Below, in pieces: positions 1-64,000 of a stretch of 64,000 bases of DNA; position 1 is the stretch's first letter; every line of letters begins with the position of its first letter. The DNA lies in contig NZ_JAMDHK010000002.1 in assembly GCF_024721115.1 (NCBI RefSeq), positions 124,001-188,000 on the forward strand. The letters are read 5' to 3'. Source of the DNA: Salipiger pentaromativorans (GTDB taxonomy: Bacteria; Pseudomonadota; Alphaproteobacteria; Rhodobacterales; Rhodobacteraceae). Position numbers and translations under genes: made by a program. Under the pieces are notes generated by a model, which searched no databases, had not been told where the DNA came from, and saw only the letters and a program-made list of their open reading frames with translations.

Positions 1-176
1 ACCGCGTCGATGGGGCCGGCACAGGCGGGATCGGCGCGCACCGCCGACAGCGCGTCGAGAATGCCCGAGGTCACGTCCTGCGTGGTGGGCCGCTTGATGG
101 CGAAGAGAACCGCGTCGCCTTCGAGCAGCACCGCGTCCGTGTTGGTGCCGCCCACGTCGATGCCGATGCGCTTCAT
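1..176 (-). CDS. Hydantoinase/oxoprolinase A-type protein, N-terminal fragment
   Basis: Only the first 58 or so codons lie in the window; the gene runs off the left edge. The visible N terminus starts MKRIGIDVGGTNTDAVLLEG, the actin-like nucleotide-binding loop (IDVGGTNTDAVL, about residues 5-16) typical of HyuA/oxoprolinase-type enzymes. These hydrolyse cyclic amides such as hydantoins or 5-oxoproline, usually with ATP. The ATG overlaps the stop of the DUF917 gene (ATGA), so it is the last visible gene of a coupled four-gene operon. Family membership is well supported. The substrate is unknown. Confidence 0.8.
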   Translation of the reverse strand, partial: MKRIGIDVGGTNTDAVLLEGDAVLFAIKRPTTQDVTSGILDALSAVRADPACAGPIDA

Positions 177-1303
177 TCCGCGGCCTCCAGATCGAAAACG
201 GATTTATAGTCGAGATCGTAGCCGAAGGCCCGGGGGCCCACATGCTCCAGCCCCTTCGGCGTCCGGAGCACCTCGGGCGCCTCCATCGCCAGAACCGAGA
301 CGCGCTGGCCGTAGCGGATGGTTTCGGTGCCGATGCCATGGGCGGTCACGCTGTCGAGCAGGCAGATGAGATCGGGTGTCGTGGCGATGGCGGTGCCGCG
401 CGGCTCGGGGCCGTCCCAGGCCACAACCCATTCGTTCTGGAACGAGACCGTCAGTTCGCGCCCGGCATCGGCATCGAGCCCGCTCAGCCGCGCGGTGCCG
501 CGCAGAAACCCCTCGGTGGTGCGGCGTTCGACATCGGTCACCTTGCCGGTGAACAGCAGCTTGGCGCCCTCGGTCTCGATCAGCGCGGCGATCGGGTCGG
601 CGTGGCGGCGCTGCGCCTCGGCCAGCGTGCGGCCGATGCCGATGGCCTTGGTGGTGGTGAAGTGGATGCCCCAGCGCTTGACCTCGGCACCGCTGCGCGG
701 CGCCTTGCAGGTCGAGGCGGTCGAGCCCATCTCGGTCACCATCTTGCGGCCCACGCGCTCGACCCATTTCCACGACGGCGCGGTGCGGATGATCGCCTCG
801 ATTCCGCGCACGTCGTAAAGCACATTGGGGGTCGGGCGCAGGTCGCCGATGGCCGAGGAGGTCATCTGCGCCTCGGGATAGGCGCGGCCCATGAAATCGG
901 TATCGACCACCGGGATGCCCAGATGCGTGGCGGCCATCAGCGCCTGGATGCCGTTGCCGCCGCCGATCTCGACCGACATCACCGCGTCGAACTCCTGGCC
1001 GAGATAGTCCTGCTGGATTCTCACCGCATGGGCGCAGGCGCGGCTGTCCGAAAGGCGTTCCTGGGTGACCAGCGGCGCGCCCATGTTCGACACCACCGCC
1101 ACCCGGGCGTCGTCGGGCAGGTCCATGGGCGACATCAGCGACACGCGGTGGCCGTCGGCATAGAGCCGGCGCATATTGAGCAGCGCCAGATAGGGGCTGC
1201 CGCCGCCGCCGGTGCCCAGCACCCAGGCGCCCACGGCCAGATGCTCGATCTCCTCGGCGCTGATTTCGCGCGCGGGCAGGTCGGGATAGCTGCGAGATTT
1301 CAT
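173..1303 (-). CDS. DUF917 family protein
   Basis: A 376-residue protein. The start MKSRSYPDLP was chosen because it gives an ATGA overlap with the upstream AroM gene; the open frame extends further but only into AroM coding sequence. A glycine-rich TGGGGSPY motif at residues 31-38 and overall length match DUF917. These proteins commonly sit beside hydantoinase/oxoprolinase genes, as here, and are thought to be part of cyclic-amide or related hydrolytic systems. No biochemical role can be read from the sequence. No signal peptide or membrane segment is visible, so it is probably cytosolic. Confidence 0.85.
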   Translation of the reverse strand: MKSRSYPDLPAREISAEEIEHLAVGAWVLGTGGGGSPYLALLNMRRLYADGHRVSLMSPMDLPDDARVAVVSNMGAPLVTQERLSDSRACAHAVRIQQDYLGQEFDAVMSVEIGGGNGIQALMAATHLGIPVVDTDFMGRAYPEAQMTSSAIGDLRPTPNVLYDVRGIEAIIRTAPSWKWVERVGRKMVTEMGSTASTCKAPRSGAEVKRWGIHFTTTKAIGIGRTLAEAQRRHADPIAALIETEGAKLLFTGKVTDVERRTTEGFLRGTARLSGLDADAGRELTVSFQNEWVVAWDGPEPRGTAIATTPDLICLLDSVTAHGIGTETIRYGQRVSVLAMEAPEVLRTPKGLEHVGPRAFGYDLDYKSVFDLEAAE

Positions 1304-1977
1304 GTGGTCAGTTCCTCCATCACCCGCGCGGCGCAGGCGACGGCCAGCACCACGGGGCGGTTGATCCGGGCGCCGATCCGCGCCTTGTCGGCGGCGGTGT
1401 AGCCCATGCAGTCCATGACGATCAGCTCCGGCTGTCCGGCGGCAAGCCTTGCGGCCGCCGCGTCGATCTCTTCCGGTGACGATCCGGGGCGCAGTGCCTC
1501 GGCCACCAGCGTGACGCCCTCGCGCTCCCATTTGCGGGTCAGTTTGCCCACCTGCTCGGGCAGCGGCACCAGCACACCCAGCCGCCCGCGCTCGAACACC
1601 GCGCCCACCACCGCATCGAGGATGCGCGAGGGGCGCAGCAGCACGCCGGCGCCTCGCAGCTCGGGAAAGGTGCCGGTGCAGGACAGCAGTGTCACGTCGA
1701 AGCCTTCGGAGGCAAGCTCGTCCAGCCGCCGCTGCACGCCCGCCGTCACCACATCGTGGCTGACGGTGATCGGCATCCCGTCGCGGCGATAGGTGAACAG
1801 CGCGCTGTCCTCGGGGCCGGGCGCGGCGGCGGTGATCTCGTCATTGCTGAGGTCGTCCAGCGCGCCGCGCTGCACCAGTTCGATGCCGGGGGACAGGACA
1901 CGGGCAAGCTCGTCGGTCTGTCCCGGGCGTGGGGTCTGGCCGATGCTGACAATGGCGGCGCGGCGGGTCACGGTCAT
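1300..1977 (-). CDS. AroM family protein
   Basis: A 225-residue protein with the IGQTPRPG motif (residues 12-19) of AroM proteins. It has two well separated cysteines, C100 in LLSCTGTFPEL and C190 in VMDCMGYTA. Their placement resembles the paired catalytic cysteines of the Asp/Glu/hydantoin racemase fold; that reading is inference. It sits between the nitroreductase and DUF917 genes with 4-bp overlaps on both sides, so the three are translationally coupled. AroM has no firmly assigned function. Co-occurrence with DUF917 and a hydantoinase suggests a racemase-like step in cyclic amide catabolism. Confidence 0.85.
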   Translation of the reverse strand: MTVTRRAAIVSIGQTPRPGQTDELARVLSPGIELVQRGALDDLSNDEITAAAPGPEDSALFTYRRDGMPITVSHDVVTAGVQRRLDELASEGFDVTLLSCTGTFPELRGAGVLLRPSRILDAVVGAVFERGRLGVLVPLPEQVGKLTRKWEREGVTLVAEALRPGSSPEEIDAAAARLAAGQPELIVMDCMGYTAADKARIGARINRPVVLAVACAARVMEELTT

Positions 1978-3035
1978 CCTTTCAGCGGCAGGTTCATGGT
2001 CAGGCAGGTGTCGAGCGGTCCGCGTTGCGAGACGGGCACGGTGAGCGTCTCGGGCAGGTTTCCAAAGCCGATCATCACCGCCACCAACGCGCTTTCGGGA
2101 ATGCCGGTGAGCTCGCGCAGCGCCTGGTCCTGGGGGTATTCCTCACCCCAGTTCAGCATCACGGCGCCGAGGCCCTCGGCATGCAGCCCCAGAGCCAGCG
2201 ACATGGCGAACATGCCCGCATCGACCCAGCCCTGATAGCGTTCCTCGACCTCGTACCAATGGGTGAGATCGCTGGCGACGATGGCGACACCGGAGACCTC
2301 GTGGCCGAAATTGCGGTTGCCCGACTGCATCGCCAGAACCCGCTGCACCGCCTCGGGCTCGGTCCAGATCCAGACCCGGCAGGTCTGGCGGTTGCAGCTC
2401 GAAGGGGTCATCTGCGCCGCCCGCACGGCGCGGTCGATCTTGTCGGGCGCGACCGGGCCGGGCGCGAAGCGGCGGATCGAATGGCGCGCTTCGGCGAAAT
2501 CGAGGAAGTCGATCTTGCCACGGCGCTGGATCTCCTCGCGCGTGACGGTTTCGGTGCCGCCGCGCAGCGGGGCGCCCTGCCAGTCGCGCAGCGCCGCGAT
2601 CTGCCCCAACTCCTGGTCGAGCGCGGCGATGTCCTGGCCGGCGCCGGCGTTGAAATCGCGATAGGCCTCCAGCGTGCGCAGCATGATCTCGCAGGTCGCA
2701 TCCCAGCCGTAATGCCGGGCATAGCTGCCGAGATCGTCGCATAGCAGCGCCACCCGGTCCTTGCCGAAACCCGCGCGGGGGCTGCGCATCGACAGGCCGT
2801 ATTCGAGGAAATGCCCGGTCATATGCATCCGCGAGCGCAGCGTTTCCCGCCCCTTGATGCCGGTCAGATAGGAGTGTTTCCAGAGTCGCCGCGCGTCATA
2901 GGCGGCGTTGAGCGTCAGCACCCAGGCCAGTTTCAGCCTGGCCCAAGGGCCCACGATCCGCGCGCCCTTGGGCTGGGCGGGGGCCATTGCGGCGGGCCCT
3001 CGCGTGGGGGCGGCGGATGTTTCGGTGGCGGTCAT
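1974..3035 (-). CDS. Nitroreductase family protein with N-terminal extension
   Basis: A 353-residue protein starting MTATETSAAP; the longer open frame upstream runs into the pcaF terminator and is not credible. The C-terminal half is an FMN-dependent nitroreductase domain, with RHSIRRF (184-190) forming the flavin-phosphate site and PSSCNRQTC (211-219) following. About 150 residues precede it, as in nitroreductase-like proteins of polysaccharide loci, rather than a bare 200-residue oxidoreductase. It is the promoter-proximal gene of the AroM-DUF917-hydantoinase set, overlapping AroM by 4 bp. The physiological substrate is unknown. Confidence 0.8.
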   Translation of the reverse strand: MTATETSAAPTRGPAAMAPAQPKGARIVGPWARLKLAWVLTLNAAYDARRLWKHSYLTGIKGRETLRSRMHMTGHFLEYGLSMRSPRAGFGKDRVALLCDDLGSYARHYGWDATCEIMLRTLEAYRDFNAGAGQDIAALDQELGQIAALRDWQGAPLRGGTETVTREEIQRRGKIDFLDFAEARHSIRRFAPGPVAPDKIDRAVRAAQMTPSSCNRQTCRVWIWTEPEAVQRVLAMQSGNRNFGHEVSGVAIVASDLTHWYEVEERYQGWVDAGMFAMSLALGLHAEGLGAVMLNWGEEYPQDQALRELTGIPESALVAVMIGFGNLPETLTVPVSQRGPLDTCLTMNLPLKG

Positions 3036-3149
3036 GGCGGGGCCTTGCGGGGCTCGGATCAGATGCCCGAAGTGTGGGCCCCGCGCCCGTCCGGGATCAA
3101 TTCGGGACAAACCCGTAGGGGCAGACCCCGCGATGTTCCGCTTCTGCCG

Positions 3150-3178
3150 AAAAAAGCGGCGCCCTTGCGGGCGCCGCT
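3150..3178 (-). terminator. Rho-independent terminator of the thiolase gene
   Basis: Read on the minus strand, GCGGCGCCC (3156-3164) pairs with GGGCGCCGC (3169-3177) around a 4-nt loop. Six T residues follow (complement of A3150-3155). It lies 42 bp past the thiolase stop and separates that gene from the nitroreductase operon. Confidence 0.85.
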
Positions 3179-3219
3179 GGCGGGGCTGGGTTTTCCACGC
3201 GGTGCTTGGGCGCGCGCCG

Positions 3220-4418
<1,199 letters not shown>

Positions 4419-4422
<4 letters not shown>

Positions 4423-4547
4423 GGTTGCATCTCCGTCGCGGTATGTGCGGCTGCGGGGCCGTTCGCAGGCCGCCCGGCGGGCGGTTGCGGGAGCGGGCCC
4501 GGCACGGGCCGAGCGTCCTCGGATGGGCGGGCGATATGTCTCGTCAT
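4419..4547 (-). CDS. Small proline-rich ORF (42 aa) coupled to the thiolase
   Basis: An unrecognised 42-codon frame beginning MTRHIARPSEDARPVPG, rich in proline and alanine. It has a near-perfect Shine-Dalgarno (AGGAGG, complement of 4552-4557) about 5 nt before its ATG, and its stop overlaps the thiolase ATG (ATGA). The strong ribosome site and coupling suggest it is translated and may set pcaF translation. No membrane segment or known domain is visible. It could be a leader peptide or simply a translated leader with no functional product. Confidence 0.5.
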
Positions 4548-4658
4548 GAGATCCTCCTATGGGGGTTGCGGGGGGATCCTCTGCCGCGTCACGCGGCGCT
4601 GTGAAGTGTATTTGTGCGCATTGCGCTTTTTGTTCATAATGTGTATTCCCATGTCTAA
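4548..4658. promoter_or_regulatory. Divergent promoter region between pcaF and the IclR regulator
   Basis: This spacer must carry both promoters. It contains a 15-bp dyad, GCCGCGTCACGCGGC, at 4583-4597 and a partial dyad GCGCATTGCGC at 4616-4626. A CATAAT -10-like hexamer follows at about 4635 on the plus strand. IclR proteins bind dyads between divergent genes, so these are candidate operators. Which dyad is used is not evident. Confidence 0.4.
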
Positions 4659-5417
4659 ATGGCGAACAAAACCGACATCATTGCCTCGATGCTCAAGGGA
4701 TTGCGCGTGATCGAGACCTTCAGCGCCGAGCGTCCGCGACTCGCCATCGCCGAGGTGGCCGAGCTGACGGGGCTCGACCGGGCAACCGCGCGGCGCTGCC
4801 TGCTGACGCTGCATGAGGGCGGCTATGCCACCTATGACGGCAAGTTCTTCACGCTCACGCCGCGCGTGCTGCGGCTGGGCATGGGGGCGCTGGCGGCGCT
4901 GCCGCTGGCGCAGCTCGTGCAGCCCTGGCTGGACCAGCTTTCCGAGCAGATCGGGCAATCGACCTCGGTCTGCATCCTCGACGACACCGACATCGTCTAT
5001 ATCGCCCGGGCGGCGCAGCGCCGGGTGATGTCGATCGGGCTGATGCCGGGCTCGCGGCTGCCGGCGCATTGCACCTCGATGGGCCGGGTGCTGCTGGCGG
5101 CGCTGCCCGAGGAGGAGGCGCGGGCGATTGTCGAACGCTCGGATCTGAGCCCGCGCACCCCGGTCAGCCTGACCGATCCCGAAGAGATCATGCAGCGGCT
5201 CGTGCAGGTGCGGGCGCAGGGCTATGCGCTCAACGATCAGGAGGTGGAGCTGGGGCTGCGGTCGCTTGCGGTGCCGCTGATCTCGGCGCGGGGCCGGGTG
5301 GTGGGGGCGATGAACACCGGCGTCGCGGCGGTGCAGGGCGATGCGGACGAGATGGTGCGCCTCTATCTGCCCGCGCTGACGAAGGTGCAGGAGGGGCTGC
5401 GCCGGATCCTGCCGTGA
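4659..5417 (+). CDS. pcaR: IclR family regulator, PcaR/PcaU-like
   Basis: A 252-residue IclR-type regulator. A winged helix-turn-helix occupies roughly residues 10-75, with the recognition region near LAIAEVAELTGLDRATARR. The IclR effector-binding domain follows from about residue 80. The segment YDGKFFTLTPRVLRLGMG resembles the Pca regulon branch (PcaR, PcaU, PobR), which responds to beta-ketoadipate or aromatic acids. It is divergent from a PcaF-type thiolase, consistent with local control of that gene. No clear Shine-Dalgarno precedes the chosen ATG, so the start is less certain than the family. Confidence 0.8.
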   Translation: MANKTDIIASMLKGLRVIETFSAERPRLAIAEVAELTGLDRATARRCLLTLHEGGYATYDGKFFTLTPRVLRLGMGALAALPLAQLVQPWLDQLSEQIGQSTSVCILDDTDIVYIARAAQRRVMSIGLMPGSRLPAHCTSMGRVLLAALPEEEARAIVERSDLSPRTPVSLTDPEEIMQRLVQVRAQGYALNDQEVELGLRSLAVPLISARGRVVGAMNTGVAAVQGDADEMVRLYLPALTKVQEGLRRILP

Positions 5418-5549
5418 CTTTCGGAGCGACAGTTCCGCAATTAAATATTATATTTCAGTGCATTGTGGTGGTGTCTTGATGATCCGCGCGAGCGGGTCGC
5501 ATCTACGCCCGAGCGGGCGAAGACGGCCCTTCGCCGGGCGGGCACCGGG

Positions 5550-6041
5550 TCAGAACAGCAGGCTGGCGCAAAGCCCCAGCAGGATCGGCGCGGGAAGCGA
5601 GATAAGCACCCGCGCAAGGGTGAATTGCCTGCCCATCAGCGGCACCTCGTAGCTGAGCGTGCGCACCATCGAGACCAGCGACCAGGCGGTGATATAGGCG
5701 ACAAGCGCGCCGGCCCCGGCGCCGGCCTTGAGCGCCGAGGCGCCGATGGCGAAGGCCACGAAGGGCCCGCCGGGGGTGAGCAGGCCGAAGCCCGAGGCGA
5801 TCAGGATGCCCTGAAGCCCGGATTGCGCGCTGAGCCAGCGCTGGACGAAGGCTTCGGGCAGCAGCGCGGCCAGGAACCCTGCGCCCACAAGCCCCACCAC
5901 CAGACGCGGCAGCATGAAAAGAAAGGTCTCGGTGGCGCGGCGGTACAGCTCGGGCCGCGCTTCGGGCGCGGTGCGGTTGAGATGCGCCAGCGCCCAGAGC
6001 GCGGCGCCCCAGATCAGGATCGTGCCGATCAGGATATTCAC
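5550..6041 (-). CDS. Half-size integral membrane permease (B partner)
   Basis: A 163-residue membrane protein of about four hydrophobic segments, starting with GTG (V-NILIGTILIW) that overlaps the stop of its upstream partner (GTGA). The segment LLTPGGPFVAFAIG near residue 93 mirrors VIPGGPAVTFPLTLG in the partner. Both end in a V-L-I-SLPAPILLGL type helix. The pattern looks like each half of a COG0701/UPF0718-type permease split into two genes. The transported compound is unknown. The pair is divergent from the ABC importer operon and shares its regulatory region. Confidence 0.6.
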   Translation of the reverse strand: MNILIGTILIWGAALWALAHLNRTAPEARPELYRRATETFLFMLPRLVVGLVGAGFLAALLPEAFVQRWLSAQSGLQGILIASGFGLLTPGGPFVAFAIGASALKAGAGAGALVAYITAWSLVSMVRTLSYEVPLMGRQFTLARVLISLPAPILLGLCASLLF

Positions 6042-6586
6042 TCCGCCTGCCTCCGTGCCCGGTGCCGCACCGCCGCGCGCAGCCCGAGGCCCAGAAGGAT
6101 CGGCACCGGCAGGCTGAGCAGTACCCGCAGCAGCACCAGATCGGGCGGCAGGAAAGTCAGCTCCCAGACGATCGTCCGGTTGAGCCCCAGCAGGATCCAG
6201 CCGGTCACCATCGCCACGCCCGCCGCCAGATCGGCCCCGGCGCTCATCAGCCCGAGGGTCAGCGGAAAGGTCACCGCCGGCCCGCCGGGGATCACCGCCC
6301 CCGCCGTGGCGGCGATGGCCAGCCCGCGAATGCCGCTTTCGGGCCCCACATGCCGCAGCACCTTGTCCTTGGGCAGCACCAGCGCCAGCGCCGTGGCCAG
6401 CAGGACACCCGCCGCGATCTTCGGCAGAAGCAGCAGCGCCAGCCCCAGATCCGACAGCAGGATGTCGCGGAACCGTTCCCAGCCTTGGGTGACCAGCACG
6501 CCGGTGCCGCTGCACAGCGCGATGGCCAGAACGAAGAAAAAGCCGCCATCGAACAGGCGGCGCCGGGGGCGGGGATCGGGAGACAT
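6038..6586 (-). CDS. Half-size integral membrane permease (A partner)
   Basis: A 182-residue membrane protein. Start MSPDPRPRRR was chosen because AAGGTG lies about 5 nt upstream; an in-frame ATG at 6661 is possible but would overlap the regulatory region. It has about five hydrophobic stretches, with a conserved re-entrant-looking GAVIPGGPAVTFPL loop and a terminal LLSLPVPILLGLGL helix shared with the B partner. The two proteins are probably paralogous and form a heteromeric permease. Substrate unknown. The operator-like box at 6677-6693 sits upstream of its start. Confidence 0.6.
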   Translation of the reverse strand: MSPDPRPRRRLFDGGFFFVLAIALCSGTGVLVTQGWERFRDILLSDLGLALLLLPKIAAGVLLATALALVLPKDKVLRHVGPESGIRGLAIAATAGAVIPGGPAVTFPLTLGLMSAGADLAAGVAMVTGWILLGLNRTIVWELTFLPPDLVLLRVLLSLPVPILLGLGLRAAVRHRARRQAE

Positions 6587-6676
6587 GACACCTTGGGTGG
6601 TCGTGAAAGCTGGGCGCAAGGTACCTCCGGATGTTTCCGGCGCCACAGGATTTTGTGGCATTTGCCTGTGGGTAAA

Positions 6677-6693
6677 ACATACGGATGAATTTT
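6677..6693. promoter_or_regulatory. Candidate phn operator (site A)
   Basis: On the minus strand this reads AAAATTCATCCGTATGT. It matches 15 of the first 16 bases of the box at 23847-23864 and resembles those at 14757 and 23636. It lies between the divergent permease pair and the ABC-importer operon, so it could control either or both. Confidence 0.55.
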
Positions 6694-6736
6694 CCGGATT
6701 GGTAAGTTGTTGATTTGAAATGAAACAGGCGCAGAG

Positions 6737-6765
6737 CCGTCATCAACCCGAAACAATCGGGACGC
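6737..6765 (+). promoter_or_regulatory. Pho-box-like repeat before the ABC importer operon
   Basis: CCGTCAT (6737), CCGAAAC (6748) and GGGACGC (6759) recur at 11-bp steps, the periodicity of PhoB boxes. Only the first repeat matches the CTGTCAT consensus well. The layout and sequence resemble the phnC upstream region, both having CGTCATCAA then GACGCAAA. It lies about 100 bp before the binding-protein gene. Confidence 0.45.
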
Positions 6766-6861
6766 AAAGAATTCGCCAAACTGCAATCTGCCGGAGTCAT
6801 TCGGACGACAGGGAGGGCCGCAAGGGGCGATCGCAGCCCCGATCCAACCGGAGACCTCCCG

Positions 6862-8442
6862 ATGTTGAAACGCCTCAAGACCTTTCTGGCGGCCACCGCG
6901 CTGTCGCTGACGGCGGTTTTGCCCGCCGCGGCGCAGGACGACCGCCCCGATCTCACCGTTGCGGTGAACAACCTGCCCGACAGCCTCGAAAGCATCGAAG
7001 AGATGGGCAACGTCGCCGTGCGCATCACTTATTCGATGTTCGACAGCCTGATCCGCCGCGATTTCCTGGCCGACGGCTCGGGCACCGCCTCCAAGCTGGT
7101 GCCGGGCCTTGCCGAAAGCTGGACCCGCATCGACGACCGCACGCTCGAGCTGACGCTGCGCCAGGGCGTGACCTTCCATGACGGCTCGGAACTCACCTCC
7201 GACGATGTGGTGTTCTCGTTCAATGCCGGGCGCGGCCATGGCTACGACCCGCTGATCGGCGGCGCCAAACGGTTCATGCTGACCGTCAGCCATATCGAGC
7301 CGGTGGACAAATACACCGTGCGCGTCGTCTCGAAAGAGCCCGATGTGCTGCTGGAACAGCGCCTTGCGGGCTATGCCTTCTGGGTGGTCGAGAACAAGAG
7401 CTACCTGACCATGGGCAAGGACGCCTTTGCCCGCAAGCCGGTCGGTACCGGCCCCTATAAGATGGATGAATGGGTCGATGGCGAATATATCCGCCTCGTC
7501 TCGCATGACGATTATTTCGGCGGCAAGCCGACCGCGAAATCGGTGACCTTCGTGCAGGTGCCGGAAGTGTCGGCGCGGATCGCGGGGCTGGTGTCGGGCG
7601 AATACGACATCGCGGTGAACATCCCGCCGGATCAGATCCCGGTGATCGAGGGCTATGACGACCTCAAGGTCGAACAGATCGTGCTCGACAACACCCATAT
7701 GCTGGTCTTCTTCAACGACGGCCCGACCGCGCATAAGGAAGTGCGTCAGGCGCTGAGCCTCGCCATCAATCGCGACCTGCTGCGCGAGGCGCTCTGGGGC
7801 GGCAAGAACTACACGCCCAACGGCCACCAGCTTCCGTCCTATGTGATGTATATCGAGGACTACCCCGCCTTCGAATACAACCCCGAGAAGGCGCGGCAGA
7901 TCCTCGCCGAGTGCAACTGCTACAACGGCGAGGAAATCGTCTACAAACTGCCGCTGAACTATTACCTGCTGTCGCTGGAAGCGGCGCAGGCGATGCAGCA
8001 GATGTGGCGCGAGGTCGGTCTGAACGTCACGCTTCAGCCGGTCGAGAACTGGTCGCAGGTGCGTGACCCCGACCAGCCGGTGAACATCCGTCCCTGGTCC
8101 AACACCCACCGTCTTCCCGACCCGACCGGCAGCTTCGTGCCGCAATGGGGCAAGGAAAGCGACATCCAGAACGACGCACAAAAGCCCGTGCGCAGCTGGC
8201 AGGCGCCCGAGCGTTTCAATGCGCTTCAGGACACCATCATCACCGCGACCGATTGGGATGCGCGTCAGGCGGCCTATCGCGAGGCGCTGGACATCTGGAC
8301 CGACGAGGCCCCGGGCACCATGCTTTACAACCCGCTCGAGACCTATGCGCTGCGTCGGGACATCGGCTGGAAGCCCTATGCGCTCTATTACATGGACCTG
8401 CGCCCCTACAACCTGACCTTCGGCGACGCTCCCAACAACTGA
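6862..8442 (+). CDS. ABC importer substrate-binding protein, family 5 (peptide/opine type)
   Basis: A 526-residue periplasmic binding protein. A Sec signal peptide spans about residues 1-25 (KRLKTF, hydrophobic core, AAA-Q). The fold markers of SBP_5 proteins are present, including LVPGLAESW and RQGVTFHDGSELTSDDVVFS. Family members bind peptides, nickel, opines or sugar-phosphate opines such as agrocinopine (AccA). It heads an operon with two ATPases, two permeases, an isomerase and a phosphodiesterase. The phosphodiesterase and the Pho/phn-like promoter elements suggest a phospho- or phosphonodiester ligand rather than peptides. The ligand is inferred, not seen. Confidence 0.85.
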   Translation: MLKRLKTFLAATALSLTAVLPAAAQDDRPDLTVAVNNLPDSLESIEEMGNVAVRITYSMFDSLIRRDFLADGSGTASKLVPGLAESWTRIDDRTLELTLRQGVTFHDGSELTSDDVVFSFNAGRGHGYDPLIGGAKRFMLTVSHIEPVDKYTVRVVSKEPDVLLEQRLAGYAFWVVENKSYLTMGKDAFARKPVGTGPYKMDEWVDGEYIRLVSHDDYFGGKPTAKSVTFVQVPEVSARIAGLVSGEYDIAVNIPPDQIPVIEGYDDLKVEQIVLDNTHMLVFFNDGPTAHKEVRQALSLAINRDLLREALWGGKNYTPNGHQLPSYVMYIEDYPAFEYNPEKARQILAECNCYNGEEIVYKLPLNYYLLSLEAAQAMQQMWREVGLNVTLQPVENWSQVRDPDQPVNIRPWSNTHRLPDPTGSFVPQWGKESDIQNDAQKPVRSWQAPERFNALQDTIITATDWDARQAAYREALDIWTDEAPGTMLYNPLETYALRRDIGWKPYALYYMDLRPYNLTFGDAPNN

Positions 8443-8452
8443 GCCTTGCCCG

Positions 8453-8480
8453 CCCCGGCGCGCGGTCGCGCGCGCCGGGG
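8453..8480 (+). other. Intra-operon stem-loop
   Basis: CCCCGGCGCGCG (8453-8464) pairs with CGCGCGCCGGGG (8469-8480) around a 4-nt loop, between the binding-protein gene and the first ATPase. There is no strong T-tract. It probably stabilises or partly terminates the message so that the binding protein is made in excess. Confidence 0.6.
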
Positions 8481-8506
8481 ATTTCGCTATTTCCCGAAAG
8501 TCCGAA

Positions 8507-9492
8507 ATGCTGTTTTCCGCCGAAAACCTCTCGGTCGAGATCGACCGTCCCCTCCGCGATCCCGTGTCCCCGGTGCGCGGCGTGAGCTTCTCCCTCGATG
8601 CCGGCATGACGCTGGCGCTGGTGGGAGAATCCGGCTGCGGCAAGTCGATGACCTGCCTTGCCATCGCGGGGCTGCTGCCCAAGCGCGGCCGGATCTCCGG
8701 CGGGGCGCTGAAACTCGACGGGCAGGACCTTTGCGCGCTGCCCGAGAACGAGGCGCAGGCGCTGCGCCGCCGCCATCTGTCGAGCGTGTTTCAGGACGCC
8801 ACCGGCGGGCTGAACCCGGTGCGCAGCATCGGCTGGCAGGTGGCCGAGGCGGTGCGGCTGCGCAAGGGCGCCACGCGGCACGAGGCCCAGGCCGAGGCGG
8901 TGCGCCTGCTGGGCCGCGTCGGCCTGCCGGACCCGGAGCGCCGGGCGCGCGAATATCCGCATCAGTTCTCCGGCGGCATGAACCAGCGCGCCATGATCGC
9001 GCTCGCCATCGCAGGCAACCCGCGCCTGCTGATCGCCGACGAGGCGACCACGGCGCTGGACGTGACGCTTCAGGCGCAGATCCTCGACCTGATCGCCGAT
9101 CTGCGCAGCAGCCTCGGCATGGGGGTGATCTTTGTCACCCACGATCTTGGCCTTGTCGCCCAGACCGCCGACCGCGTGGCGGTGATGTATGCGGGGCGCA
9201 TCGCTGAACGCGCCGATGTGGCCGATCTTTTTGCCGCGCCGCGCCACCCCTACGCCCACGGGCTGCTGTCCTCGCTGCCCGAGCGGCAGGCGCAGGGCGG
9301 GCGGCTCGCCACCATCCCCGGCACCGTGCCGCCCATCGACGCGTTGCCCGGCGGCTGCGCCTTTGCGCCGCGCTGCCCGCGCGTCAGCGACCGCTGCGGG
9401 CAGGAGATGCCCGAACTGGCGCTTGGTGCCGCTTGCCATCATCCGCTGCCGCCCGGCCGCGCCGCCGCGACGATCCGCGAAAGAGAGTTCTC

Positions 9493-9496
<4 letters not shown>
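8507..9496 (+). CDS. ABC transporter ATPase (DppD/OppD-like)
   Basis: A 329-residue ATPase. Walker A is GESGCGKS (40-47), the signature is FSGGMNQR (154-161) and Walker B is LLIADEATTALD (174-185). A C-terminal cysteine-bearing oligopeptide-type extension (CAFAPRCPRVSDRC) is present, as in DppD/OppD proteins. It energises the family-5 importer with the following ATPase, which it overlaps by 4 bp (ATGA). It lies on the cytosolic face of the membrane. Function as an importer subunit is secure; the substrate is not. Confidence 0.85.
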
Positions 9497-10448
<952 letters not shown>

Positions 10449-10452
<4 letters not shown>

Positions 10453-11378
10453 CCTGGATCCTGCTGAAACTGCTGCGCGCGCTGGTCACCATGGGGCTGG
10501 TGCTGACCTTTGTCTTCTTTGTGCTGCGCCTCTCGGGCGACCCGACGCTGGTGCTGCTGCCCGACGATGTGGATCAGGCGACGCGCGAGTTCTACCGCGC
10601 CAAATGGGGGCTCGATGCGCCGCTCTGGGAGCAGTACACCAGCTATCTGCGCGCGCTGTTGCAGGGCGATTTCGGCATCTCCTTCCGCAACAATATCGAC
10701 GCCTTTCAGGTGGTCTGGGACCGGGTGCCCAAGACCGCGCTGCTGGGCGGCACCGCCATCGCCATCGCGCTGCTGATCGGCATGCCGCTGGGGGTGCTGG
10801 CGGCGGTCTACCGCGACAGCTGGCTCGACCGCACCGTCATGAGCATCGCCGTCTTCGGCTTTTCCATGCCGAATTTCTTCCTCGGCATCCTGCTCATCCT
10901 GATCTTTTCGCTGAAGCTGCGGGTGCTGCCCTCGTCCGGCTCGGGCACCTGGGCGCATCTCATCATGCCCGCCGCGACGCTCGGCACCGGCTTTGCCGCG
11001 CAGATCGCCCGCTATACGCGGTCGTCGATGATCGACGTGCTGTCGAAACCCTATATGCGCACCGCGCGGTCCAAGGGCGCGGGGCTGACGCGGCGGGTGA
11101 GCCAACACGCGCTGCCCAACGCCTCGGTGCCGGTGGTGACGATCCTCGGCATCAAGGTGGGCGAGATGCTGGGCTGGGCGGTGGTGACCGAGACGGTCTT
11201 TGCCTGGCCGGGCATCGGGCGGCTGCTGACCAGCGCCGTGGCCTCGCGCGATCTGGCGGTGGTGCAATGCATCATGATCCTGCTCGCCTTCACCATGGTG
11301 GCGGCGAATATGGTGGTGGATCTGGTCTATGGCTGGCTTGACCCGAGGGTCCGCGTCGGCGCGAGGGCACAGGCATGA
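10449..11378 (+). CDS. ABC transporter permease (DppB-like)
   Basis: A 309-residue inner-membrane permease with about six hydrophobic segments. The BPD_transp_1 EAA loop appears around YMRTARSKGAGLTRRVSQHALPNA, matching DppB/OppB proteins in length and layout. Its N terminus carries the typical first helix and a periplasmic loop (WGLDAPLWEQYTSYL). It overlaps its neighbours by 4 bp on both sides and forms the translocation channel with the next gene. Confidence 0.85.
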
Positions 11379-12262
11379 GCGCGCTCGACCGTCCCGCGCT
11401 GCCCGCCCGCCGCTGGGTCTGGCTGGCCACGCTGTCGCGCCTGCCGGTGATGGTGAGCGTGGCGGCGGGCTTCATGCTGCTGATGCTCTTCGTCACCGTC
11501 TTCGCGCAGGTGATCCAGCCCTATGCCTTCGACCATGTGGACCTGATGAACCGCATGACCCCGCCGGTGCCGTTGGCAGGCGCCACATGGGCGCATCCCA
11601 TGGGCACCGACACGCTGGGCCGCGATCTTTTCTCGCGGCTGCTGGTGGCGGCGCAGACCTCCATGCTGCTGTCGATCCTCGGCACCTGCCTTGGCGCCGT
11701 GATGGGGATCGCGCTGGGCTTTCTTGCCGCCCACAAGGGCGGGCTCTGGGACGAGGTCATCATGGCGCTGGTGGATTTTCAGGCCGCCATGCCCTGGTTC
11801 ATCATCGCGCTCGCCATCCTTGCCTTCATGGGCAATTCCATGGCGGTCTTCATCGCCATCATGGGGCTTTACGGCTGGGAGACCTATGCCCGCATCACCC
11901 GTGGCCTCGTGCTGAGCGCGCGCGAGCAGGGCTATGCGCTGGCGGTGCGCGGGCTCGGCGCGAAACCGCGCCGGGTCTACCTGCATCACATTCTGCCCAA
12001 TATCGCCGGGCCGCTGATCGTGCAGCTCACGATCAACTTCCCCAACACCATCCTGTTCGAGACCTCGCTGAGCTTTCTCGGCCTCGGCATCCGCCCGCCG
12101 ATGACCTCGCTCGGCCAGATGCTGGGGGAGGGGCGCGACTACCTGATCAACGCATGGTGGCTCGCGGTCATCCCCGGACTGGTGATCTTTCTCACAACGC
12201 TCAGCATGTCCGTCCTCGGCGACTGGCTGCGCGTGAAACTCGACCCCTCGCTGGAGACCTGA
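11375..12262 (+). CDS. ABC transporter permease (DppC-like)
   Basis: A 295-residue permease. The DppC/OppC hallmark HPMGTDTLGRDLFSRL lies near residues 70-85. The EAA loop is EQGYALAVRGLGAKPRRVYLHHILPN and the C-terminal GLGIRPPMTSLGQML follows it. About six membrane segments are visible. It is coupled to the upstream permease by a 4-bp overlap and followed after 3 bp by the isomerase gene, so importer and enzymes are one transcript. Confidence 0.85.
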   Translation: MSALDRPALPARRWVWLATLSRLPVMVSVAAGFMLLMLFVTVFAQVIQPYAFDHVDLMNRMTPPVPLAGATWAHPMGTDTLGRDLFSRLLVAAQTSMLLSILGTCLGAVMGIALGFLAAHKGGLWDEVIMALVDFQAAMPWFIIALAILAFMGNSMAVFIAIMGLYGWETYARITRGLVLSAREQGYALAVRGLGAKPRRVYLHHILPNIAGPLIVQLTINFPNTILFETSLSFLGLGIRPPMTSLGQMLGEGRDYLINAWWLAVIPGLVIFLTTLSMSVLGDWLRVKLDPSLET

Positions 12263-12265
12263 CCC

Positions 12266-13228
12266 ATGACCCAATCCGATACCCTCGTCCGCGAGGACAC
12301 AGCCGCCACCGGCACCATCGTCGCCACCGGCTTCAACACCGGCGCCGAGAGCGATCTGAGCAAGCTCGACGCGCGGCTGGCGCATATGGCCGAGATCGGC
12401 TGCACCGGCGCCGAGATCACCGCCACCGGGCTTGACGCCGTGGTGTCCTGCCGCCTGCTGTCCGACCGCGTGGCGCAGATCCGCGAGATCATGGCGCGCT
12501 ATCCGCTCAGCTATTCCATGCACGCGCCCATCGCCATCAACCTGATGGACGAGGCGCATGGCGACCTGATGCAGAAGGCCGCAACGGTCTCCATGGAACT
12601 GGCCGCCGAGATCGGCGCGGGCGCGGTGGTCATCCATCCCGGCCGTTGCCATCCGGCGGATTGGGAGGCGCGGTCGACCACGCTTTTGGCGCAGGAGCTG
12701 GAGCGCCTGCACCCCGTCGCCGACCGCGCGGCAGAGCTGGGCGTGGCCATCGCCTATGAGAATATCTCGCCCAACCGCCGGGTGATCGACGGGCTCGAGA
12801 CCTCCTATTCGCTCGACCCGCGCCAGCTTGGCGCGCAGCTTGCCGCGCTCGATCACAAGGCGGTCTTTGCCTGCCTCGACATCAGCCACGCCCAGCAGGG
12901 CGCGGTGCTTTGGGGCTTCGACATGATCGAGGCCTGCGCGGCGCTGTCGCCCTGGATCGGGCATATCCATTATTCCGACAGCACCGGCCTGCCGGCGAGC
13001 TTTCCCTGGACGCAGGAGGGCGAGAAGCATTTCCTCGGCGCCGGCGACATGCACGCGCCCAAGGGCTTTGGGTCGGTGGATTTCGAGGCGCTGGCCGCGC
13101 GGCTCACGGTGCGCCCGGGCACGCGCATCGTCATCGAGATCAAACGGAATTTTCACAACCACGCGGAACGGGCGACCTTGCTTGCGGCCCAGGATTTCGC
13201 GCGGCGCGTCAATGGAGCTGCGGCATGA
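12266..13228 (+). CDS. Sugar phosphate isomerase/epimerase-like TIM-barrel protein
   Basis: A 320-residue cytosolic protein of the AP-endonuclease-2/xylose-isomerase-like TIM-barrel family. Visible metal-site motifs are VVIHPGR, AYENIS, ACLDISHAQQ and GHIHYSDS, ending in VIEIKRN. The family isomerises or epimerises sugars, sugar phosphates and related polyols with a divalent metal. It sits directly after the importer permeases and overlaps the phosphodiesterase ATG by 4 bp. It probably processes the sugar or polyol moiety released from the imported compound. The exact reaction cannot be read from the sequence. Confidence 0.75.
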   Translation: MTQSDTLVREDTAATGTIVATGFNTGAESDLSKLDARLAHMAEIGCTGAEITATGLDAVVSCRLLSDRVAQIREIMARYPLSYSMHAPIAINLMDEAHGDLMQKAATVSMELAAEIGAGAVVIHPGRCHPADWEARSTTLLAQELERLHPVADRAAELGVAIAYENISPNRRVIDGLETSYSLDPRQLGAQLAALDHKAVFACLDISHAQQGAVLWGFDMIEACAALSPWIGHIHYSDSTGLPASFPWTQEGEKHFLGAGDMHAPKGFGSVDFEALAARLTVRPGTRIVIEIKRNFHNHAERATLLAAQDFARRVNGAAA

Positions 13229-14676
13229 CCACACATATCGACAAGGCGGTTGTCGTCGTTTTCGACGGGCTGCGCCCGGATCTCATCGACGATGCCATGC
13301 CCAACCTGCGCGCCTTTGCCGACGAGAGCCTGCGCTTTACCAATGCGCGCTCTGTCTTTCCGTCGCTCACGCGGGTCTGCACCACGAGCCTTGCCACCGG
13401 GAGCTGGCCGGAGCGCCACGGCATCGTCGGCAACGCCTTTCACATGCCCGAGGTGGTGCCGGGCCGGCCGCTCGATACCTCGGATTTCACCCATCTCGCG
13501 CGGATGCGCGAAGTGCTGGGCGAGATCGTCACGACCGACAGTCTGGGACAGGCGCTGGCCCGCGCGGGCAAACGCATGGCGACGGTGCATGCGGGCTCGC
13601 CCGGGTCGGCCTTTCTGGTGAACCATGACGCGGCGCGCAACGGGCATTGGACCTTTTCCGTGCATGGCGCCGACAAGACCCAGACGCCCGAGGCGGTGGA
13701 GCGTGCCATCGCCGCCTGCGGCCCTCTGCCGGGGGGAGAGATCCCGAAGGTGGACGCGGTGGCCTATGCGGGCCGCGTGATGCGTGAGCTGGCCATCGCG
13801 CAGGACCGCGCCGATGTCGCCTGGCTCTGGCTGCCCGAGCCCGACACCTCGTTCCACTACCGCGAGATCGGCTCGGAAGCGAGCCGCGAGGCGCGCCGGG
13901 CCGCCGATCTGGTCTTTGGCGAGATCGTCCACCAGATCCGCAGCGGGCCGGAATCCGAGCGCACCGCAATTGTCGCGCTGTCGGATCACGGTCAGATCTC
14001 GACGGTGGAAGAGATCGACCTCGGCGCCGATCTGACTGCCGCCGGGCTCAGCGCCAGTTCGCGCCCCGGAGCAGAGACGAAATTCGCCATGACCGACGGC
14101 GCGGCGGGTGAGCTGCGTGCGCTCGACGGCGATCCGGGCCTTCTGCGGGCGGCGGTTTCCTTTCTTCGGGAACATCCGAAGGTTGCTGCGGTCTTTGCCC
14201 GCGATGCGCTCTGCGACGAGCTGCCGGGCGCGTTGCCGCAATCGCTGGTGCGCCACGGTCATGCCCGCCAGCCGGATCTGTTCTATGTGATGCGCTCGGA
14301 CGAGGCGCCCGACGCCTACGGCATTACAGGCCGCAGGGCTTACACCGGCGGCGTGCCGCTGGGCGGTGGCATGCATGGCGGGCTCAACCGCCACGAGATG
14401 GCCACGACGATGATCTGGCAGGTGCCGGGCGGCCGCACCGGCCACGAGACGGCGCCGGCGGCGCTGGTCGATGTGGCGCCGACGCTGGCGGCGCTGATGG
14501 GGCTTGCGCTCTCCGCCGATGGCCGTGCGCTGCCGCTGATGGCGGCAGAGACCGAAGCAGCACGGGTTCTGGAAACGCCGGGGCAGGGCGGCGATGGCGC
14601 GTTTGTGCTGCGCCGGATGGCGCAGGGCGGGCGGATCTACCTCGATTGTCTCGAAGCGGCGGGCGATGCCCGCTAA
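13225..14676 (+). CDS. Alkaline phosphatase superfamily phosphodiesterase (NPP-like)
   Basis: A 483-residue protein of the type I phosphodiesterase/nucleotide pyrophosphatase family. Likely metal ligands and nucleophile are Asp14 (VFDGLRPDL), Thr49 in VFPSLTRV, the PEPDTSFHY motif, ALSDHGQ and a late GLNRHEM His. The motif SWPERHGIVGN matches NPP proteins. The family cleaves phosphodiester or, in phosphonoacetate hydrolase, C-P bonds. No signal peptide is seen, so it acts in the cytosol after import. It is the last gene of the importer operon, 111 bp before phnF. A diester of phosphate or phosphonate is the likely substrate class. Confidence 0.75.
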   Translation: MTTHIDKAVVVVFDGLRPDLIDDAMPNLRAFADESLRFTNARSVFPSLTRVCTTSLATGSWPERHGIVGNAFHMPEVVPGRPLDTSDFTHLARMREVLGEIVTTDSLGQALARAGKRMATVHAGSPGSAFLVNHDAARNGHWTFSVHGADKTQTPEAVERAIAACGPLPGGEIPKVDAVAYAGRVMRELAIAQDRADVAWLWLPEPDTSFHYREIGSEASREARRAADLVFGEIVHQIRSGPESERTAIVALSDHGQISTVEEIDLGADLTAAGLSASSRPGAETKFAMTDGAAGELRALDGDPGLLRAAVSFLREHPKVAAVFARDALCDELPGALPQSLVRHGHARQPDLFYVMRSDEAPDAYGITGRRAYTGGVPLGGGMHGGLNRHEMATTMIWQVPGGRTGHETAPAALVDVAPTLAALMGLALSADGRALPLMAAETEAARVLETPGQGGDGAFVLRRMAQGGRIYLDCLEAAGDAR

Positions 14677-14709
14677 GGCGGGGGCGGGCGCGGCGATGGT
14701 TTCTTTCAA

Positions 14710-14738
14710 CTGTCATCGCCGCGTCACGCCCCCGTCAT
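14710..14738 (+). promoter_or_regulatory. Triple Pho box upstream of phnF
   Basis: CTGTCAT (14710), GCGTCAC (14721) and CCGTCAT (14732) are spaced exactly 11 bp apart, the arrangement bound by PhoB under phosphate starvation. This is the best Pho box in the window and lies 50-78 bp before phnF. Confidence 0.75.
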
Positions 14739-14756
14739 GCGGAGCCGCCACTGGTC

Positions 14757-14775
14757 AAATCATCCGAATGAATTT
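14757..14775. promoter_or_regulatory. Candidate phn operator (site B)
   Basis: AAATCATCCGAATGAATTT is a near-palindrome, 19 bp downstream of the Pho boxes and 12 bp before the phnF start. It shares its core with sites A, C and D. Its position suits repression, probably by PhnF itself. Confidence 0.6.
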
Positions 14776-14787
14776 GCGGGAAGAGTG

Positions 14788-15507
14788 ATGGCGAAATCGG
14801 GCAATTGGGAACGCGCGCGCGACTGGATCACCCGGAACATCGAAAGCGAGGCGCTGGCGGACGGCGATCGCCTGCCGACCGAGGGGGATATCCAGCGTCT
14901 GACCGGCGTCGGGCGCCACTCGGTGCGCCGCGCCGTCGCGATGCTGGCCGCCGAAGGGGTGCTGAGCGTCGAGCAGGGGCGCGGCACCTTCGTGCGCGCC
15001 AAGCCGCCGATCCTCTACCGCATCGGCGCGCGCACCCGGTTCCGCGAAAACCTGATGTCGCAGGGGGTGACCCCCTCGGGCGACGCGATCGCCGCCGGCA
15101 TCGTGCCGGCCTCGGCCGAGGTGGCGCAGGCGCTGGGGCTTGCCCCCGGCGCGCAGGTGCACCGTGTGCTGCGCCGCAACCGCGCGGATGGCCGGCCGAT
15201 CAGCCTGGCCCGCGCCTTTCACGACGCCGCGCGCTTCCCCGACCTCGGCGCGCGGCGACAGCAGGGGATCTCGGTCACCGATATCTATCGCGATTACGGG
15301 ATCCCCGAATATCACCGGCTGGAAACCAGCTTTTACGCCCGCCTGCCCGATGGCTGGGAAGCGCGCGAGCTGGAACAGTCGGCAGAGCAACCGGTCATCG
15401 TCATGTGCAAGACCGACATCGACGAGGCCCGCCGCCCCATCGGCTTTTCCGAGTCGATCTGGTCCGCCGGACGGGTGCGGTTTTCGCTGGAGCCCGATCA
15501 TGACTGA
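14788..15507 (+). CDS. phnF: PhnF, GntR/UTRA family regulator of phosphonate use
   Basis: A 239-residue GntR-family regulator. An N-terminal winged helix (LPTEGDIQRLTGVGRHSVRRAVAML, with EQGRGTFV at the wing) is followed by a UTRA ligand-binding domain from about residue 90. The start MAKSGNWERA was chosen because GGGAAGAG precedes it and upstream codons would run through the operator. It heads the C-P lyase operon and overlaps phnG by 8 bp. PhnF proteins repress phn genes; the near-palindrome just upstream is the likely autoregulatory site. Confidence 0.88.
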   Translation: MAKSGNWERARDWITRNIESEALADGDRLPTEGDIQRLTGVGRHSVRRAVAMLAAEGVLSVEQGRGTFVRAKPPILYRIGARTRFRENLMSQGVTPSGDAIAAGIVPASAEVAQALGLAPGAQVHRVLRRNRADGRPISLARAFHDAARFPDLGARRQQGISVTDIYRDYGIPEYHRLETSFYARLPDGWEARELEQSAEQPVIVMCKTDIDEARRPIGFSESIWSAGRVRFSLEPDHD

Positions 15508-15937
15508 GACCGTGTCCCCCCTCGCGCCCTCGGAGCGGCTGTCCGTGCTGGCGCGCATGACCCCGGCGCGGCTTGCCGCCGAGGCCGAGGCGCTGCTGCC
15601 CGAGCTGGGCGAGATCGAGGTGCTGCAAAGCCGCAGCGGGCTGGTCATGCTGCCGATGCGGGACACGGTGATGGGCACCGATTTCCATCTCGGCGAGGTG
15701 CTGGTGAGCGAGGCGCATATCCGGCTGCCCGGCGGGGTGCAGGGCTATGGGATGATCACCGGCCACGATCTGGAACGCGCCATGGCCATGGCGGTGATCG
15801 ACGCGGGGTTTGCGGCGGGGATCGGCGGCGCGCGCCTGCCCGCGGCGGTTGCGGAAGAGGCCGCGCGTCAGGCCGCCGAGGACCGCGAGACCCTGCGCGA
15901 GATCGAGGCCACCCGCGTCAATATGGAGACCTTCTGA
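15500..15937 (+). CDS. phnG: PhnG, C-P lyase core complex subunit
   Basis: A 145-residue protein with PhnG features: a helical N terminus (RLSVLARM), then LPMRDTVMGTDFHLGEVLVSEAHI and GYGMITGHDLERAMAMAVIDA. PhnG joins PhnH, PhnI and PhnJ in the core complex that makes ribose 1-phosphonate 5-triphosphate from MgATP and phosphonate. It overlaps phnF at its start and phnH by 1 bp (TGATG). Confidence 0.9.
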   Translation: MTETVSPLAPSERLSVLARMTPARLAAEAEALLPELGEIEVLQSRSGLVMLPMRDTVMGTDFHLGEVLVSEAHIRLPGGVQGYGMITGHDLERAMAMAVIDAGFAAGIGGARLPAAVAEEAARQAAEDRETLREIEATRVNMETF

Positions 15938-16479
15938 TGCAGAGCGCCCCGCAACCGGATGCCAGAGAGATCCGGGACAATGCCAGCTTTCACGCGCTGA
16001 TGATGGCGCTGTCCCGTCCCGGCGAGGTCCAGACCCTGCCGGAGGCCGGGTTTGCGCCGCTGGCGCAGGCTCTGCTCGACCGGGAATGCCGGGTCTTTGC
16101 CGATGACGACGCGCTTGTCCCGGTGCTGCGCGCCACCGGCGCGGCACTGGTGCCGCTGGCCGAGGCCGATCACCTGTTTGTCGCGCTCGACAGCGCGGCG
16201 GCGGTGCGGGCGCTGGCGGGGGCGGCGGTGGGGTCGTTCCTCTATCCCGATCAGGGGGCGACGGTGATCGCACCGGCGCAGATCGGCGTCGGCCCGGCGC
16301 TGACCCTGACCGGGCCCGGCATCGAGGGCCGCCGCACATTGCGGCTGGGCGGCGTCGATCCGGCGCTGTGGGAGGCGCGGCGGCGGCTCTGCCGCTATCC
16401 CGAAGGCGTCGATCTGTTTTTTGTGGACGGCCGGCAGATCGTGGGGCTGCCGCGCTCTACTGCGGTCGCGGAGGGCTGA
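15937..16479 (+). CDS. phnH: PhnH, C-P lyase core complex subunit
   Basis: A 180-residue protein matching PhnH, somewhat shorter than the 194-residue E. coli protein. The N-terminal FHALMMALSRPGEVQ and the late GIEGRRTLRLGGVDP and YPEGVDLFFVDG segments are conserved features. PhnH is required for triphosphate transfer to phosphonate and binds the GIJ complex. It lies between phnG (1-bp overlap) and phnI (3-bp gap). Confidence 0.9.
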   Translation: MQSAPQPDAREIRDNASFHALMMALSRPGEVQTLPEAGFAPLAQALLDRECRVFADDDALVPVLRATGAALVPLAEADHLFVALDSAAAVRALAGAAVGSFLYPDQGATVIAPAQIGVGPALTLTGPGIEGRRTLRLGGVDPALWEARRRLCRYPEGVDLFFVDGRQIVGLPRSTAVAEG

Positions 16480-16482
16480 GCG

Positions 16483-17538
16483 ATGGCTTATGTGGCAACC
16501 CGTGGTGGCGAACGCGCCATCGAACAGGCCGAGCGGCTTTACCGCGCGCAGATGGGCGAGATCACGCCCGCGCGCGTGGCCGAGATCGAGCGCGCCCTGC
16601 CGCACCTGATCGACCGGGTGATGGGCGAGGCCTCGCTTTATGCCCCCGATCTGGCGGCGCTGGCACTGGCGCAGTCGGGGGGCGATCTTTACGAGGCGCT
16701 GCTGCTGCTGCGCGCCTGGCGCAGCACCCAGCCGCGGTTGCAGACCGCCGCGCCGGTGACGCAGGAGGTGACGCTGACCCACCGCCGCATCTCGGCGGCG
16801 TTCAAAGATATTCCCGGCGGTCAGATCCTCGGGCCGACGCTGGATTACAGCCACCGGCTGCTGGCGACCGAGGTGCTCGAGGGCGCGCGCTTTGTGCCGG
16901 CGCCTGTCGAGAAGGCGGCGCGCCCCGCGCCCGCCTGCCACCCGTCGCTGGCCGACTGGCAAAAGGCGCAGGGGCTGGTCGAGGCACCCGCGCTGGCGCC
17001 GGTCGCGCGCGACGCGATCCCCGATCTCACCAAAGAGCCGCTGCTCTTCCCCGCCAAGCGCGCCCATACGCTGCAAAGCCTGGCTCGCGCCGATACCGGC
17101 GGGATGCTGGCGCTCGGATATTCGGCCATGCGCGGCTATGGCAACGCGCATCCCACGGTGAACGAGCTGCGGCTGTCGGAGGCCGAGGTGATCGTGCGCC
17201 ATCCGGACGGCACGGAGTTCAGCGCCGGACGGGTGAAGACCAGCCAGGCCGAGGTGGTGACGACGAAGGGCGAGGGCAAGCTGCGGCTGGGCTTTTGCGC
17301 TACGCTGGGTTGGAACGAGGTCAAGACCATCGCGGGCGCCACGCTGGACCTGAACGCGCCGGGCGCGCCCAAGGGCTCGCCGGTGAACGAGGAGTTCTTC
17401 CTCTATCACACCGAGCCGGTCGAAAGCTCGGGCTTCTGCATCCACTTCAAACTGCCGCATTACGTGACCTTCCAATCCTCGCTCGACGCGCTGCGCGATG
17501 CGAAGAAACGGCGCGAGACGACGGAGGAACCGGCATGA
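16483..17538 (+). CDS. phnI: PhnI, C-P lyase core complex nucleosidase subunit
   Basis: A 351-residue PhnI. The N terminus YVATRGGERAIEQAE and the central ISAAFKDIPGGQILGPTLDYSHRLL are conserved. The C-terminal FCIHFKLPHYVTFQ keeps the two histidines (H321, H326) that correspond to the metal-binding pair at the PhnI/PhnJ interface of E. coli. PhnI displaces adenine from ATP so that phosphonate is attached to ribose C1. Its stop overlaps the phnJ start (ATGA). Retention of these residues contrasts with the loss seen in PhnJ. Confidence 0.92.
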   Translation: MAYVATRGGERAIEQAERLYRAQMGEITPARVAEIERALPHLIDRVMGEASLYAPDLAALALAQSGGDLYEALLLLRAWRSTQPRLQTAAPVTQEVTLTHRRISAAFKDIPGGQILGPTLDYSHRLLATEVLEGARFVPAPVEKAARPAPACHPSLADWQKAQGLVEAPALAPVARDAIPDLTKEPLLFPAKRAHTLQSLARADTGGMLALGYSAMRGYGNAHPTVNELRLSEAEVIVRHPDGTEFSAGRVKTSQAEVVTTKGEGKLRLGFCATLGWNEVKTIAGATLDLNAPGAPKGSPVNEEFFLYHTEPVESSGFCIHFKLPHYVTFQSSLDALRDAKKRRETTEEPA

Positions 17539-18434
17539 GCCTCGACACGCTCACACGGCCCTGGAAGGCGTTTTCCTACGGCTTTCTGGATGCGTCTGCC
17601 AAACGCGAAATGCGCCGCAAGATCCTCAAAGCTATCGCGGTTCCGGGCTGCCAGATGCCCTATGCCAGCCGCGAGGTGCCGATTGCGCGCGGCTGGGGCA
17701 CCGGGGGCTTGCAGGCCACGCTGACGCTGGTCCATCCGGGCTCGGTCGTCAAGGTGATCGACCAGGGCGCAGACGACAGCGTCAATGCCGCCTCGATCCG
17801 GCGCTTCATCGCGCGGGTCTCGGGCGCGGCGACCACGCTGGATACGCTGGAGGCGACGATCCTCCAGTCGCGCCACCGGGTGCCCGAGGAAAAGCTGCGC
17901 TCCGATCAGGTGCTGGTCTTGCAGGTGCCCAATCCCGAGCCGCTGCGCCCGGTGGAGCCCAATATGTCCGTCGCGCGCCAGATGCATGCGGATGCGGATT
18001 ACGGGCGGATGTGGTTGCAGCTTTACGAACAGATCGTGCGCTCGGGCCGGGTGATGCAGGGCGCGTCCTACCCCTCGCTGGTGAACGGGCGCCATGTGAT
18101 GACGCCCTCGCCGATCCCGCGCTGGGACGTACCCAAGCTGAACATGGCGGAGCATCTGACAATTCTCTCGGCGGGGCGGGAAAAGCGGCTCTTTGCGGTG
18201 CCGCCCTTCACCCGGGTGGAGCCCCTGGTCTTCGACGATGTGCCCTACCGGGTCGAGGAGCACGGCGCGCTGAGCTGTCATCGCTCGGGCGCGCTGGGGT
18301 TCTTCATGAACGAGATCCCGCAGGAGGACGGCACGGCGCGATACGAGATCTCGGACAGCCAGCTCGGGGTCAAGCATCTGGACGGTGAGGCACCGGGCGA
18401 GACCTGGTATCGGGACGGGGAGTTTGCGACATGA
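17535..18434 (+). CDS. phnJ: PhnJ, C-P lyase catalytic subunit homolog lacking canonical Fe-S cysteines
   Basis: A 299-residue PhnJ (E. coli: 281). Conserved blocks are KAIAVPGCQMPYASRE with the glycyl-radical position Gly38, GWGTGG, KVIDQGADD, SRHRVPE, PSPIPRW and GREKRLFAVPPFT. E. coli PhnJ carries CX2CX21CX5C near its end, binding the [4Fe-4S] cluster and providing the catalytic thiol. Here the matching segment reads LSCHRSGALGFF then YEISDSQLG. At best Cys248 remains, with Ser251 or Arg250, Ile272 and Gly278 at the other three positions. The protein has only two cysteines (39 and 248). The frame is intact, with no sign of frameshift. It overlaps phnI and phnK by 4 bp. Confidence 0.85.
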   Translation: MSLDTLTRPWKAFSYGFLDASAKREMRRKILKAIAVPGCQMPYASREVPIARGWGTGGLQATLTLVHPGSVVKVIDQGADDSVNAASIRRFIARVSGAATTLDTLEATILQSRHRVPEEKLRSDQVLVLQVPNPEPLRPVEPNMSVARQMHADADYGRMWLQLYEQIVRSGRVMQGASYPSLVNGRHVMTPSPIPRWDVPKLNMAEHLTILSAGREKRLFAVPPFTRVEPLVFDDVPYRVEEHGALSCHRSGALGFFMNEIPQEDGTARYEISDSQLGVKHLDGEAPGETWYRDGEFAT

Positions 18435-19228
18435 CCCTGCTGCGAGAGGCGCCCCGGCTGGTTCAGGCACAGCCTTTGCTGCGCATGGAGCGGGTGCACA
18501 AGCGCTATGGCGATGTGGTGGCGCTCGAGGATGTCTCGGCCGAGGTCTATCCCGGCGAGGTGCTGGGCATCGTTGGCGAAAGCGGCTCGGGGAAATCGAC
18601 GCTGCTGCGGATGATGAATCTCGAGGATCTGCCGGATGCGGGCCATTACCGGCTCGACCTGCCGGGGGTGCCGGAGGATCTGTTCACGCTCGACGGCTAT
18701 GCGCGGCGCATGCTGCGCGCGCATCATATCGGCATCGTCTATCAGAACCCGCATCTCGGGCTGCTGATGAAGAACTCCTCCTCGGGCAATGTCGCCGAAC
18801 GGCTGCTGATCGCCGGTGAGCGGCGGTTTGCGGTGCTGCGGGACAAGGCGCGCGATGCGCTCGCGGCCTCGGAATTCCCGCTCGACCGGATGGATGCGCC
18901 GCCCGTCGAACTGTCGGGCGGGATGCAGCAGCGGGTGCAGCTTGCCAAGGCGATCGCGCTGGAGCCGGCGGTGCTGCTGCTCGACGAACCGACCACCGGG
19001 CTCGACGTGAGCGTGCAGGCGCTGGTGCTGGACACGCTGAAACGTCTGCAACGCGAGCGGCGGATCACCATGGTGATCGTCAGCCACGATCTTGGGGTGA
19101 TCCGCACCATGGCCGACCGGGTCATCGTCATGCGCCGGGGGCTGGTGGTCGAGGCCGGGCTGGTCGATCAGGTCTTTCAGGACCCGCAGGCGGCCTACAC
19201 CCAGGCGCTTGTCCATGCCAAGCTGTGA
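18431..19228 (+). CDS. phnK: PhnK, C-P lyase-associated ABC-type ATPase
   Basis: A 265-residue ABC-fold ATPase. Walker A is GESGSGKST (near residue 55), the signature LSGGMQQR and Walker B LLLDEPTTGLD. The insert ARRMLRAHHIGIVYQNPHLGLLMKNSSSGN is typical of PhnK. PhnK docks on the PhnGHIJ core rather than on membrane permeases. It overlaps phnJ by 4 bp and is followed by a 123-bp spacer with two hairpins before phnL. Confidence 0.9.
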   Translation: MTLLREAPRLVQAQPLLRMERVHKRYGDVVALEDVSAEVYPGEVLGIVGESGSGKSTLLRMMNLEDLPDAGHYRLDLPGVPEDLFTLDGYARRMLRAHHIGIVYQNPHLGLLMKNSSSGNVAERLLIAGERRFAVLRDKARDALAASEFPLDRMDAPPVELSGGMQQRVQLAKAIALEPAVLLLDEPTTGLDVSVQALVLDTLKRLQRERRITMVIVSHDLGVIRTMADRVIVMRRGLVVEAGLVDQVFQDPQAAYTQALVHAKL

Positions 19229-19262
19229 AAGGGTCCAGATGAGACGCGACCGCTCCAGGGGC

Positions 19263-19308
19263 GCAAATTCCTTCGAAGGAATTTGCAAGAGTTTTCGAAA
19301 ACTCTTGC
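19263..19308. repeat. Tandem double-hairpin intergenic repeat (copy 1)
   Basis: Two adjacent perfect palindromes: 24 bp at 19263-19286 (arm GCAAATTCCTTC) and 24 bp at 19285-19308 (arm GCAAGAGTTTTC), sharing a GC at the junction. They lie between phnK and phnL. The same architecture occurs at 31335-31380 and 40131-40190. As RNA they would form two stem-loops that could modulate phnL expression. Confidence 0.75.
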
Positions 19309-19351
19309 CCGCCCGGCCCGAACCTTGCCGCGAAACCGGAGGACGCCGGAA

Positions 19352-20045
<694 letters not shown>

Positions 20046-20059
<14 letters not shown>

Positions 20060-21215
20060 CTTTCGCATCGTCCTGCACGACCGGGTGATCGATGGCGGCG
20101 CGCTGCGCCTGGAAGACGGCAAGATCGCCGAGCTGTCCGAGACCCCGGTGCCCGGTGCCGCGCTGCAGGGCGATGGGCTGCTGCTGATGCCCGGCTTCGT
20201 CGATATGCATGGCGACATGATCGAGCGCGAGGTGGAGCCCCGCCCCAATGTCCGGATGCCGATGGAGCTGGGGCTGCGCGATCTCGACCGCCGGTTGAAG
20301 GTTGCGGGCGTGACCACCGGCTATGCCGCCGTCAGCTTCAACCCGAAATCCGCCTATGGTCATCTGCGCAGCTACGAGCATTCCAAGGCCATGCTGCGCG
20401 CGCTCAAGGGCATGCGCCAGACGCTCAAGGTGGATCACCGGGTGCATGCGCGGTTCGAGGTGAACTACCCCGGCGCGCTGGAGGTGATCGAGGAGTTGAT
20501 CGCCGAGGGCACCGTCGATCTGGTCTCGCTCACCGATCACACGCCGGGGCAGGGCCAGTACCGCGATCTCGAGCGGCTCAAGGCGCGCACCGCCGCCGAG
20601 CGCGGGCTCTCCGCCGAGGAAGCCGCGCAGGCGGTGCAGGAGCGCATCGACGAGAAGCGCCGCAATGTCGGCGATCTGGCGGCGACTCTTGGCGCGATCT
20701 CGGGGCTTTGCAGGCGCCATGGCATCGCGGTGGCCAGCCATGACGACGACACCGCCGAGAAGGTGGCGCTGATGGTGTCGCTGGGCGCGGCGATCAGCGA
20801 GTTTCCGGTGACCGAAGAGGCCGCGCGCGCGGCGCGGGCGGCGGGGCTGATGACGGCGATGGGCGCGCCCAACGCGCTGCGCGGGGAAAGCTATTCCGGC
20901 AATCTCTCGGCGCGCGCCGCCCATGCGGCGGGGCTGCTGGACATTCTCGCTGCCGATTACCATCCCTCGGCGATCCTGCCGGCGGTGCTGGTGCTGGCGC
21001 GGCAGGATCCCGAAGGGCTTGCGGGGGCGGCGCGGCTCGCCACCGCCAATCCGGCGCGGGCGCTGGGGCTTGGCGACCGGGGCGAGATCGCCCCGGGCAA
21101 GCGCGCCGATCTGGTGATCGCCGACGACGAGGGGGTGGGCCATGTGCGCGCCACCTTCCGCGCCGGGCGTAAGGTGTTCTCGGACGGCTCTCTGCGGCTG
21201 CGGGAGGTGGCGTGA
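20046..21215 (+). CDS. phnM: PhnM, ribose 1-phosphonate 5-triphosphate diphosphatase
   Basis: A 389-residue amidohydrolase-superfamily enzyme. Metal-site motifs are FVDMHGDMIERE, SLTDHTPGQGQY, VASHDDDTAEK and LAADYHPSAIL, as in PhnM. It removes pyrophosphate from alpha-D-ribose 1-methylphosphonate 5-triphosphate to give the 5-phosphate substrate of PhnJ. It is the last clear gene of the C-P lyase operon. phnN and phnP, which usually complete the pathway, are not seen in the window. Confidence 0.9.
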
Positions 21216-21538
21216 CAGGGGCGCCGGTGATCGGCGCCGCGCGGCGCGTGGAGGATCTGGCGCCCTATCGCGACGGGCTGTTCGAGTAGGATCGCGATCT
21301 TGAGCGGTCGAGCTGTGCCCCGGCCCGAACCGCCGGTCTCGGGCGGCGGGCTGGGGCGCGTCGATGCGGCGCGGGCGCTTCTGGACGGGTTTTCACGAGC
21401 GGTTTCGGCGGGTGTCGTTGTAGACCCCCCCCCGATCCCGAGATCCACGCCGTGATCGTGACGCGGATGTAAAGCCGGCCGGCGATCTGCCGGCGGGGGC
21501 AGGGCGCGCCGGGGCTTTGGCCCGGCGTCCGGCCCCGA
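21216..21538. other. 323-bp gap with no supportable gene
   Basis: The space between phnM and the convergent methyltransferase gene has no intact frame. A 25-codon GTG frame overlaps the phnM stop (VTGAPVIGAARRVEDL) and closes at 21287. Beyond it are coding-like fragments in more than one frame and a run of nine C residues near 21426. It looks like a decayed coding remnant that I cannot assign. A GCCGGCNNGCCGGC-like inverted repeat lies near 21476-21494. Confidence 0.4.
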
Positions 21539-22318
21539 TCAGCGCCGGCGGGTCCACTTCACGGTGGTTTCCCACTCGAGGGTGAAGCGGCCCGTGGCAC
21601 CTTGCGCGTCGCAGATGGCACGCAGATCGGCGATCACCTGTCCCAGCCCGATCCGGCGCACCAGCGACCAGACGGTCGAGCGGGTCAGATAGAGGTCGAT
21701 GAGCCCCTGGCAATCGGTCTCCTGCTGCCAGCCGAAGGTGCGCGACTTGCCCGAGCGGAAGGTTTCGAGCGCGCCCAGATCGCGCACCGAGGGTTCCTTG
21801 GTCTTCTCGCGCGCCTGGAAATCTCCGAACTCGATGGAATGCTCGGCGACATAGGCGTCGAACGCCGCCACCAGCGGCGAGCCGACACGGCGGTTGCGCA
21901 GCATGGCCAGCACGCCGCCCGGGGCAAGCACCCGCGCGGCCTCGGCGAAAAACGCCGTGCGGTCGAACCAGTGATAGGCGGTGCAGGCGACGATGAGCCC
22001 GGCGGAGCCATCGGGCAGGGGCAGGGCCTCGGCGGCGCCGTCATCGACCTGCACGCGCGGTTCCTCGCGGAAACTGCGGGCCAGCACACGGCGCATGTCG
22101 CGGCCCGGCTCCACCGCCATGACCAGCCAGTCCTGCGGCAGCGCCAGGCGCAGCGCCCGGGTGGAATTGCCCGGCCCGGCCCCCACATCGACCGCGATGC
22201 GCGCGGGGCAATCGACCTGATCGGCAAGCGCGGCAAAGGCCGCCACCGGATAGCCGGGCCGGTAGAGCGCATAGGTCTCGGCCAGCCCTTCGAAGCGATC
22301 GGCGGCTTCGGGCCTCAC
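21539..22318 (-). CDS. Class I SAM-dependent methyltransferase
   Basis: A 259-residue protein of the Methyltransf_11 type. Motif I is AVDVGAGPGNSTR (near residue 42), motif II includes VDDGAAEALPLPDGS, and VLAPGGVLAMLRNR follows. The N-terminal AETYALYRPGYP is common in small-molecule methyltransferases. Its ATG overlaps the stop of the PhnM-like gene (ATGA), placing it in the same phn-regulated transcript. The substrate is unknown. A role tied to phosphonate metabolism is inference from co-transcription only. Confidence 0.75.
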   Translation of the reverse strand: MRPEAADRFEGLAETYALYRPGYPVAAFAALADQVDCPARIAVDVGAGPGNSTRALRLALPQDWLVMAVEPGRDMRRVLARSFREEPRVQVDDGAAEALPLPDGSAGLIVACTAYHWFDRTAFFAEAARVLAPGGVLAMLRNRRVGSPLVAAFDAYVAEHSIEFGDFQAREKTKEPSVRDLGALETFRSGKSRTFGWQQETDCQGLIDLYLTRSTVWSLVRRIGLGQVIADLRAICDAQGATGRFTLEWETTVKWTRRR

Positions 22319-23529
22319 AGCCCGAAGCCCCGCGCGGCATGGGCGATCCGCCCGGCGCTCAGCGTCAGCACCGGGGCAGGGGCGCCGCCCTCGGGCCAGT
22401 CGATCAGCACCAGATCGGCGCGCTTGCCCGGCGCGATCTCGCCCCGGTCGGTAAGGCCCGAGGCCCGCGCCGGGTTGGTGCTGATGGTCTTCCAGAGCGC
22501 GTGCAGCGGCGCGCGGTTCTCGGCCCGCATCTGCGCCACCGCCCCCAGCATCGCCGGATAGTAGTAATCGGAGGCAAGGATGTCGCAGAGCCCCCGGCTC
22601 ACCATATCCGCCGCCGAGGGCGAGCCGATATGGCTGCCGCCGCGCACCACATTGGGGGCGCCGAAGACGATCCAGTCGCCCGCGCCACGCGCCGCCAGCG
22701 CCACCCGGTCGTTCATCGGGAACTCGCTGATCCGGGCGCCGTGGCCGCGGTAGAAATCGCGGGTCTCGATCTGGGTGTCGTCATGGCTGAGCATCGGCGC
22801 CGCATGCGCCCGCGCCCGCGTCCCCACCGAGGCGATGGCCCCGGCCACCTGCGGGCGGCGCTCCCACATCTCGCCCAGCAGCCGTATATAGGCCCTCGCG
22901 TCGATGCCCGAGCGCGCGGCGCGCTTTTCGAACTTGCCCGTCGCGGCGGTGCGCGCAAGATCAATGGCGGGGTAATCCGCGACCAGATCGAAGGGCCGTT
23001 CCTGCAAGGGGATCGCCGGATCGAGCATCGCCATCGAGGTGTGGTCGTTGAAGGCGACCGAAGGTGTCTGCGCCCCCGCCAGAGCGCGCTCGATAAGCGG
23101 CTGCGCCTCGAAGCAGAAGGTCTCCCAGCGCAGTTGCAGCCGGTTCTCCACCGCCAGCCGGGGCTCCAGCGCCGCCAGCCGGTCGAGAATGCGGGTGCCG
23201 TGCTCGACCGAGCGCAGCCCCGGCTCCCAGGACAGGGTCAGCGCGTGATAGGCGGTGGCGATGCCGTTGGCGGCAAGCTGGCGGTCGGTTTCCAGCAGCG
23301 CCACATCGAGCGGGAAGAACACGTTGGGGCGCGGCATGAGCTGACGCTCGAAGGCATCGCCGTGGATGTCCACCAGCGCGGGCGCGAGGATCAGCCCGCG
23401 CGCATCGACCCGCTTTGCGCCATCGACCGCCCCGTCGAGCCCGGTGATGTGGCCATTCTCGACCCGCACCGAGACCGTCTCGATGCCATCCGGCAGGATC
23501 ACCTCGGCGCCTTCGAACATCACTGCCAT
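22315..23529 (-). CDS. Second PhnM-like amidohydrolase
   Basis: A 404-residue protein, start MAVMFEGAEV with AAGGAA about 10 nt upstream. Motifs parallel PhnM: LVDIHGDAFERQ, VAFNDHTSM, MLSHDDTQIE and LASDYYYPAML, followed by STNPARASGLTDRGEIAPGKRADLVL. It is probably a phosphonate-linked diphosphatase or hydrolase paralogous to the phnM at 20046. It reads away from phnC and carries an operator-like box and Pho-box-like repeats upstream, so it belongs to the same regulon. The substrate difference from PhnM is not evident. Confidence 0.75.
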   Translation of the reverse strand: MAVMFEGAEVILPDGIETVSVRVENGHITGLDGAVDGAKRVDARGLILAPALVDIHGDAFERQLMPRPNVFFPLDVALLETDRQLAANGIATAYHALTLSWEPGLRSVEHGTRILDRLAALEPRLAVENRLQLRWETFCFEAQPLIERALAGAQTPSVAFNDHTSMAMLDPAIPLQERPFDLVADYPAIDLARTAATGKFEKRAARSGIDARAYIRLLGEMWERRPQVAGAIASVGTRARAHAAPMLSHDDTQIETRDFYRGHGARISEFPMNDRVALAARGAGDWIVFGAPNVVRGGSHIGSPSAADMVSRGLCDILASDYYYPAMLGAVAQMRAENRAPLHALWKTISTNPARASGLTDRGEIAPGKRADLVLIDWPEGGAPAPVLTLSAGRIAHAARGFGL

Positions 23530-23635
23530 CACCGCTGTTCCTTCTGCTGGTCCCGGGCCGGGCCCTGGGACAATCCGTTGTTGCGCGGCGCGCGGCCGGG
23601 CAGGCGCCACAGCGTGTCCGTCCGCGCGCGGCCTT

Positions 23636-23655
23636 GATTGATCCGAATGAATTCC
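23636..23655. promoter_or_regulatory. Candidate phn operator (site C)
   Basis: On the minus strand it reads GGAATTCATTCGGATCAATC, matching the AATTCAT-YCGGAT core of sites A, B and D. It lies about 110 bp before the PhnM-like gene start. Confidence 0.55.
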
Positions 23656-23656
23656 T

Positions 23657-23696
23657 GACGGTAACAGATGACCGGCGCGTTGCAGTTCCATGACGG
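23657..23696 (-). promoter_or_regulatory. Pho-box-like repeats before the PhnM-like gene
   Basis: On the minus strand CCGTCAT (23696-23690), CTGCAAC (from 23685), CGGTCAT (23674-23668) and TACCGTC recur at 11-bp steps. The first and third are good Pho half-repeats. They end next to site C. Confidence 0.5.
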
Positions 23697-23815
23697 TTTC
23701 GGTGCGGTTTTGTGAAGGGGGCATGACGCCTTTCGGGGCCATCGCGCGCGGTTTTTGGGCGCCGAAACAAGGCCGGATCGGCAAGTCTCTGGTTTTGCTG
23801 ACTCCCGCCTGCGGA

Positions 23816-23844
23816 GCGTCATCAAAGCGTTTCAAAGCGGCGAC
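23816..23844 (+). promoter_or_regulatory. Pho-box-like repeats before phnC
   Basis: GCGTCAT (23816), GCGTTTC (23827) and CGGCGAC (23838) are spaced by 11 bp. They lie directly before site D and 58-86 bp before phnC. Confidence 0.55.
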
Positions 23845-23846
23845 GC

Positions 23847-23864
23847 AAAATTCATCCGGATGTG
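23847..23864. promoter_or_regulatory. Candidate phn operator (site D)
   Basis: AAAATTCATCCGGATGTG is the clearest copy of the shared box. It begins 3 bp after the Pho repeats and ends 38 bp before phnC, a position suited to repressing that promoter. Confidence 0.6.
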
Positions 23865-23901
23865 CCGAAGCCGTCATGAGAGGCGGCAAGGATGCGGCCT
23901 C

Positions 23902-24717
<816 letters not shown>

Positions 24718-24763
24718 CCCCGACCCATCCAAACGTCTGACATATCTCAGGGAGATCTCTGCC

Positions 24764-25681
24764 ATGAAACTCTTTACCACCGCCGCTCTGCTGGCGCTCG
24801 TCGCCGCGCCCGCTCTGGCCGAAGGCTGGAAAGACGACTATCAGGTCGTCAAATTCGGCATCCTCTCGGGCGAGAACGAGAAAGACCGCCTGATGCGCAA
24901 CGAACCGCTGCGCACCTATCTGGAAAACGAGCTGGGCGTGAAGGTCGAGATCTTCACCGCCGGCAATTATGATGGCGTCGTGCAGGCGCTGGCCGCCGAC
25001 CAGATCGAGATCGCGCGCTTCGGCTCCTCTTCCTATGCCGCGGCCTATACCGCGACCGAAGGCGGCGTGCGTCCGATCCTGACCACCGTCAAGAAGAACG
25101 GCAACACCGGCTACAACTCCATCGTCGTGACCCGCTGCGACAGCGGCATCAAGAACCTCGACGACGCCAAGGGCAAGGTGCATGCCTTCGCCGATCCCGA
25201 CAGCACCTCGGGCTACGCCGTGCCCTTCTTCAACATGAAGGAAAAGCTGGGCATCGACCCCGCCAGCTATTTCTCGGCCATCCCCTTCTCGGGGTCGCAT
25301 GAAGCCGGTGTGCAGGGCGTCGTGAACGGCACCTTCGACACCGCCTCGACCTATCAGAACAACGACGTCGATGGCATCCCGCAGCGCATGGTCGCCAAGG
25401 GCATGATCGAGGACGGCGTGGTCTGCACCATCTGGGAAAGCCCCGAAATCACCTCCGGCCCCTGGACCGTCCGCAACAACCTGCCCGAAGAGATGGTCAA
25501 CGACATCGCCGTCGCGCTGGAGAATTTCGCCGAGAAGGATCCCGAAGGCTTCAAGCTGGTGACCTCCTTCGATCCGACCGACGAGAACCCCGACACCGAT
25601 TACATCCGCGTCGATCACGACCGCTATCAGTGGATCGTGGACATGCGTCAGTGGATCAAGGAACAGCGCCGCGGCTCGTAA
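24764..25681 (+). CDS. phnD: PhnD, phosphonate-binding periplasmic protein
   Basis: A 305-residue binding protein with a Sec signal peptide, residues 1-19 (KLFTTAALLALVAAPALA). PhnD features are FGILSGENEKDR, the ligand-loop region ARFGSSSYAAAYT, ADPDSTSGYAVPFF and SGSHEAGVQGVVNG. It captures phosphonates in the periplasm for PhnCEE. A clear attenuator-type hairpin follows it, consistent with higher expression than the permeases. Confidence 0.92.
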   Translation: MKLFTTAALLALVAAPALAEGWKDDYQVVKFGILSGENEKDRLMRNEPLRTYLENELGVKVEIFTAGNYDGVVQALAADQIEIARFGSSSYAAAYTATEGGVRPILTTVKKNGNTGYNSIVVTRCDSGIKNLDDAKGKVHAFADPDSTSGYAVPFFNMKEKLGIDPASYFSAIPFSGSHEAGVQGVVNGTFDTASTYQNNDVDGIPQRMVAKGMIEDGVVCTIWESPEITSGPWTVRNNLPEEMVNDIAVALENFAEKDPEGFKLVTSFDPTDENPDTDYIRVDHDRYQWIVDMRQWIKEQRRGS

Positions 25682-25698
25682 GCCAAGGCAGACCTGCA

Positions 25699-25731
25699 AA
25701 CCGGGGCGCAGCTTGCGCCCCGGTTCTTTTA
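25699..25731 (+). terminator. Partial terminator between phnD and phnE
   Basis: AACCGGGGCGC (25699-25709) pairs with GCGCCCCGGTT (25715-25725) around a 5-nt loop, followed by CTTTTAT. It is probably an attenuator that lowers permease expression relative to PhnD. Confidence 0.7.
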
Positions 25732-25744
25732 TGAGGGGGCAGGC

Positions 25745-26689
25745 ATGAGCGATGTTGCGGAGCTGACGGCCTATCCGCCGGTGAGCGGGCCAAGCGCGAT
25801 CAGCGTCTTCGAGCGCGAATTCGCCGCCAAACGCAAGGCGGCGCGGATCAACTGGGCGCTTGGCACGGCAGTGTTTCTGGCAATCTTCGCCATCACCGCC
25901 TGGCTGGGCGATTTCTTCAAGGTCACGCAGGTGACGCTGCCGGACGGCTCGCGCGACTGGCGCTGGATCATCCCGGCCGGCATCCCGCGGCTTGGCGAAT
26001 ATATCGAAAAGACCCTGCCGGTGCTGCGCTGGGAAAGCCTGGGTGCGGATCTGGCGGAATGGTTCTGGCGCTGGAAGATCTGGCTGCGGCTGCTGGTGGA
26101 AACCATCCTCATCGCCTTCATGGCCACGACGCTGGGGGTGATCGGCGGCTTTATCCTCAGCTTTCCCGCGTCGCGCAACCTTGCGCCCAACCGCTGGGTG
26201 CTGTGGATCTGCCGCCGCTACCTCGAGATCGCCCGCACCGTGCCCGAGCTGGTCTGGGCGCTGATCTTCGTCTTCTGCTTTTCGGTGGGGCCCCTGGCGG
26301 GCGTGATGGCCGTGGGGCTGCACGCCACCGGCGCGCTCGGCAAGCTCTATTCCGAGGTCAACGAGAACATCGACATGCGTCCGCTCGAAGGCGTGAAGGC
26401 GGCGGGCGGCACGTGGTTCGACCAGATCCGTTACGGCGCGGTGCCGCAGGTGCTGCCCAATATCATCAGCTACACGCTGCTGCGCTTCGAGATCAACGTC
26501 CGCTCCTCCTCGATCATCGGCTATGTCGGCGCGGGCGGGCTGGGGCAGGAGTTCCGCACCGCGATGAGCTTTCAGGAATATACCGATCTTTCGGCGCTTT
26601 TCGTCATCATCTTCCTGACCGTGGTCGTGATCGACTTCGGCTCGGAGAAGCTGCGCCACCGGATCATCGGGCTGGAGGACCGGGCATGA
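25745..26689 (+). CDS. phnE: PhnE, phosphonate ABC importer permease
   Basis: A 314-residue permease with about six membrane helices. PhnE motifs are FMATTLGVIGGFILSFPASRN, LEIARTVPELVWALIFVF and KLYSEVNENIDMRPLEGVKAAGG, with the EAA-type loop near PQVLPNIISYTLLRFEINVRSS. It is the first of two paralogous permeases and overlaps the second by 4 bp. GAGGGGG just before the ATG is a good ribosome site. Confidence 0.9.
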   Translation: MSDVAELTAYPPVSGPSAISVFEREFAAKRKAARINWALGTAVFLAIFAITAWLGDFFKVTQVTLPDGSRDWRWIIPAGIPRLGEYIEKTLPVLRWESLGADLAEWFWRWKIWLRLLVETILIAFMATTLGVIGGFILSFPASRNLAPNRWVLWICRRYLEIARTVPELVWALIFVFCFSVGPLAGVMAVGLHATGALGKLYSEVNENIDMRPLEGVKAAGGTWFDQIRYGAVPQVLPNIISYTLLRFEINVRSSSIIGYVGAGGLGQEFRTAMSFQEYTDLSALFVIIFLTVVVIDFGSEKLRHRIIGLEDRA

Positions 26690-27543
26690 GCGTTTCCGAT
26701 CTCGACATCGCACGCGCCAAGGCGCGCTTTCCGCTGGCGTTCCGCGCGCCGCTGCCGGTGCGGCTGCGCCGCTGGGCGCTCTGGGCCGGGTTTCTGGCGC
26801 TGTTTGTCTATTGCCTCGTGGCCTTCGACGTCTCGCCGCAGCGGATCTGGACCGGAATCCAGCGCTTCGGCGATGTCGCGGGCTTTATGTTCCCACCCTA
26901 TGTGTGGACAAGCTGGGACGCGTTCTCGGAGATCCTGAAGGGGTTGGGCGAGACGCTGTCCATGGCCTTTCTCGGCACGCTTCTGGGGGCGGTCTTTGCC
27001 TTTCCGCTCAGCTTCCTGGGCGCCAAGACCATCAATCGTCTGCCCCTCCTGCGCCTTTCGGTGCGGCGCGGATACGATGTGATCCGCGCCTTCGAGACGC
27101 TGATCCTGGCGCTGATCTTCATCCGTGCCTTCGGGCTGGGGCCGTTGCCGGGCATTCTGGCCATCGCCGTCAGCGAGATCGGCACCTTTGCCAAGCTCTT
27201 CTCGGAGGCGATTGAAAACACGTCGGAAAAACCCGTCGAAGGGGTGAAGGCATCGGGCGGGTCGCGGCTTCAGCAGATCCGCGTCGGCACGCTGCCGCAG
27301 GTGATGCCGGTGATCCTGTCGATCCTGCTCTACAACTTCGAGTCCAATGTGCGCTCGGGCACCATTCTGGGCATCGTCGGTGCGGGCGGCATCGGGTTCC
27401 TGCTTTCGGATCGCATCAGCGCCTATCGCTGGGACGAGGCCTGGTCGATCATCTTCCTGATCGTGCTCATGGTCTATGTGATCGACTTTTTCTCGGCCCG
27501 CATCCGGGCCCGTATCATCGGCGACTGGGGACGCACGACATGA
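26686..27543 (+). CDS. phnE: PhnE, second phosphonate ABC importer permease
   Basis: A 285-residue paralog of the previous permease, start [10 protein letters not shown] with a 4-bp overlap. Shared motifs include [39 protein letters not shown] and [23 protein letters not shown]. PhnE1 and PhnE2 heterodimers are common in alphaproteobacteria. The stop overlaps the hexapeptide transferase start (ATGA). Confidence 0.9.
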
Positions 27544-28154
27544 AGAAACTGACCGAGGCACCGACGATCCACGAGACCGCGACGGTGACCGATTGCACGC
27601 TGGGGAAATGGACCGAGGTGCAGGCGCATGTGTCCATGCGTGAGGTGGCGTTCGGGGATTATTCCTACATCGTGAAGCACGGGAATGCGGTCTGGGCGAC
27701 CATCGGCAAGTTCTGCTCCATCGCCGAGGGCGCGCGGATCAACCCCGGCAACCACGCCACCTGGCGCGCGGCGCAGCATCATTTCACCTATCGCGCGGCG
27801 CAGTTCGATCTGGGCGACGACGACGAGGCGTTCTTTCAGTGGCGCAAGGATCACTGGGTGACCATCGGTCACGATGTCTGGATCGGCCACGGGGTGACGG
27901 TGCTGCCCGGCGTGCGCATCGGCGACGGCGCGGTGATCGGGGCCGGGGCCGTGGTATCGCGCGATGTGGAGCCCTATACGATCATGGGTGGCGTGCCCTC
28001 GCGCGAGATCAAGCGCCGCTTCAGCGAGGCGCAGGGCGCGGCGCTGCAGCGCATCGCCTGGTGGGACTGGTCGCATGACGAGCTGCGCGCCGCGCTGCCC
28101 GACATCCGCGCGCTGCCCATCGAGGCGTTCATCGAGAAATACCATCGTATCTGA
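27540..28154 (+). CDS. Hexapeptide-repeat acyltransferase of phosphonate clusters
   Basis: A 204-residue left-handed beta-helix acyltransferase. Hexad repeats are visible in [13 protein letters not shown] and in [30 protein letters not shown], with [16 protein letters not shown] at the end as in XAT-type transferases. The family recurs at the end of phn operons and is annotated as a phosphonate-metabolism transferase. The acceptor is not established; acetylation of an aminoalkylphosphonate is plausible, as PhnO does in E. coli. It is coupled to phnE2 by a 4-bp overlap. Confidence 0.8.
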
Positions 28155-28428
28155 GGCTTGTCGGCCAAAGCTCGAGTCGTTTGTGAGGCTCGAAGCGAGG
28201 GGCGCGCGGTGTGGCGAGGGCCGGCATCAAGCCGGTTGTCTGCGGGCCGTTCCGGGTGTTCGGAGAAGAGCACTATTCCTTTGAGCCAGGTGATTGCCTG
28301 CTGCTTTTGACGCGTTCTTCGAGGTGGAGATTGCGTCGGGGCGCGCCGCGGCAAGAGGGGGCGGCGCAACATGCAACATTGCTCTTGTCCGTGCATCGGG
28401 CGCTGTCAGAGGGTCGCCGGACATGAAA
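28155..28428. other. Intergenic gap without a supportable gene
   Basis: About 270 bp between the phosphonate cluster and the bactofilin terminator. Short open frames exist on both strands but have no ribosome site, no family resemblance and rare codons. I see no RNA gene or repeat here. Confidence 0.5.
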
Positions 28429-28451
28429 ACGCCGGGCCCAAGGCCCGGCGT
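28429..28451. terminator. Terminator hairpin between convergent phn and bactofilin genes
   Basis: ACGCCGGGCC (28429-28438) pairs with GGCCCGGCGT (28442-28451) around a 3-nt loop. It stands 30 bp past the bactofilin stop and is flanked by short A/T stretches. It probably serves the minus-strand operon and can act in both directions. Confidence 0.65.
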
Positions 28452-28481
28452 CTGTCATACGGTTCTGTGAAGCGGCTGCGC

Positions 28482-29000
28482 TCAGCCGGCCTGGCCGCCG
28501 GAGGCCGGTTTCGGCGCGGTGGGCGCCGGGGCCGCAGCGGTCTTGCCGCGGGTCGACAGCGGGTCGTCCTGGCGCTGCACGGAGCCTTCGAAATGCGCAC
28601 CGCTCTCGATCGCGATGGTCTTGTGGATGATGTCGCCCTCGACACGGGCGGTGGCGGTCAGGCGCACCTTGAGGCCGCGCACGCGGCCCACGATGCGGCC
28701 GTTGATGACGACGTCATCGGCCACGACCTCGCCCTTGATGGTGGCGGTTTCGCCGATGGTCAGCAGGTGGGCGCGGATGTCGCCCTCGACCGTGCCTTCC
28801 ACCTGGATGTCGCCGGTGGTCTTGAGGTTGCCGGTGATGTGCAGATCGCTCGACAGCACCGAGGCGGGCGGCTTGGCCTTGGGCGGCGCCGACGGCTTGA
28901 ACTCGGGGCTGGGCTGACGCGGCGCCTCCGGCATGGCCGGTTTCGGTGCGGTATCCTCGGCTTTGGGGCCAGGATCGTTGATCTTGCTTTTAGAAAACAT
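28482..29000 (-). CDS. Bactofilin
   Basis: A 172-residue bactofilin. A proline-rich N-terminal tail (about residues 1-48) precedes the beta-helical core from SSDLHITGNLKTTGDIQVEG to KTIAIESGAHFEGSV, followed by a disordered proline/alanine tail. Bactofilins polymerise without nucleotide and place cell-wall enzymes. The gene overlaps the 3' end of an M23 peptidase gene by 11 bp, a conserved partnership in which the bactofilin localises the hydrolase to shape the cell. Confidence 0.9.
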   Translation of the reverse strand: MFSKSKINDPGPKAEDTAPKPAMPEAPRQPSPEFKPSAPPKAKPPASVLSSDLHITGNLKTTGDIQVEGTVEGDIRAHLLTIGETATIKGEVVADDVVINGRIVGRVRGLKVRLTATARVEGDIIHKTIAIESGAHFEGSVQRQDDPLSTRGKTAAAPAPTAPKPASGGQAG

Positions 29001-30300
29001 CGTTTGCAGCCTTGATGTAGATCATGGGGTTCACGGGCTCACCTCCGACGCGAACTTCGTAGTGAAGATGCGTTCCGGTCGACCGTCCGGTATTTCCCAT
29101 ATCACCGATGCGCTGCCCGCGCGAGACCCTTTGGCCCACCTCCACACGGATTTTGGACAGATGCGCATAGCGGGTTTCGATGCCGAATTCGTGCTTGATC
29201 TTGATCAGGCGGCCATAGCCCGAGGACCAGCCTGCGTGCACGACGACGCCATCGGCGGTCGAATAGATCGGCGTGCCATGCGGCGCGGCGAAATCGGTGC
29301 CGGCATGCAGGCGGCCCCAGCGGTAGCCGAAGCCCGAGGTGAAGCGGAACGCGTCCTTGATCGGGACCGCGAAGGGCGCCTTCTGCGCGGCGATACGGTA
29401 GAGGTTGAGCTTGTCCATCTGGCCGAGGATGCGGTTCGCGCGCTCCATCTCGAGCGAGGGCTCTTCGCCGCGGGTCGAGAAGGTCAGCGGGGTCAGCGGG
29501 CCGCCCTGGCCGGAATAGCCCTTGCGCACCTGGCTGATGATCCGGTCGGGATCCATGCCGGCGGCGGTGAACATCTTGTCGAGCGGCTTGACCGAGACGG
29601 TCATCGCCTCTTCGAGCTGGCGGAAGATCCGGTCGTTCTTTTCTTCCATCAGCCGCAGCTCGGTGGCCATCTCGTCGGCGCGGACCAGCGCGTCCTGGGC
29701 ATCGGCCACGACCTGATCGCGCTCTTCGGCGGTGCGGGCGAGCGCCTCGGCCAGCAGGTCGAGCGTGCTGTCGCTTTCGCTGCTGCCGGCGATCTGCGCG
29801 CCTCCGCCGTCGATCTGGGTTTCGAGCGCGGCGAGCTTTTCGCTGGCCTCTTCACGCTCTTCCATGGCGGTGCGCAGCGTCGTCTGGATCACGTCGATGC
29901 CGGTTTCCAGTTCGCGGCGGCGGGTTTCGGAATCGAGCAGCTTGGACTGCATGGCCGAGACCTGCGCGAGCGCGGTGTTGAAGCGTTCCTGTGCCGCCAC
30001 GGCTTCGGCGGCGCGGCTGTCGCGCTCATCCGAAAGCTCGTTCAGGCGGCGCTGGTAGGTGATCTGATCACGTTTGGCCTGTTCGCGGAAATTGCCGGCG
30101 CTGATGCTGTCCATCAGCAGGATCGCGGTGGCGATGATCGCCCAGGCGACCAGCAGCGAGCTGCCGAGGAAGGCAATGGCCTGCGTGCCCGGACGCAGCC
30201 GGATAAAGCGCGTGTCGGTGTCCGATCTGAGGAAGAGCCGACGTTCCGGAAAGAAGCGCTCCATAAGCGCATGGGTTCTGATCGCGAGACGCGTTCTCAC
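28990..30300 (-). CDS. M23 family metallopeptidase with coiled coil
   Basis: A 436-residue membrane-anchored peptidoglycan endopeptidase. The GTG start (VRTRLAIRTH) was chosen because AAAGGA precedes it by about 7 nt; the longer frame has no such site. One membrane helix lies near residues 39-62, a long coiled coil spans about 65-230, and the LytM domain is C-terminal with HAGTDFAAP and HLHYEV (H411, H413). It is coupled to the bactofilin gene. This is the LmdC/Csd1-like arrangement that controls cell curvature or diameter. Confidence 0.88.
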   Translation of the reverse strand: MRTRLAIRTHALMERFFPERRLFLRSDTDTRFIRLRPGTQAIAFLGSSLLVAWAIIATAILLMDSISAGNFREQAKRDQITYQRRLNELSDERDSRAAEAVAAQERFNTALAQVSAMQSKLLDSETRRRELETGIDVIQTTLRTAMEEREEASEKLAALETQIDGGGAQIAGSSESDSTLDLLAEALARTAEERDQVVADAQDALVRADEMATELRLMEEKNDRIFRQLEEAMTVSVKPLDKMFTAAGMDPDRIISQVRKGYSGQGGPLTPLTFSTRGEEPSLEMERANRILGQMDKLNLYRIAAQKAPFAVPIKDAFRFTSGFGYRWGRLHAGTDFAAPHGTPIYSTADGVVVHAGWSSGYGRLIKIKHEFGIETRYAHLSKIRVEVGQRVSRGQRIGDMGNTGRSTGTHLHYEVRVGGEPVNPMIYIKAANDVF

Positions 30301-30491
30301 CTGATTGTCCTTTGTTCCCGTCCCAATATCGACGTTCGGTTCCCCAAAAACCCGACGTCCTGTATTGGGCCTTACCAGACATTCACGGACACGCAACAAT
30401 TTTGGGCTTTGTCCGGGGAAGACGCGGCGAATCTCCCCAGAAATGGCGAAAAACCGCCGATGCCAAGGGCTTCGGTCGGCCTATTTTTGCG

Positions 30492-31310
30492 TCACCTTGC
30501 CGGGATCTCGTCGGCGAGGGGCCAGTAGAAGTCGGGCGGCAAGCCGGCTTCGGCGCGTTTTTCATCGTTGAAGGGCGGTTTGAGGGCGCCGTGAAAATAC
30601 CTGCGCACGAGGCCGTGGAAGACCTCCTTGGGGTCGAGATCGTGGCGGCCGCAGAGGAAGTGAAACCATTTCGATCCATAGGCCACATGGCCCACCTCTT
30701 CGGCATAGATGGTTTCCAGCGCGGCGACGGCGGCTTGCACGCCGGCCTTGCGGAAGATGCCGATCATGCCCGGCGTGACGTCGAGCCCGCGCGCCTCGAG
30801 CACCATGGGCACCACCGCGAGCCGCCCCATCAGGTCGCCGGCGGTGTCTTCGGCGGCGCGCCACATGCCCGCATGGGCGGGCAAGGCGCCGTAAAAGCTG
30901 CCCAGTTCCTCAAGACAGTCGCACATCAGGTTGAAATGCTTGGATTCCTCATCCGCAGCCTTGACCCAGTCGTCGTAGAAGCCGAGCGGAAAGGACACAT
31001 CGGTGAAGCGTGCAATGAGGTCCCAGTGCAGGTCTACCGCGTTCAGCTCGATATGCGCCACCGCATGCAGCAGCGCGATGCGCCCGGTGGGCGAGCCGGG
31101 CTTGCGCTTGGGCACGTCGCGGGGGTCGAGTAGCTCGGGTCTTGCGGGACGCGCGGGGCGCGGCGGCGGGGTGGCCCGGCCCAGGGGCAGCGGGGTTCCG
31201 GCGGCGCGGGAGGCGCGCCAGGACGCCGCATGGGCGTGGGACTTGGCGGTCTTCTCGCGCCCGTCGGCGGTGGTGAGCACATCGACGGCCATCTCGCTCA
31301 GGGTCATCAT
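30492..31310 (-). CDS. DUF455 family ferritin-like protein
   Basis: A 272-residue protein of the DUF455 ferritin-like group. Helical metal-ligand style motifs are visible: LLHAVAHIELNAVDLHWD, AADEESKHFNLMCD, VLEARGLDVTPGM and IYAEEVGHVAYGSKWF, each with Glu/His pairs expected of a di-iron site. The N-terminal 60 residues are proline/alanine rich. Function is not established; family members are soluble and often near tRNA-modification or stress genes. The Bcp peroxiredoxin gene lies upstream on the same strand, separated by the double-hairpin repeat. Confidence 0.8.
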   Translation of the reverse strand: MMTLSEMAVDVLTTADGREKTAKSHAHAASWRASRAAGTPLPLGRATPPPRPARPARPELLDPRDVPKRKPGSPTGRIALLHAVAHIELNAVDLHWDLIARFTDVSFPLGFYDDWVKAADEESKHFNLMCDCLEELGSFYGALPAHAGMWRAAEDTAGDLMGRLAVVPMVLEARGLDVTPGMIGIFRKAGVQAAVAALETIYAEEVGHVAYGSKWFHFLCGRHDLDPKEVFHGLVRRYFHGALKPPFNDEKRAEAGLPPDFYWPLADEIPAR

Positions 31311-31334
31311 GGGCGCTGCCTTTCCTTCGTCGCG

Positions 31335-31380
31335 GCAAATTCCTTTAAAGGAATTTGCAAATCTCTTCGGAGAGATTTGT
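31335..31380. repeat. Tandem double-hairpin intergenic repeat (copy 2)
   Basis: A 24-bp perfect palindrome (31335-31358, arm GCAAATTCCTTT) is followed by a second inverted repeat (31357-31380, arm GCAAATCTCTTC) that is perfect but for its outermost pair. The first arm is nearly identical to copy 1. It lies between the bcp and DUF455 genes, both on the minus strand. Confidence 0.75.
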
Positions 31381-31389
31381 GGCCCGGGC

Positions 31390-31842
31390 TCAGAGCGCCA
31401 GAGCCGCCTCCAGAACCTCCTCGGCGTGGCCGGGCACCTTCACCTTGCGCCATTCCCGGGCGATCTCGCCGCTGGCGTCGATCAGGAAGGTGCTGCGCTC
31501 GATCCCCATGAAGGTCTTGCCGTACATCTTCTTCTCCTTCCACACCCCGAAGGCTTCGCAAACCTCGGAGCCCTCGTCCGACAACAGCGGCACGGTCAGC
31601 GCCTTTTTCGCGATGAATTTCTCGTGACTCGCAAGGCTGTCCTTCGAGATCCCGAAGACCTTGACGCCCGCGGCCTCGAATTTCGGCAGCAGCGCCGAGA
31701 AATCCAGGTTCTCGACGGTGCAGCCCGAGGTGTCGTCGCGGGGGTAGAAGAACAGCACCACCGGCGCCGGGCGCAGCGCCGAAAGGGTCACGGTGTCGCC
31801 GCTGGAGGCGGGCAGGGAGAAGTCGGGGGCGGTCTCGGCCAT
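31390..31842 (-). CDS. bcp: Bcp-type thioredoxin-dependent peroxiredoxin
   Basis: A 150-residue peroxiredoxin of the Bcp/PrxQ class, start MAETAPDFSL with GGAG about 7 nt upstream. The peroxidatic Cys41 lies in YPRDDTSGCTVEN. There is no cysteine five residues later as in 2-Cys PrxQ; the other cysteine is Cys95 in SEVCEAFG, so it may work as a 1-Cys or atypical enzyme. It reduces H2O2 and organic hydroperoxides in the cytosol. It is divergent from the AsmA-like gene. Confidence 0.88.
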   Translation of the reverse strand: MAETAPDFSLPASSGDTVTLSALRPAPVVLFFYPRDDTSGCTVENLDFSALLPKFEAAGVKVFGISKDSLASHEKFIAKKALTVPLLSDEGSEVCEAFGVWKEKKMYGKTFMGIERSTFLIDASGEIAREWRKVKVPGHAEEVLEAALAL

Positions 31843-31928
31843 GGCGGGCTCCATTCTTGCGTTTCTCAATTCTCAACAGAGGGTGTAGAACGCCCGGGCG
31901 ACAAAGCAAAGCATGAGGCCGGCCGGGC

Positions 31929-34900
31929 GTGACCGACAGCAGCAGAGATTCCCTGGCCGCGCCGGCGGCGCGGCGCCGCCGGCGCTGGCCGCTGTGGCTG
32001 GCGCTGGTGCTGGGCCTGCTGGCAGTGAGCGCCGCCGCCGGAGGCTGGGCGCTGATCGGGCGGCCGCTTTCGGCGCCGGACTGGCTGCGGGCCAAGGTCG
32101 AGGCGCGGATCGGCGCGGCGGTGCCGGGGCTGGACATCCGCTTTGGCGACCTGCGGCTGCTGGTCAAGCCGGACGGGCTCGCAAGTCTGGTGCTGGTGGA
32201 TGTGGATATCCGCTCGGCCACGGGCGCGCAGGTGGCGACGCTCTCGGATGTGGAGGCGGGGTTCTCGCCGGTCCAGCTGCTCGCCGGCGAGGTCGAGCTG
32301 CGGGCGGCGCGGCTTTCGGGCGCGGTGCTGACCCTGCGGCGCGATGCGCAGGGGCGGCTGGGGCTGGCCCTGGGCGATGTCTTTGCCGCCGACACCCCTG
32401 CGCCCGACATTCCCACGCTGATCGCGCAGGTGGATGCGGCGATGACGGATCCGCGCCTTGCCGGGCTGCGCGTGGTCCGGGCCGATGCGCTGACCATCCG
32501 CTACGAGGACGCGCGCGCGCGGCGCGGCTGGACCGCCGACGGCGGGCGGCTGAGCCTGACGCGGGAGGACGGGGCGCTGCGGCTGGCGGGGGATGTGGCG
32601 CTGCTCGGGCGCGGGGATGTGGCCGCGACCCTGGCGCTGAACGCCGAAAGCCCGATCGGCGAGACCGGGGTGCAGTTCGGGCTTAACCTTACCGGGCTCG
32701 ACGCGCAGGACATCGCCACGCAAAGCCCGGCGCTGGCCTGGCTCGAAACCCTGCGCGCGCCGATCTCGGGCGCGCTGCGCGGCGCGGCCACGGAGGACGG
32801 TCAGCTTGGCGCGCTCAGCGCCACGCTACAGATCGGCGCCGGTGTGTTGCAGCCCAACGCGCAGACCAAGCCCATCCCCTTCGACCGCGCGCGCACCTAT
32901 TTTTCCTACGATCCCGCCAGCGCCACGCTGCGGTTCGACGAGATCTCGGTGCAGAGCAGCCTCGGCACCGTCGTGTCCGACGGGCGCGCGGTGCTGCGCG
33001 CGGCCGAGAGCGGCTGGCCCAGGGGCATGACCGGCCAGTTCCGTGTGACCCGGTTCGAGGCCGATCCCGAAGGTATTCTCGACAGCCCGCTGCAACTGGC
33101 GGGGGCAGAGCTCGACTGGCAGCTCGATTTCGATCCCTTCCGCCTGGTGCTGGGCCGGTTCCGCAGCACCGACCCGGCGCTGCCGCTGCGTCTCTCGGGC
33201 ACGCTTGCCGCCGAGCGCGAGGGCTGGCGGCTGGCGCTCGACGGACGGCTCGACGAGATCGGCCACGAGGCGCTGCTGGCCTATTGGCCCGAGGCGGTGG
33301 TCGCGAACACCCGGCGCTGGGTCGCGGAGAATATCCACGCGGGCCATCTGCGCGACGCGATCTTTGCGCTGCGGCTGGCGCCCGGCGGCAAGGTCCAGCC
33401 CTATATCGACGCGCGGCTGGACGGGGTGGAGCTGACCTATGCCAGAGCGCTGCCCCGGCTGACCGGCGCGGCGGGTCAGTTGACGATCTACGACAACCGG
33501 CTGGCGATGACGCTGGAGGCCGGCCAGGTGACCCCGCCCGAGGGCGGGGTGCTCGAGGGGGCGGGCACGCGCTATGTCATCCCCGATCTGCGCGCGCGCC
33601 CGGCGACGGGCGAGCTGAGCCTCTCCGCCAGCGGCCCGCTGGTCGCCGCGCTGTCCTATCTCGACAGCCCGACGCTCGAGGTCATGCGCAAGGCGGGCCA
33701 GCCGGTGCGGCTGGGCGAGGGGCGGGTGGCGCTGACCGGGCGCATCGTGCTGCCGCTGATGCCCGGGGTGAAACGCGAGGATATGAGCGTCCAGGCGCAG
33801 GGCACGCTCTTCGATGTGTCGAGCGACGTGATCGTGCCGGGCAAGACGCTGCGCGCCGAGCGGCTGGCGCTCGATCTCGACGACACGCGGCTGGAGATCT
33901 CGGGCAGCGCGGATCTGTCGGGGGTGCCCTTCACCGGGCGCTGGACGCAGCCGATGGCGCCCGATGCGGGCAGCCGGGTCGAGGGCGAGATCGCGCTTTC
34001 GGAACCGGTGGTGCAGGCGCTGGGGATCGGATTGCCCGCCGGCACCTTTTCCGGGCGTGGCAGCGGTCGCGTGACCATCGCGCTGGACAAGGGCGCGGCG
34101 CCGCGGTTCTCGCTCAGCTCGTCGCTGGCGGGGCTGGGGGTGGCGCTGCCGCAGATCGGCTGGAGCCTGTCGCAGCGCGGCACCGGATCGCTGGAGCTGG
34201 CGGGCAGGCTGGGCCAGCCGCTCGAGATCGACCGGCTGGCGCTGTCCGCCGCCGGCCTCGAGGCGCGCGGGGCGGTGACACTGAACCGCGACGGCAGCTT
34301 TGCGCGGCTCGATCTGCCCGAACTCAAGGTCGGTCGCTGGCTGGACGGCGCGGCGGTGCTGACCGGGCGTGGGCGCGGCGCCCCGCCGGCCATCGCGCTG
34401 ACCGGAGGGCGGCTGGACATGCGCAGCGCGCCCTTCGGCGACGCGGGTGGCGGCGGCACGGAGGGCGGGCCGCTGTCGGTGACGCTCGACCGGCTCGAGG
34501 TCTCCGACTCGATCCATCTGACGGCGTTCCGCGGCGATTTCGGCGCGTCCGGTGGGCTTTCGGGGGATTTCACCGCGCGGGTCGGCGGCACGGCGGCGAT
34601 CACCGGGCGGATCGTGCCGCAGCACGGGCGCAGCGCCATCCGCATCCAGAGCCGCGACGCGGGCGACGTGCTGGCCGGGGCAGGGATCTTCCGCAGCGTA
34701 CAGGATGGCACCTTCGATCTGACGCTGACCCCGGTGCGCGGCCGCGCCGGCGAATATGACGGGGCGCTCGAGATCGGGGGCGCGCGGTTGCAGGACGCGC
34801 CGGCGATCACCGGGCTGCTCGACGCGGTTTCGGTGGTGGGGCTGCTGGACGAGCTGAACGGCGCGGGCATCTTCTTTTCCCAGGTCGAGGCGCGGTTCCG

Positions 34901-35207
34901 GCTGACCCCCACGCAGGTGGTGCTGACCCGGTCCAGCGCCGTGGGCCCGTCGATGGGGATTTCCATGGACGGCTATTACAACCTGGCCAGCCGGACCATG
35001 GACATGCAGGGCGTGCTGTCGCCGATCTATATCCTCAACGGCATCGGACGGCTCTTTGCGCGCAAGGGCGAGGGGCTGATCGGGTTCAATTTCAACCTGT
35101 CGGGCGGGGTGGATGCGCCGCGCGTTTCGGTCAATCCGCTTTCGGTCTTCACCCCCGGCATGTTCCGTGACATCTTCCGCCGCCCGCCCCCCAGCGTGAG
35201 CCAGTAG
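31929..35207 (+). CDS. Large AsmA-like/DUF3971 envelope protein
   Basis: A 1092-residue protein with a GTG start. A basic N terminus (ARRRRRWP) and one membrane helix (about residues 20-42) anchor it in the inner membrane. The rest is predicted to be a long beta-rich periplasmic region with the DUF3971/AsmA_2 layout of the YhdP/TamB group. The C-terminal part includes [20 protein letters not shown] and [34 protein letters not shown], typical of these proteins. They form lipid-transport bridges between membranes. It lies 7 bp before queA. Confidence 0.82.
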
Positions 35208-35214
35208 GATCCCC

Positions 35215-36264
35215 ATGAAACTGAGCGATTTCGATTTCGATCTGCCGGAGGCGCTGATCGCGACCCGGCCCGCGCATCCGCGCTCCTCCGCCCGGCTGCT
35301 GGTCGCCGAGGGCGACCGGATCACCGATGCGGTGGTGCGCGATCTGCCGGGCTGGCTGCGGCCCGGCGACCGGCTGGTGCTGAACGACACCAAGGTGATC
35401 CCGGCGCGGCTGTCGGGCTGGCGCGCGCGGCAGAGCGCCCAGGGGGTGACGCGGGCGCAGATCGAGGTGACGCTGCTCGAGCCGCGTCCGGGCGGGCTCT
35501 GGGCGGCGCTGGTGAAGCCGCTGAAGAAGCTGCGCGAGGGCGAGACGGTGGTGTTCTCGGACCGGCTCTCGGCGGTGCTGGAGGGCCGCGAAGAGGGGCA
35601 GGGGCTGTTCCGGTTCAACCTCGCCGGCGGGGATTTCGACGCGGCGCTGGCCGAGGCCGGCGCGATGCCGCTGCCGCCTTATATCGCGGCCAAGCGGCCC
35701 GCCGATGCGCAGGACAAGGAGGATTACCAGACCGTCTGGGCCAGACGCGCGGGCGCGGTGGCGGCACCGACCGCCTCGCTGCATTTCGATGCGCCGCTGC
35801 TCGAGACGCTTGCGGCGATGGGCGTGGCCTTTACCCATGTGACGCTGCATGTGGGGGCGGGCACCTTCCTGCCGGTCAAGGTCGAGGATGTGACCACCCA
35901 CAAGATGCACGGCGAATGGGGCGAGGTCAGCGAGACCGCCGCGGCCGAGATCGCCGCGACCAAGGCGGCGGGCGGGCGGGTGATCCCGGTGGGCACCACG
36001 GCGCTGCGGCTGATCGAGACGGCGGCGCGCGAGAGCGGGGCGATTGCGCCCTGGTCGGGGGTGACCGACATCTTCATCTATCCGGGCTTTGCGTTTCGCG
36101 TGACCGATGCGCTGATGACGAATTTCCATCTGCCGAAATCGACGCTGATGATGCTGGTCTCGGCGCTGATGGGGCGCGTGCGGATGATGCGGATCTACGA
36201 CCACGCGGTCGCAGAGAGATACCGGTTCTTTTCCTATGGGGACGCCTCGCTGCTCATTCCCTGA
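35215..36264 (+). CDS. queA: QueA, tRNA preQ1(34) S-adenosylmethionine ribosyltransferase-isomerase
   Basis: A 349-residue QueA, normal length. Family blocks are [64 protein letters not shown] and [25 protein letters not shown]. It transfers the ribosyl moiety of SAM to 7-aminomethyl-7-deazaguanine in tRNA, forming epoxyqueuosine. It is probably co-transcribed with the AsmA-like gene. No preQ1 riboswitch is visible upstream. Confidence 0.95.
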
Positions 36265-36400
36265 CGCCGCCGCGTGCCGCCTTTGCCGCATCCGAGGGCG
36301 GGGATGACCGGCAAAAGGGCGCTGCGCGGTTGCCTTTGACTTGGTCCGATGTCAGGGCTGCGGCAGACTGACTCGCAACGAAGACGATTGGGGGGAGACC

Positions 36401-37690
36401 ATGCTCGAGGTTCTGAGACATTCCTGGGCGTTGCTGCTGGGCATGCTGCTGCTGATGCTGGGCAATGGTCTTCAGGGCTCGTTGCTGGGGGTGCGCGGCA
36501 GCGGGGCGGGGTTCTCGGCCTTCGAGATGTCGCTGGTCATGTCGGCCTATTTCGCCGGCTTCCTGCTGGCCTCGCGGCTGACCCCGGGCATGATTCGCCG
36601 CGTCGGCCATGTGCGGGTCTTCGCCGCGCTCGGCTCTTTCGTCTCGGCGGTGCTGATCCTCTACCCGGCCTTTCCGCATCCGGTGGCCTGGACCATCGAG
36701 CGCATGGTGATCGGCTTTTGCTATTGCGGCGTCTACGTGACCGCCGAGAGCTGGCTCAACAACGCCTCTTCCAACGAGTCGCGGGGCCAGGCGCTTTCGG
36801 CCTATATGATCGTGCAGATGCTGGGGATCATCGCCGCGCAGGCGATCCTGCTGATCCCCGATCCGTCGGGCTATCTGCTCTTCGTGATCCCCTCGGTGCT
36901 GGTCTCGGTCGCCTTCGCGCCGATCCTGCTGTCGGTGGCGCCCACCCCCGCTTTCGACACCACCAAGCGGATGAGCCTGCGCGAGCTTTATCAGGTCTCG
37001 CCGCTCGGCTTCATGGGGATGTTCCTGCTGGGCGGCGTCTTTGCCGCGCAGTTCGGCATGGCGGCGGTCTTCGCCGCCGAGGCGGGGCTGCGGCTGAGCC
37101 AGATCTCGATGTTCGTCGCCGCCTTCTACGTCGGGGCGCTGGTGACGCAATACCCGCTGGGCTGGCTGTCGGACCGGATGGACCGGCGCCAGCTCGTTGC
37201 TGCGGTGGCGGTGGTCGGCGGGCTGGCCGCCTGTGTCGCTGCGGTCATGCCCGACCGGTTCACGGTGCTGCTGGGGGCGGCCTTCCTGATCGGCGGCGCG
37301 GCCAACCCGCTTTATTCGCTGCTCATCGCCTATACCAATGATTTCCTCGATCTCGAGAATATGGCGGCCGCTTCGGCAGGGCTGCTCTTTGTCAACGGGG
37401 TGGGGGCCATCGCCGGCCCCATCGTCACCGGCTGGGCGATCGAGAGCTTCGGTCCCGGCGGCTATTTCGCCCTGATCGCGGTGCTGCTGCTGAGCCTGAC
37501 CGCCTATGCGATCTGGCGCATGACCCAGCGCCCGGCGCCTTCGGTGGAGGAAACCAGCGCCTATACCGCTGTCGGGCCCACCGTCACGCCGGTGGCGGTG
37601 GAGGTGGCGCAGGAGGTGGCCATCGAAGCCATCGAGGCCGCCGAGGCCGAGGCGGAAGCGGAGGCCCGCCGCGACGGCGCCGCGGCGTGA
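36401..37690 (+). CDS. MFS transporter (YcaD-like)
   Basis: A 429-residue major facilitator with about 12 hydrophobic segments. The start MLEVLRHSWA follows a GGGGGAG ribosome site. The MFS loop motif appears as YPLGWLSDRMDRR between helices 8 and 9 in the second half. The C-terminal 40 residues are a charged Glu/Ala-rich tail (EAAEAEAEAEARRD). The family includes E. coli YcaD; the substrate is unknown. It is preceded by its own 136-bp leader. Confidence 0.82.
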   Translation: MLEVLRHSWALLLGMLLLMLGNGLQGSLLGVRGSGAGFSAFEMSLVMSAYFAGFLLASRLTPGMIRRVGHVRVFAALGSFVSAVLILYPAFPHPVAWTIERMVIGFCYCGVYVTAESWLNNASSNESRGQALSAYMIVQMLGIIAAQAILLIPDPSGYLLFVIPSVLVSVAFAPILLSVAPTPAFDTTKRMSLRELYQVSPLGFMGMFLLGGVFAAQFGMAAVFAAEAGLRLSQISMFVAAFYVGALVTQYPLGWLSDRMDRRQLVAAVAVVGGLAACVAAVMPDRFTVLLGAAFLIGGAANPLYSLLIAYTNDFLDLENMAAASAGLLFVNGVGAIAGPIVTGWAIESFGPGGYFALIAVLLLSLTAYAIWRMTQRPAPSVEETSAYTAVGPTVTPVAVEVAQEVAIEAIEAAEAEAEAEARRDGAAA

Positions 37691-37808
37691 GCGTAAACTG
37701 GCGGAATGTCGTAATTGACAGAATTTTTTACTTTTGTTCCCTTCGAAGGGGATTGTAACCTTTCTGTAACGCCCGGGGAGTGGGTATGGTTGAGAGGAGC
37801 GAGCGGCC

Positions 37809-38390
37809 ATGAAAGGGCCCGATGAAATTTTGGCATTCTGGCTCGACGAGGTCGGCGAGAAAAACTGGTATGCGGTGGAGGATGCGCTGGACGCGCGCAT
37901 CCGCGATATGTTCGGCGAGACCTGGGAGGCGGCGATGGATGGCCGCTTCGGTCTCTGGCTGACCTATCCCAGCGGATCGCTGGCCTATATCATCCTGATG
38001 GACCAGTTTCCGCGCAATATGTTCCGGGGGGCCGGACGGGCCTTCTCGTCGGACGAGATTGCTTTGGCGGCGGCGAAACAGGCGATCTGGCGGGGCTGGG
38101 ATCTCAAGATCGACGAGCCGGCGCGGCAGTTCTTCTATCTGCCGCTGATGCATTCCGAAAACCTCTGCGATCAGGATCGCTGCATCCGTCTGCTCAAGGA
38201 GCGGATGCCCGAGACGGGCGCCGCGAGCCTGCTGCATGCGCGCGCCCACCGCGAGGTGATCCGCGATTTTGGCCGCTTCCCGACCCGCAATGCGGCGCTC
38301 GAACGGGCCTCGACGGCGGCGGAACGCGATTATGTCGCGCGGGGCGGCTATGGCAGCACGCTGCGCAAATTGCAGGCAGAGGCCGCCTGA
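37809..38390 (+). CDS. DUF924 family protein
   Basis: A 193-residue soluble all-helical protein of the DUF924 (YjhX/TPR-like) family. Typical blocks are ILAFWLDEVGEKNWY, YIILMDQFPRNMFRG, FFYLPLMHSENLCDQ and HAREVIRDFGRFPTRNAAL-like sequence. No catalytic function is known. It is monocistronic, with a strong terminator 30 bp downstream. Confidence 0.88.
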   Translation: MKGPDEILAFWLDEVGEKNWYAVEDALDARIRDMFGETWEAAMDGRFGLWLTYPSGSLAYIILMDQFPRNMFRGAGRAFSSDEIALAAAKQAIWRGWDLKIDEPARQFFYLPLMHSENLCDQDRCIRLLKERMPETGAASLLHARAHREVIRDFGRFPTRNAALERASTAAERDYVARGGYGSTLRKLQAEAA

Positions 38391-38419
38391 GACGGCGACA
38401 AGCCTCTGACCTTATTCGG

Positions 38420-38455
38420 AAAGGCCCGCGCGAGCCCGCTCGCGCGGGCCTTTTT
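38420..38455 (+). terminator. Rho-independent terminator after the DUF924 gene
   Basis: AAAGGCCCGCGCGAGC pairs with GCTCGCGCGGGCCTTT around a 2-base centre and is followed by further T residues. This is one of the strongest terminators in the window. Confidence 0.9.
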
Positions 38456-38570
38456 GTGGCGGCGCGCTAGGTCAAGGGGCGAGGGAAACCGCCACCGGGA
38501 GTTTGCTTTACATTGAAGCGTTCCGGAAAATGGTTTAATGCCAAACTAATTTGACTCGACGGAGAGAGCC

Positions 38571-39965
38571 ATGGCTTCGCAAACATTCGACATGATCGTC
38601 ATCGGCGCCGGACCCGGCGGCTATGTGGCCGCGATCCGCGGCGCGCAGCTCGGGCTCAAGGTGGCCTGTGTGGAGCGCGAGCATATGGGGGGGATCTGCC
38701 TGAACTGGGGCTGTATCCCGACCAAGGCGCTGCTGCGCTCGTCGGAGATCTTTCACTACATGCACCGGGCCAAGGAGTATGGGCTTTCCGCCGAGAAGAT
38801 CGGTTTCGATCTCGATGCGGTGGTGAAGCGGTCGCGCGGCGTGGCCAAGCAGCTCAACTCGGGCGTGACGCATCTTCTGAAGAAGAACAAGGTGACGGCG
38901 ATCATGGGCGAGGCCACGGTCGCGGCCAAGGGCAAGGTCACGGTCAAGACCGACAAGGGCACCGAAGAACTGACCGCCAAGGCCATCGTGCTGGCCACCG
39001 GCGCGCGGGCGCGGGAACTGCCGGGGCTCGAAGCCGACGGCGATCTGGTCTGGACCTACAAACACGCGCTGGTGCCGAAGCGGATGCCGAAGAAGATGCT
39101 GGTGATCGGCTCGGGCGCCATCGGAATCGAGTTCGCGAGTTTCTACAACACGCTGGGTGCGGATGTGACCGTGGTCGAGGTGATGGACCGTATCCTGCCG
39201 GTGGAGGATGCCGAGATCTCGAAATTCGCCAAGAAGCAGTTCGAGAAGCAGGGGATGAAAATCCGCGAAAAGACGATGGTCAAACAGCTCGACCGGGGGC
39301 AGGGCAAGGTGACGGCCCATATCGAGCAGGGCGGCAAGACCGCGACCGAGGAATTCGACACGGTGATTTCCGCCGTGGGCATCGTCGGCAACACCGAGGG
39401 GCTGGGGCTGGAGGCCGTCGGCGTCAAGGTCGACCGCAGCCATGTGGTGGTGGACAAGATGTGCCGTACCGGTGTCGAGGGGATCTACGCCATCGGCGAC
39501 ATCGCCGGCGCGCCCTGGCTGGCGCATAAGGCCAGCCATGAGGGCGTGATGGTGGCCGAGCTGATCGCCGGCGGGCATCCGCATGCGGTGGATCCCGACA
39601 GTATCGCAGGCTGCACCTATTGCCACCCGCAGGTCGCCAGCGTCGGGCTGACCGAGGCACAGGCGAAGGAGAAGGGCTATGACATCAAGGTCGGGCGCTT
39701 CCCCTTCATCGGCAACGGCAAGGCCATTGCCCTGGGCGAGCCCGAGGGTCTGGTGAAGACGGTGTTCGACGCCAAGACCGGCGCGCTTCTGGGGGCGCAT
39801 ATGGTGGGGGCCGAGGTGACCGAGCTCATTCAGGGCTATGTGATCGGGCGGCAGCTCGAGACCACGGAAGAAGACCTGATGAACACGGTCTTCCCGCACC
39901 CGACCCTGTCGGAAATGATGCATGAAAGCGTGCTCGACGCCTGGGGCCGGGCGCTGCATTACTGA
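38571..39965 (+). CDS. lpdA: Dihydrolipoyl dehydrogenase
   Basis: A 464-residue flavoprotein of the pyridine nucleotide-disulfide oxidoreductase family. The FAD-binding GAGPGG is at 12-17, the redox disulfide Cys43/Cys48 in GGICLNWGCIPTKALL, and the NAD-binding GSGAIGIEFASFY near residue 180. The C-terminal HPTLSEMMHE has the catalytic His-Glu pair. It reoxidises dihydrolipoamide in pyruvate, 2-oxoglutarate or branched-chain dehydrogenase complexes. No E1/E2 genes are adjacent, so the partner complex is not shown. A GGAGAGAG ribosome site precedes the ATG. Confidence 0.93.
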   Translation: MASQTFDMIVIGAGPGGYVAAIRGAQLGLKVACVEREHMGGICLNWGCIPTKALLRSSEIFHYMHRAKEYGLSAEKIGFDLDAVVKRSRGVAKQLNSGVTHLLKKNKVTAIMGEATVAAKGKVTVKTDKGTEELTAKAIVLATGARARELPGLEADGDLVWTYKHALVPKRMPKKMLVIGSGAIGIEFASFYNTLGADVTVVEVMDRILPVEDAEISKFAKKQFEKQGMKIREKTMVKQLDRGQGKVTAHIEQGGKTATEEFDTVISAVGIVGNTEGLGLEAVGVKVDRSHVVVDKMCRTGVEGIYAIGDIAGAPWLAHKASHEGVMVAELIAGGHPHAVDPDSIAGCTYCHPQVASVGLTEAQAKEKGYDIKVGRFPFIGNGKAIALGEPEGLVKTVFDAKTGALLGAHMVGAEVTELIQGYVIGRQLETTEEDLMNTVFPHPTLSEMMHESVLDAWGRALHY

Positions 39966-39973
39966 CGGTTTGA

Positions 39974-39994
39974 GGGTGGGCAGATTGCCCACCC
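39974..39994. repeat. GGGTGGGCA inverted repeat (copy 1)
   Basis: GGGTGGGCA and TGCCCACCC flank a 3-nt centre, followed by TAC, just after lpdA. A near-identical element follows sufB at 45190-45210. From memory this is a common short intergenic repeat of roseobacters. Confidence 0.6.
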
Positions 39995-40130
39995 TACTTT
40001 CTGCTGCGTGACGGTGAGGGAGTTTCCCGGCCCACACGATATATCGGGAGGCTTTCGGGCCACGCCTTTTCATCTTTCAGGACAATACTCCCGCCGGAGG
40101 CATCGGTATCGTCGAAACTGCGAGGGGGAA

Positions 40131-40190
40131 GAAGATTTTTCGTTCGAAAAATCTTCGCGACCAAGAATTTTCGTTCGAAAATTCTTGGTC
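40131..40190. repeat. Tandem double-hairpin intergenic repeat (copy 3)
   Basis: A 26-nt palindrome (40131-40156, arm GAAGATTTTTCG) and a 32-nt palindrome (40159-40190, arm GACCAAGAATTTTCG), each with a TT centre. The second overlaps the stop of the HD-domain gene. The architecture matches copies 1 and 2 although arm sequences differ. Confidence 0.75.
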
Positions 40191-40764
40191 AGGCCTTCGA
40201 GAAAAACGCGGCGACGCGCGGCCGCAGCCAATCCCAGAGCGCGGGGGCCCCGCGATGGACCTTGGCACCGACGCGGGTTTCGAACATCTCGTAGGTGACG
40301 CCGTAATCCAGCCAGCTGCCACCGCCAATGGCGAGATTCAGATTGGGCGGCTGGAAGCGATCCAGCGATTTGGCGAAGCGCGCGTCGGGCGTCTCGTTCG
40401 CCTCGAATTCCTGCCAGATTGCCAGCAGCTCCGCCCCCTGCGGCTCGGGCAGCAGGCCGAAGAGCCGTCTGGCAGCGGCGAGCTCGCCAAGGGCCTGGGC
40501 CTCCGCATCGACCTCGCCGTAGATCGGCGCGTCGCCGGCGTCGATCTCGACCAGATCGTGCAGCAGCAGCATGCGGATCACCCGGTCGAGGGCGATCTCT
40601 TCCGGCGCGTGCTCGGCCAGCACCAGCGCGAAGAGCGCCAGATGCCAGCTGTGTTCGGCAGAGTTTTCGAATCGCCCGTCGTGGTTGCGGGTGGCGCGGG
40701 TGATGGATTTCAGCCGGTCGGCCTCCATCAGAAAGGCCATCTGCGCGTCGAGCCGGGCGCTCAT
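40189..40764 (-). CDS. HD-domain phosphohydrolase (YfbR-like)
   Basis: A 191-residue HD-domain protein. The metal ligands are His38 in ENSAEHSWH and the His69-Asp70 pair in LLLHDLVEIDAGD. Size and motifs match the YfbR/COG1896 5'-deoxynucleotidase-like group, which dephosphorylates deoxynucleoside monophosphates. It overlaps the small downstream-strand neighbour by 4 bp (ATGA), so it is co-transcribed with it. Confidence 0.82.
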   Translation of the reverse strand: MSARLDAQMAFLMEADRLKSITRATRNHDGRFENSAEHSWHLALFALVLAEHAPEEIALDRVIRMLLLHDLVEIDAGDAPIYGEVDAEAQALGELAAARRLFGLLPEPQGAELLAIWQEFEANETPDARFAKSLDRFQPPNLNLAIGGGSWLDYGVTYEMFETRVGAKVHRGAPALWDWLRPRVAAFFSKA

Positions 40765-41012
40765 GTCTCTGGCGCCTCGGGCTTGCCTGCCTCCGCCTGG
40801 ATCTGCCTTGCGCGGTCGAGGATGAACTGCCGCGCGCGGCGCTCGGCGAGCCGCACGCGGATCGAGGTGAGATAGGCCTCTTCCAGCGTGGTGGAGGAGG
40901 CGCCGATCACCTTGGCGACCTCCATGAAGAACCGGTCGTCGCCGCTGGCCTTCATCACCTTGAACGTGTCCTCGGCGAGCTTGTCGGCCAGCTCCTGCGT
41001 CAGCGACGACAT
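40761..41012 (-). CDS. Small conserved helical protein (83 aa), unknown function
   Basis: A short soluble protein, MSSLTQELADKLAEDTFK onward, predicted mostly helical and rich in charged residues, with no membrane segment or cysteine. I do not recognise the family. Its position between the alpha/beta hydrolase and HD genes, with a 4-bp overlap with the latter and a 10-bp gap to the former, supports a real coding gene in a three-gene operon. Confidence 0.7.
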   Translation of the reverse strand: MSSLTQELADKLAEDTFKVMKASGDDRFFMEVAKVIGASSTTLEEAYLTSIRVRLAERRARQFILDRARQIQAEAGKPEAPET

Positions 41013-41022
41013 CGGGATCCCC

Positions 41023-41676
41023 TCAGCGCGTGGTCTCGGTCAGGCGGCGCTTCACATAGGAGGTGACCGTGCCGATCATCGTGTCCATATGGGGCTCTTC
41101 GAAGAAGTGGCCCGAGCCCTCGATCTCCTCATGGGTGATCGTGATGCCCTTCTGATCCTTGAGCTTGTTCACCAGCGCCGTGGTGTCGGCGGGCGGCGCC
41201 ACGCGGTCGGCGGTGCCGTTGATGATCAGCCCCGAGGAGGGGCAGGGGGCGAGGAAGGAGAAATCGTACATGTTCGCGGGCGGCGAGACCGAGACGAATC
41301 CGGTGATCTCGGGCCGGCGCATCAGAAGCTGCATGCCGATCCAGGCGCCGAAGGAGAACCCCGCGACCCAGCAATGTTTGGAATTGTTGTTCATCGACTG
41401 CAGGTAGTCGAGCGCCGAGGCGGCATCGGACAGCTCACCGATGCCCTGGTCGTATTCGCCCTGGCTGCGGCCGACGCCGCGGAAATTGAACCGCAGCACC
41501 GTGAAGCCCATGTTGTAAAAGGCGTAGTGCAGGTTATAGACGACCTTGTTGTTCATCGTGCCGCCGAATTGCGGATGCGGATGCAGGATGATCGCGATCG
41601 GGGCGTCGTTTTCTTTCTGGGGATGATAGCGGCCTTCGAGGCGGCCTTCGGGTCCGGGAAAAATGACCTCGGGCAT
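41023..41676 (-). CDS. Alpha/beta hydrolase (COG2945-like)
   Basis: A 217-residue alpha/beta hydrolase. The start MPEVIFPGPE was preferred because AGGAG lies upstream; a GTG at 41703 is possible. The catalytic triad is likely Ser108 (GFSFGAW), Asp157 (NGTADRV) and His190 (GSGHFF). HPHPQFGGTMNNKVV and RFNFRGVGRSQG are hallmarks of the COG2945 group. Substrate unknown. It is the promoter-proximal gene of the operon, divergent from iscR. Confidence 0.85.
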   Translation of the reverse strand: MPEVIFPGPEGRLEGRYHPQKENDAPIAIILHPHPQFGGTMNNKVVYNLHYAFYNMGFTVLRFNFRGVGRSQGEYDQGIGELSDAASALDYLQSMNNNSKHCWVAGFSFGAWIGMQLLMRRPEITGFVSVSPPANMYDFSFLAPCPSSGLIINGTADRVAPPADTTALVNKLKDQKGITITHEEIEGSGHFFEEPHMDTMIGTVTSYVKRRLTETTR

Positions 41677-41712
41677 CGGTGCGGTGGGCTCCTGTAAGGG
41701 CACAGGCGTTTC

Positions 41713-41749
41713 TTGACGAAACTGCTCAGGTACCTTAGAACGGTTCTAA
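41713..41749 (+). promoter_or_regulatory. iscR-suf promoter with Irr/ICE-like palindrome
   Basis: TTGACG (41713) and TAGAAC (41736) form a -35/-10 pair with 17-bp spacing. The perfect 15-bp palindrome TTAGAACGGTTCTAA (41735-41749) overlaps the -10. It resembles the Irr/ICE iron-control element of alphaproteobacteria (TTAGAA-N3-TTCTAA). It probably represses the suf operon when iron is limiting or mediates IscR/Irr control. Confidence 0.6.
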
Positions 41750-41843
41750 TCCCCGGAGGCGGGTCCGGGAGGGCTGGATTGCAGATAGGCAATCGCCCCG
41801 GCAAGGTCAATCGTCAGGTCCGCGTGGGCCCGGGAGGAATGAT

Positions 41844-42305
41844 GTGAAACTGAGCACGAAGGGGCGTTATGCCATGGTGGCGCTGACCGACATCGCGCTG
41901 CAGCCCGAGGGCGATCTGGTGACACTGGGCGATATTTCGAAACGTCAGGACGTCTCGCTGCCCTATCTCGAGCAGTTGTTCGTCAAGCTGCGCCGCGCAG
42001 GGCTGGTGGCTTCGGTGCGCGGGCCCGGCGGCGGCTACCGGCTGGCCCGGCCGGCCTCGGAGATCCGGGTGGTCGATATTCTGGCCGCCGTGGACGAGAC
42101 CGTGGATGCGATGCACAAGGGCGCGGGGGCCAGCGGCGGCGCCTCGGGCAGCCGGGCGCAATCGCTCAGCAACCGGCTGTGGCAGAGCCTTTCGGCACAT
42201 GTCTATGTGTTTCTGCATCAGACCCGGCTGTCGGATGTTGTGGACAATTCGCTGGCGCCCTGTCCGGCGGTGCCCTCGCTCTTTTCGGTGGTGGATGAGG
42301 CCTGA
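41844..42305 (+). CDS. iscR: IscR-like Rrf2 family regulator without cluster cysteines
   Basis: A 153-residue Rrf2 regulator with a GTG start after GGGAGGAATG. The winged helix lies in residues 1-65 (KLSTKGRYAMVALTDIA, LPYLEQLFVKLRRAGLV, RGPGGGYRL). The region that carries three cluster cysteines in E. coli IscR is here HKGAGASGGASGSRAQS, with none. The only cysteine is Cys140 near the C terminus. A cysteine-poor IscR that still senses iron is known from Rhodobacter sphaeroides. It heads the suf operon and likely regulates it. Confidence 0.88.
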   Translation: MKLSTKGRYAMVALTDIALQPEGDLVTLGDISKRQDVSLPYLEQLFVKLRRAGLVASVRGPGGGYRLARPASEIRVVDILAAVDETVDAMHKGAGASGGASGSRAQSLSNRLWQSLSAHVYVFLHQTRLSDVVDNSLAPCPAVPSLFSVVDEA

Positions 42306-42324
42306 GGCCCGGCCTCGCGTCTTT

Positions 42325-42369
42325 CGGGGCGCTGCCCCGGACCCCAGAGTATTTATGAGAAAGATGAAA
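42325..42369. repeat. Roseobacter-type intergenic element
   Basis: A GGGGC-GCT-GCCCC hairpin followed by CGGACCCCAGAGTATTTATG and an A-rich tail, between iscR and the cysteine desulfurase gene. From memory, this hairpin plus GAGTATTTATG string recurs in many Rhodobacteraceae genomes. Its function is unknown. Confidence 0.45.
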
Positions 42370-42374
42370 GACAG

Positions 42375-43424
42375 GTGGCGGTGAGGCGGAGCTATCTCGA
42401 CTGGAATGCCACGGCACCGCTGCGGCCCGAGGCGCGCGCGGCGATGATCGCGGCCATGGATGTGGTGGGCAATCCGTCCTCGGTCCATGCAGAGGGGCGC
42501 GCGGCCAAGGGGCTGATGGAGCGGGCGCGGGCGCAGGTGGCAGAGGCCTTTGGCGCGGACGGGGCGGATGTGATCTTTGTCTCGGGGGCCACGGAAGCGG
42601 CGGCGCTGGCCTGCGCGGGGCGCGGGCTGAAAGGCGCGGCGATCGAGCATGACGCTGTGGCGGCCTGGATCGACCCGGTGCTGGCGGTGGATGCCCGTGG
42701 TCAGGTGGCGGTGACGGCGCCGGAGGAGACCGCGTTGCAGGCCGCCAATTCCGAGACCGGTGTGATCCAGGAACTGCCGCAGGGGCTGGCGGTGGTCGAT
42801 GCCACCCAGGCTTTCGGCAAGATCCCCTTTGCCTTCAACTGGGCGGGCTGCACCGCCGCGCTGATCTCGGCGCATAAGCTGGGCGGGCCCAAGGGAATCG
42901 GGGCGCTGGTGATCCGGCGCGGCACCGATCTTGCGGCGCAGCTCAGGGGCGGTGGGCAGGAGATGGGGCGCCGCGCAGGCACGGAAAACATCCCCGGAAT
43001 CGCAGGGTTTGGCGCCGCCGCCGAGGCCGCGGCCCGCGATTTGGCGCAGGAGCGCTGGAAAGGGGTGGAAAAACTTAGAAACATTCTAGAGAATGTCATT
43101 GCGGATCGCGCAAAAGAGACTATTTTTGTCGGGAATGACGTGCCGCGCCTGCCCAACACCTCCTGCTTTGTGGTGCCGGGCTGGAAGGGCGAGACGCAGG
43201 TGATGCAGATGGATCTGGCGGGCTTTGCGATCAGCGCCGGCTCGGCCTGCTCCAGCGGCAAGTTGCGCCCCTCCCGGGTGCTACAGGCGATGGGCCATGA
43301 CGACGAGACCGCACGTAGTGCGGTGCGGGTGAGTCTGGGGCCGGATGTCGCGGAGGAGGATGTGGTGCGCTTCGCCGAGGCCTGGCTGCATCAATACGAG
43401 AAATTCCGCGCCCGCGGCGCGTGA
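42375..43424 (+). CDS. Cysteine desulfurase, NifS/IscS-like (group I)
   Basis: A 349-residue PLP enzyme. Lys168 in SAHKLGGPKG holds PLP and Cys292 in ISAGSACSSGKLRPS is the persulfide-forming residue on the long mobile loop of group I enzymes. It is shorter than IscS (about 404). GTG at 42375 or 42381 are both possible starts. It follows iscR and precedes sufB, so it supplies sulfur for cluster assembly alongside the SufS at 49493. The stretch at 43075-43089 uses rare codons and carries an ICE-like palindrome. Confidence 0.87.
   Translation: MAVRRSYLDWNATAPLRPEARAAMIAAMDVVGNPSSVHAEGRAAKGLMERARAQVAEAFGADGADVIFVSGATEAAALACAGRGLKGAAIEHDAVAAWIDPVLAVDARGQVAVTAPEETALQAANSETGVIQELPQGLAVVDATQAFGKIPFAFNWAGCTAALISAHKLGGPKGIGALVIRRGTDLAAQLRGGGQEMGRRAGTENIPGIAGFGAAAEAAARDLAQERWKGVEKLRNILENVIADRAKETIFVGNDVPRLPNTSCFVVPGWKGETQVMQMDLAGFAISAGSACSSGKLRPSRVLQAMGHDDETARSAVRVSLGPDVAEEDVVRFAEAWLHQYEKFRARGA
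43075..43089. promoter_or_regulatory. Intragenic ICE-like near-palindrome in the desulfurase gene
   Basis: TTAGAAACATTCTAG matches the TTAGAA-N3-TTCTAA pattern of the iscR promoter except for its last base. It is encoded by unusual codons (AGA, ATT, CTA) in an otherwise GC-rich gene. It lies about 550 bp before sufB. Confidence 0.35.
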
Positions 43425-43434
43425 GGGGTAAAGC

Positions 43435-43609
43435 GCGCCGCCGGCGCCATGACGACTGGACCGCGCCTTCGGCGCTGCGAAGAACACCGCGCCTCCGGCG
43501 CTTTTGAACTGACGGCGCCTCCGGCGCTTGGAACACAGCGGCGCCTCCGGCGCTTGGAAACTTACGGCGCCTCCGGCGCCAGGGACGATTGAAACCGCGC
43601 CTCCGGCGC
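43435..43609. repeat. Array of seven small GC hairpins before sufB, 26-bp period
   Basis: Seven 13-bp hairpin units of the form GCGCCTCCGGCGC begin at 43435, 43463, 43489, 43515, 43541, 43567 and 43597. The second to sixth are spaced by exactly 26 bp, giving 13-bp spacers. The last ends 18 bp before the sufB ATG, leaving room for its AGGAG ribosome site. The spacers partly share TTGGAA- or GAACAC-like sequence. Confidence 0.85.
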
Positions 43610-43627
43610 GATGACAGGAGAAAGCAC

Positions 43628-45181
<1,554 letters not shown>

Positions 45182-45189
45182 CAGGTGGC

Positions 45190-45210
45190 GGTGGGCAGGA
45201 TTGCCCACCC
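45190..45210. repeat. GGTGGGCA inverted repeat (copy 2)
   Basis: GGTGGGCA and TGCCCACC flank a 4-nt centre, 9 bp after the sufB stop and followed by TAC. It matches the element after lpdA at 39974-39994. Confidence 0.6.
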
Positions 45211-45226
45211 TACGCAGGGGAACGTC

Positions 45227-45421
45227 ATGATCCAGCAACTGGCCATTCAATCGCTTGGCGCCGGGGTCGGTGTCTTTATCGGGGTCCTCATCGGGCTGAG
45301 CATCCGCAAGCGCAAGGGGCGGACCGACGGGCTGCTTGGCGGATCGGTCTTCGTCACCGCAAGCGCAGCGGCGGGGCTGGCGATGATCGTCATGATGGCG
45401 ATGAAATACCTGACCTCATAA
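45227..45421 (+). CDS. Small two-helix membrane protein (64 aa)
   Basis: A short protein starting [19 protein letters not shown]; the upstream in-frame codons run through the inverted repeat and are not used. Two membrane helices flank a basic loop (RKRKGRTDG). I do not recognise the family. It lies within the suf operon between sufB and the YbjQ gene. Confidence 0.6.
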
Positions 45422-45461
45422 ATCGTGTGAGGATCTTGTGGTAAATCCTTGGAGTAAAAGC

Positions 45462-45776
45462 ATGATCGTGACAACGACCAACGCTGTCGAAGGCCATGCC
45501 ATCACCGCCTACAAGGGCATCGTGGTGGGCGAGGCGATCATGGGCGCCAATGTGGTGCGCGATGTCTTCGCGCAGATCACCGACATCGTCGGGGGCCGGT
45601 CCGGCGCCTATGAAAGCAAGTTGCAGGATGCCCGGGAAACCGCGCTGCGCGAGCTCGAGGAGCGCGCCGCGGCGCTTGGCGCGAATGCGGTGGTCGGCGT
45701 CGATCTGGATTACGAGGTGGTCGGAAACTCCATGCTGATGGTGTCGGCTTCGGGCACGGCGGTGGTGATCGCGTGA
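45462..45776 (+). CDS. YbjQ/UPF0145 family protein
   Basis: A 104-residue protein, start [11 protein letters not shown], the usual start and length of YbjQ-type heavy-metal-binding domain proteins. Typical blocks are [51 protein letters not shown]. The fold forms a pentamer-like ring in known structures; function is not established. It overlaps the next gene by 4 bp. Confidence 0.85.
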
Positions 45777-46375
45777 GTGTTGAGGCGCCCATATCGCGCC
45801 CCGAGCTGACCATGCCCGAGGCCGAGGCCGCGCTGCTGCGCGACCACTATGCGCGCGCCGGTGTCATCCTCGAATACGGTTCGGGCGGGTCCACCGTGTA
45901 TGCCTCGGAACTGACTGGAAAGACGGTGTTTTCGGTGGAAAGCGACCGGGATTGGGCGCAGATGATGCGCCGCTGGTTTGCCGAGAACCCGCCGGTGGCG
46001 GGCACCGAGGTCGATGTGATCTGGTCCGATGTCGGCCCCACCAGGGAATGGGGGCGCCCGGTCGATGACAGCGAATGGCGCCGCTGGCCGCGCTATCCGT
46101 TCGAGGTCTGGGGGCTGCCCGAGTTCCGGCACCCCGATGTGGTGCTGGTCGATGGCCGGTTCCGCGAGGGCTGTGCCCTGGCCACCGCGTTCTTGGCCGA
46201 GCGCCCGCTGGTGCTGCTCTTCGACGATTACGCGGAGCGCACGCAATATCACAAGGTCGAGGAGTTTCTCGGCCAGCCAGACATGACCGGGCGCATGGCC
46301 CGGTTCGAGATCACCCCGCAGCCGGTGCCGCCCAAGCGGCTGCTGCGGATCATGCAGTTGACCATGCGGCCCTGA
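45773..46375 (+). CDS. Methyltransferase-like Rossmann protein, unknown function
   Basis: A 200-residue protein with a GTG start that overlaps the YbjQ stop. [17 protein letters not shown] resembles SAM motif I, and [19 protein letters not shown] is a downstream Rossmann strand-helix, as in glycosyl/methyltransferase-like proteins of roseobacters. No membrane segment is seen. The substrate is not evident. It lies 19 bp before sufC. Confidence 0.6.
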
Positions 46376-46394
46376 GGTTCGCGAGGAGAGAAAA

Positions 46395-47150
46395 ATGCTG
46401 GAAATCAAAAACCTGCAAGTGAAACTTGAAGAAGAGGATAAGCAGATCCTCAAAGGTGTGGACCTGACCGTCGAGGCGGGCAAGGTGCATGCGATCATGG
46501 GGCCGAACGGCTCGGGCAAATCGACGCTGTCCTATGTGCTGTCCGGCAAGGACGGCTATGAGGTGACCGGCGGCGAAGCCTCGCTCGATGGCGCGGACCT
46601 GCTGGAGATGGAGCCGGAAGAGCGCGCCGCCGCAGGCCTGTTCCTGGCGTTCCAGTACCCTGTCGAGATCCCCGGTGTGGGCAACATGACCTTCCTGCGC
46701 ACCGCCGTGAACTCGCAGCGCAAGGCGCGCGGGGAGGAGGAGATGTCCTCGACCGAGTTCCTCAAGACCGTGCGCGAAAAGGCCAAGTCGCTCAAGATCG
46801 ACGCCGAGATGCTGAAGCGTCCGGTCAATGTGGGCTTTTCGGGCGGTGAGAAAAAGCGCAACGAAATCCTCCAGATGGCGATGCTGGAACCGAAGATGTG
46901 CATTCTCGACGAGACCGACTCGGGCCTCGATGTGGATGCCATGAAGCTGGTCGCCGATGGCGTGAACGCGCTGCGCTCCGAGGGGCGCGGCTTTCTGGTG
47001 ATCACTCACTATCAGCGCCTGCTCGACCATATCAAACCGGATGTGGTGCACATCATGTATGACGGCCGGATCATCAAGACCGGCGGCCCCGAGCTGGCGC
47101 TCGAGGTCGAGAACGAGGGCTACGCGCATCTGATCGAGGAGGAGGCGTAA
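46395..47150 (+). CDS. sufC: SufC, Fe-S assembly ATPase
   Basis: A 251-residue ABC-type ATPase. Walker A is GPNGSGKST (36-44), the SufC-specific signature NVGFSGGEKKRNEI and Walker B CILDETDSGLDVDA. SufC drives conformational change of SufBD. GAGGAGAG precedes the ATG. Its stop shares a base with the sufD start. Confidence 0.95.
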   Translation: MLEIKNLQVKLEEEDKQILKGVDLTVEAGKVHAIMGPNGSGKSTLSYVLSGKDGYEVTGGEASLDGADLLEMEPEERAAAGLFLAFQYPVEIPGVGNMTFLRTAVNSQRKARGEEEMSSTEFLKTVREKAKSLKIDAEMLKRPVNVGFSGGEKKRNEILQMAMLEPKMCILDETDSGLDVDAMKLVADGVNALRSEGRGFLVITHYQRLLDHIKPDVVHIMYDGRIIKTGGPELALEVENEGYAHLIEEEA

Positions 47151-48427
47151 TGGCACTTCCGCAACCGAAACTGGATGCGACCGAGGCGCGGATTGCCGCG
47201 CTGAGCCTGCCGGAAAGCGGCTGGTCGGCGCCGGCGCGCGCCTCGGCGCTGGCGCGGCTGCGGGGCATGGGGCTGCCCGGCGCGCGTGACGAATATTGGA
47301 AATACACCCGGCCCGAGACGCTGACCGCGCCGGCGGCGCCGAAGGCGGCGCTGTTCGAGACCGGCGAGAGGCTGGTCTTCGACGGCATGGACCGGCTGAA
47401 GATCGTCTTTGTGGACGGGGTGTTCGACGCCGAGGCCTCCGACCCGCTGGCGCTTGAGGGGGTGGAGTTCGCCCGTCTGGCCGACAGCGCCGATATTCAC
47501 TGGGCGCAGGATCTTTACGGCACGCTGGAAGAGGCCGGCCAGACCCCGGTCGAACGGCCGCTGGCCGCGCTCAACACCGCCTTCGCCAGCGATGGCATCC
47601 TGATGCGCGTCACCGGCAGGGTCCTGAAACCTGTCAGCCTGATTTACTACCATAAATCAGACGCTTCCGATGCGATCTTGCATCATGTCATCAAGGTCGA
47701 GGAGGGCGGCGACATCACCGTTCTCGAAAACGGCCCGGCCGCCGCGCGGTTCAACAAGGTGATGGAGGTCGAGGTCGCCGACAAGGCGGGATTCCACCAT
47801 GTCCGCGCCCAGGGCCGCGACCACGAGCGCCGCGCCGCCACGCATATCTTTGCGCGGCTCGGCACCGAGAGCACCTTCAAGACCTTCACGCTCACCATGA
47901 ACGGCGTGCTGACCCGCAACGAATGCGTGATCGAGCTGACCGGCGACGATGCCGTCTGCCACGTTGCGGGCGCCTGCATGGGCGATGGCGATTTCCACCA
48001 CGACGACACGGTGTTCATCACCCATGACGCGGTGAATTGCGAAAGCCGGCAGGTGTTCAAGAAGGTGCTGCGCAATGGTGCCACCGGCGTGTTCCAGGGC
48101 AAGATCCTGGTGAAACCCGGCGCGCAGAAGACCGACGGCTATCAGATCAGCCAGTCGCTTCTGCTCGACGGCGACAGCCAGTTCCTCGCCAAGCCGGAAC
48201 TCGAGATCTATGCCGATGACGTGGCCTGTTCGCATGGCTCCACATCGGGGGCGATCGACGAGGAAGGGCTGTTCTATCTGCGCGCCCGCGGTCTGCCGCG
48301 GGGCATCGCCGAGGATCTTCTGACCATCGCCTTCATCGCCGAGGCGGTGCAGGAGATCGAGGACGAGGCGTTGCAGGAGGAAATCGTCGGCCGCGTCGAG
48401 GCCTGGCTGACCCGGCGGCGCGGCTGA
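47150..48427 (+). CDS. sufD: SufD, Fe-S assembly scaffold subunit
   Basis: A 425-residue SufD. A helical N-terminal domain (ALARLRGMGLPGARDEYWKYTRPETL) is followed by the beta-helical core, with VFQGKILVKPGAQKTDGYQ and DVACSHGSTSGAIDEEGLFYLRARG near the C terminus including a conserved His. It pairs with SufB. It overlaps the next gene by 1 bp. Confidence 0.93.
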   Translation: MALPQPKLDATEARIAALSLPESGWSAPARASALARLRGMGLPGARDEYWKYTRPETLTAPAAPKAALFETGERLVFDGMDRLKIVFVDGVFDAEASDPLALEGVEFARLADSADIHWAQDLYGTLEEAGQTPVERPLAALNTAFASDGILMRVTGRVLKPVSLIYYHKSDASDAILHHVIKVEEGGDITVLENGPAAARFNKVMEVEVADKAGFHHVRAQGRDHERRAATHIFARLGTESTFKTFTLTMNGVLTRNECVIELTGDDAVCHVAGACMGDGDFHHDDTVFITHDAVNCESRQVFKKVLRNGATGVFQGKILVKPGAQKTDGYQISQSLLLDGDSQFLAKPELEIYADDVACSHGSTSGAIDEEGLFYLRARGLPRGIAEDLLTIAFIAEAVQEIEDEALQEEIVGRVEAWLTRRRG

Positions 48428-48915
48428 TGTCGCTCTCGCGCGAGATCGTGGCCACCTACCGGGGGCCCGGCGCCGTCGTGGCGCGGCTACTCGCGCAGGG
48501 CCCGCGCGAGGACCGGGCCTTGATGCTCGTCATGGCGGCCTGCGGGCTGTTCTTTATCGCGCAGATGCCGGCGCTGTCCCGGCAGGCCCATCTGGCGGGC
48601 AGCGAGCTGAACCCGCTTCTGGGCGGTGCGCTGCTGGCTTGGCTGGTGATCGCGCCGCTGCTGTTCTACCTGATCGCCTTTCTGAGCCATCTCGTGGCCC
48701 GGGTGCTGGGCGGCAGGGGCACGGGCTATGGCGCACGGCTGGCGCTGTTCTGGGCGCTGCTGGCCTCGGCGCCGCTGGTGCTTCTGAACGGGCTGGTGGC
48801 CGGGTTTCTCGGCACCGGGCCGCAGCTCAGCCTTGTGGGGCTGCTGTGGTTCGCGGTGTTCCTGTGGTTCTGGCTGGGCGGGATGCGCGCGGTGCAGAAG
48901 GCGGCGGCGGCATGA
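48427..48915 (+). CDS. YIP1-family membrane protein (first of pair)
   Basis: A 162-residue protein with about four membrane helices after a soluble N terminus (LSREIVATYRGPGAVVARLL). Length and pattern fit the YIP1/DUF1282 type seen in roseobacters. Function unknown. It is tightly embedded in the suf operon: 1-bp overlap with sufD and 4-bp overlap with its partner. Confidence 0.65.
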   Translation: MSLSREIVATYRGPGAVVARLLAQGPREDRALMLVMAACGLFFIAQMPALSRQAHLAGSELNPLLGGALLAWLVIAPLLFYLIAFLSHLVARVLGGRGTGYGARLALFWALLASAPLVLLNGLVAGFLGTGPQLSLVGLLWFAVFLWFWLGGMRAVQKAAAA

Positions 48916-49493
48916 CCGGCGCGGCGCTTGCGCGCCTGGCGTGGCAGACGCTGGTCGCCCCGCGTGAGGTGGCGCAGACGTTGCTGTCGCTACGGCTGTC
49001 GCAAGAGACGATCCTGACGGCGCTGGCGCTGGTCGTGGTGCTGAACGCGCTGGTGATCGGTGCCATGCAGGCGGCGGGGCTGACCGGTGCCGCCGTGCCG
49101 GTCATGCTGGGCCCGCTGCCGATCGCGGCCCTGCTGGCGGCGATGCTGACCGCGTCGATCCTGTTCATGACCTGGGCCGGCCGGCTCATGGGCGGGCAGG
49201 GCCGCAGCGAGGATGTGGCGCTGCTGCTGGCCTGGCTACAGGGGCTGCGCGTGGTGGCACAGCTTGTCGTGGCCGTTGCCTCGGTTCTGTCGGGCGCGCT
49301 GGCGTCGCTTGCGGTCGTGGCGACGCTGATCGCCGGGACCTGGATCCTGATCAACTTTCTCGATGTCGCGCATGGGTTCGGCAACCTGTTCCGGGCGCTG
49401 ATGGTGCTGGTCTTCGGCTCTGTCCTGCTGATCTTTGCGCTGACCGTCATTTTCTCCCTGCTGGGAGTCTCACCGAACGGGATGGCCGTCTGA
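48912..49493 (+). CDS. YIP1-family membrane protein (second of pair)
   Basis: A 193-residue protein, start MTGAALARLA chosen for its ATGA overlap. About five membrane helices follow a short amphipathic start (WQTLVAPREVAQTLLSLRL). The central GRLMGGQGRSEDVALLLAWLQGLR is typical of the YIP1 group. Together with the preceding protein it probably forms a membrane pair. Its last base is the first base of the sufS ATG. Confidence 0.7.
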   Translation: MTGAALARLAWQTLVAPREVAQTLLSLRLSQETILTALALVVVLNALVIGAMQAAGLTGAAVPVMLGPLPIAALLAAMLTASILFMTWAGRLMGGQGRSEDVALLLAWLQGLRVVAQLVVAVASVLSGALASLAVVATLIAGTWILINFLDVAHGFGNLFRALMVLVFGSVLLIFALTVIFSLLGVSPNGMAV

Positions 49494-50713
49494 TGTATGA
49501 TGTCTCCGAAATCCGCCGCGATTTTCCGATCCTTGCGCGCGAGGTGAACGGCAAGCCGCTGGTCTATCTCGACAACGGCGCCTCGGCGCAGAAGCCGCAA
49601 TGCGTGATCGACGCGGTGACGCGCGGCTATGCCGAGGAATATGCCAACGTCCACAGGGGGTTGCACTACCTTTCGAACCTCGCGACTGAGAAGTACGAAG
49701 GCGTGCGCGGCACTGTGGCGCGCTTTCTCGGCGTGCGCGACGAGGACGAGATCGTCTTCACTTCGGGCACCACCGAGGGGATCAATCTGGTGTCCTACGG
49801 CTGGGCGATGCCGCGGCTTCAGCCCGGCGACGAGATCGTGCTGTCGGTCATGGAACACCACGCCAATATCGTGCCCTGGCATTTCCTGCGTGAACGCCAG
49901 GGGGTGGTGCTGAAATGGGTCGATGTGGATGCCACTGGCGCGCTCGACCCGCAAAAGGTGATAGATGCCATCGGACCCAGGACCAAGCTCGTCGCGATCA
50001 CCCATCTGTCGAACGTGCTGGGCACCGTGGTGGATGTGACCGCGATCTGCGCGGCGGCCCGCGATCGGGGCGTGCCGGTGCTGGTCGATGGTTCGCAGGG
50101 GGCGGTGCACATGCCGGTGAATGTCGAGGAGATCGGCTGCGATTTCTACGCCATCACCGGGCACAAGCTCTACGGGCCCTCGGGCTCGGGGGCGATCTAT
50201 ATCCGCAAGGAGCGCATGGCCGAGATGCGCCCCTTCCTCGGCGGCGGCGACATGATCCGCGAGGTGCATAAGGACAGCGTGACCTATGCCGATCCGCCGA
50301 TGAAATTCGAGGCCGGCACGCCCGGCATCGTGCAGCAGATCGGCATGGGGGTGGCGCTGGAATACCTCATGGATCTGGGTATGGAGAACGTGGCCGCGCA
50401 TGAGGCGCGCATCGCCTCTTATGCCAAGGCCCGTCTGGGCGGGATCAACTGGCTTCAGGTGCAGGGCCACGCACCGGGCAAGGCGGCGATCTTCTCCTTC
50501 ACGCTCGAGGGTGCGGCCCATGCGCATGACATCTCGACGATCCTCGACAAGAAGGGGGTTGCGGTGCGTGCGGGGCATCACTGCGCCGGGCCGCTGATGG
50601 ACCACCTGGGCGTTTCGGCCACCTGCCGCGCCTCCTTTGGCCTCTACAACACCGAGGAGGAGGTCGACGCGTTGGTCGAGGCGCTGGAGCTGGCGCACGA
50701 GCTTTTCGGCTGA
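49493..50713 (+). CDS. sufS: SufS, cysteine desulfurase (group II)
   Basis: A 406-residue PLP enzyme. Lys225 in ITGHKLYGPSG binds PLP and Cys378 in VSATCRASFG is the active cysteine of group II desulfurases. GVAVRAGHHCAGP-like sequence precedes it. SufS passes persulfide sulfur to the SufBCD scaffold, normally with SufE or SufU, neither of which is seen here. It ends the operon, followed by a terminator. Confidence 0.94.
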   Translation: MYDVSEIRRDFPILAREVNGKPLVYLDNGASAQKPQCVIDAVTRGYAEEYANVHRGLHYLSNLATEKYEGVRGTVARFLGVRDEDEIVFTSGTTEGINLVSYGWAMPRLQPGDEIVLSVMEHHANIVPWHFLRERQGVVLKWVDVDATGALDPQKVIDAIGPRTKLVAITHLSNVLGTVVDVTAICAAARDRGVPVLVDGSQGAVHMPVNVEEIGCDFYAITGHKLYGPSGSGAIYIRKERMAEMRPFLGGGDMIREVHKDSVTYADPPMKFEAGTPGIVQQIGMGVALEYLMDLGMENVAAHEARIASYAKARLGGINWLQVQGHAPGKAAIFSFTLEGAAHAHDISTILDKKGVAVRAGHHCAGPLMDHLGVSATCRASFGLYNTEEEVDALVEALELAHELFG

Positions 50714-50729
50714 GCCCGCCACGGGCGAT

Positions 50730-50753
50730 GCGCCCCGGATCGGTCCGGGGCGC
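50730..50753. terminator. Bidirectional terminator between sufS and the peroxidase gene
   Basis: GCGCCCCGGA (50730-50739) pairs with TCCGGGGCGC (50744-50753) around a 4-nt loop, midway between two convergent genes. No T-tract is present on either side, so termination strength is uncertain. Confidence 0.6.
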
Positions 50754-50767
50754 GCGCTGCCGTTCGG

Positions 50768-52270
50768 TCAGCCGCAGCGCAGATCCTTGGCCAGCGGGAT
50801 GCCGTCGCGGTTCTTTTCCACCCAGCCCATGATCCGGCCCATGGTCATCTTGCTGCCACCGAAGCCGATCCAGGGGGTGAATTCGGTGTTGAGGATGCTC
50901 TCGGGATCGAGCCGCAGCAGCCGGACAAAGACCTGCGCCACGATTGTGCCGCCCACGCCGGTCAGCTTGCCGGTCTTGTCGGCTTCCTGAAGGCAGTAGA
51001 ACCAGAGCGGCGTCTTGTCGATATGGCGCTCTTTCAGTGTCTCCGGCGCCGCCAGTTCCTTGATGCCCAGATGCGGCGCGTGATCGTGCAGCCAGCGCGC
51101 CACCTGCTGTCCCGAGGCCAGGTTCAGCGTGGTGCGGTCGCGCAGGATGTTGCGCAGCCCCAGCTTCTTGGCCTGATCGCGGGGGACCACCAGATCGCCC
51201 CAGCGTTCCTCTTTCGACACCACGGCATCGGGCAGGGCAAACAGCGTCTCGGCCATCTGCGTGCCCACCGGCAGCGCTTTCTGCGCCCGCCCGTTGCCCA
51301 TCTCGAAGAACATCTCCATGTCCATGTCGTCGCCGGGATCGCGCGGGCCGAGGGATTTCATCATGGCGAAGAGATCGCGCGGCGGCTGGCCGTTCTTCAG
51401 CACGTAGGAGGGCTGCACGGTGGAATGGCCGAAGCGATAGGCCGCGCCCGAGAACTCCGCCGGCATGATCGGCGCATGCGGCCCGAAGATATGGGGCGTG
51501 CTCAGCGCCGCGTCGATGCAATCCTGATCCACGAAGGCGGGCAGAAGCTGGTGCAGCACCAGCCATTGGTAATGCAGCCGCACGCTGCGGCGCACATGTT
51601 CGAAATCCATCAGCCGGGGGGCGACGGTCTCGTGCCAGACGCTTTGCCGGATCGACATGGCGCCCATCTCGCGCACGTCGTCGGCGGCGCTGCCGCCCTC
51701 CTTCACATGGCTCATCAGGATGTTGTGCAGGCAGATGAAGGCGCCCTGGATCTGGCTGACGAGGATGTTCTCGTCGTTGCGCGGATCGCCGATCAGCGCC
51801 GTGCCCTTGCCGTTGCGCGCCAGATCGAGCGGGCAGGCGTCGCGGCCGAAGAGCAGGTAATCCTTGTGCTGGGGGTGATAGAGATGCGGGGTCGCCTCGG
51901 GTCCGTCGCCATAGACGCAGTCGAGATCCAGCGTCGGGGTGCGCACGTTGCGGATCGAGCGCGGGTCGATCTTCTTGCCGATGCTGCTGGTGGCGTCGAG
52001 CGTGATGTCGTGATCGACGAACTGCCCGAAGAAGGTCATGCCCGCATCGGCGGGGCCGGTGGCGATCTGATCGGTCTTCATCTCATCGACCAGCGCGATA
52101 TAGGCGTCGAGGATATGCTGGTGCGACAGGTTGCCGGTGATCTCGTTGGGCTTGCCGAGCAGGTGGCCGAAATGCTGGGCGGGTGGCGTTTCGGACATCA
52201 GCGCGGTGCCGTCGAGGCATTGTTTGACAAGGTAATCGTAGCGGGACAGGGCGTGGATCATGCCGGTCAT
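50768..52270 (-). CDS. Animal-type heme peroxidase family protein
   Basis: A 500-residue member of the An_peroxidase/peroxidasin-cyclooxygenase superfamily. Start MTGMIHALSR was chosen over the longer frame because GGAGAC lies upstream. The distal His87 lies in FGQFVDHDITLD, the GDPRNDEN block is at 161-168, and the proximal His282 lies in YRFGHSTVQPSY. Such enzymes oxidise halides or organic substrates with H2O2. No signal peptide is seen at this start, so export, if any, uses another route. It is monocistronic. Confidence 0.85.
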   Translation of the reverse strand: MTGMIHALSRYDYLVKQCLDGTALMSETPPAQHFGHLLGKPNEITGNLSHQHILDAYIALVDEMKTDQIATGPADAGMTFFGQFVDHDITLDATSSIGKKIDPRSIRNVRTPTLDLDCVYGDGPEATPHLYHPQHKDYLLFGRDACPLDLARNGKGTALIGDPRNDENILVSQIQGAFICLHNILMSHVKEGGSAADDVREMGAMSIRQSVWHETVAPRLMDFEHVRRSVRLHYQWLVLHQLLPAFVDQDCIDAALSTPHIFGPHAPIMPAEFSGAAYRFGHSTVQPSYVLKNGQPPRDLFAMMKSLGPRDPGDDMDMEMFFEMGNGRAQKALPVGTQMAETLFALPDAVVSKEERWGDLVVPRDQAKKLGLRNILRDRTTLNLASGQQVARWLHDHAPHLGIKELAAPETLKERHIDKTPLWFYCLQEADKTGKLTGVGGTIVAQVFVRLLRLDPESILNTEFTPWIGFGGSKMTMGRIMGWVEKNRDGIPLAKDLRCG

Positions 52271-52472
52271 GCGGAAAGTCTCCTGAAAAAAGGCTGTCTG
52301 AAAATCTGCGAACGGGGCGGATTCCCCTGCGTCAGCCTGACGCAGCCGCGTCATCCGGTCGTGAATGAAAATTCCTGAATATGTCGCTCCGGCGCGGGAT
52401 CCGGTCCCCGGGGTGGTCCTTTGCGGGGCGGCCTGCTAGCCTGCGGACACAATCACCACAGGGAGCGTTTTT

Positions 52473-53486
52473 ATGGGGCCGGCTACGGACGCCGACGATA
52501 TTTCGCAGATTGCATTTGGATTCATGGGGTCGCAGGCGCTGTTCGTGGCGCTCGACCACGGGGTGTTCACCCGGCTGGCGGACGGGGCGCTGACCGCCGA
52601 GGAGATGGCGGCGGGCACGGGCCTGCATCGCGACCGCGCCGAGACCCTGCTGACGGCGCTGGCAGGGCTGGGTCTGGTGAGTGTCGAGGCGGGGCGCTTT
52701 GCCAATTCTCCGGCGGCGGCGGCCTTTCTGGTGAAGGGCGAGAAATACGATTTCGGCGATTACATCCGCCTGCAGGTCGGGCGCCAGATGTATGGGCTGA
52801 TGGGGCAGCTCGGCGCCGTTGTCGCGGGCACGCTGCCGGCCGGGGCCACCGCATCTTACGAGCAATGGTTCTCTGATCCGGAGCAGGCGCGGCTTTACTC
52901 GGAAAGTCAGCACGCCGGATCGCTCGGTCCCGCCCGCCAGCTTGCGCGGCGGCTGGATCTGTCGGGCGCGCGGCATCTTCTGGACGTGGGCGGCGGCACC
53001 GGCGCCTTTGCGATCACCCTCTGCCGCGCCTTTCCCGAGCTGCGCGCCACCATCGTCGATTTTCCCAATGTCGCGGCGCTGGGGCGGCGCTATGTCGAGG
53101 CGGCGGGGCTGTCGGAGCGCATCTCCTATGTCGAGGGCAACGCGCTGGAGAGGGGCTGGCCCGGCGGGCAGGATGTGATCCTGATGTCCTATCTCTTTTC
53201 CGGGGTGCCGGGCGCGGCGCATGACGGGCTGATCGGGCGCGCCTTCGATCATCTGGCGCCGGGCGGGCGGCTGCTGATCCATGATTTCATGGTGCATGCG
53301 GATCGCAGCGGGCCGCCTCTGGCGGCGCTCTGGCAGCTTCAGCACACCGCTTTCACGCCCGAGGCGCGTTCGGTCGATACCGAGGGGCTGACGGCGCTGA
53401 TGACCGCGAAGGGATTTGCCGAGGCCTCGGTGTCGGAGATGATTCCGCAGATGACCATGCTGGCCGAGGCGCGGCGCGCGGCCTGA
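52473..53486 (+). CDS. Methyltransferase with dimerisation domain (O-methyltransferase type)
   Basis: A 337-residue protein. A winged-helix dimerisation domain (residues 10-95, [22 protein letters not shown]) is followed by a SAM domain with [15 protein letters not shown]. Members of this Methyltransf_2 family methylate O-sites on phenolics, bacteriochlorophyll or carotenoid precursors. The surroundings give no pathway. It is divergent from the heme peroxidase gene. Confidence 0.8.
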
Positions 53487-53494
53487 GGTTTGAA

Positions 53495-53532
53495 AGCGCC
53501 CGCAATCGGGAAATTTCCCGATTGCGGGCGCT
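53495..53532 (+). terminator. 38-bp perfect palindrome after the methyltransferase gene
   Basis: The arms AGCGCCCGCAATCGGGAAA and TTTCCCGATTGCGGGCGCT are exact complements with no loop in the duplex. As RNA it forms a long stem, probably a terminator isolating tRNA-Arg, which begins 28 bp later. Confidence 0.75.
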
Positions 53533-53560
53533 GCCGCTTTGCCGTATCACCCCGGCGCAG

Positions 53561-53637
<77 letters not shown>

Positions 53638-53733
53638 TCTCCCATTCGTCGCCGTCCCTGTTATTCACGTTTCAGCAGGGGGTTCGGGAAAGCCTACGGA
53701 TGCGCTTTCCGGCCATGCGCGCTTTCCCTGTTG

Positions 53734-54717
53734 TCAGTCGCGGGTGAAGGGAGGGCGATCTTTTGCGAAATAAATGTCTTTGCAGATGTCGTATAGCTTC
53801 TTGTCCCAGACTGTGAAGCCATCAAGAATATCGCGCTGACGGGGGCTCAGATCTTGTAGAGCACTATCGGTGTCGGCGTTCCCCGGTGCCCGGTTGAGAC
53901 GGACCATGCCCGGTTTTGTGATGAGCTTTCTGGCGAGAAGACGCTTTACGAAATCGTCGAAATACTCGGTCAGACCGTAGGTGAAATCGTCGGCGAGAAT
54001 GTTGGAGATCGCCTCATGCGTCAGCCGGGCCTTCACATGCTCATTCTGTTGCTGCGCGCGCCTGTTTGCAAGCCTGCGAACCTGGCCGTTGTCGAGATCC
54101 TGGTCGGGTTTTCCGGTCTCGGCCGAGAACTCGAGAAACGTTCCAAAGCTCATGCCACCGCCGGCGACCTGCTCATGCAGAATATGCGTTTGAGTCCGAA
54201 GGACGTAGCGATAGAAGCTCAAGATCCGGGCTTTGGGGTCGCGTAGCACCGTAATATAGTGGCACTTCTGAGGAAGATGCTGCGCGACGCCGTAAAACAG
54301 GTGTCCGAAAACAAAGCGCAAAGCGGCCCGGTCCTCGATCGACATGGTCTTTAAGGATGCCAGGAACCCGTCATTCACCGCCAGTGCGGTGCCCTTCGCG
54401 CATTCACGGCCAAGTATGGCACTCAGCGACGAGCCTGCGGTTTTGGGAATGTGCAGATGGATGAGCGCGGTTGACCCGGCATTGCCGGCCATCTCGGAAT
54501 GCACCTTTTGTTTGATATTGCGTTGCTTCAGATTCCGGGAGAACTCGGCAGATTTCCAGAAACTCTGACGAAGCTGCGCGCCGCTTTTAAGGTTGCGGAG
54601 TTTTCCTTCGATCTCTTTCTGGGACGGCGACCTCCCAAGGTAGATTCGGTAAGCGATCTCAACATCATGCGCCGAAATCCCCTCGTTCTCTTGCTCGGTG
54701 AGTTTTTCGACACTCAT
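53734..54717 (-). CDS. Sulfotransferase family protein with DUF4214-like N terminus
   Basis: A 327-residue protein. The PAPS-binding HIPKTAGSSL (89-98) and the 3'-phosphate loop RDPKARILSFYR (159-170) mark a sulfotransferase. Residues 18-60 (IAYRIYLGRSPSQKEIEG) resemble a DUF4214/linker repeat. Acceptor unknown; surface polysaccharide is typical. Base composition is visibly more AT-rich than the neighbours and the gene lies between two tRNA genes, so it may be acquired. Confidence 0.78.
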   Translation of the reverse strand: MSVEKLTEQENEGISAHDVEIAYRIYLGRSPSQKEIEGKLRNLKSGAQLRQSFWKSAEFSRNLKQRNIKQKVHSEMAGNAGSTALIHLHIPKTAGSSLSAILGRECAKGTALAVNDGFLASLKTMSIEDRAALRFVFGHLFYGVAQHLPQKCHYITVLRDPKARILSFYRYVLRTQTHILHEQVAGGGMSFGTFLEFSAETGKPDQDLDNGQVRRLANRRAQQQNEHVKARLTHEAISNILADDFTYGLTEYFDDFVKRLLARKLITKPGMVRLNRAPGNADTDSALQDLSPRQRDILDGFTVWDKKLYDICKDIYFAKDRPPFTRD

Positions 54718-55083
54718 GGAGATTTCTCACGTATTTACGCCAACCGTCACTGGCCGTTTCCTGCCCACGATCCGCACAGGAAACATCCGTATTCTGGAGA
54801 AAATCGTTCAGAGCCGCGTCCCGGAAACGCAACGCCCAAAGGGTGTGATCCCGAAAACCGCTGAGCAATCCTCTCACGCCTGCAAGAGGTATCACCGCCG
54901 CATCGTGCCCGCAAACTCAAGTTGTGATTTGCCCCGGCGCTACGCGCATTAGGAGTCGATCCTGATGCTCGAGAAAGCCGCGAGGCGCGTTGCGAGCGAG
55001 ATAACCGGTGGCCGGCGGGCCGCGCCCGGCCTGCCAGAGCCCCGCCAAACGCGCTGTAAATCGTCTCGAAGGGTCTGCGTTTA
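54718..55083. other. 366-bp gap between the sulfotransferase and tRNA-Val
   Basis: The first half is AT-richer like the sulfotransferase gene and holds its promoter. The second half returns to the GC-rich background. Small open frames exist but none has a ribosome site or recognisable product. I see no attachment-site duplication of either tRNA. Confidence 0.5.
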
Positions 55084-55159
<76 letters not shown>

Positions 55160-55245
55160 GGCCTGCGCGGGTTTATCCAACCCCGCGGGACGTTTCAAGC
55201 GGCTTCGCCACGCTGATTTGCGAGCGACCGACCCCGGCGCGGCGG

Positions 55246-56532
55246 TCAGCCGCCGAGGAAGGGCAGGGGCAGGCCGAAGGCATCGGCCAGCAGCACCGCG
55301 TTCAGCCCCAGTACGGCGGTTGCCCCGGTGAGCGCCAGCAGGCGGACAAGCGGGCCCGTGGCGTGATCGCCCATCACGTCGCGGCGCGAGGTGAAGACGA
55401 TCAGCGCGATCATCGGGACGGGCAGGGCGATCGACAGGATGACCTGGCTGACCACGAGCGCCTGGGTCGCGTTCACCCCCGCAGCCACCACCGCGAAGGC
55501 CGGCAGCATGGTGATCAGCCGCCGCAGCCAGATCGGGATGCGGATGTGCAGGAAGCCCTGCATGATCATCTGCCCGGCCATCGTGCCCACCACCGATGAC
55601 GACAGCCCCGACGCGATCAGCGACACCAGAAACACCCCCGCGGCGGCGGCACCCAGCAGCGGCGTCAGCGTGTGATAGGCCGTCTCGATCTCGGCCACCT
55701 CGCTGTGGCCGAGGTGAAAGGCGCCTGCGGCCATCATCACCATGGCCATATTGACCATGCCGGCCACGGCCAATGCCAGCACCACCTCGGTGTTGGAAAA
55801 GCGCAGGACGCGGCGGCGGTCCGCGTCGGAGCGGATGAGCGTGCGGTTCTGCGTCAGGCCGGAATGCAGATAGATCGCATGCGGCATGACCGTGGCGCCG
55901 ATGATCCCGACGGCAATGGTCAGCGCTGCGGTATCGGGCAGATCGGGGGTGACCAGCCCGGTTGCGGCCCCGGCCCAGTCCACCGGGGCGATCAGCAGCT
56001 CGGCCAGGTAACACAGGCCGATCACGCCGACAAAGGCGCCGATGATCAGCTCCATCGGACGAAACCCCCGGCGGTCGAAGAGCAGTAGCGCATAGGTGAC
56101 GATGGCGGTGATCGCCATGCCCACGATCAGTGGCAGCCCGAACAGCAGCGCCAGCCCGATGGCCCCGCCAAGGAATTCGGCCAGATCGGTGGCCATCGCC
56201 GCCACCTCGCTCACCGCCCACATCCCCCAGACAACCGGCCTGGGAAAGCGGTCGCGGCTGAGCTCGGCGAGGTTCTTTCCGGTGACGATGCCCAGCCGCG
56301 CCGAAAGCGCCTGGAACAGCATGGCGATCAGATTGGCCAGCAGAACGACCCAGAGCAGGCTGTAGCCATAGCCGGCGCCGGCCTGGATATTCGTGGCGTA
56401 GTTGCCGGGGTCCATATAGGCCACCGAGGCGATGATCGCCGGCCCGGCAAACAGAAGACGCCCGCCAAGCCCGCGCCGTTCGCCTGCCAGCACCGCCGCC
56501 ATGCCCTGCCGGGCGCGCTCTGTCGAAGTCAT
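55246..56532 (-). CDS. mntH: MntH, Nramp-type manganese transporter
   Basis: A 428-residue Nramp protein with about 11 helices. The first metal-binding helix has SVAYMDPGNYATN (DPGN at 41-44) and the sixth has ATVMPHAIYLHS. Start MTSTERARQG was chosen since upstream codons would cross the operator. It imports Mn(II) (or Fe(II)) with protons. The divergent MntR gene and palindromic boxes point to manganese control. Confidence 0.93.
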   Translation of the reverse strand: MTSTERARQGMAAVLAGERRGLGGRLLFAGPAIIASVAYMDPGNYATNIQAGAGYGYSLLWVVLLANLIAMLFQALSARLGIVTGKNLAELSRDRFPRPVVWGMWAVSEVAAMATDLAEFLGGAIGLALLFGLPLIVGMAITAIVTYALLLFDRRGFRPMELIIGAFVGVIGLCYLAELLIAPVDWAGAATGLVTPDLPDTAALTIAVGIIGATVMPHAIYLHSGLTQNRTLIRSDADRRRVLRFSNTEVVLALAVAGMVNMAMVMMAAGAFHLGHSEVAEIETAYHTLTPLLGAAAAGVFLVSLIASGLSSSVVGTMAGQMIMQGFLHIRIPIWLRRLITMLPAFAVVAAGVNATQALVVSQVILSIALPVPMIALIVFTSRRDVMGDHATGPLVRLLALTGATAVLGLNAVLLADAFGLPLPFLGG

Positions 56533-56576
56533 GAAACCGGTCCGTTTGCGCAGAATGCGAAGAGTCTGAGTTTTAA

Positions 56577-56594
56577 ATATAGCCGTGGCTATAT
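56577..56594. promoter_or_regulatory. MntR-type operator of mntH
   Basis: ATATAGCC-GT-GGCTATAT is a perfect 18-bp palindrome 45 bp before the mntH start. Its form fits a DtxR/MntR operator and it lies in the mntH promoter. A degenerate second copy occurs at 56669-56684. Confidence 0.7.
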
Positions 56595-56668
56595 CGCATG
56601 CAATGGACAATTCAAGTTGCGACAGTCTTTGCGCCGCATTCGATGCCGCTCCGCTCTGGCGGGCGGCC

Positions 56669-56684
56669 AAAGCCTTGGCTATAA
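56669..56684. promoter_or_regulatory. Second MntR-type box before mntR
   Basis: AAAGCCTTGGCTATAA repeats the AGCC-N2-GGCTATA core of the box at 56577, with the left flank degenerate. It lies about 52 bp before the mntR start and probably provides autoregulation. Confidence 0.5.
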
Positions 56685-56735
56685 AGTATGTCCACGATAT
56701 GCCTTGTGGCGCCGCGCCGCTCTGGAAGGACCCCG

Positions 56736-57167
56736 ATGACGCAGGACGATTCGCCACCCGCCGCCGCGCAGCCCGACCGGTTCGCCCATGCCCGCGAGGC
56801 GCAGGCGGTGGCGCTGCTGGAGGATTACGTCGAGATGATCGGCGATCTGATGGCCGAGCTGGGCGAGGCGCGGGTGGCCGATATCGCGCTGCGCATGGGA
56901 GTGGCGCAGCCCACCGCCACCAAGGCGGTGGCCCGGCTCAAGCGCGAGGGGCTGGCGGTGTCGCGCCCCTATCGCGGGGTCTTTCTGACCGACTCCGGGG
57001 CCGAGCTTGCCGACCGGGTGCGCGCCCGCCACCGCACGGTGGTGGCCTTCCTCGTTGCCGTGGGCGTGCCGGAGGAGGTGGCGGAGCTCGACGCCGAGGG
57101 CATGGAACACCATGTGTCGGCAACGACGCTGCGCGCCTTCGAGGCGTTTCTGGCGGAAAAGGGCTAG
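56736..57167 (+). CDS. mntR: MntR, DtxR family manganese-dependent regulator
   Basis: A 143-residue DtxR/MntR regulator. Start MTQDDSPPAA follows GGAAGGA. The winged helix spans about residues 30-90 (DLMAELGEARVADIALRMGVAQPTATKAVARLKREGL), followed by a metal-binding helical domain (HRTVVAFLVAVGVPEEVAELDAEGMEHHVS) with Glu/His ligands. It represses mntH when Mn(II) is ample. The N-terminal 20 residues are an extension rich in Pro/Ala. Confidence 0.9.
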   Translation: MTQDDSPPAAAQPDRFAHAREAQAVALLEDYVEMIGDLMAELGEARVADIALRMGVAQPTATKAVARLKREGLAVSRPYRGVFLTDSGAELADRVRARHRTVVAFLVAVGVPEEVAELDAEGMEHHVSATTLRAFEAFLAEKG

Positions 57168-57173
57168 CGGCCC

Positions 57174-58385
57174 TTATTCCATCGACAGGATCATATTGCG
57201 CACCACCGGGTAGATCTCGTTCTCCCAGCGGCGCCCGTTGAACACGCCATAATGGCCGACATTGGCCTGAAGGTGATGGCGCTTGAGATGCGGGCGCAGG
57301 GTCGAGCAGAGATCATGCGCGGCGGTGGTCTGGCCCAGCCCGCAGATGTCGTCGCGCCCGCCCTCCACGGTCAGCAGCGCGGTGTTGCGGATCTTGGAGG
57401 GATCGACGGTCTTGCCGCGATAGGTGAAATCGCCCGTCGCCAGCTCGGCGCGCTGGAAGACCCGGTCGATCGTCTGGATGTAGAACTCGGCGGTCAGATC
57501 GAGGACGGCGAAATATTCGTCGTAGAAGTCCTTGATCTTCTTTGCTTCTTTCTCTTCCCCCGCAGCGAGGTGTTCATAGAGCTTGCGGTGCTGCGCCTGG
57601 TGCCGGTCCATGTTCATGGTCATGAAGGCGGTGAGCTGGACGAAGCCCGGATAAACCTTGCGGCCACCGCCCGGAAAACGCATCGGCACGGTCGAGATCA
57701 CGTTGCGTTCGAACCAGGACAGCGGTTTCTCGTTGGCCAGATCGTTCACCGCGGTGGGGCTTTCGCGCACATCCACGGGCCCCGCCATCAGCGTCATCGA
57801 ACGCGGCGTCGCGGGGTTCTTTTCCTCCGACATCACCGCGACCGCGGCGAGGGTCTGCACGCAGGGCTGGCAGACCGCCAGGACGTGGCCGCCGGGGCCG
57901 ATCTCTTCCATGAAGCGGATGACGTATTCGACATATTCCTCGACGCCGAACTCTCCGGCATCGCGGGGCACGTCGCGGGCATTCTTCCAGTCGGTGATAT
58001 AGACATCGTGATCGCGCAGCAGCGTGCGCACCGTCCCGGCGAGCAGCGTGGCGAAATGGCCCGAAAGCGGTGCGGTCACCAGCACCTTGGGCTGCTCGAC
58101 CTCGATGTCGCGCCGGAAGCGCAGCAGATTGCCGAAGGGCATGTCGAGCACGACTTCCTCGGTCACCGGAACTTCGCGGTTCTCCACCTGCACGGAATGA
58201 ATGCCGAAGCTCGGCCGCTCATGGCTGAGGCGGAAGCGCGACACCATTTCCATGAGGGCGGCGTTGCGGCGCAGCAGATCGCCAAAGGGGCCCATATTTT
58301 TCGGGCCAAACGCCAGCGACGAGAGCGCGGCGGTCCGAAAAGGGGCGATAATATCATCAAGTCCTTGATAAGTTGCGTAAAGCAC
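57174..58385 (-). CDS. phaZ: Intracellular polyhydroxyalkanoate depolymerase
   Basis: A 403-residue PhaZ of the intracellular, short-chain-length type. The lipase-box-like VCQPC (171-175) places Cys172 as nucleophile instead of serine, as in the Ralstonia PhaZa1 class. The C-terminal HLQANVGHYGVFNGRRW contains the probable catalytic His. No signal peptide is present. It mobilises stored PHB granules. Its 3' end is 7 bp from the convergent mntR stop. Confidence 0.92.
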   Translation of the reverse strand: MLYATYQGLDDIIAPFRTAALSSLAFGPKNMGPFGDLLRRNAALMEMVSRFRLSHERPSFGIHSVQVENREVPVTEEVVLDMPFGNLLRFRRDIEVEQPKVLVTAPLSGHFATLLAGTVRTLLRDHDVYITDWKNARDVPRDAGEFGVEEYVEYVIRFMEEIGPGGHVLAVCQPCVQTLAAVAVMSEEKNPATPRSMTLMAGPVDVRESPTAVNDLANEKPLSWFERNVISTVPMRFPGGGRKVYPGFVQLTAFMTMNMDRHQAQHRKLYEHLAAGEEKEAKKIKDFYDEYFAVLDLTAEFYIQTIDRVFQRAELATGDFTYRGKTVDPSKIRNTALLTVEGGRDDICGLGQTTAAHDLCSTLRPHLKRHHLQANVGHYGVFNGRRWENEIYPVVRNMILSME

Positions 58386-58488
58386 GTTGGTTCGCCCTTG
58401 TTAGTCCATGAAAACGCTAGCCAGAACGCCGCGCCTGTGCGACAAAAAAATTACCGCACTGCAGCATGAGGAGCGAAGTGAAGACGCC

Positions 58489-59142
58489 ATGACACAGGCA
58501 ACGCTCACGATTTCATCGAAAAATTATTCCTCTTGGTCGTTGCGCGGCTGGCTGTTGTGCAAGATGTCGGGCCTTGATTTCAAGGAAGAACCGGTCGATC
58601 CGACCGATGCGGATGTGCGCCAGGAACTGCTGTTGCTGTCGCCCACCGTGCGGGTGCCGCGCCTCACCCATGGCAAGGTCGAGGTCTGGGACACGCTGGC
58701 GATTGCGGAATACCTGTACGAGATCTTTCCCAAGGCGGGGCTTTTCCCGAAGGATGTGGCGCAGCGCGCCCATTGCCGGGCCATCGCCGGCGAGATGCAT
58801 TCGGGCTTCTACAACCTGCGCTCGGCGCTGCCGATGAACCTCAAGGCACGGCACGAGACCTTCAAGATGTTCTCGGGCGCGCGGCCCGACGTGGAGCGCA
58901 TCAAGACGATCTGGAGCGATTGCCTCGAGACCTATGGCGGGCCGTTCCTCTTTGGCGAGCCGACGGTGGCGGATGCCATGTATGCGCCGGTCTGCACCCG
59001 GTTCCGCACCTATGCGGTGACGCTGGACGATGCGCTCGAAGCCTATATCGACACGGTGCTCGACTGGGCGCCGATGAAGGAATGGACCGAGGGCGCGCTG
59101 GCCGAGCCGGAAGAGATCGAAGAACTCGAAGTCGAATTCTGA
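58489..59142 (+). CDS. Glutathione S-transferase family protein
   Basis: A 217-residue GST-fold protein, start MTQATLTISS. The thioredoxin-like N domain (SSKNYSSWSLRGWLLCKMSGLDFKEE) carries the active-site Ser region, and TVRVPRLTHG with cis-Pro and EVWDTLAIAEYL bind glutathione. The helical C domain follows from about residue 95. Family members conjugate, isomerise or reduce small electrophiles. No substrate is indicated. Confidence 0.85.
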   Translation: MTQATLTISSKNYSSWSLRGWLLCKMSGLDFKEEPVDPTDADVRQELLLLSPTVRVPRLTHGKVEVWDTLAIAEYLYEIFPKAGLFPKDVAQRAHCRAIAGEMHSGFYNLRSALPMNLKARHETFKMFSGARPDVERIKTIWSDCLETYGGPFLFGEPTVADAMYAPVCTRFRTYAVTLDDALEAYIDTVLDWAPMKEWTEGALAEPEEIEELEVEF

Positions 59143-59235
59143 AGACCCGCGCGGTGACGGGCCAAGCTCTGGATTTCGGGCGGAATTGGCGTTACGCCGC
59201 TTCCCAGGCCGTGACGGTGGCTTGGGGCGCGTAAC

Positions 59236-59796
59236 ATGTCGAATTTTCTTCTTCGCGATCCGGATTGTATCCTGATCCACATTCCCAAGACCGGCGGATC
59301 CTCGATCCGGCGCGGGCTCTGGAAAGGGCGCTACGAAGGGCCGGCCTTCGGTGACATTCCGGAAAGCTGGCCCGAGGTCTTCCGCTTCGCCTTCGTGCGC
59401 CACCCGCTCGACCGCTTCGTTTCTGCCTATGCGGATTTCACCCAGATCCGGGGATATGGCGGCGGCATCGGGCGCTTTGCCAGGATCGCCATGGACGAAA
59501 GCGTCGCCTATGGCGAAGAGCGCGCCACCCGCAAGGAGCGCATCCGCCATCACACGATCCCGCAGACCCACCCGTTCAACTGTCTCGATCTGGCCGACAC
59601 GCTCTATCGCTTCGAGGATTACGAGGCCGAGGTCGCGCGGCTGGCGGAAAAGACCGGGGTCGGGGTCGACGGGTTGCAGCACCGGCGCAAGACACAGCAC
59701 GAGGGCTGGCGCGAACTGCTGGATCCCACGCTGGTGCGCAGCCTGACCGGCTTTTACGAAGAGGATTTCACCCGGCTCGGCTATCCGCTGCCCTGA
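59236..59796 (+). CDS. Sulfotransferase family protein (short)
   Basis: A 186-residue sulfotransferase-family protein. The PAPS loop HIPKTGGSS (15-23) and the 3'-phosphate loop VRHPLDRFVSAY (54-65) are both present. Length fits the compact family-2 type of roseobacters. The acceptor is unknown. Its 3' end overlaps the convergent BadF-type kinase gene by 16 bp. Confidence 0.8.
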   Translation: MSNFLLRDPDCILIHIPKTGGSSIRRGLWKGRYEGPAFGDIPESWPEVFRFAFVRHPLDRFVSAYADFTQIRGYGGGIGRFARIAMDESVAYGEERATRKERIRHHTIPQTHPFNCLDLADTLYRFEDYEAEVARLAEKTGVGVDGLQHRRKTQHEGWRELLDPTLVRSLTGFYEEDFTRLGYPLP

Positions 59797-60641
59797 GCGG
59801 CCGTGTCTGCCAGGTGCCGGGCGAGCGCCAGCGCGCCGTCAAGGCCGCTGCCCTTTGCCGGCACCAGCGCCTGGGCCATCTCGCGGGGCAGCCAAGGGGC
59901 ATAGGCGCCGGCGACGCCGCCGATGAGGCAGACCGGCTCGCCCGGCGCCCAGCCAAGCGCGTTGATCCCGGTCGCGATATAGCCCGCGCCGCGCCGCATC
60001 AGCCGCTCTGCCGCCGTGTCGCCCCGCGCCGCGGTGACCCGTGGTGCGAGCCGGCCGAAATCCTGCGGCGTCGCTCCGGTCGCAAAGGCCACGATGCCCG
60101 CCGCGCCGCCCATCTCGTCCAGCAGCGCCCCGGTCAGCGCGCTGGCCGGTTCGAGCCCGTCGCGCGCGCGCAGGCTGTAGGCCAGCGCCTCGCGTCCGAG
60201 CCAGGCGCCCGAAGCCTCGTCCCCCAGGGTCAGCCCGTATCCGCCCAGCGTCGAAAACCCGCCATCCGCCTGCCGGGCGAGAAAGCTGCCGGTGCCGATC
60301 CCGGCCACGCAGCCGGTCGCCTCTCCCAGCGCGCCGGCCACCGCCGCGCGCCGGTCTTCCTCGACCACGGCACGGTCGAGCGGCAGCGCCGCCGCGACCC
60401 GCGCGGCGATCTCCGGCCCGGTCACGCCGGCCAGCGCCAGATAGGCCGGGCAGGGGCGCAGCGCCTGCAGCGCCAGCCCGGCGCTGTTCGCCAATTCGGA
60501 AAGACCCGAAACAAGGGTCGCCACGGCGCCGTCGAAATCGCTGGTGACATTGGCCGCGCCCAGCCGCAGCTCGATCCGCGTGCCCTCGCGTTCCAGAGCC
60601 AGCCGGCAGGTCGAGCCGCCGGCATCGGCGGCGAGGATCAC
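59781..60641 (-). CDS. BadF/BadG/BcrA ATPase family kinase (N-acetylglucosamine kinase-like)
   Basis: A 286-residue protein. The GTG start (V-ILAADAGGSTC) overlaps the stop of the VWA gene (GTGA). The phosphate-1 loop DAGGSTC (6-12), CVAGIGTGSF, YGLTLGDEASGAWLG and CLIGGVAGAYAPWL are ASKHA-fold markers of the N-acetylglucosamine kinase branch, which phosphorylates GlcNAc or related amino sugars. A 16-bp convergent overlap with the sulfotransferase gene is noted. Confidence 0.8.
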   Translation of the reverse strand: MILAADAGGSTCRLALEREGTRIELRLGAANVTSDFDGAVATLVSGLSELANSAGLALQALRPCPAYLALAGVTGPEIAARVAAALPLDRAVVEEDRRAAVAGALGEATGCVAGIGTGSFLARQADGGFSTLGGYGLTLGDEASGAWLGREALAYSLRARDGLEPASALTGALLDEMGGAAGIVAFATGATPQDFGRLAPRVTAARGDTAAERLMRRGAGYIATGINALGWAPGEPVCLIGGVAGAYAPWLPREMAQALVPAKGSGLDGALALARHLADTAAQGSG

Positions 60642-61822
60642 CGCGACAGCTCCCGCATGCCCCGGTCGATGCCCTCGAGCGTCATCGGGACCATGCGGTC
60701 CTCGAAGATGTCGCGGATCATCTGGATGCTCTGGGTGTATTGCCAGTGGCGTTCCGGCACCGGGTTGATCCAGAGGTGATCGGGCCATTGCGCGCGGGCG
60801 CGCTCCAGCCAGGTCTGGCCGCTTTCGGCGTTCCAGTGTTCGTTGGCGCCGCCGGGATAGGCGACCTCGTAGGGCGACATCGAGGCGTCGCCGACGAAGA
60901 TGCATTTGTAGTCCGACCCGTAGGTGTGCAGCACGTCCCAGGTGGGTGTCTGCCGGTCCCAGCGGCGGCGGTTGTCGCGCCAGACGCCTTCGTAAAGGCA
61001 GTTGTGGAAATAGTAATGCTCCATGTGCTTGAACTCGGAGCGCGCCGCCGAGAACAGCTCTTCGACCACGCGGATATGGTCGTCCATCGAGCCGCCGACA
61101 TCGAGAAACAGCAGCAGCTTCACTGCGTTGCGCCGTTCGGGGCGGGTCTTTACGTCGAGATAGCCATGTTCGGCGGTGGCGCGGATCGTGCCATCCAGAT
61201 CCAGCTCCTCATGGGCGCCGTCGCGGGCCCATTTGCGCAGCCGCTTCAGCGCCACCTTGATGTTGCGCGTGCCCAGCTCGACGCTGTCGTCGAGATTGCG
61301 GAACTCGCGCTTGTCCCAGACCTTGACCGCGCGGCGGTGGCGGCTTTCGTGCTGGCCGATGCGCACGCCTTCGGGATTGTAGCCATAGGCGCCGAAAGGC
61401 GAGGTGCCGGCGGTGCCGATCCATTTGCTGCCGCCCTGGTGGCGGCCCTGCTGTTCCTTGAGCCGCTCCTTGAGCGTTTCCATCAGCTTGTCGAACCCGC
61501 CAAGCGCCTCGATCTCGCGCTTCTCCTCGTCGCTGAGATGCTTCTCGGCCATCTTCTTCAGCCAGTCGGCAGGCAGGTCCACCGCCTCCAGCATCTGGTC
61601 GAAGGAAATCGCCTCCAGCCCCTGAAAGGTCGCCGCAAACGCGCGGTCGAAGCGGTCGAGATGGCGCTCGTCCTTCACCATGGCGCTGCGGGCGAGATAA
61701 TAGAACCCGTCCACGTCATAGGTGGCGAGCCCGGCGCGCATCGCTTCGAGGAAGGTGAGATATTCGCGCAAGCTGACGGGCACCTGCGCCTTGCGGAGAT
61801 TTTCGAAGAAGGGGACGAACAT
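60638..61822 (-). CDS. VWA domain protein (CoxE-like)
   Basis: A 394-residue cytosolic protein. The C-terminal von Willebrand A-like domain begins near residue 235 with the MIDAS motif DVGGSMDD (241-248). The N-terminal helical region (FFENLRKAQVPVSLREYLTFLEAM) is typical of CoxE/YehP-type proteins that act with MoxR AAA+ ATPases in metal or complex maturation. No MoxR gene is adjacent. It is coupled to the kinase gene by a 4-bp overlap. Confidence 0.8.
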   Translation of the reverse strand: MFVPFFENLRKAQVPVSLREYLTFLEAMRAGLATYDVDGFYYLARSAMVKDERHLDRFDRAFAATFQGLEAISFDQMLEAVDLPADWLKKMAEKHLSDEEKREIEALGGFDKLMETLKERLKEQQGRHQGGSKWIGTAGTSPFGAYGYNPEGVRIGQHESRHRRAVKVWDKREFRNLDDSVELGTRNIKVALKRLRKWARDGAHEELDLDGTIRATAEHGYLDVKTRPERRNAVKLLLFLDVGGSMDDHIRVVEELFSAARSEFKHMEHYYFHNCLYEGVWRDNRRRWDRQTPTWDVLHTYGSDYKCIFVGDASMSPYEVAYPGGANEHWNAESGQTWLERARAQWPDHLWINPVPERHWQYTQSIQMIRDIFEDRMVPMTLEGIDRGMRELSR

Positions 61823-61933
61823 GCGCGGTCCTTTCGGGCGGCTCGCCCCATCCTACGCAAAGCGCTCTCCGCTGCAACCGCTGCGCTCTTCGGGATTACC
61901 GGCGGCCCCCGGTCCGGGGCGGTGGCGCTTCGC

Positions 61934-62101
61934 TCAGGTGACCACCTTTTCGATCACGATCGTGACGACCAGCCCCAGCAGCCCGAAGGCGATGGCATAG
62001 GCCACCACGAACTGCGCGATATCCGCGGCGTTGCCCTTGCGGCGGCGGGCGGTCAGCCCGCCCAGAATGGCGCCGATCAGCACCCCCGCGATCACGATCA
62101 T
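61934..62101 (-). CDS. Small two-helix membrane protein (55 aa)
   Basis: A short protein, start MIVIAGVLIG. Two hydrophobic segments flank a basic loop (TARRRKGNAAD), so both ends probably face the periplasm. It lies 8 bp after the DUF2927 gene on the same strand, so it is likely translated from the same message. No family recognised. It resembles apolipoprotein acyltransferase-like small proteins of roseobacters only in size. Confidence 0.65.
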   Translation of the reverse strand: MIVIAGVLIGAILGGLTARRRKGNAADIAQFVVAYAIAFGLLGLVVTIVIEKVVT

Positions 62102-62109
62102 GCCTGCCC

Positions 62110-63489
62110 TCAGCCCCCTTTGAGCGGATTGAGCGAGCCGATCTCGCGCAGCTTGGCGCGGACGGCCCAGTCCGAGCCGAACCCGTATCGTGCCCAGCCG
62201 AGGGAGTCCAGACGCACCTGCCGTCCTTCGGCAACCCGGCCGGACAGGTCCAGCGCCTCGGCGCGCAGCAGCATCAGCGTTGCCAGAAGCGCGGCGTTCT
62301 CGTGCCGGGCGGCGGTGTCGAGATGCTGGCCCAGCAGATAGAGCGCGTCCTCGGGACGGTTGTCGTTGATCGCATAGGCGGCAAGCTGCGAGGCCACATA
62401 GGCCTGGTGAAGCTGGGTGTTGGGCGAGGCGGCGAAATAGCGCTGTGCCAGAACGAACTGGTCCTGCGCGTCTTCGGCGCTCACCCCTTGCAGGATGCGG
62501 CCCATGGCATAATGCGAGAAGCCGCGGCGATGATCGCTCCAGCCCATGGCGGTGGCGACGTTCAGCGCCTCGGCGGCGGCGGTGCGGCGTTCGGCCGGCG
62601 TGGCACCGGGGCCAAGCGCTTTCTGGATCGCGTCGATCCAAACCCGCGGGGTGCGGGGCAGGCGGCGCACCGGCTGGCCCGCGCCCGCCGGGTTCACCTG
62701 GGCAAGGATCGCCGGCAGCCGGTCGGCCACGTCGCGGCGGGACATGCCCGAGCGCAGGGCGGGATCGTAATAGGCCCGCAGCACCGTCATGTCGAAGCCG
62801 GTCAGCACCGTGTGCACGTTGTCGTCGTTGAACACGCTGTCGGCGAGGCGGTAGAGGTCGTTGAGCGGCCCCAGCGCCTGGGCGATCTCTTCGTGCAGGC
62901 AGTCGCGGACCTCTTGCGGGGCGGCGTCGGCGGGCAGGAAGATGGCCACTTTCTCGCGTCGCGTGACCCGGGCCCAGCTCACCACCGCGCTGCGGCGGGC
63001 CGAGAGATATTCCTTGAGCGACGAGACATTGGGCACCACGAAACAGGCCGCCTGCGGCAGATGGCGGCGGATCTCGGCGCGCGGGATCGCCACGAGGGTG
63101 ATGTTGGCGGCGGGGCCCTGAACCTGGGTGATGTCGATCCGCGCCTCGGTGCGCAGCCGGTGGATCAGCCGGTTGAGATCCGGCGCCAGCGACGGCGGCG
63201 GGCTGCCGGCGACGCGCAGGGTGATCGGGCCTTCGAAGCGGGTGAAGGCCGGCAGCGAGCGGCCCGATTCCAGCGTGAAGGACAGGTCCAGGAAATCCCG
63301 GGCAAGATCGGAGTTGGAAACCACCGGCGCGGTCGGGCGCGGGGTGGAGAAGCTCTTCATCGCGGGCAAGCCGCTGACGCTTTCGACCGAGGCGGCGGCG
63401 CGGGTGGCGGTGTCGGAGGGCGCGACCGGCATACAGGCGCTGACGGCCAGACAAAGCGGGAGGCAGAGCGGGATCAGGAACCTGCGCAT
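62110..63489 (-). CDS. DUF2927 family lipoprotein
   Basis: A 459-residue protein. The start MRRFLIPLCL gives a lipoprotein signal with lipobox AVSAC (Cys19), so it is anchored in the envelope. The DUF2927 domain follows (LARDFLDLSFTLESG, LRDCLHEEIAQALGPLNDLYRLADSVFNDDNVHTVLT), with an HEE motif that suggests a metallopeptidase-like site. A tetratricopeptide-like helical C terminus follows. Function unknown. Its start shares one base with the GNAT stop (TGATG). Confidence 0.82.
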   Translation of the reverse strand: MRRFLIPLCLPLCLAVSACMPVAPSDTATRAAASVESVSGLPAMKSFSTPRPTAPVVSNSDLARDFLDLSFTLESGRSLPAFTRFEGPITLRVAGSPPPSLAPDLNRLIHRLRTEARIDITQVQGPAANITLVAIPRAEIRRHLPQAACFVVPNVSSLKEYLSARRSAVVSWARVTRREKVAIFLPADAAPQEVRDCLHEEIAQALGPLNDLYRLADSVFNDDNVHTVLTGFDMTVLRAYYDPALRSGMSRRDVADRLPAILAQVNPAGAGQPVRRLPRTPRVWIDAIQKALGPGATPAERRTAAAEALNVATAMGWSDHRRGFSHYAMGRILQGVSAEDAQDQFVLAQRYFAASPNTQLHQAYVASQLAAYAINDNRPEDALYLLGQHLDTAARHENAALLATLMLLRAEALDLSGRVAEGRQVRLDSLGWARYGFGSDWAVRAKLREIGSLNPLKGG

Positions 63490-63941
63490 CACGGCCTCTG
63501 ATACTTGATGAAGGGCGTGAGCGTGCCGATGCGGTCGTAAAGCTGGCGCGCGGTGTGGTTGAACTCCTGCGTGAGCCAATAGACCGTGGGGGCGCCGGCG
63601 CGGTCGGCGGCCTCGTAGACGCCCTCGATCAGCGCCCGGCCGATGCCCTTGCCGCGGACTTCGGGGGCGGCATACAGATCCTGCAGGTAGCAGACATTCT
63701 CGACGCGCCAGCAGTGGCGGTGAAACAGGTAATGGGTGATGCCCACGACCGTGCCGTCCAGCTCGGCGACCAGCGCGTTGAAATCGTGATCGTCCGATCC
63801 GAGCAGCCGTGCAAAGGTGCTTTGGTAGACCTCTTCGGACAGTGAGGTTTCGTAGAAGGCGAGATACGCCTTCCAGAGTTCGCGCCAGATTTCCTCGTCG
63901 TGCGCGGTGAGGGGCCGCACGATCACATTCGATTGGGACAC
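63489..63941 (-). CDS. GNAT family N-acetyltransferase
   Basis: A 150-residue GNAT enzyme with a GTG start. The acetyl-CoA-binding motif A is LYAAPEVRGKGIGRALIEGVY (near residues 90-110) with the R/Q-x-x-G-x-G/A loop VRGKGIG. VENVCYLQDLY precedes it and a C-terminal LYDRIGTLTPFIKYQR completes the fold. The substrate is unknown. It is the first gene of the operon with the DUF2927 lipoprotein. Confidence 0.87.
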   Translation of the reverse strand: MSQSNVIVRPLTAHDEEIWRELWKAYLAFYETSLSEEVYQSTFARLLGSDDHDFNALVAELDGTVVGITHYLFHRHCWRVENVCYLQDLYAAPEVRGKGIGRALIEGVYEAADRAGAPTVYWLTQEFNHTARQLYDRIGTLTPFIKYQRP

Positions 63942-64000
63942 TAGTTTCGAAGCCTGCCTGCTGCTTTTGATCTCAGATGTTCAAGACATCCGATGTTTTT

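Follow-up and report, generated by a model that had tools for sequence, protein, structure and literature searches.

A clade of cysteine-poor PhnJ proteins and a possible non-radical route of phosphorus release in C-P-lyase-like operons

A phn operon of Salipiger pentaromativorans, found in a 64,000-nucleotide stretch of its genome (the window), codes for an intact PhnJ in which the signature CX2CX21CX5C, comprising the ligands of the [4Fe-4S] cluster and a thiol, is reduced to one cysteine of four. Proteins with the same pattern occur in phnGHIJKLM operons of Rhodobacterales and Hyphomicrobiales and on plasmids of Thermus, and form a single clade. We tentatively propose, at somewhat less than an even chance, that these operons specify a second, probably Pho-regulated, C-P-lyase-like system, which would ribosylate its substrate and, with no recourse to radical SAM chemistry, release phosphorus as a cyclic ribose phosphate.

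The window operon and the cysteine columns of its PhnJ

The window carries the gene run phnF-G-H-I-J-K-L-M on the forward strand, with the full phnGHIJKLM core (Table 1). The phnJ product falls well within PF06007 and is matched by E. coli PhnJ with an E-value of 1.8e-81 over residues 12-274 (phmmer). The first-pass annotation had given the E. coli motif correctly: the K-12 sequence has its cysteines at C241, C244, C266 and C272, that is, CX2CX21CX5C. Re-alignment places C248, R250, S251, I272 and G278 of the window protein in the E. coli columns C241, I243, C244, C266 and C272, as had been noted before, and leaves just two cysteines in the whole polypeptide, C39 and C248. Hence, the motif is indeed missing from an intact 299-residue PhnJ, the alignment keeping one of four cysteines, in the C241 column.

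Table 1. Features of the phn region in the window, with positions counted from its first nucleotide
Feature	Position	Strand	Basis or remark
Pho-box-like 11-bp direct repeats, CTGTCAT-CGCC-GCGTCAC-GCCC-CCGTCAT	14710..14738	+	coordinates counted from sequence
phnF regulator	14737..15507	+	TIGR02325, 176.3 bits, over cut-off
phnG, start approximate	15503..15937	+	PF06754, 85.6 bits
phnH	15937..16479	+	TIGR03292, 112.5 bits, over cut-off
phnI, with zinc-site histidines H321 and H326 (H328 and H333 in E. coli)	16483..17538	+	PF05861, 352.3 bits
phnJ, cysteine-poor type, 299 aa	17535..18434	+	PF06007, 383.8 bits against a cut-off of 25
C-x-R-S remnant of the CX2C motif, C248 to S251	18276..18287	+	coordinates counted from reading frame
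phnK, Walker A/B, signature and H-loop motifs	18431..19228	+	best NCBIfam match TIGR02323, under cut-off
phnL, Walker A/B and signature motifs	19283..20059	+	best NCBIfam match TIGR02324, under cut-off
phnM	20025..21215	+	TIGR02318, 429 bits against a cut-off of 390.55
Second PhnM-like amidohydrolase	22315..23508	-	NF011987, 353.1 bits, over cut-off
phnC, phosphonate-type ABC ATPase, start approximate	23890..24717	+	74% identity to annotated phnC, Haematobacter massiliensis plasmid (L063)
phnD, phosphonate-type binding protein	24764..25681	+	62-68% identity to L063 counterpart
phnE permease	25745..26689	+	70% identity to an annotated L063 phnE

The earlier description of the remaining subunits (PhnG, PhnH, PhnI, PhnK, PhnL and PhnM) as normal holds roughly, and both PhnI histidines are present as claimed. 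It does not hold for PhnK and PhnL, which fall below the NCBI equivalog cut-offs (213.7 bits against 302.85 for TIGR02323 and 225.5 against 256.3 for TIGR02324), although these are still their best-scoring families and the Walker and signature motifs are intact. The counterpart of phnD on the Haematobacter plasmid sits in an unannotated gap between phnC and phnE. A class I methyltransferase gene (21539-22318, reverse strand) adjoins the second PhnM-like gene and has homologues in six of 81 related loci; homologues of the PhnM-like gene itself lie near 22 of the 81 cysteine-poor loci of at least 14 kb.

Three imperfect 11-bp repeats stand 5' of phnF. The first ATG of that gene overlaps them, and the true start is probably further 3'. 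The window's own best Pho-box-like site has 3 mismatches of 14 to what we take to be the Pho-box consensus. Against the same consensus, the best sites close to the estimated phnF start average 3.29 mismatches of 14 in 83 loci versus 5.23 in 1660 random stretches from the same loci. Sites with at most three mismatches occur in 47 of the 83 loci versus 2.8% of the random stretches (Mann-Whitney p 6e-40, which overstates the case, the loci being related). This points to possible control of the cysteine-poor operon by phosphate starvation.

The same genome has a second, canonical PhnJ (G000:C11:261178-261990, in locus L156), which has all four cysteines, scores 474.6 bits versus 383.6 for the window protein, and is 45% identical to the latter. 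Its locus shares the core genes phnG-L and phnM with the window operon and additionally carries phnN and a DUF1045 gene; the window phn operon has no phnN of its own, the gene being found in the canonical locus instead. The E. coli C-P lyase (PhnGHIJKLM; structures 4xb6 and 7z15-7z19) has the same subunits in the same order, GHIJKLM, and a PhnJ that is 48% identical. The cysteine-poor type shares with it Gly32 and the zinc-site residues of PhnI and PhnJ, and is distinguished by the loss of C244, C266 and C272, the new residues R243, N252 and E265, an extended C-terminal tail and the low-scoring PhnK and PhnL.

A single clade with an invariant residue pattern

The alignment comprises 90 cysteine-poor rows (the window and 89 loci; 88 distinct over E. 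coli residues 8-272) and 26 other rows. Matches spanning fewer than 150 residues were left out, as were, for the tree, those under 240, exact duplicates and L049. When the four cysteine columns are scored, as had been suggested in the first-pass annotation, all 90 cysteine-poor rows retain C241 alone, whereas all 26 others have the complete set. The C244 column is occupied by S in 86 rows and T in four, the C266 column by V (54), L (25), I (9) or A (2), and the C272 column by G (85), A (3) or M (2). Around these positions, I243 is replaced by R, D252 by N and V265 by E in 90/90 rows, and D268 is retained throughout. In most of the alphaproteobacterial proteins, the C-terminus is further extended by a tail around GETWY. 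That the pattern is common to the whole clade agrees with the earlier judgment of substitution rather than frameshift. C39 was considered as a general replacement thiol and rejected, since it is a tyrosine in the rhizobial and Thermus rows.

In a tree built from 228 columns, with the cysteine region excluded, all 96 cysteine-poor PhnJ proteins, those of Thermus included, fall into one clade with support 1.0; its nearest canonical relatives are weakly placed. The PhnI partners likewise group together (90/90, support 0.988), and the simplest reading would be that the module changed once and then spread as a unit. Comparison of the window phnJ with five relatives yields dN/dS values of 0.08-0.17 (pairs from 0.034/0.438 to 0.206/1.213). 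The presence of R243, N252 and E265 in every row argues for a redesigned, putatively rebuilt pocket rather than decay.

The residues of the second metal centre tell a different story from those of the cluster. In E. coli, the zinc site lies between PhnI (H328 and H333, with H219 in the open state) and PhnJ, and 5-phosphoribosyl-1,2-cyclic phosphate is held there via PhnJ R107, H108, Q124 and the loop 47-50; this ligand was modelled in a complex made without phosphonate, and the authors ascribe it to a side reaction (PMC9947105, in the part of the text available). The same source (PMC9947105) calls the working of C-P lyase unresolved, with some 30 A between the Fe-S site and Gly32 and the zinc site lying elsewhere than the Fe-S site. 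PhnJ G47, W48, G49, T50, R107, H108 and Q124 are all conserved in 90/90 cysteine-poor rows, as is Gly32, the proposed radical site; PhnI H219 is present at 90/90 loci, and H328 and H333 at 89 with one gap. Judged by conservation, the centre that handles the ribosylated substrate is intact, and the one credited with making the radical is not. By losing the Fe-S cysteines but retaining both Gly32 and the zinc site, this natural clade uncouples the two centres and opens their roles to testing. A structure prediction was set aside, its mean pLDDT being 36.

Distribution, transfer and the company of a canonical copy

In a sample of the order, PhnJ is present in 247 of 390 genomes. Close relatives of the window PhnJ were sought in 24 of the 247—all 18 with at least two matches, two with odd scores (G344 and G057) and four controls. 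An intact one (about 80% identity or more) was found in 16 and a broken one in another (G090), which gives 16 of 247 PhnJ-bearing genomes with an intact cysteine-poor copy. A class-wide sample yielded PhnJ in 65 of 385 genomes and the low-scoring type in two, the window's own and one of the same family (G001); by this sample, the type is uncommon in the class. Further members come from plasmid records of Haematobacter, Nitratireductor, Rhizobium, Sinorhizobium, Mesorhizobium, Microvirga and Thermus thermophilus, pVV8 of strain HB8 among them. A scan of genome contigs recovered at least 80 loci with 76-93% identity, some of them from the same genomes as the order-sample relatives; Salipiger abyssi is closest among the matches listed. 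The literature searched, as far as its text was accessible, makes no mention of a cysteine-poor PhnJ; one is possible in Hove-Jensen 2014, the 2015 crystal structure, Kamat 2011/2013 and Ohtani 2012. The cysteine-poor copies are annotated 'alpha-D-ribose 1-methylphosphonate 5-phosphate C-P-lyase PhnJ', and surveys based on names would count them as methane producers though they lack the residues for making methane.

Of 88 cysteine-poor loci, all have phnH, phnI, phnK and phnL; for phnG and phnM the count is 86, and the gaps fall mostly on short contigs. The transporters vary. Most loci carry phnCDE (phnC in 70 of the 81 loci of at least 14 kb), and a PfkB kinase gene occurs in six, five of which have it beside a sugar-type ABC transporter 5' of phnG. 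These five are rhizobial (L075, L137, L140, L141 and L146), with a UgpB/UgpA-like transporter and the kinase before phnG; phnCDE was not found within these loci.

The clusters on Thermus thermophilus pVV8 (L067) and the SNM1-1 plasmid (L068) have a PhnJ of the same cysteine-poor clade, with about 62% identity to that of the window. They differ in having a LacI-type regulator before the operon in place of PhnF, and phosphonate transporter genes 5' of phnG. Plasmids of Proteus (L072) and Labrenzia (L073) carry incomplete C-P lyase operons, phnGHIJKL (L072 6004-10184 and L073 6011-10319, with no phnM annotated in the stretch seen). Their PhnJ, a third type, was ruled out as part of the cysteine-poor group, all four cysteines being kept; these clusters also differ in a LysR regulator and another ABC transporter. 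Among the cysteine-poor phn modules, that of the Haematobacter massiliensis plasmid is 99.9% identical to one of Paracoccus shanxieyensis over 19.3 kb and to one of Aureimonas altamirensis over 6.8 kb. Judged from the sequences, such near-identity across three genera (L063, L098 and L116) is recent transfer. Rhizobium sp. CG5 (G392, L079) has three PhnJ matches, two with scores of the cysteine-poor type (C51:17026 and C6:98430), the latter being classed by its score and not by its cysteine columns.

To follow the co-occurrence of the two types, 46 genomes were chosen from the contig-scan loci, most MAGs and uncultured bins being left out. Forty also hold a PhnJ at the canonical level (454-500 bits versus 370-396), and all four cysteines are present in the 20 canonical loci examined of these 40. 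The remaining six—Haematobacter massiliensis and H. missouriensis, and Devosia marina, D. sediminis, D. subaequoris and D. indica—have none, and G344 is a seventh genome with the cysteine-poor PhnJ alone. PhnN is the ribose 1,5-bisphosphokinase. All seven sole-copy genomes, which represent about three lineages and for one of which completeness is given, carry, no more than 9 kb from phnJ, a PhnN gene whose product passes the NCBI cut-off. Of the 143 PhnJ-less genomes in the order sample, the first 20 on the list were scored, and a PhnN passes the cut-off in one of them (Fisher p 9e-6). Where both PhnJ types are present (20 genomes), PhnN accompanies the canonical locus in 16 and the cysteine-poor locus in one; the corresponding counts for DUF1045 are 15 and one.

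DUF1045 has been described as a phosphodiesterase of the two-histidine kind, with a proposed role in opening the cyclic ribose phosphate (PMC8235418, in the part of the text available), and paired HxT motifs are seen in the DUF1045 proteins here (four shown). In the sole-copy genomes, it is encoded within 9.1 kb of phnJ in three of seven and on other contigs in four. The four Devosia sole-copy loci have the cysteine-poor core beside phnM, phnN and a DapH-like gene, three of them also with phnCDE. The same phnM/phnN/DapH-like/phnCDE set accompanies a canonical core in two other Devosia, as if the cysteine-poor core had replaced the canonical one. The operons of Mesorhizobium AR07 and Microvirga VF16 continue directly 3' of phnM with DUF1045 and phnN; the two Thermus loci have neither gene in 17-21 kb of sequence. 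No dedicated PhnP scored over the cut-off in any of 16 genomes tested; two-copy genomes are among them, so its absence says nothing special about the cysteine-poor system. The persistence of the enzyme that consumes the normal product beside a sole cysteine-poor system argues for phosphorus release, rather than ribosylation only, as its probable function.

A candidate heterolytic mechanism and its competitors

Ordinary C-P cleavage needs radicals, an alkyl group being a poor leaving group. Without the cysteines, the simplest reaction still open to the zinc site would be for the ribose 2'-OH to attack phosphorus directly. We envisage that PhnI, with PhnG, PhnH and PhnL, couples the phosphorus group of the substrate to the 1-position of the ribose of ATP, and that PhnM then trims the ribosylated compound to the 5-phosphate. 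Attack of the 2'-OH on phosphorus, at the zinc site between PhnI and PhnJ, would then displace the remainder of the substrate as an ordinary leaving group and yield 5-phosphoribosyl-1,2-cyclic phosphate, and neither a 5'-deoxyadenosyl nor a glycyl or thiyl radical would take part; the DUF1045 two-histidine cyclic phosphodiesterase and PhnN could convert this product to PRPP. The bond to phosphorus would break heterolytically, the leaving group departing with the electron pair as an alkoxide, an amine or a stabilised carbanion, the predicted substrates being phosphate esters, phosphoramidates or phosphonates whose carbon is electron-withdrawing, and probably not methylphosphonate. We know of no C-P lyase credited with a substrate class released in this manner. 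More speculative, and somewhat less probable, is the wider picture of a widespread, non-radical and perhaps oxygen-tolerant machine made from an entire C-P lyase, combining ATP-driven ribosylation with zinc-assisted 2'-OH attack on a new class of substrates. If true, this would suggest the PhnI-PhnJ zinc site as the cyclisation centre of all C-P lyases.

The first-pass annotation had offered three options, and different chemistry emerges as the best supported of them, given the intact zinc site, the Pho-box-like sites 5' of the operon and the PhnN gene beside it in sole-copy genomes. The union of the cysteine-poor proteins in one clade, the low dN/dS values and the invariance of R243, N252 and E265 also count in favour of heterolytic release. 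Several observations sit less comfortably with it: the operon in two-copy genomes almost never has its own PhnN (1/20), neither PhnN nor DUF1045 is seen in the 17-21 kb of the two Thermus loci, PhnN in the sole-copy genomes may be a relic of a lost canonical operon, the transporters differ among loci (phnCDE versus the sugar-type ABC with PfkB kinase), and Gly32 would not be needed by a radical-free enzyme. Its conservation, together with that of C241 and D268 and the new invariance of E265 and N252, could instead mean that the C-P bond is still cleaved by radicals, a cluster or redox site being held by C241 with E265, N252 or D268, or by a different metal. We regard this as improbable, because the catalytic thiol C272 has become G, A or M and C266 V, L, I or A in every row, with C39 giving way to tyrosine in the rhizobial and Thermus proteins; the option of other cluster ligands is likewise unlikely with one cysteine left.

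The third option, glycosylation only, fits less well, since PhnN would be without its usual substrate where the cysteine-poor PhnJ is the sole one. Here the substrate would be placed on ribose and trimmed by PhnM without cleavage, and the product passed to the canonical PhnJ or another hydrolase. The retention of all zinc-site residues and the usual absence of PhnN from the cysteine-poor operon are compatible with such a relay, as is the co-residence of a canonical-level PhnJ in 40/46 genomes, which exceeds chance in the order sample (15/16 versus 231/374, Fisher p 0.0075, every other PhnJ-bearing genome being counted as canonical). However, the seven genomes with no other PhnJ keep PhnN beside the operon, and retaining both ABC proteins along with PhnM and, in many cases, a transporter would be costly for a dead-end product; we consider it unlikely, though not negligible. 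The same co-residence might reflect a non-catalytic PhnJ that assembles with the canonical complex as a structural or regulatory partner, but the presence of a separate copy of the whole core operon rather than of phnJ alone, the separate PhnI clade and the sole-copy genomes make this very improbable. A sequencing error or decaying pseudogene has next to no probability and was ruled out: 88 distinct sequences share the pattern with dN/dS well below 1, and the window phnJ frame is open, with 4-bp overlaps with both phnI and phnK. That copies can decay is nevertheless seen in one relative, the broken phnJ of G090 (L049, G090:C2:4688-5505), whose genome keeps a canonical-like one; the broken copy aligns as C-S-I-C, the last C being an unreliable match.

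On the same strand 5' of the window operon, positions 6862-14676 code for a peptide-type ABC transporter (SBP_bac_5), an AP_endonuc_2 TIM barrel and a PF01663 phosphodiesterase. Reading the substrate from these genes was rejected: homologues lie near few of the 81 loci (SBP_bac_5 four, phosphodiesterase two, TIM barrel three), and among matched loci near one, none and one of 20 cysteine-poor versus none of 20 canonical ones. Some genes like these flank the operon in Mesorhizobium AR07 and Microvirga VF16.
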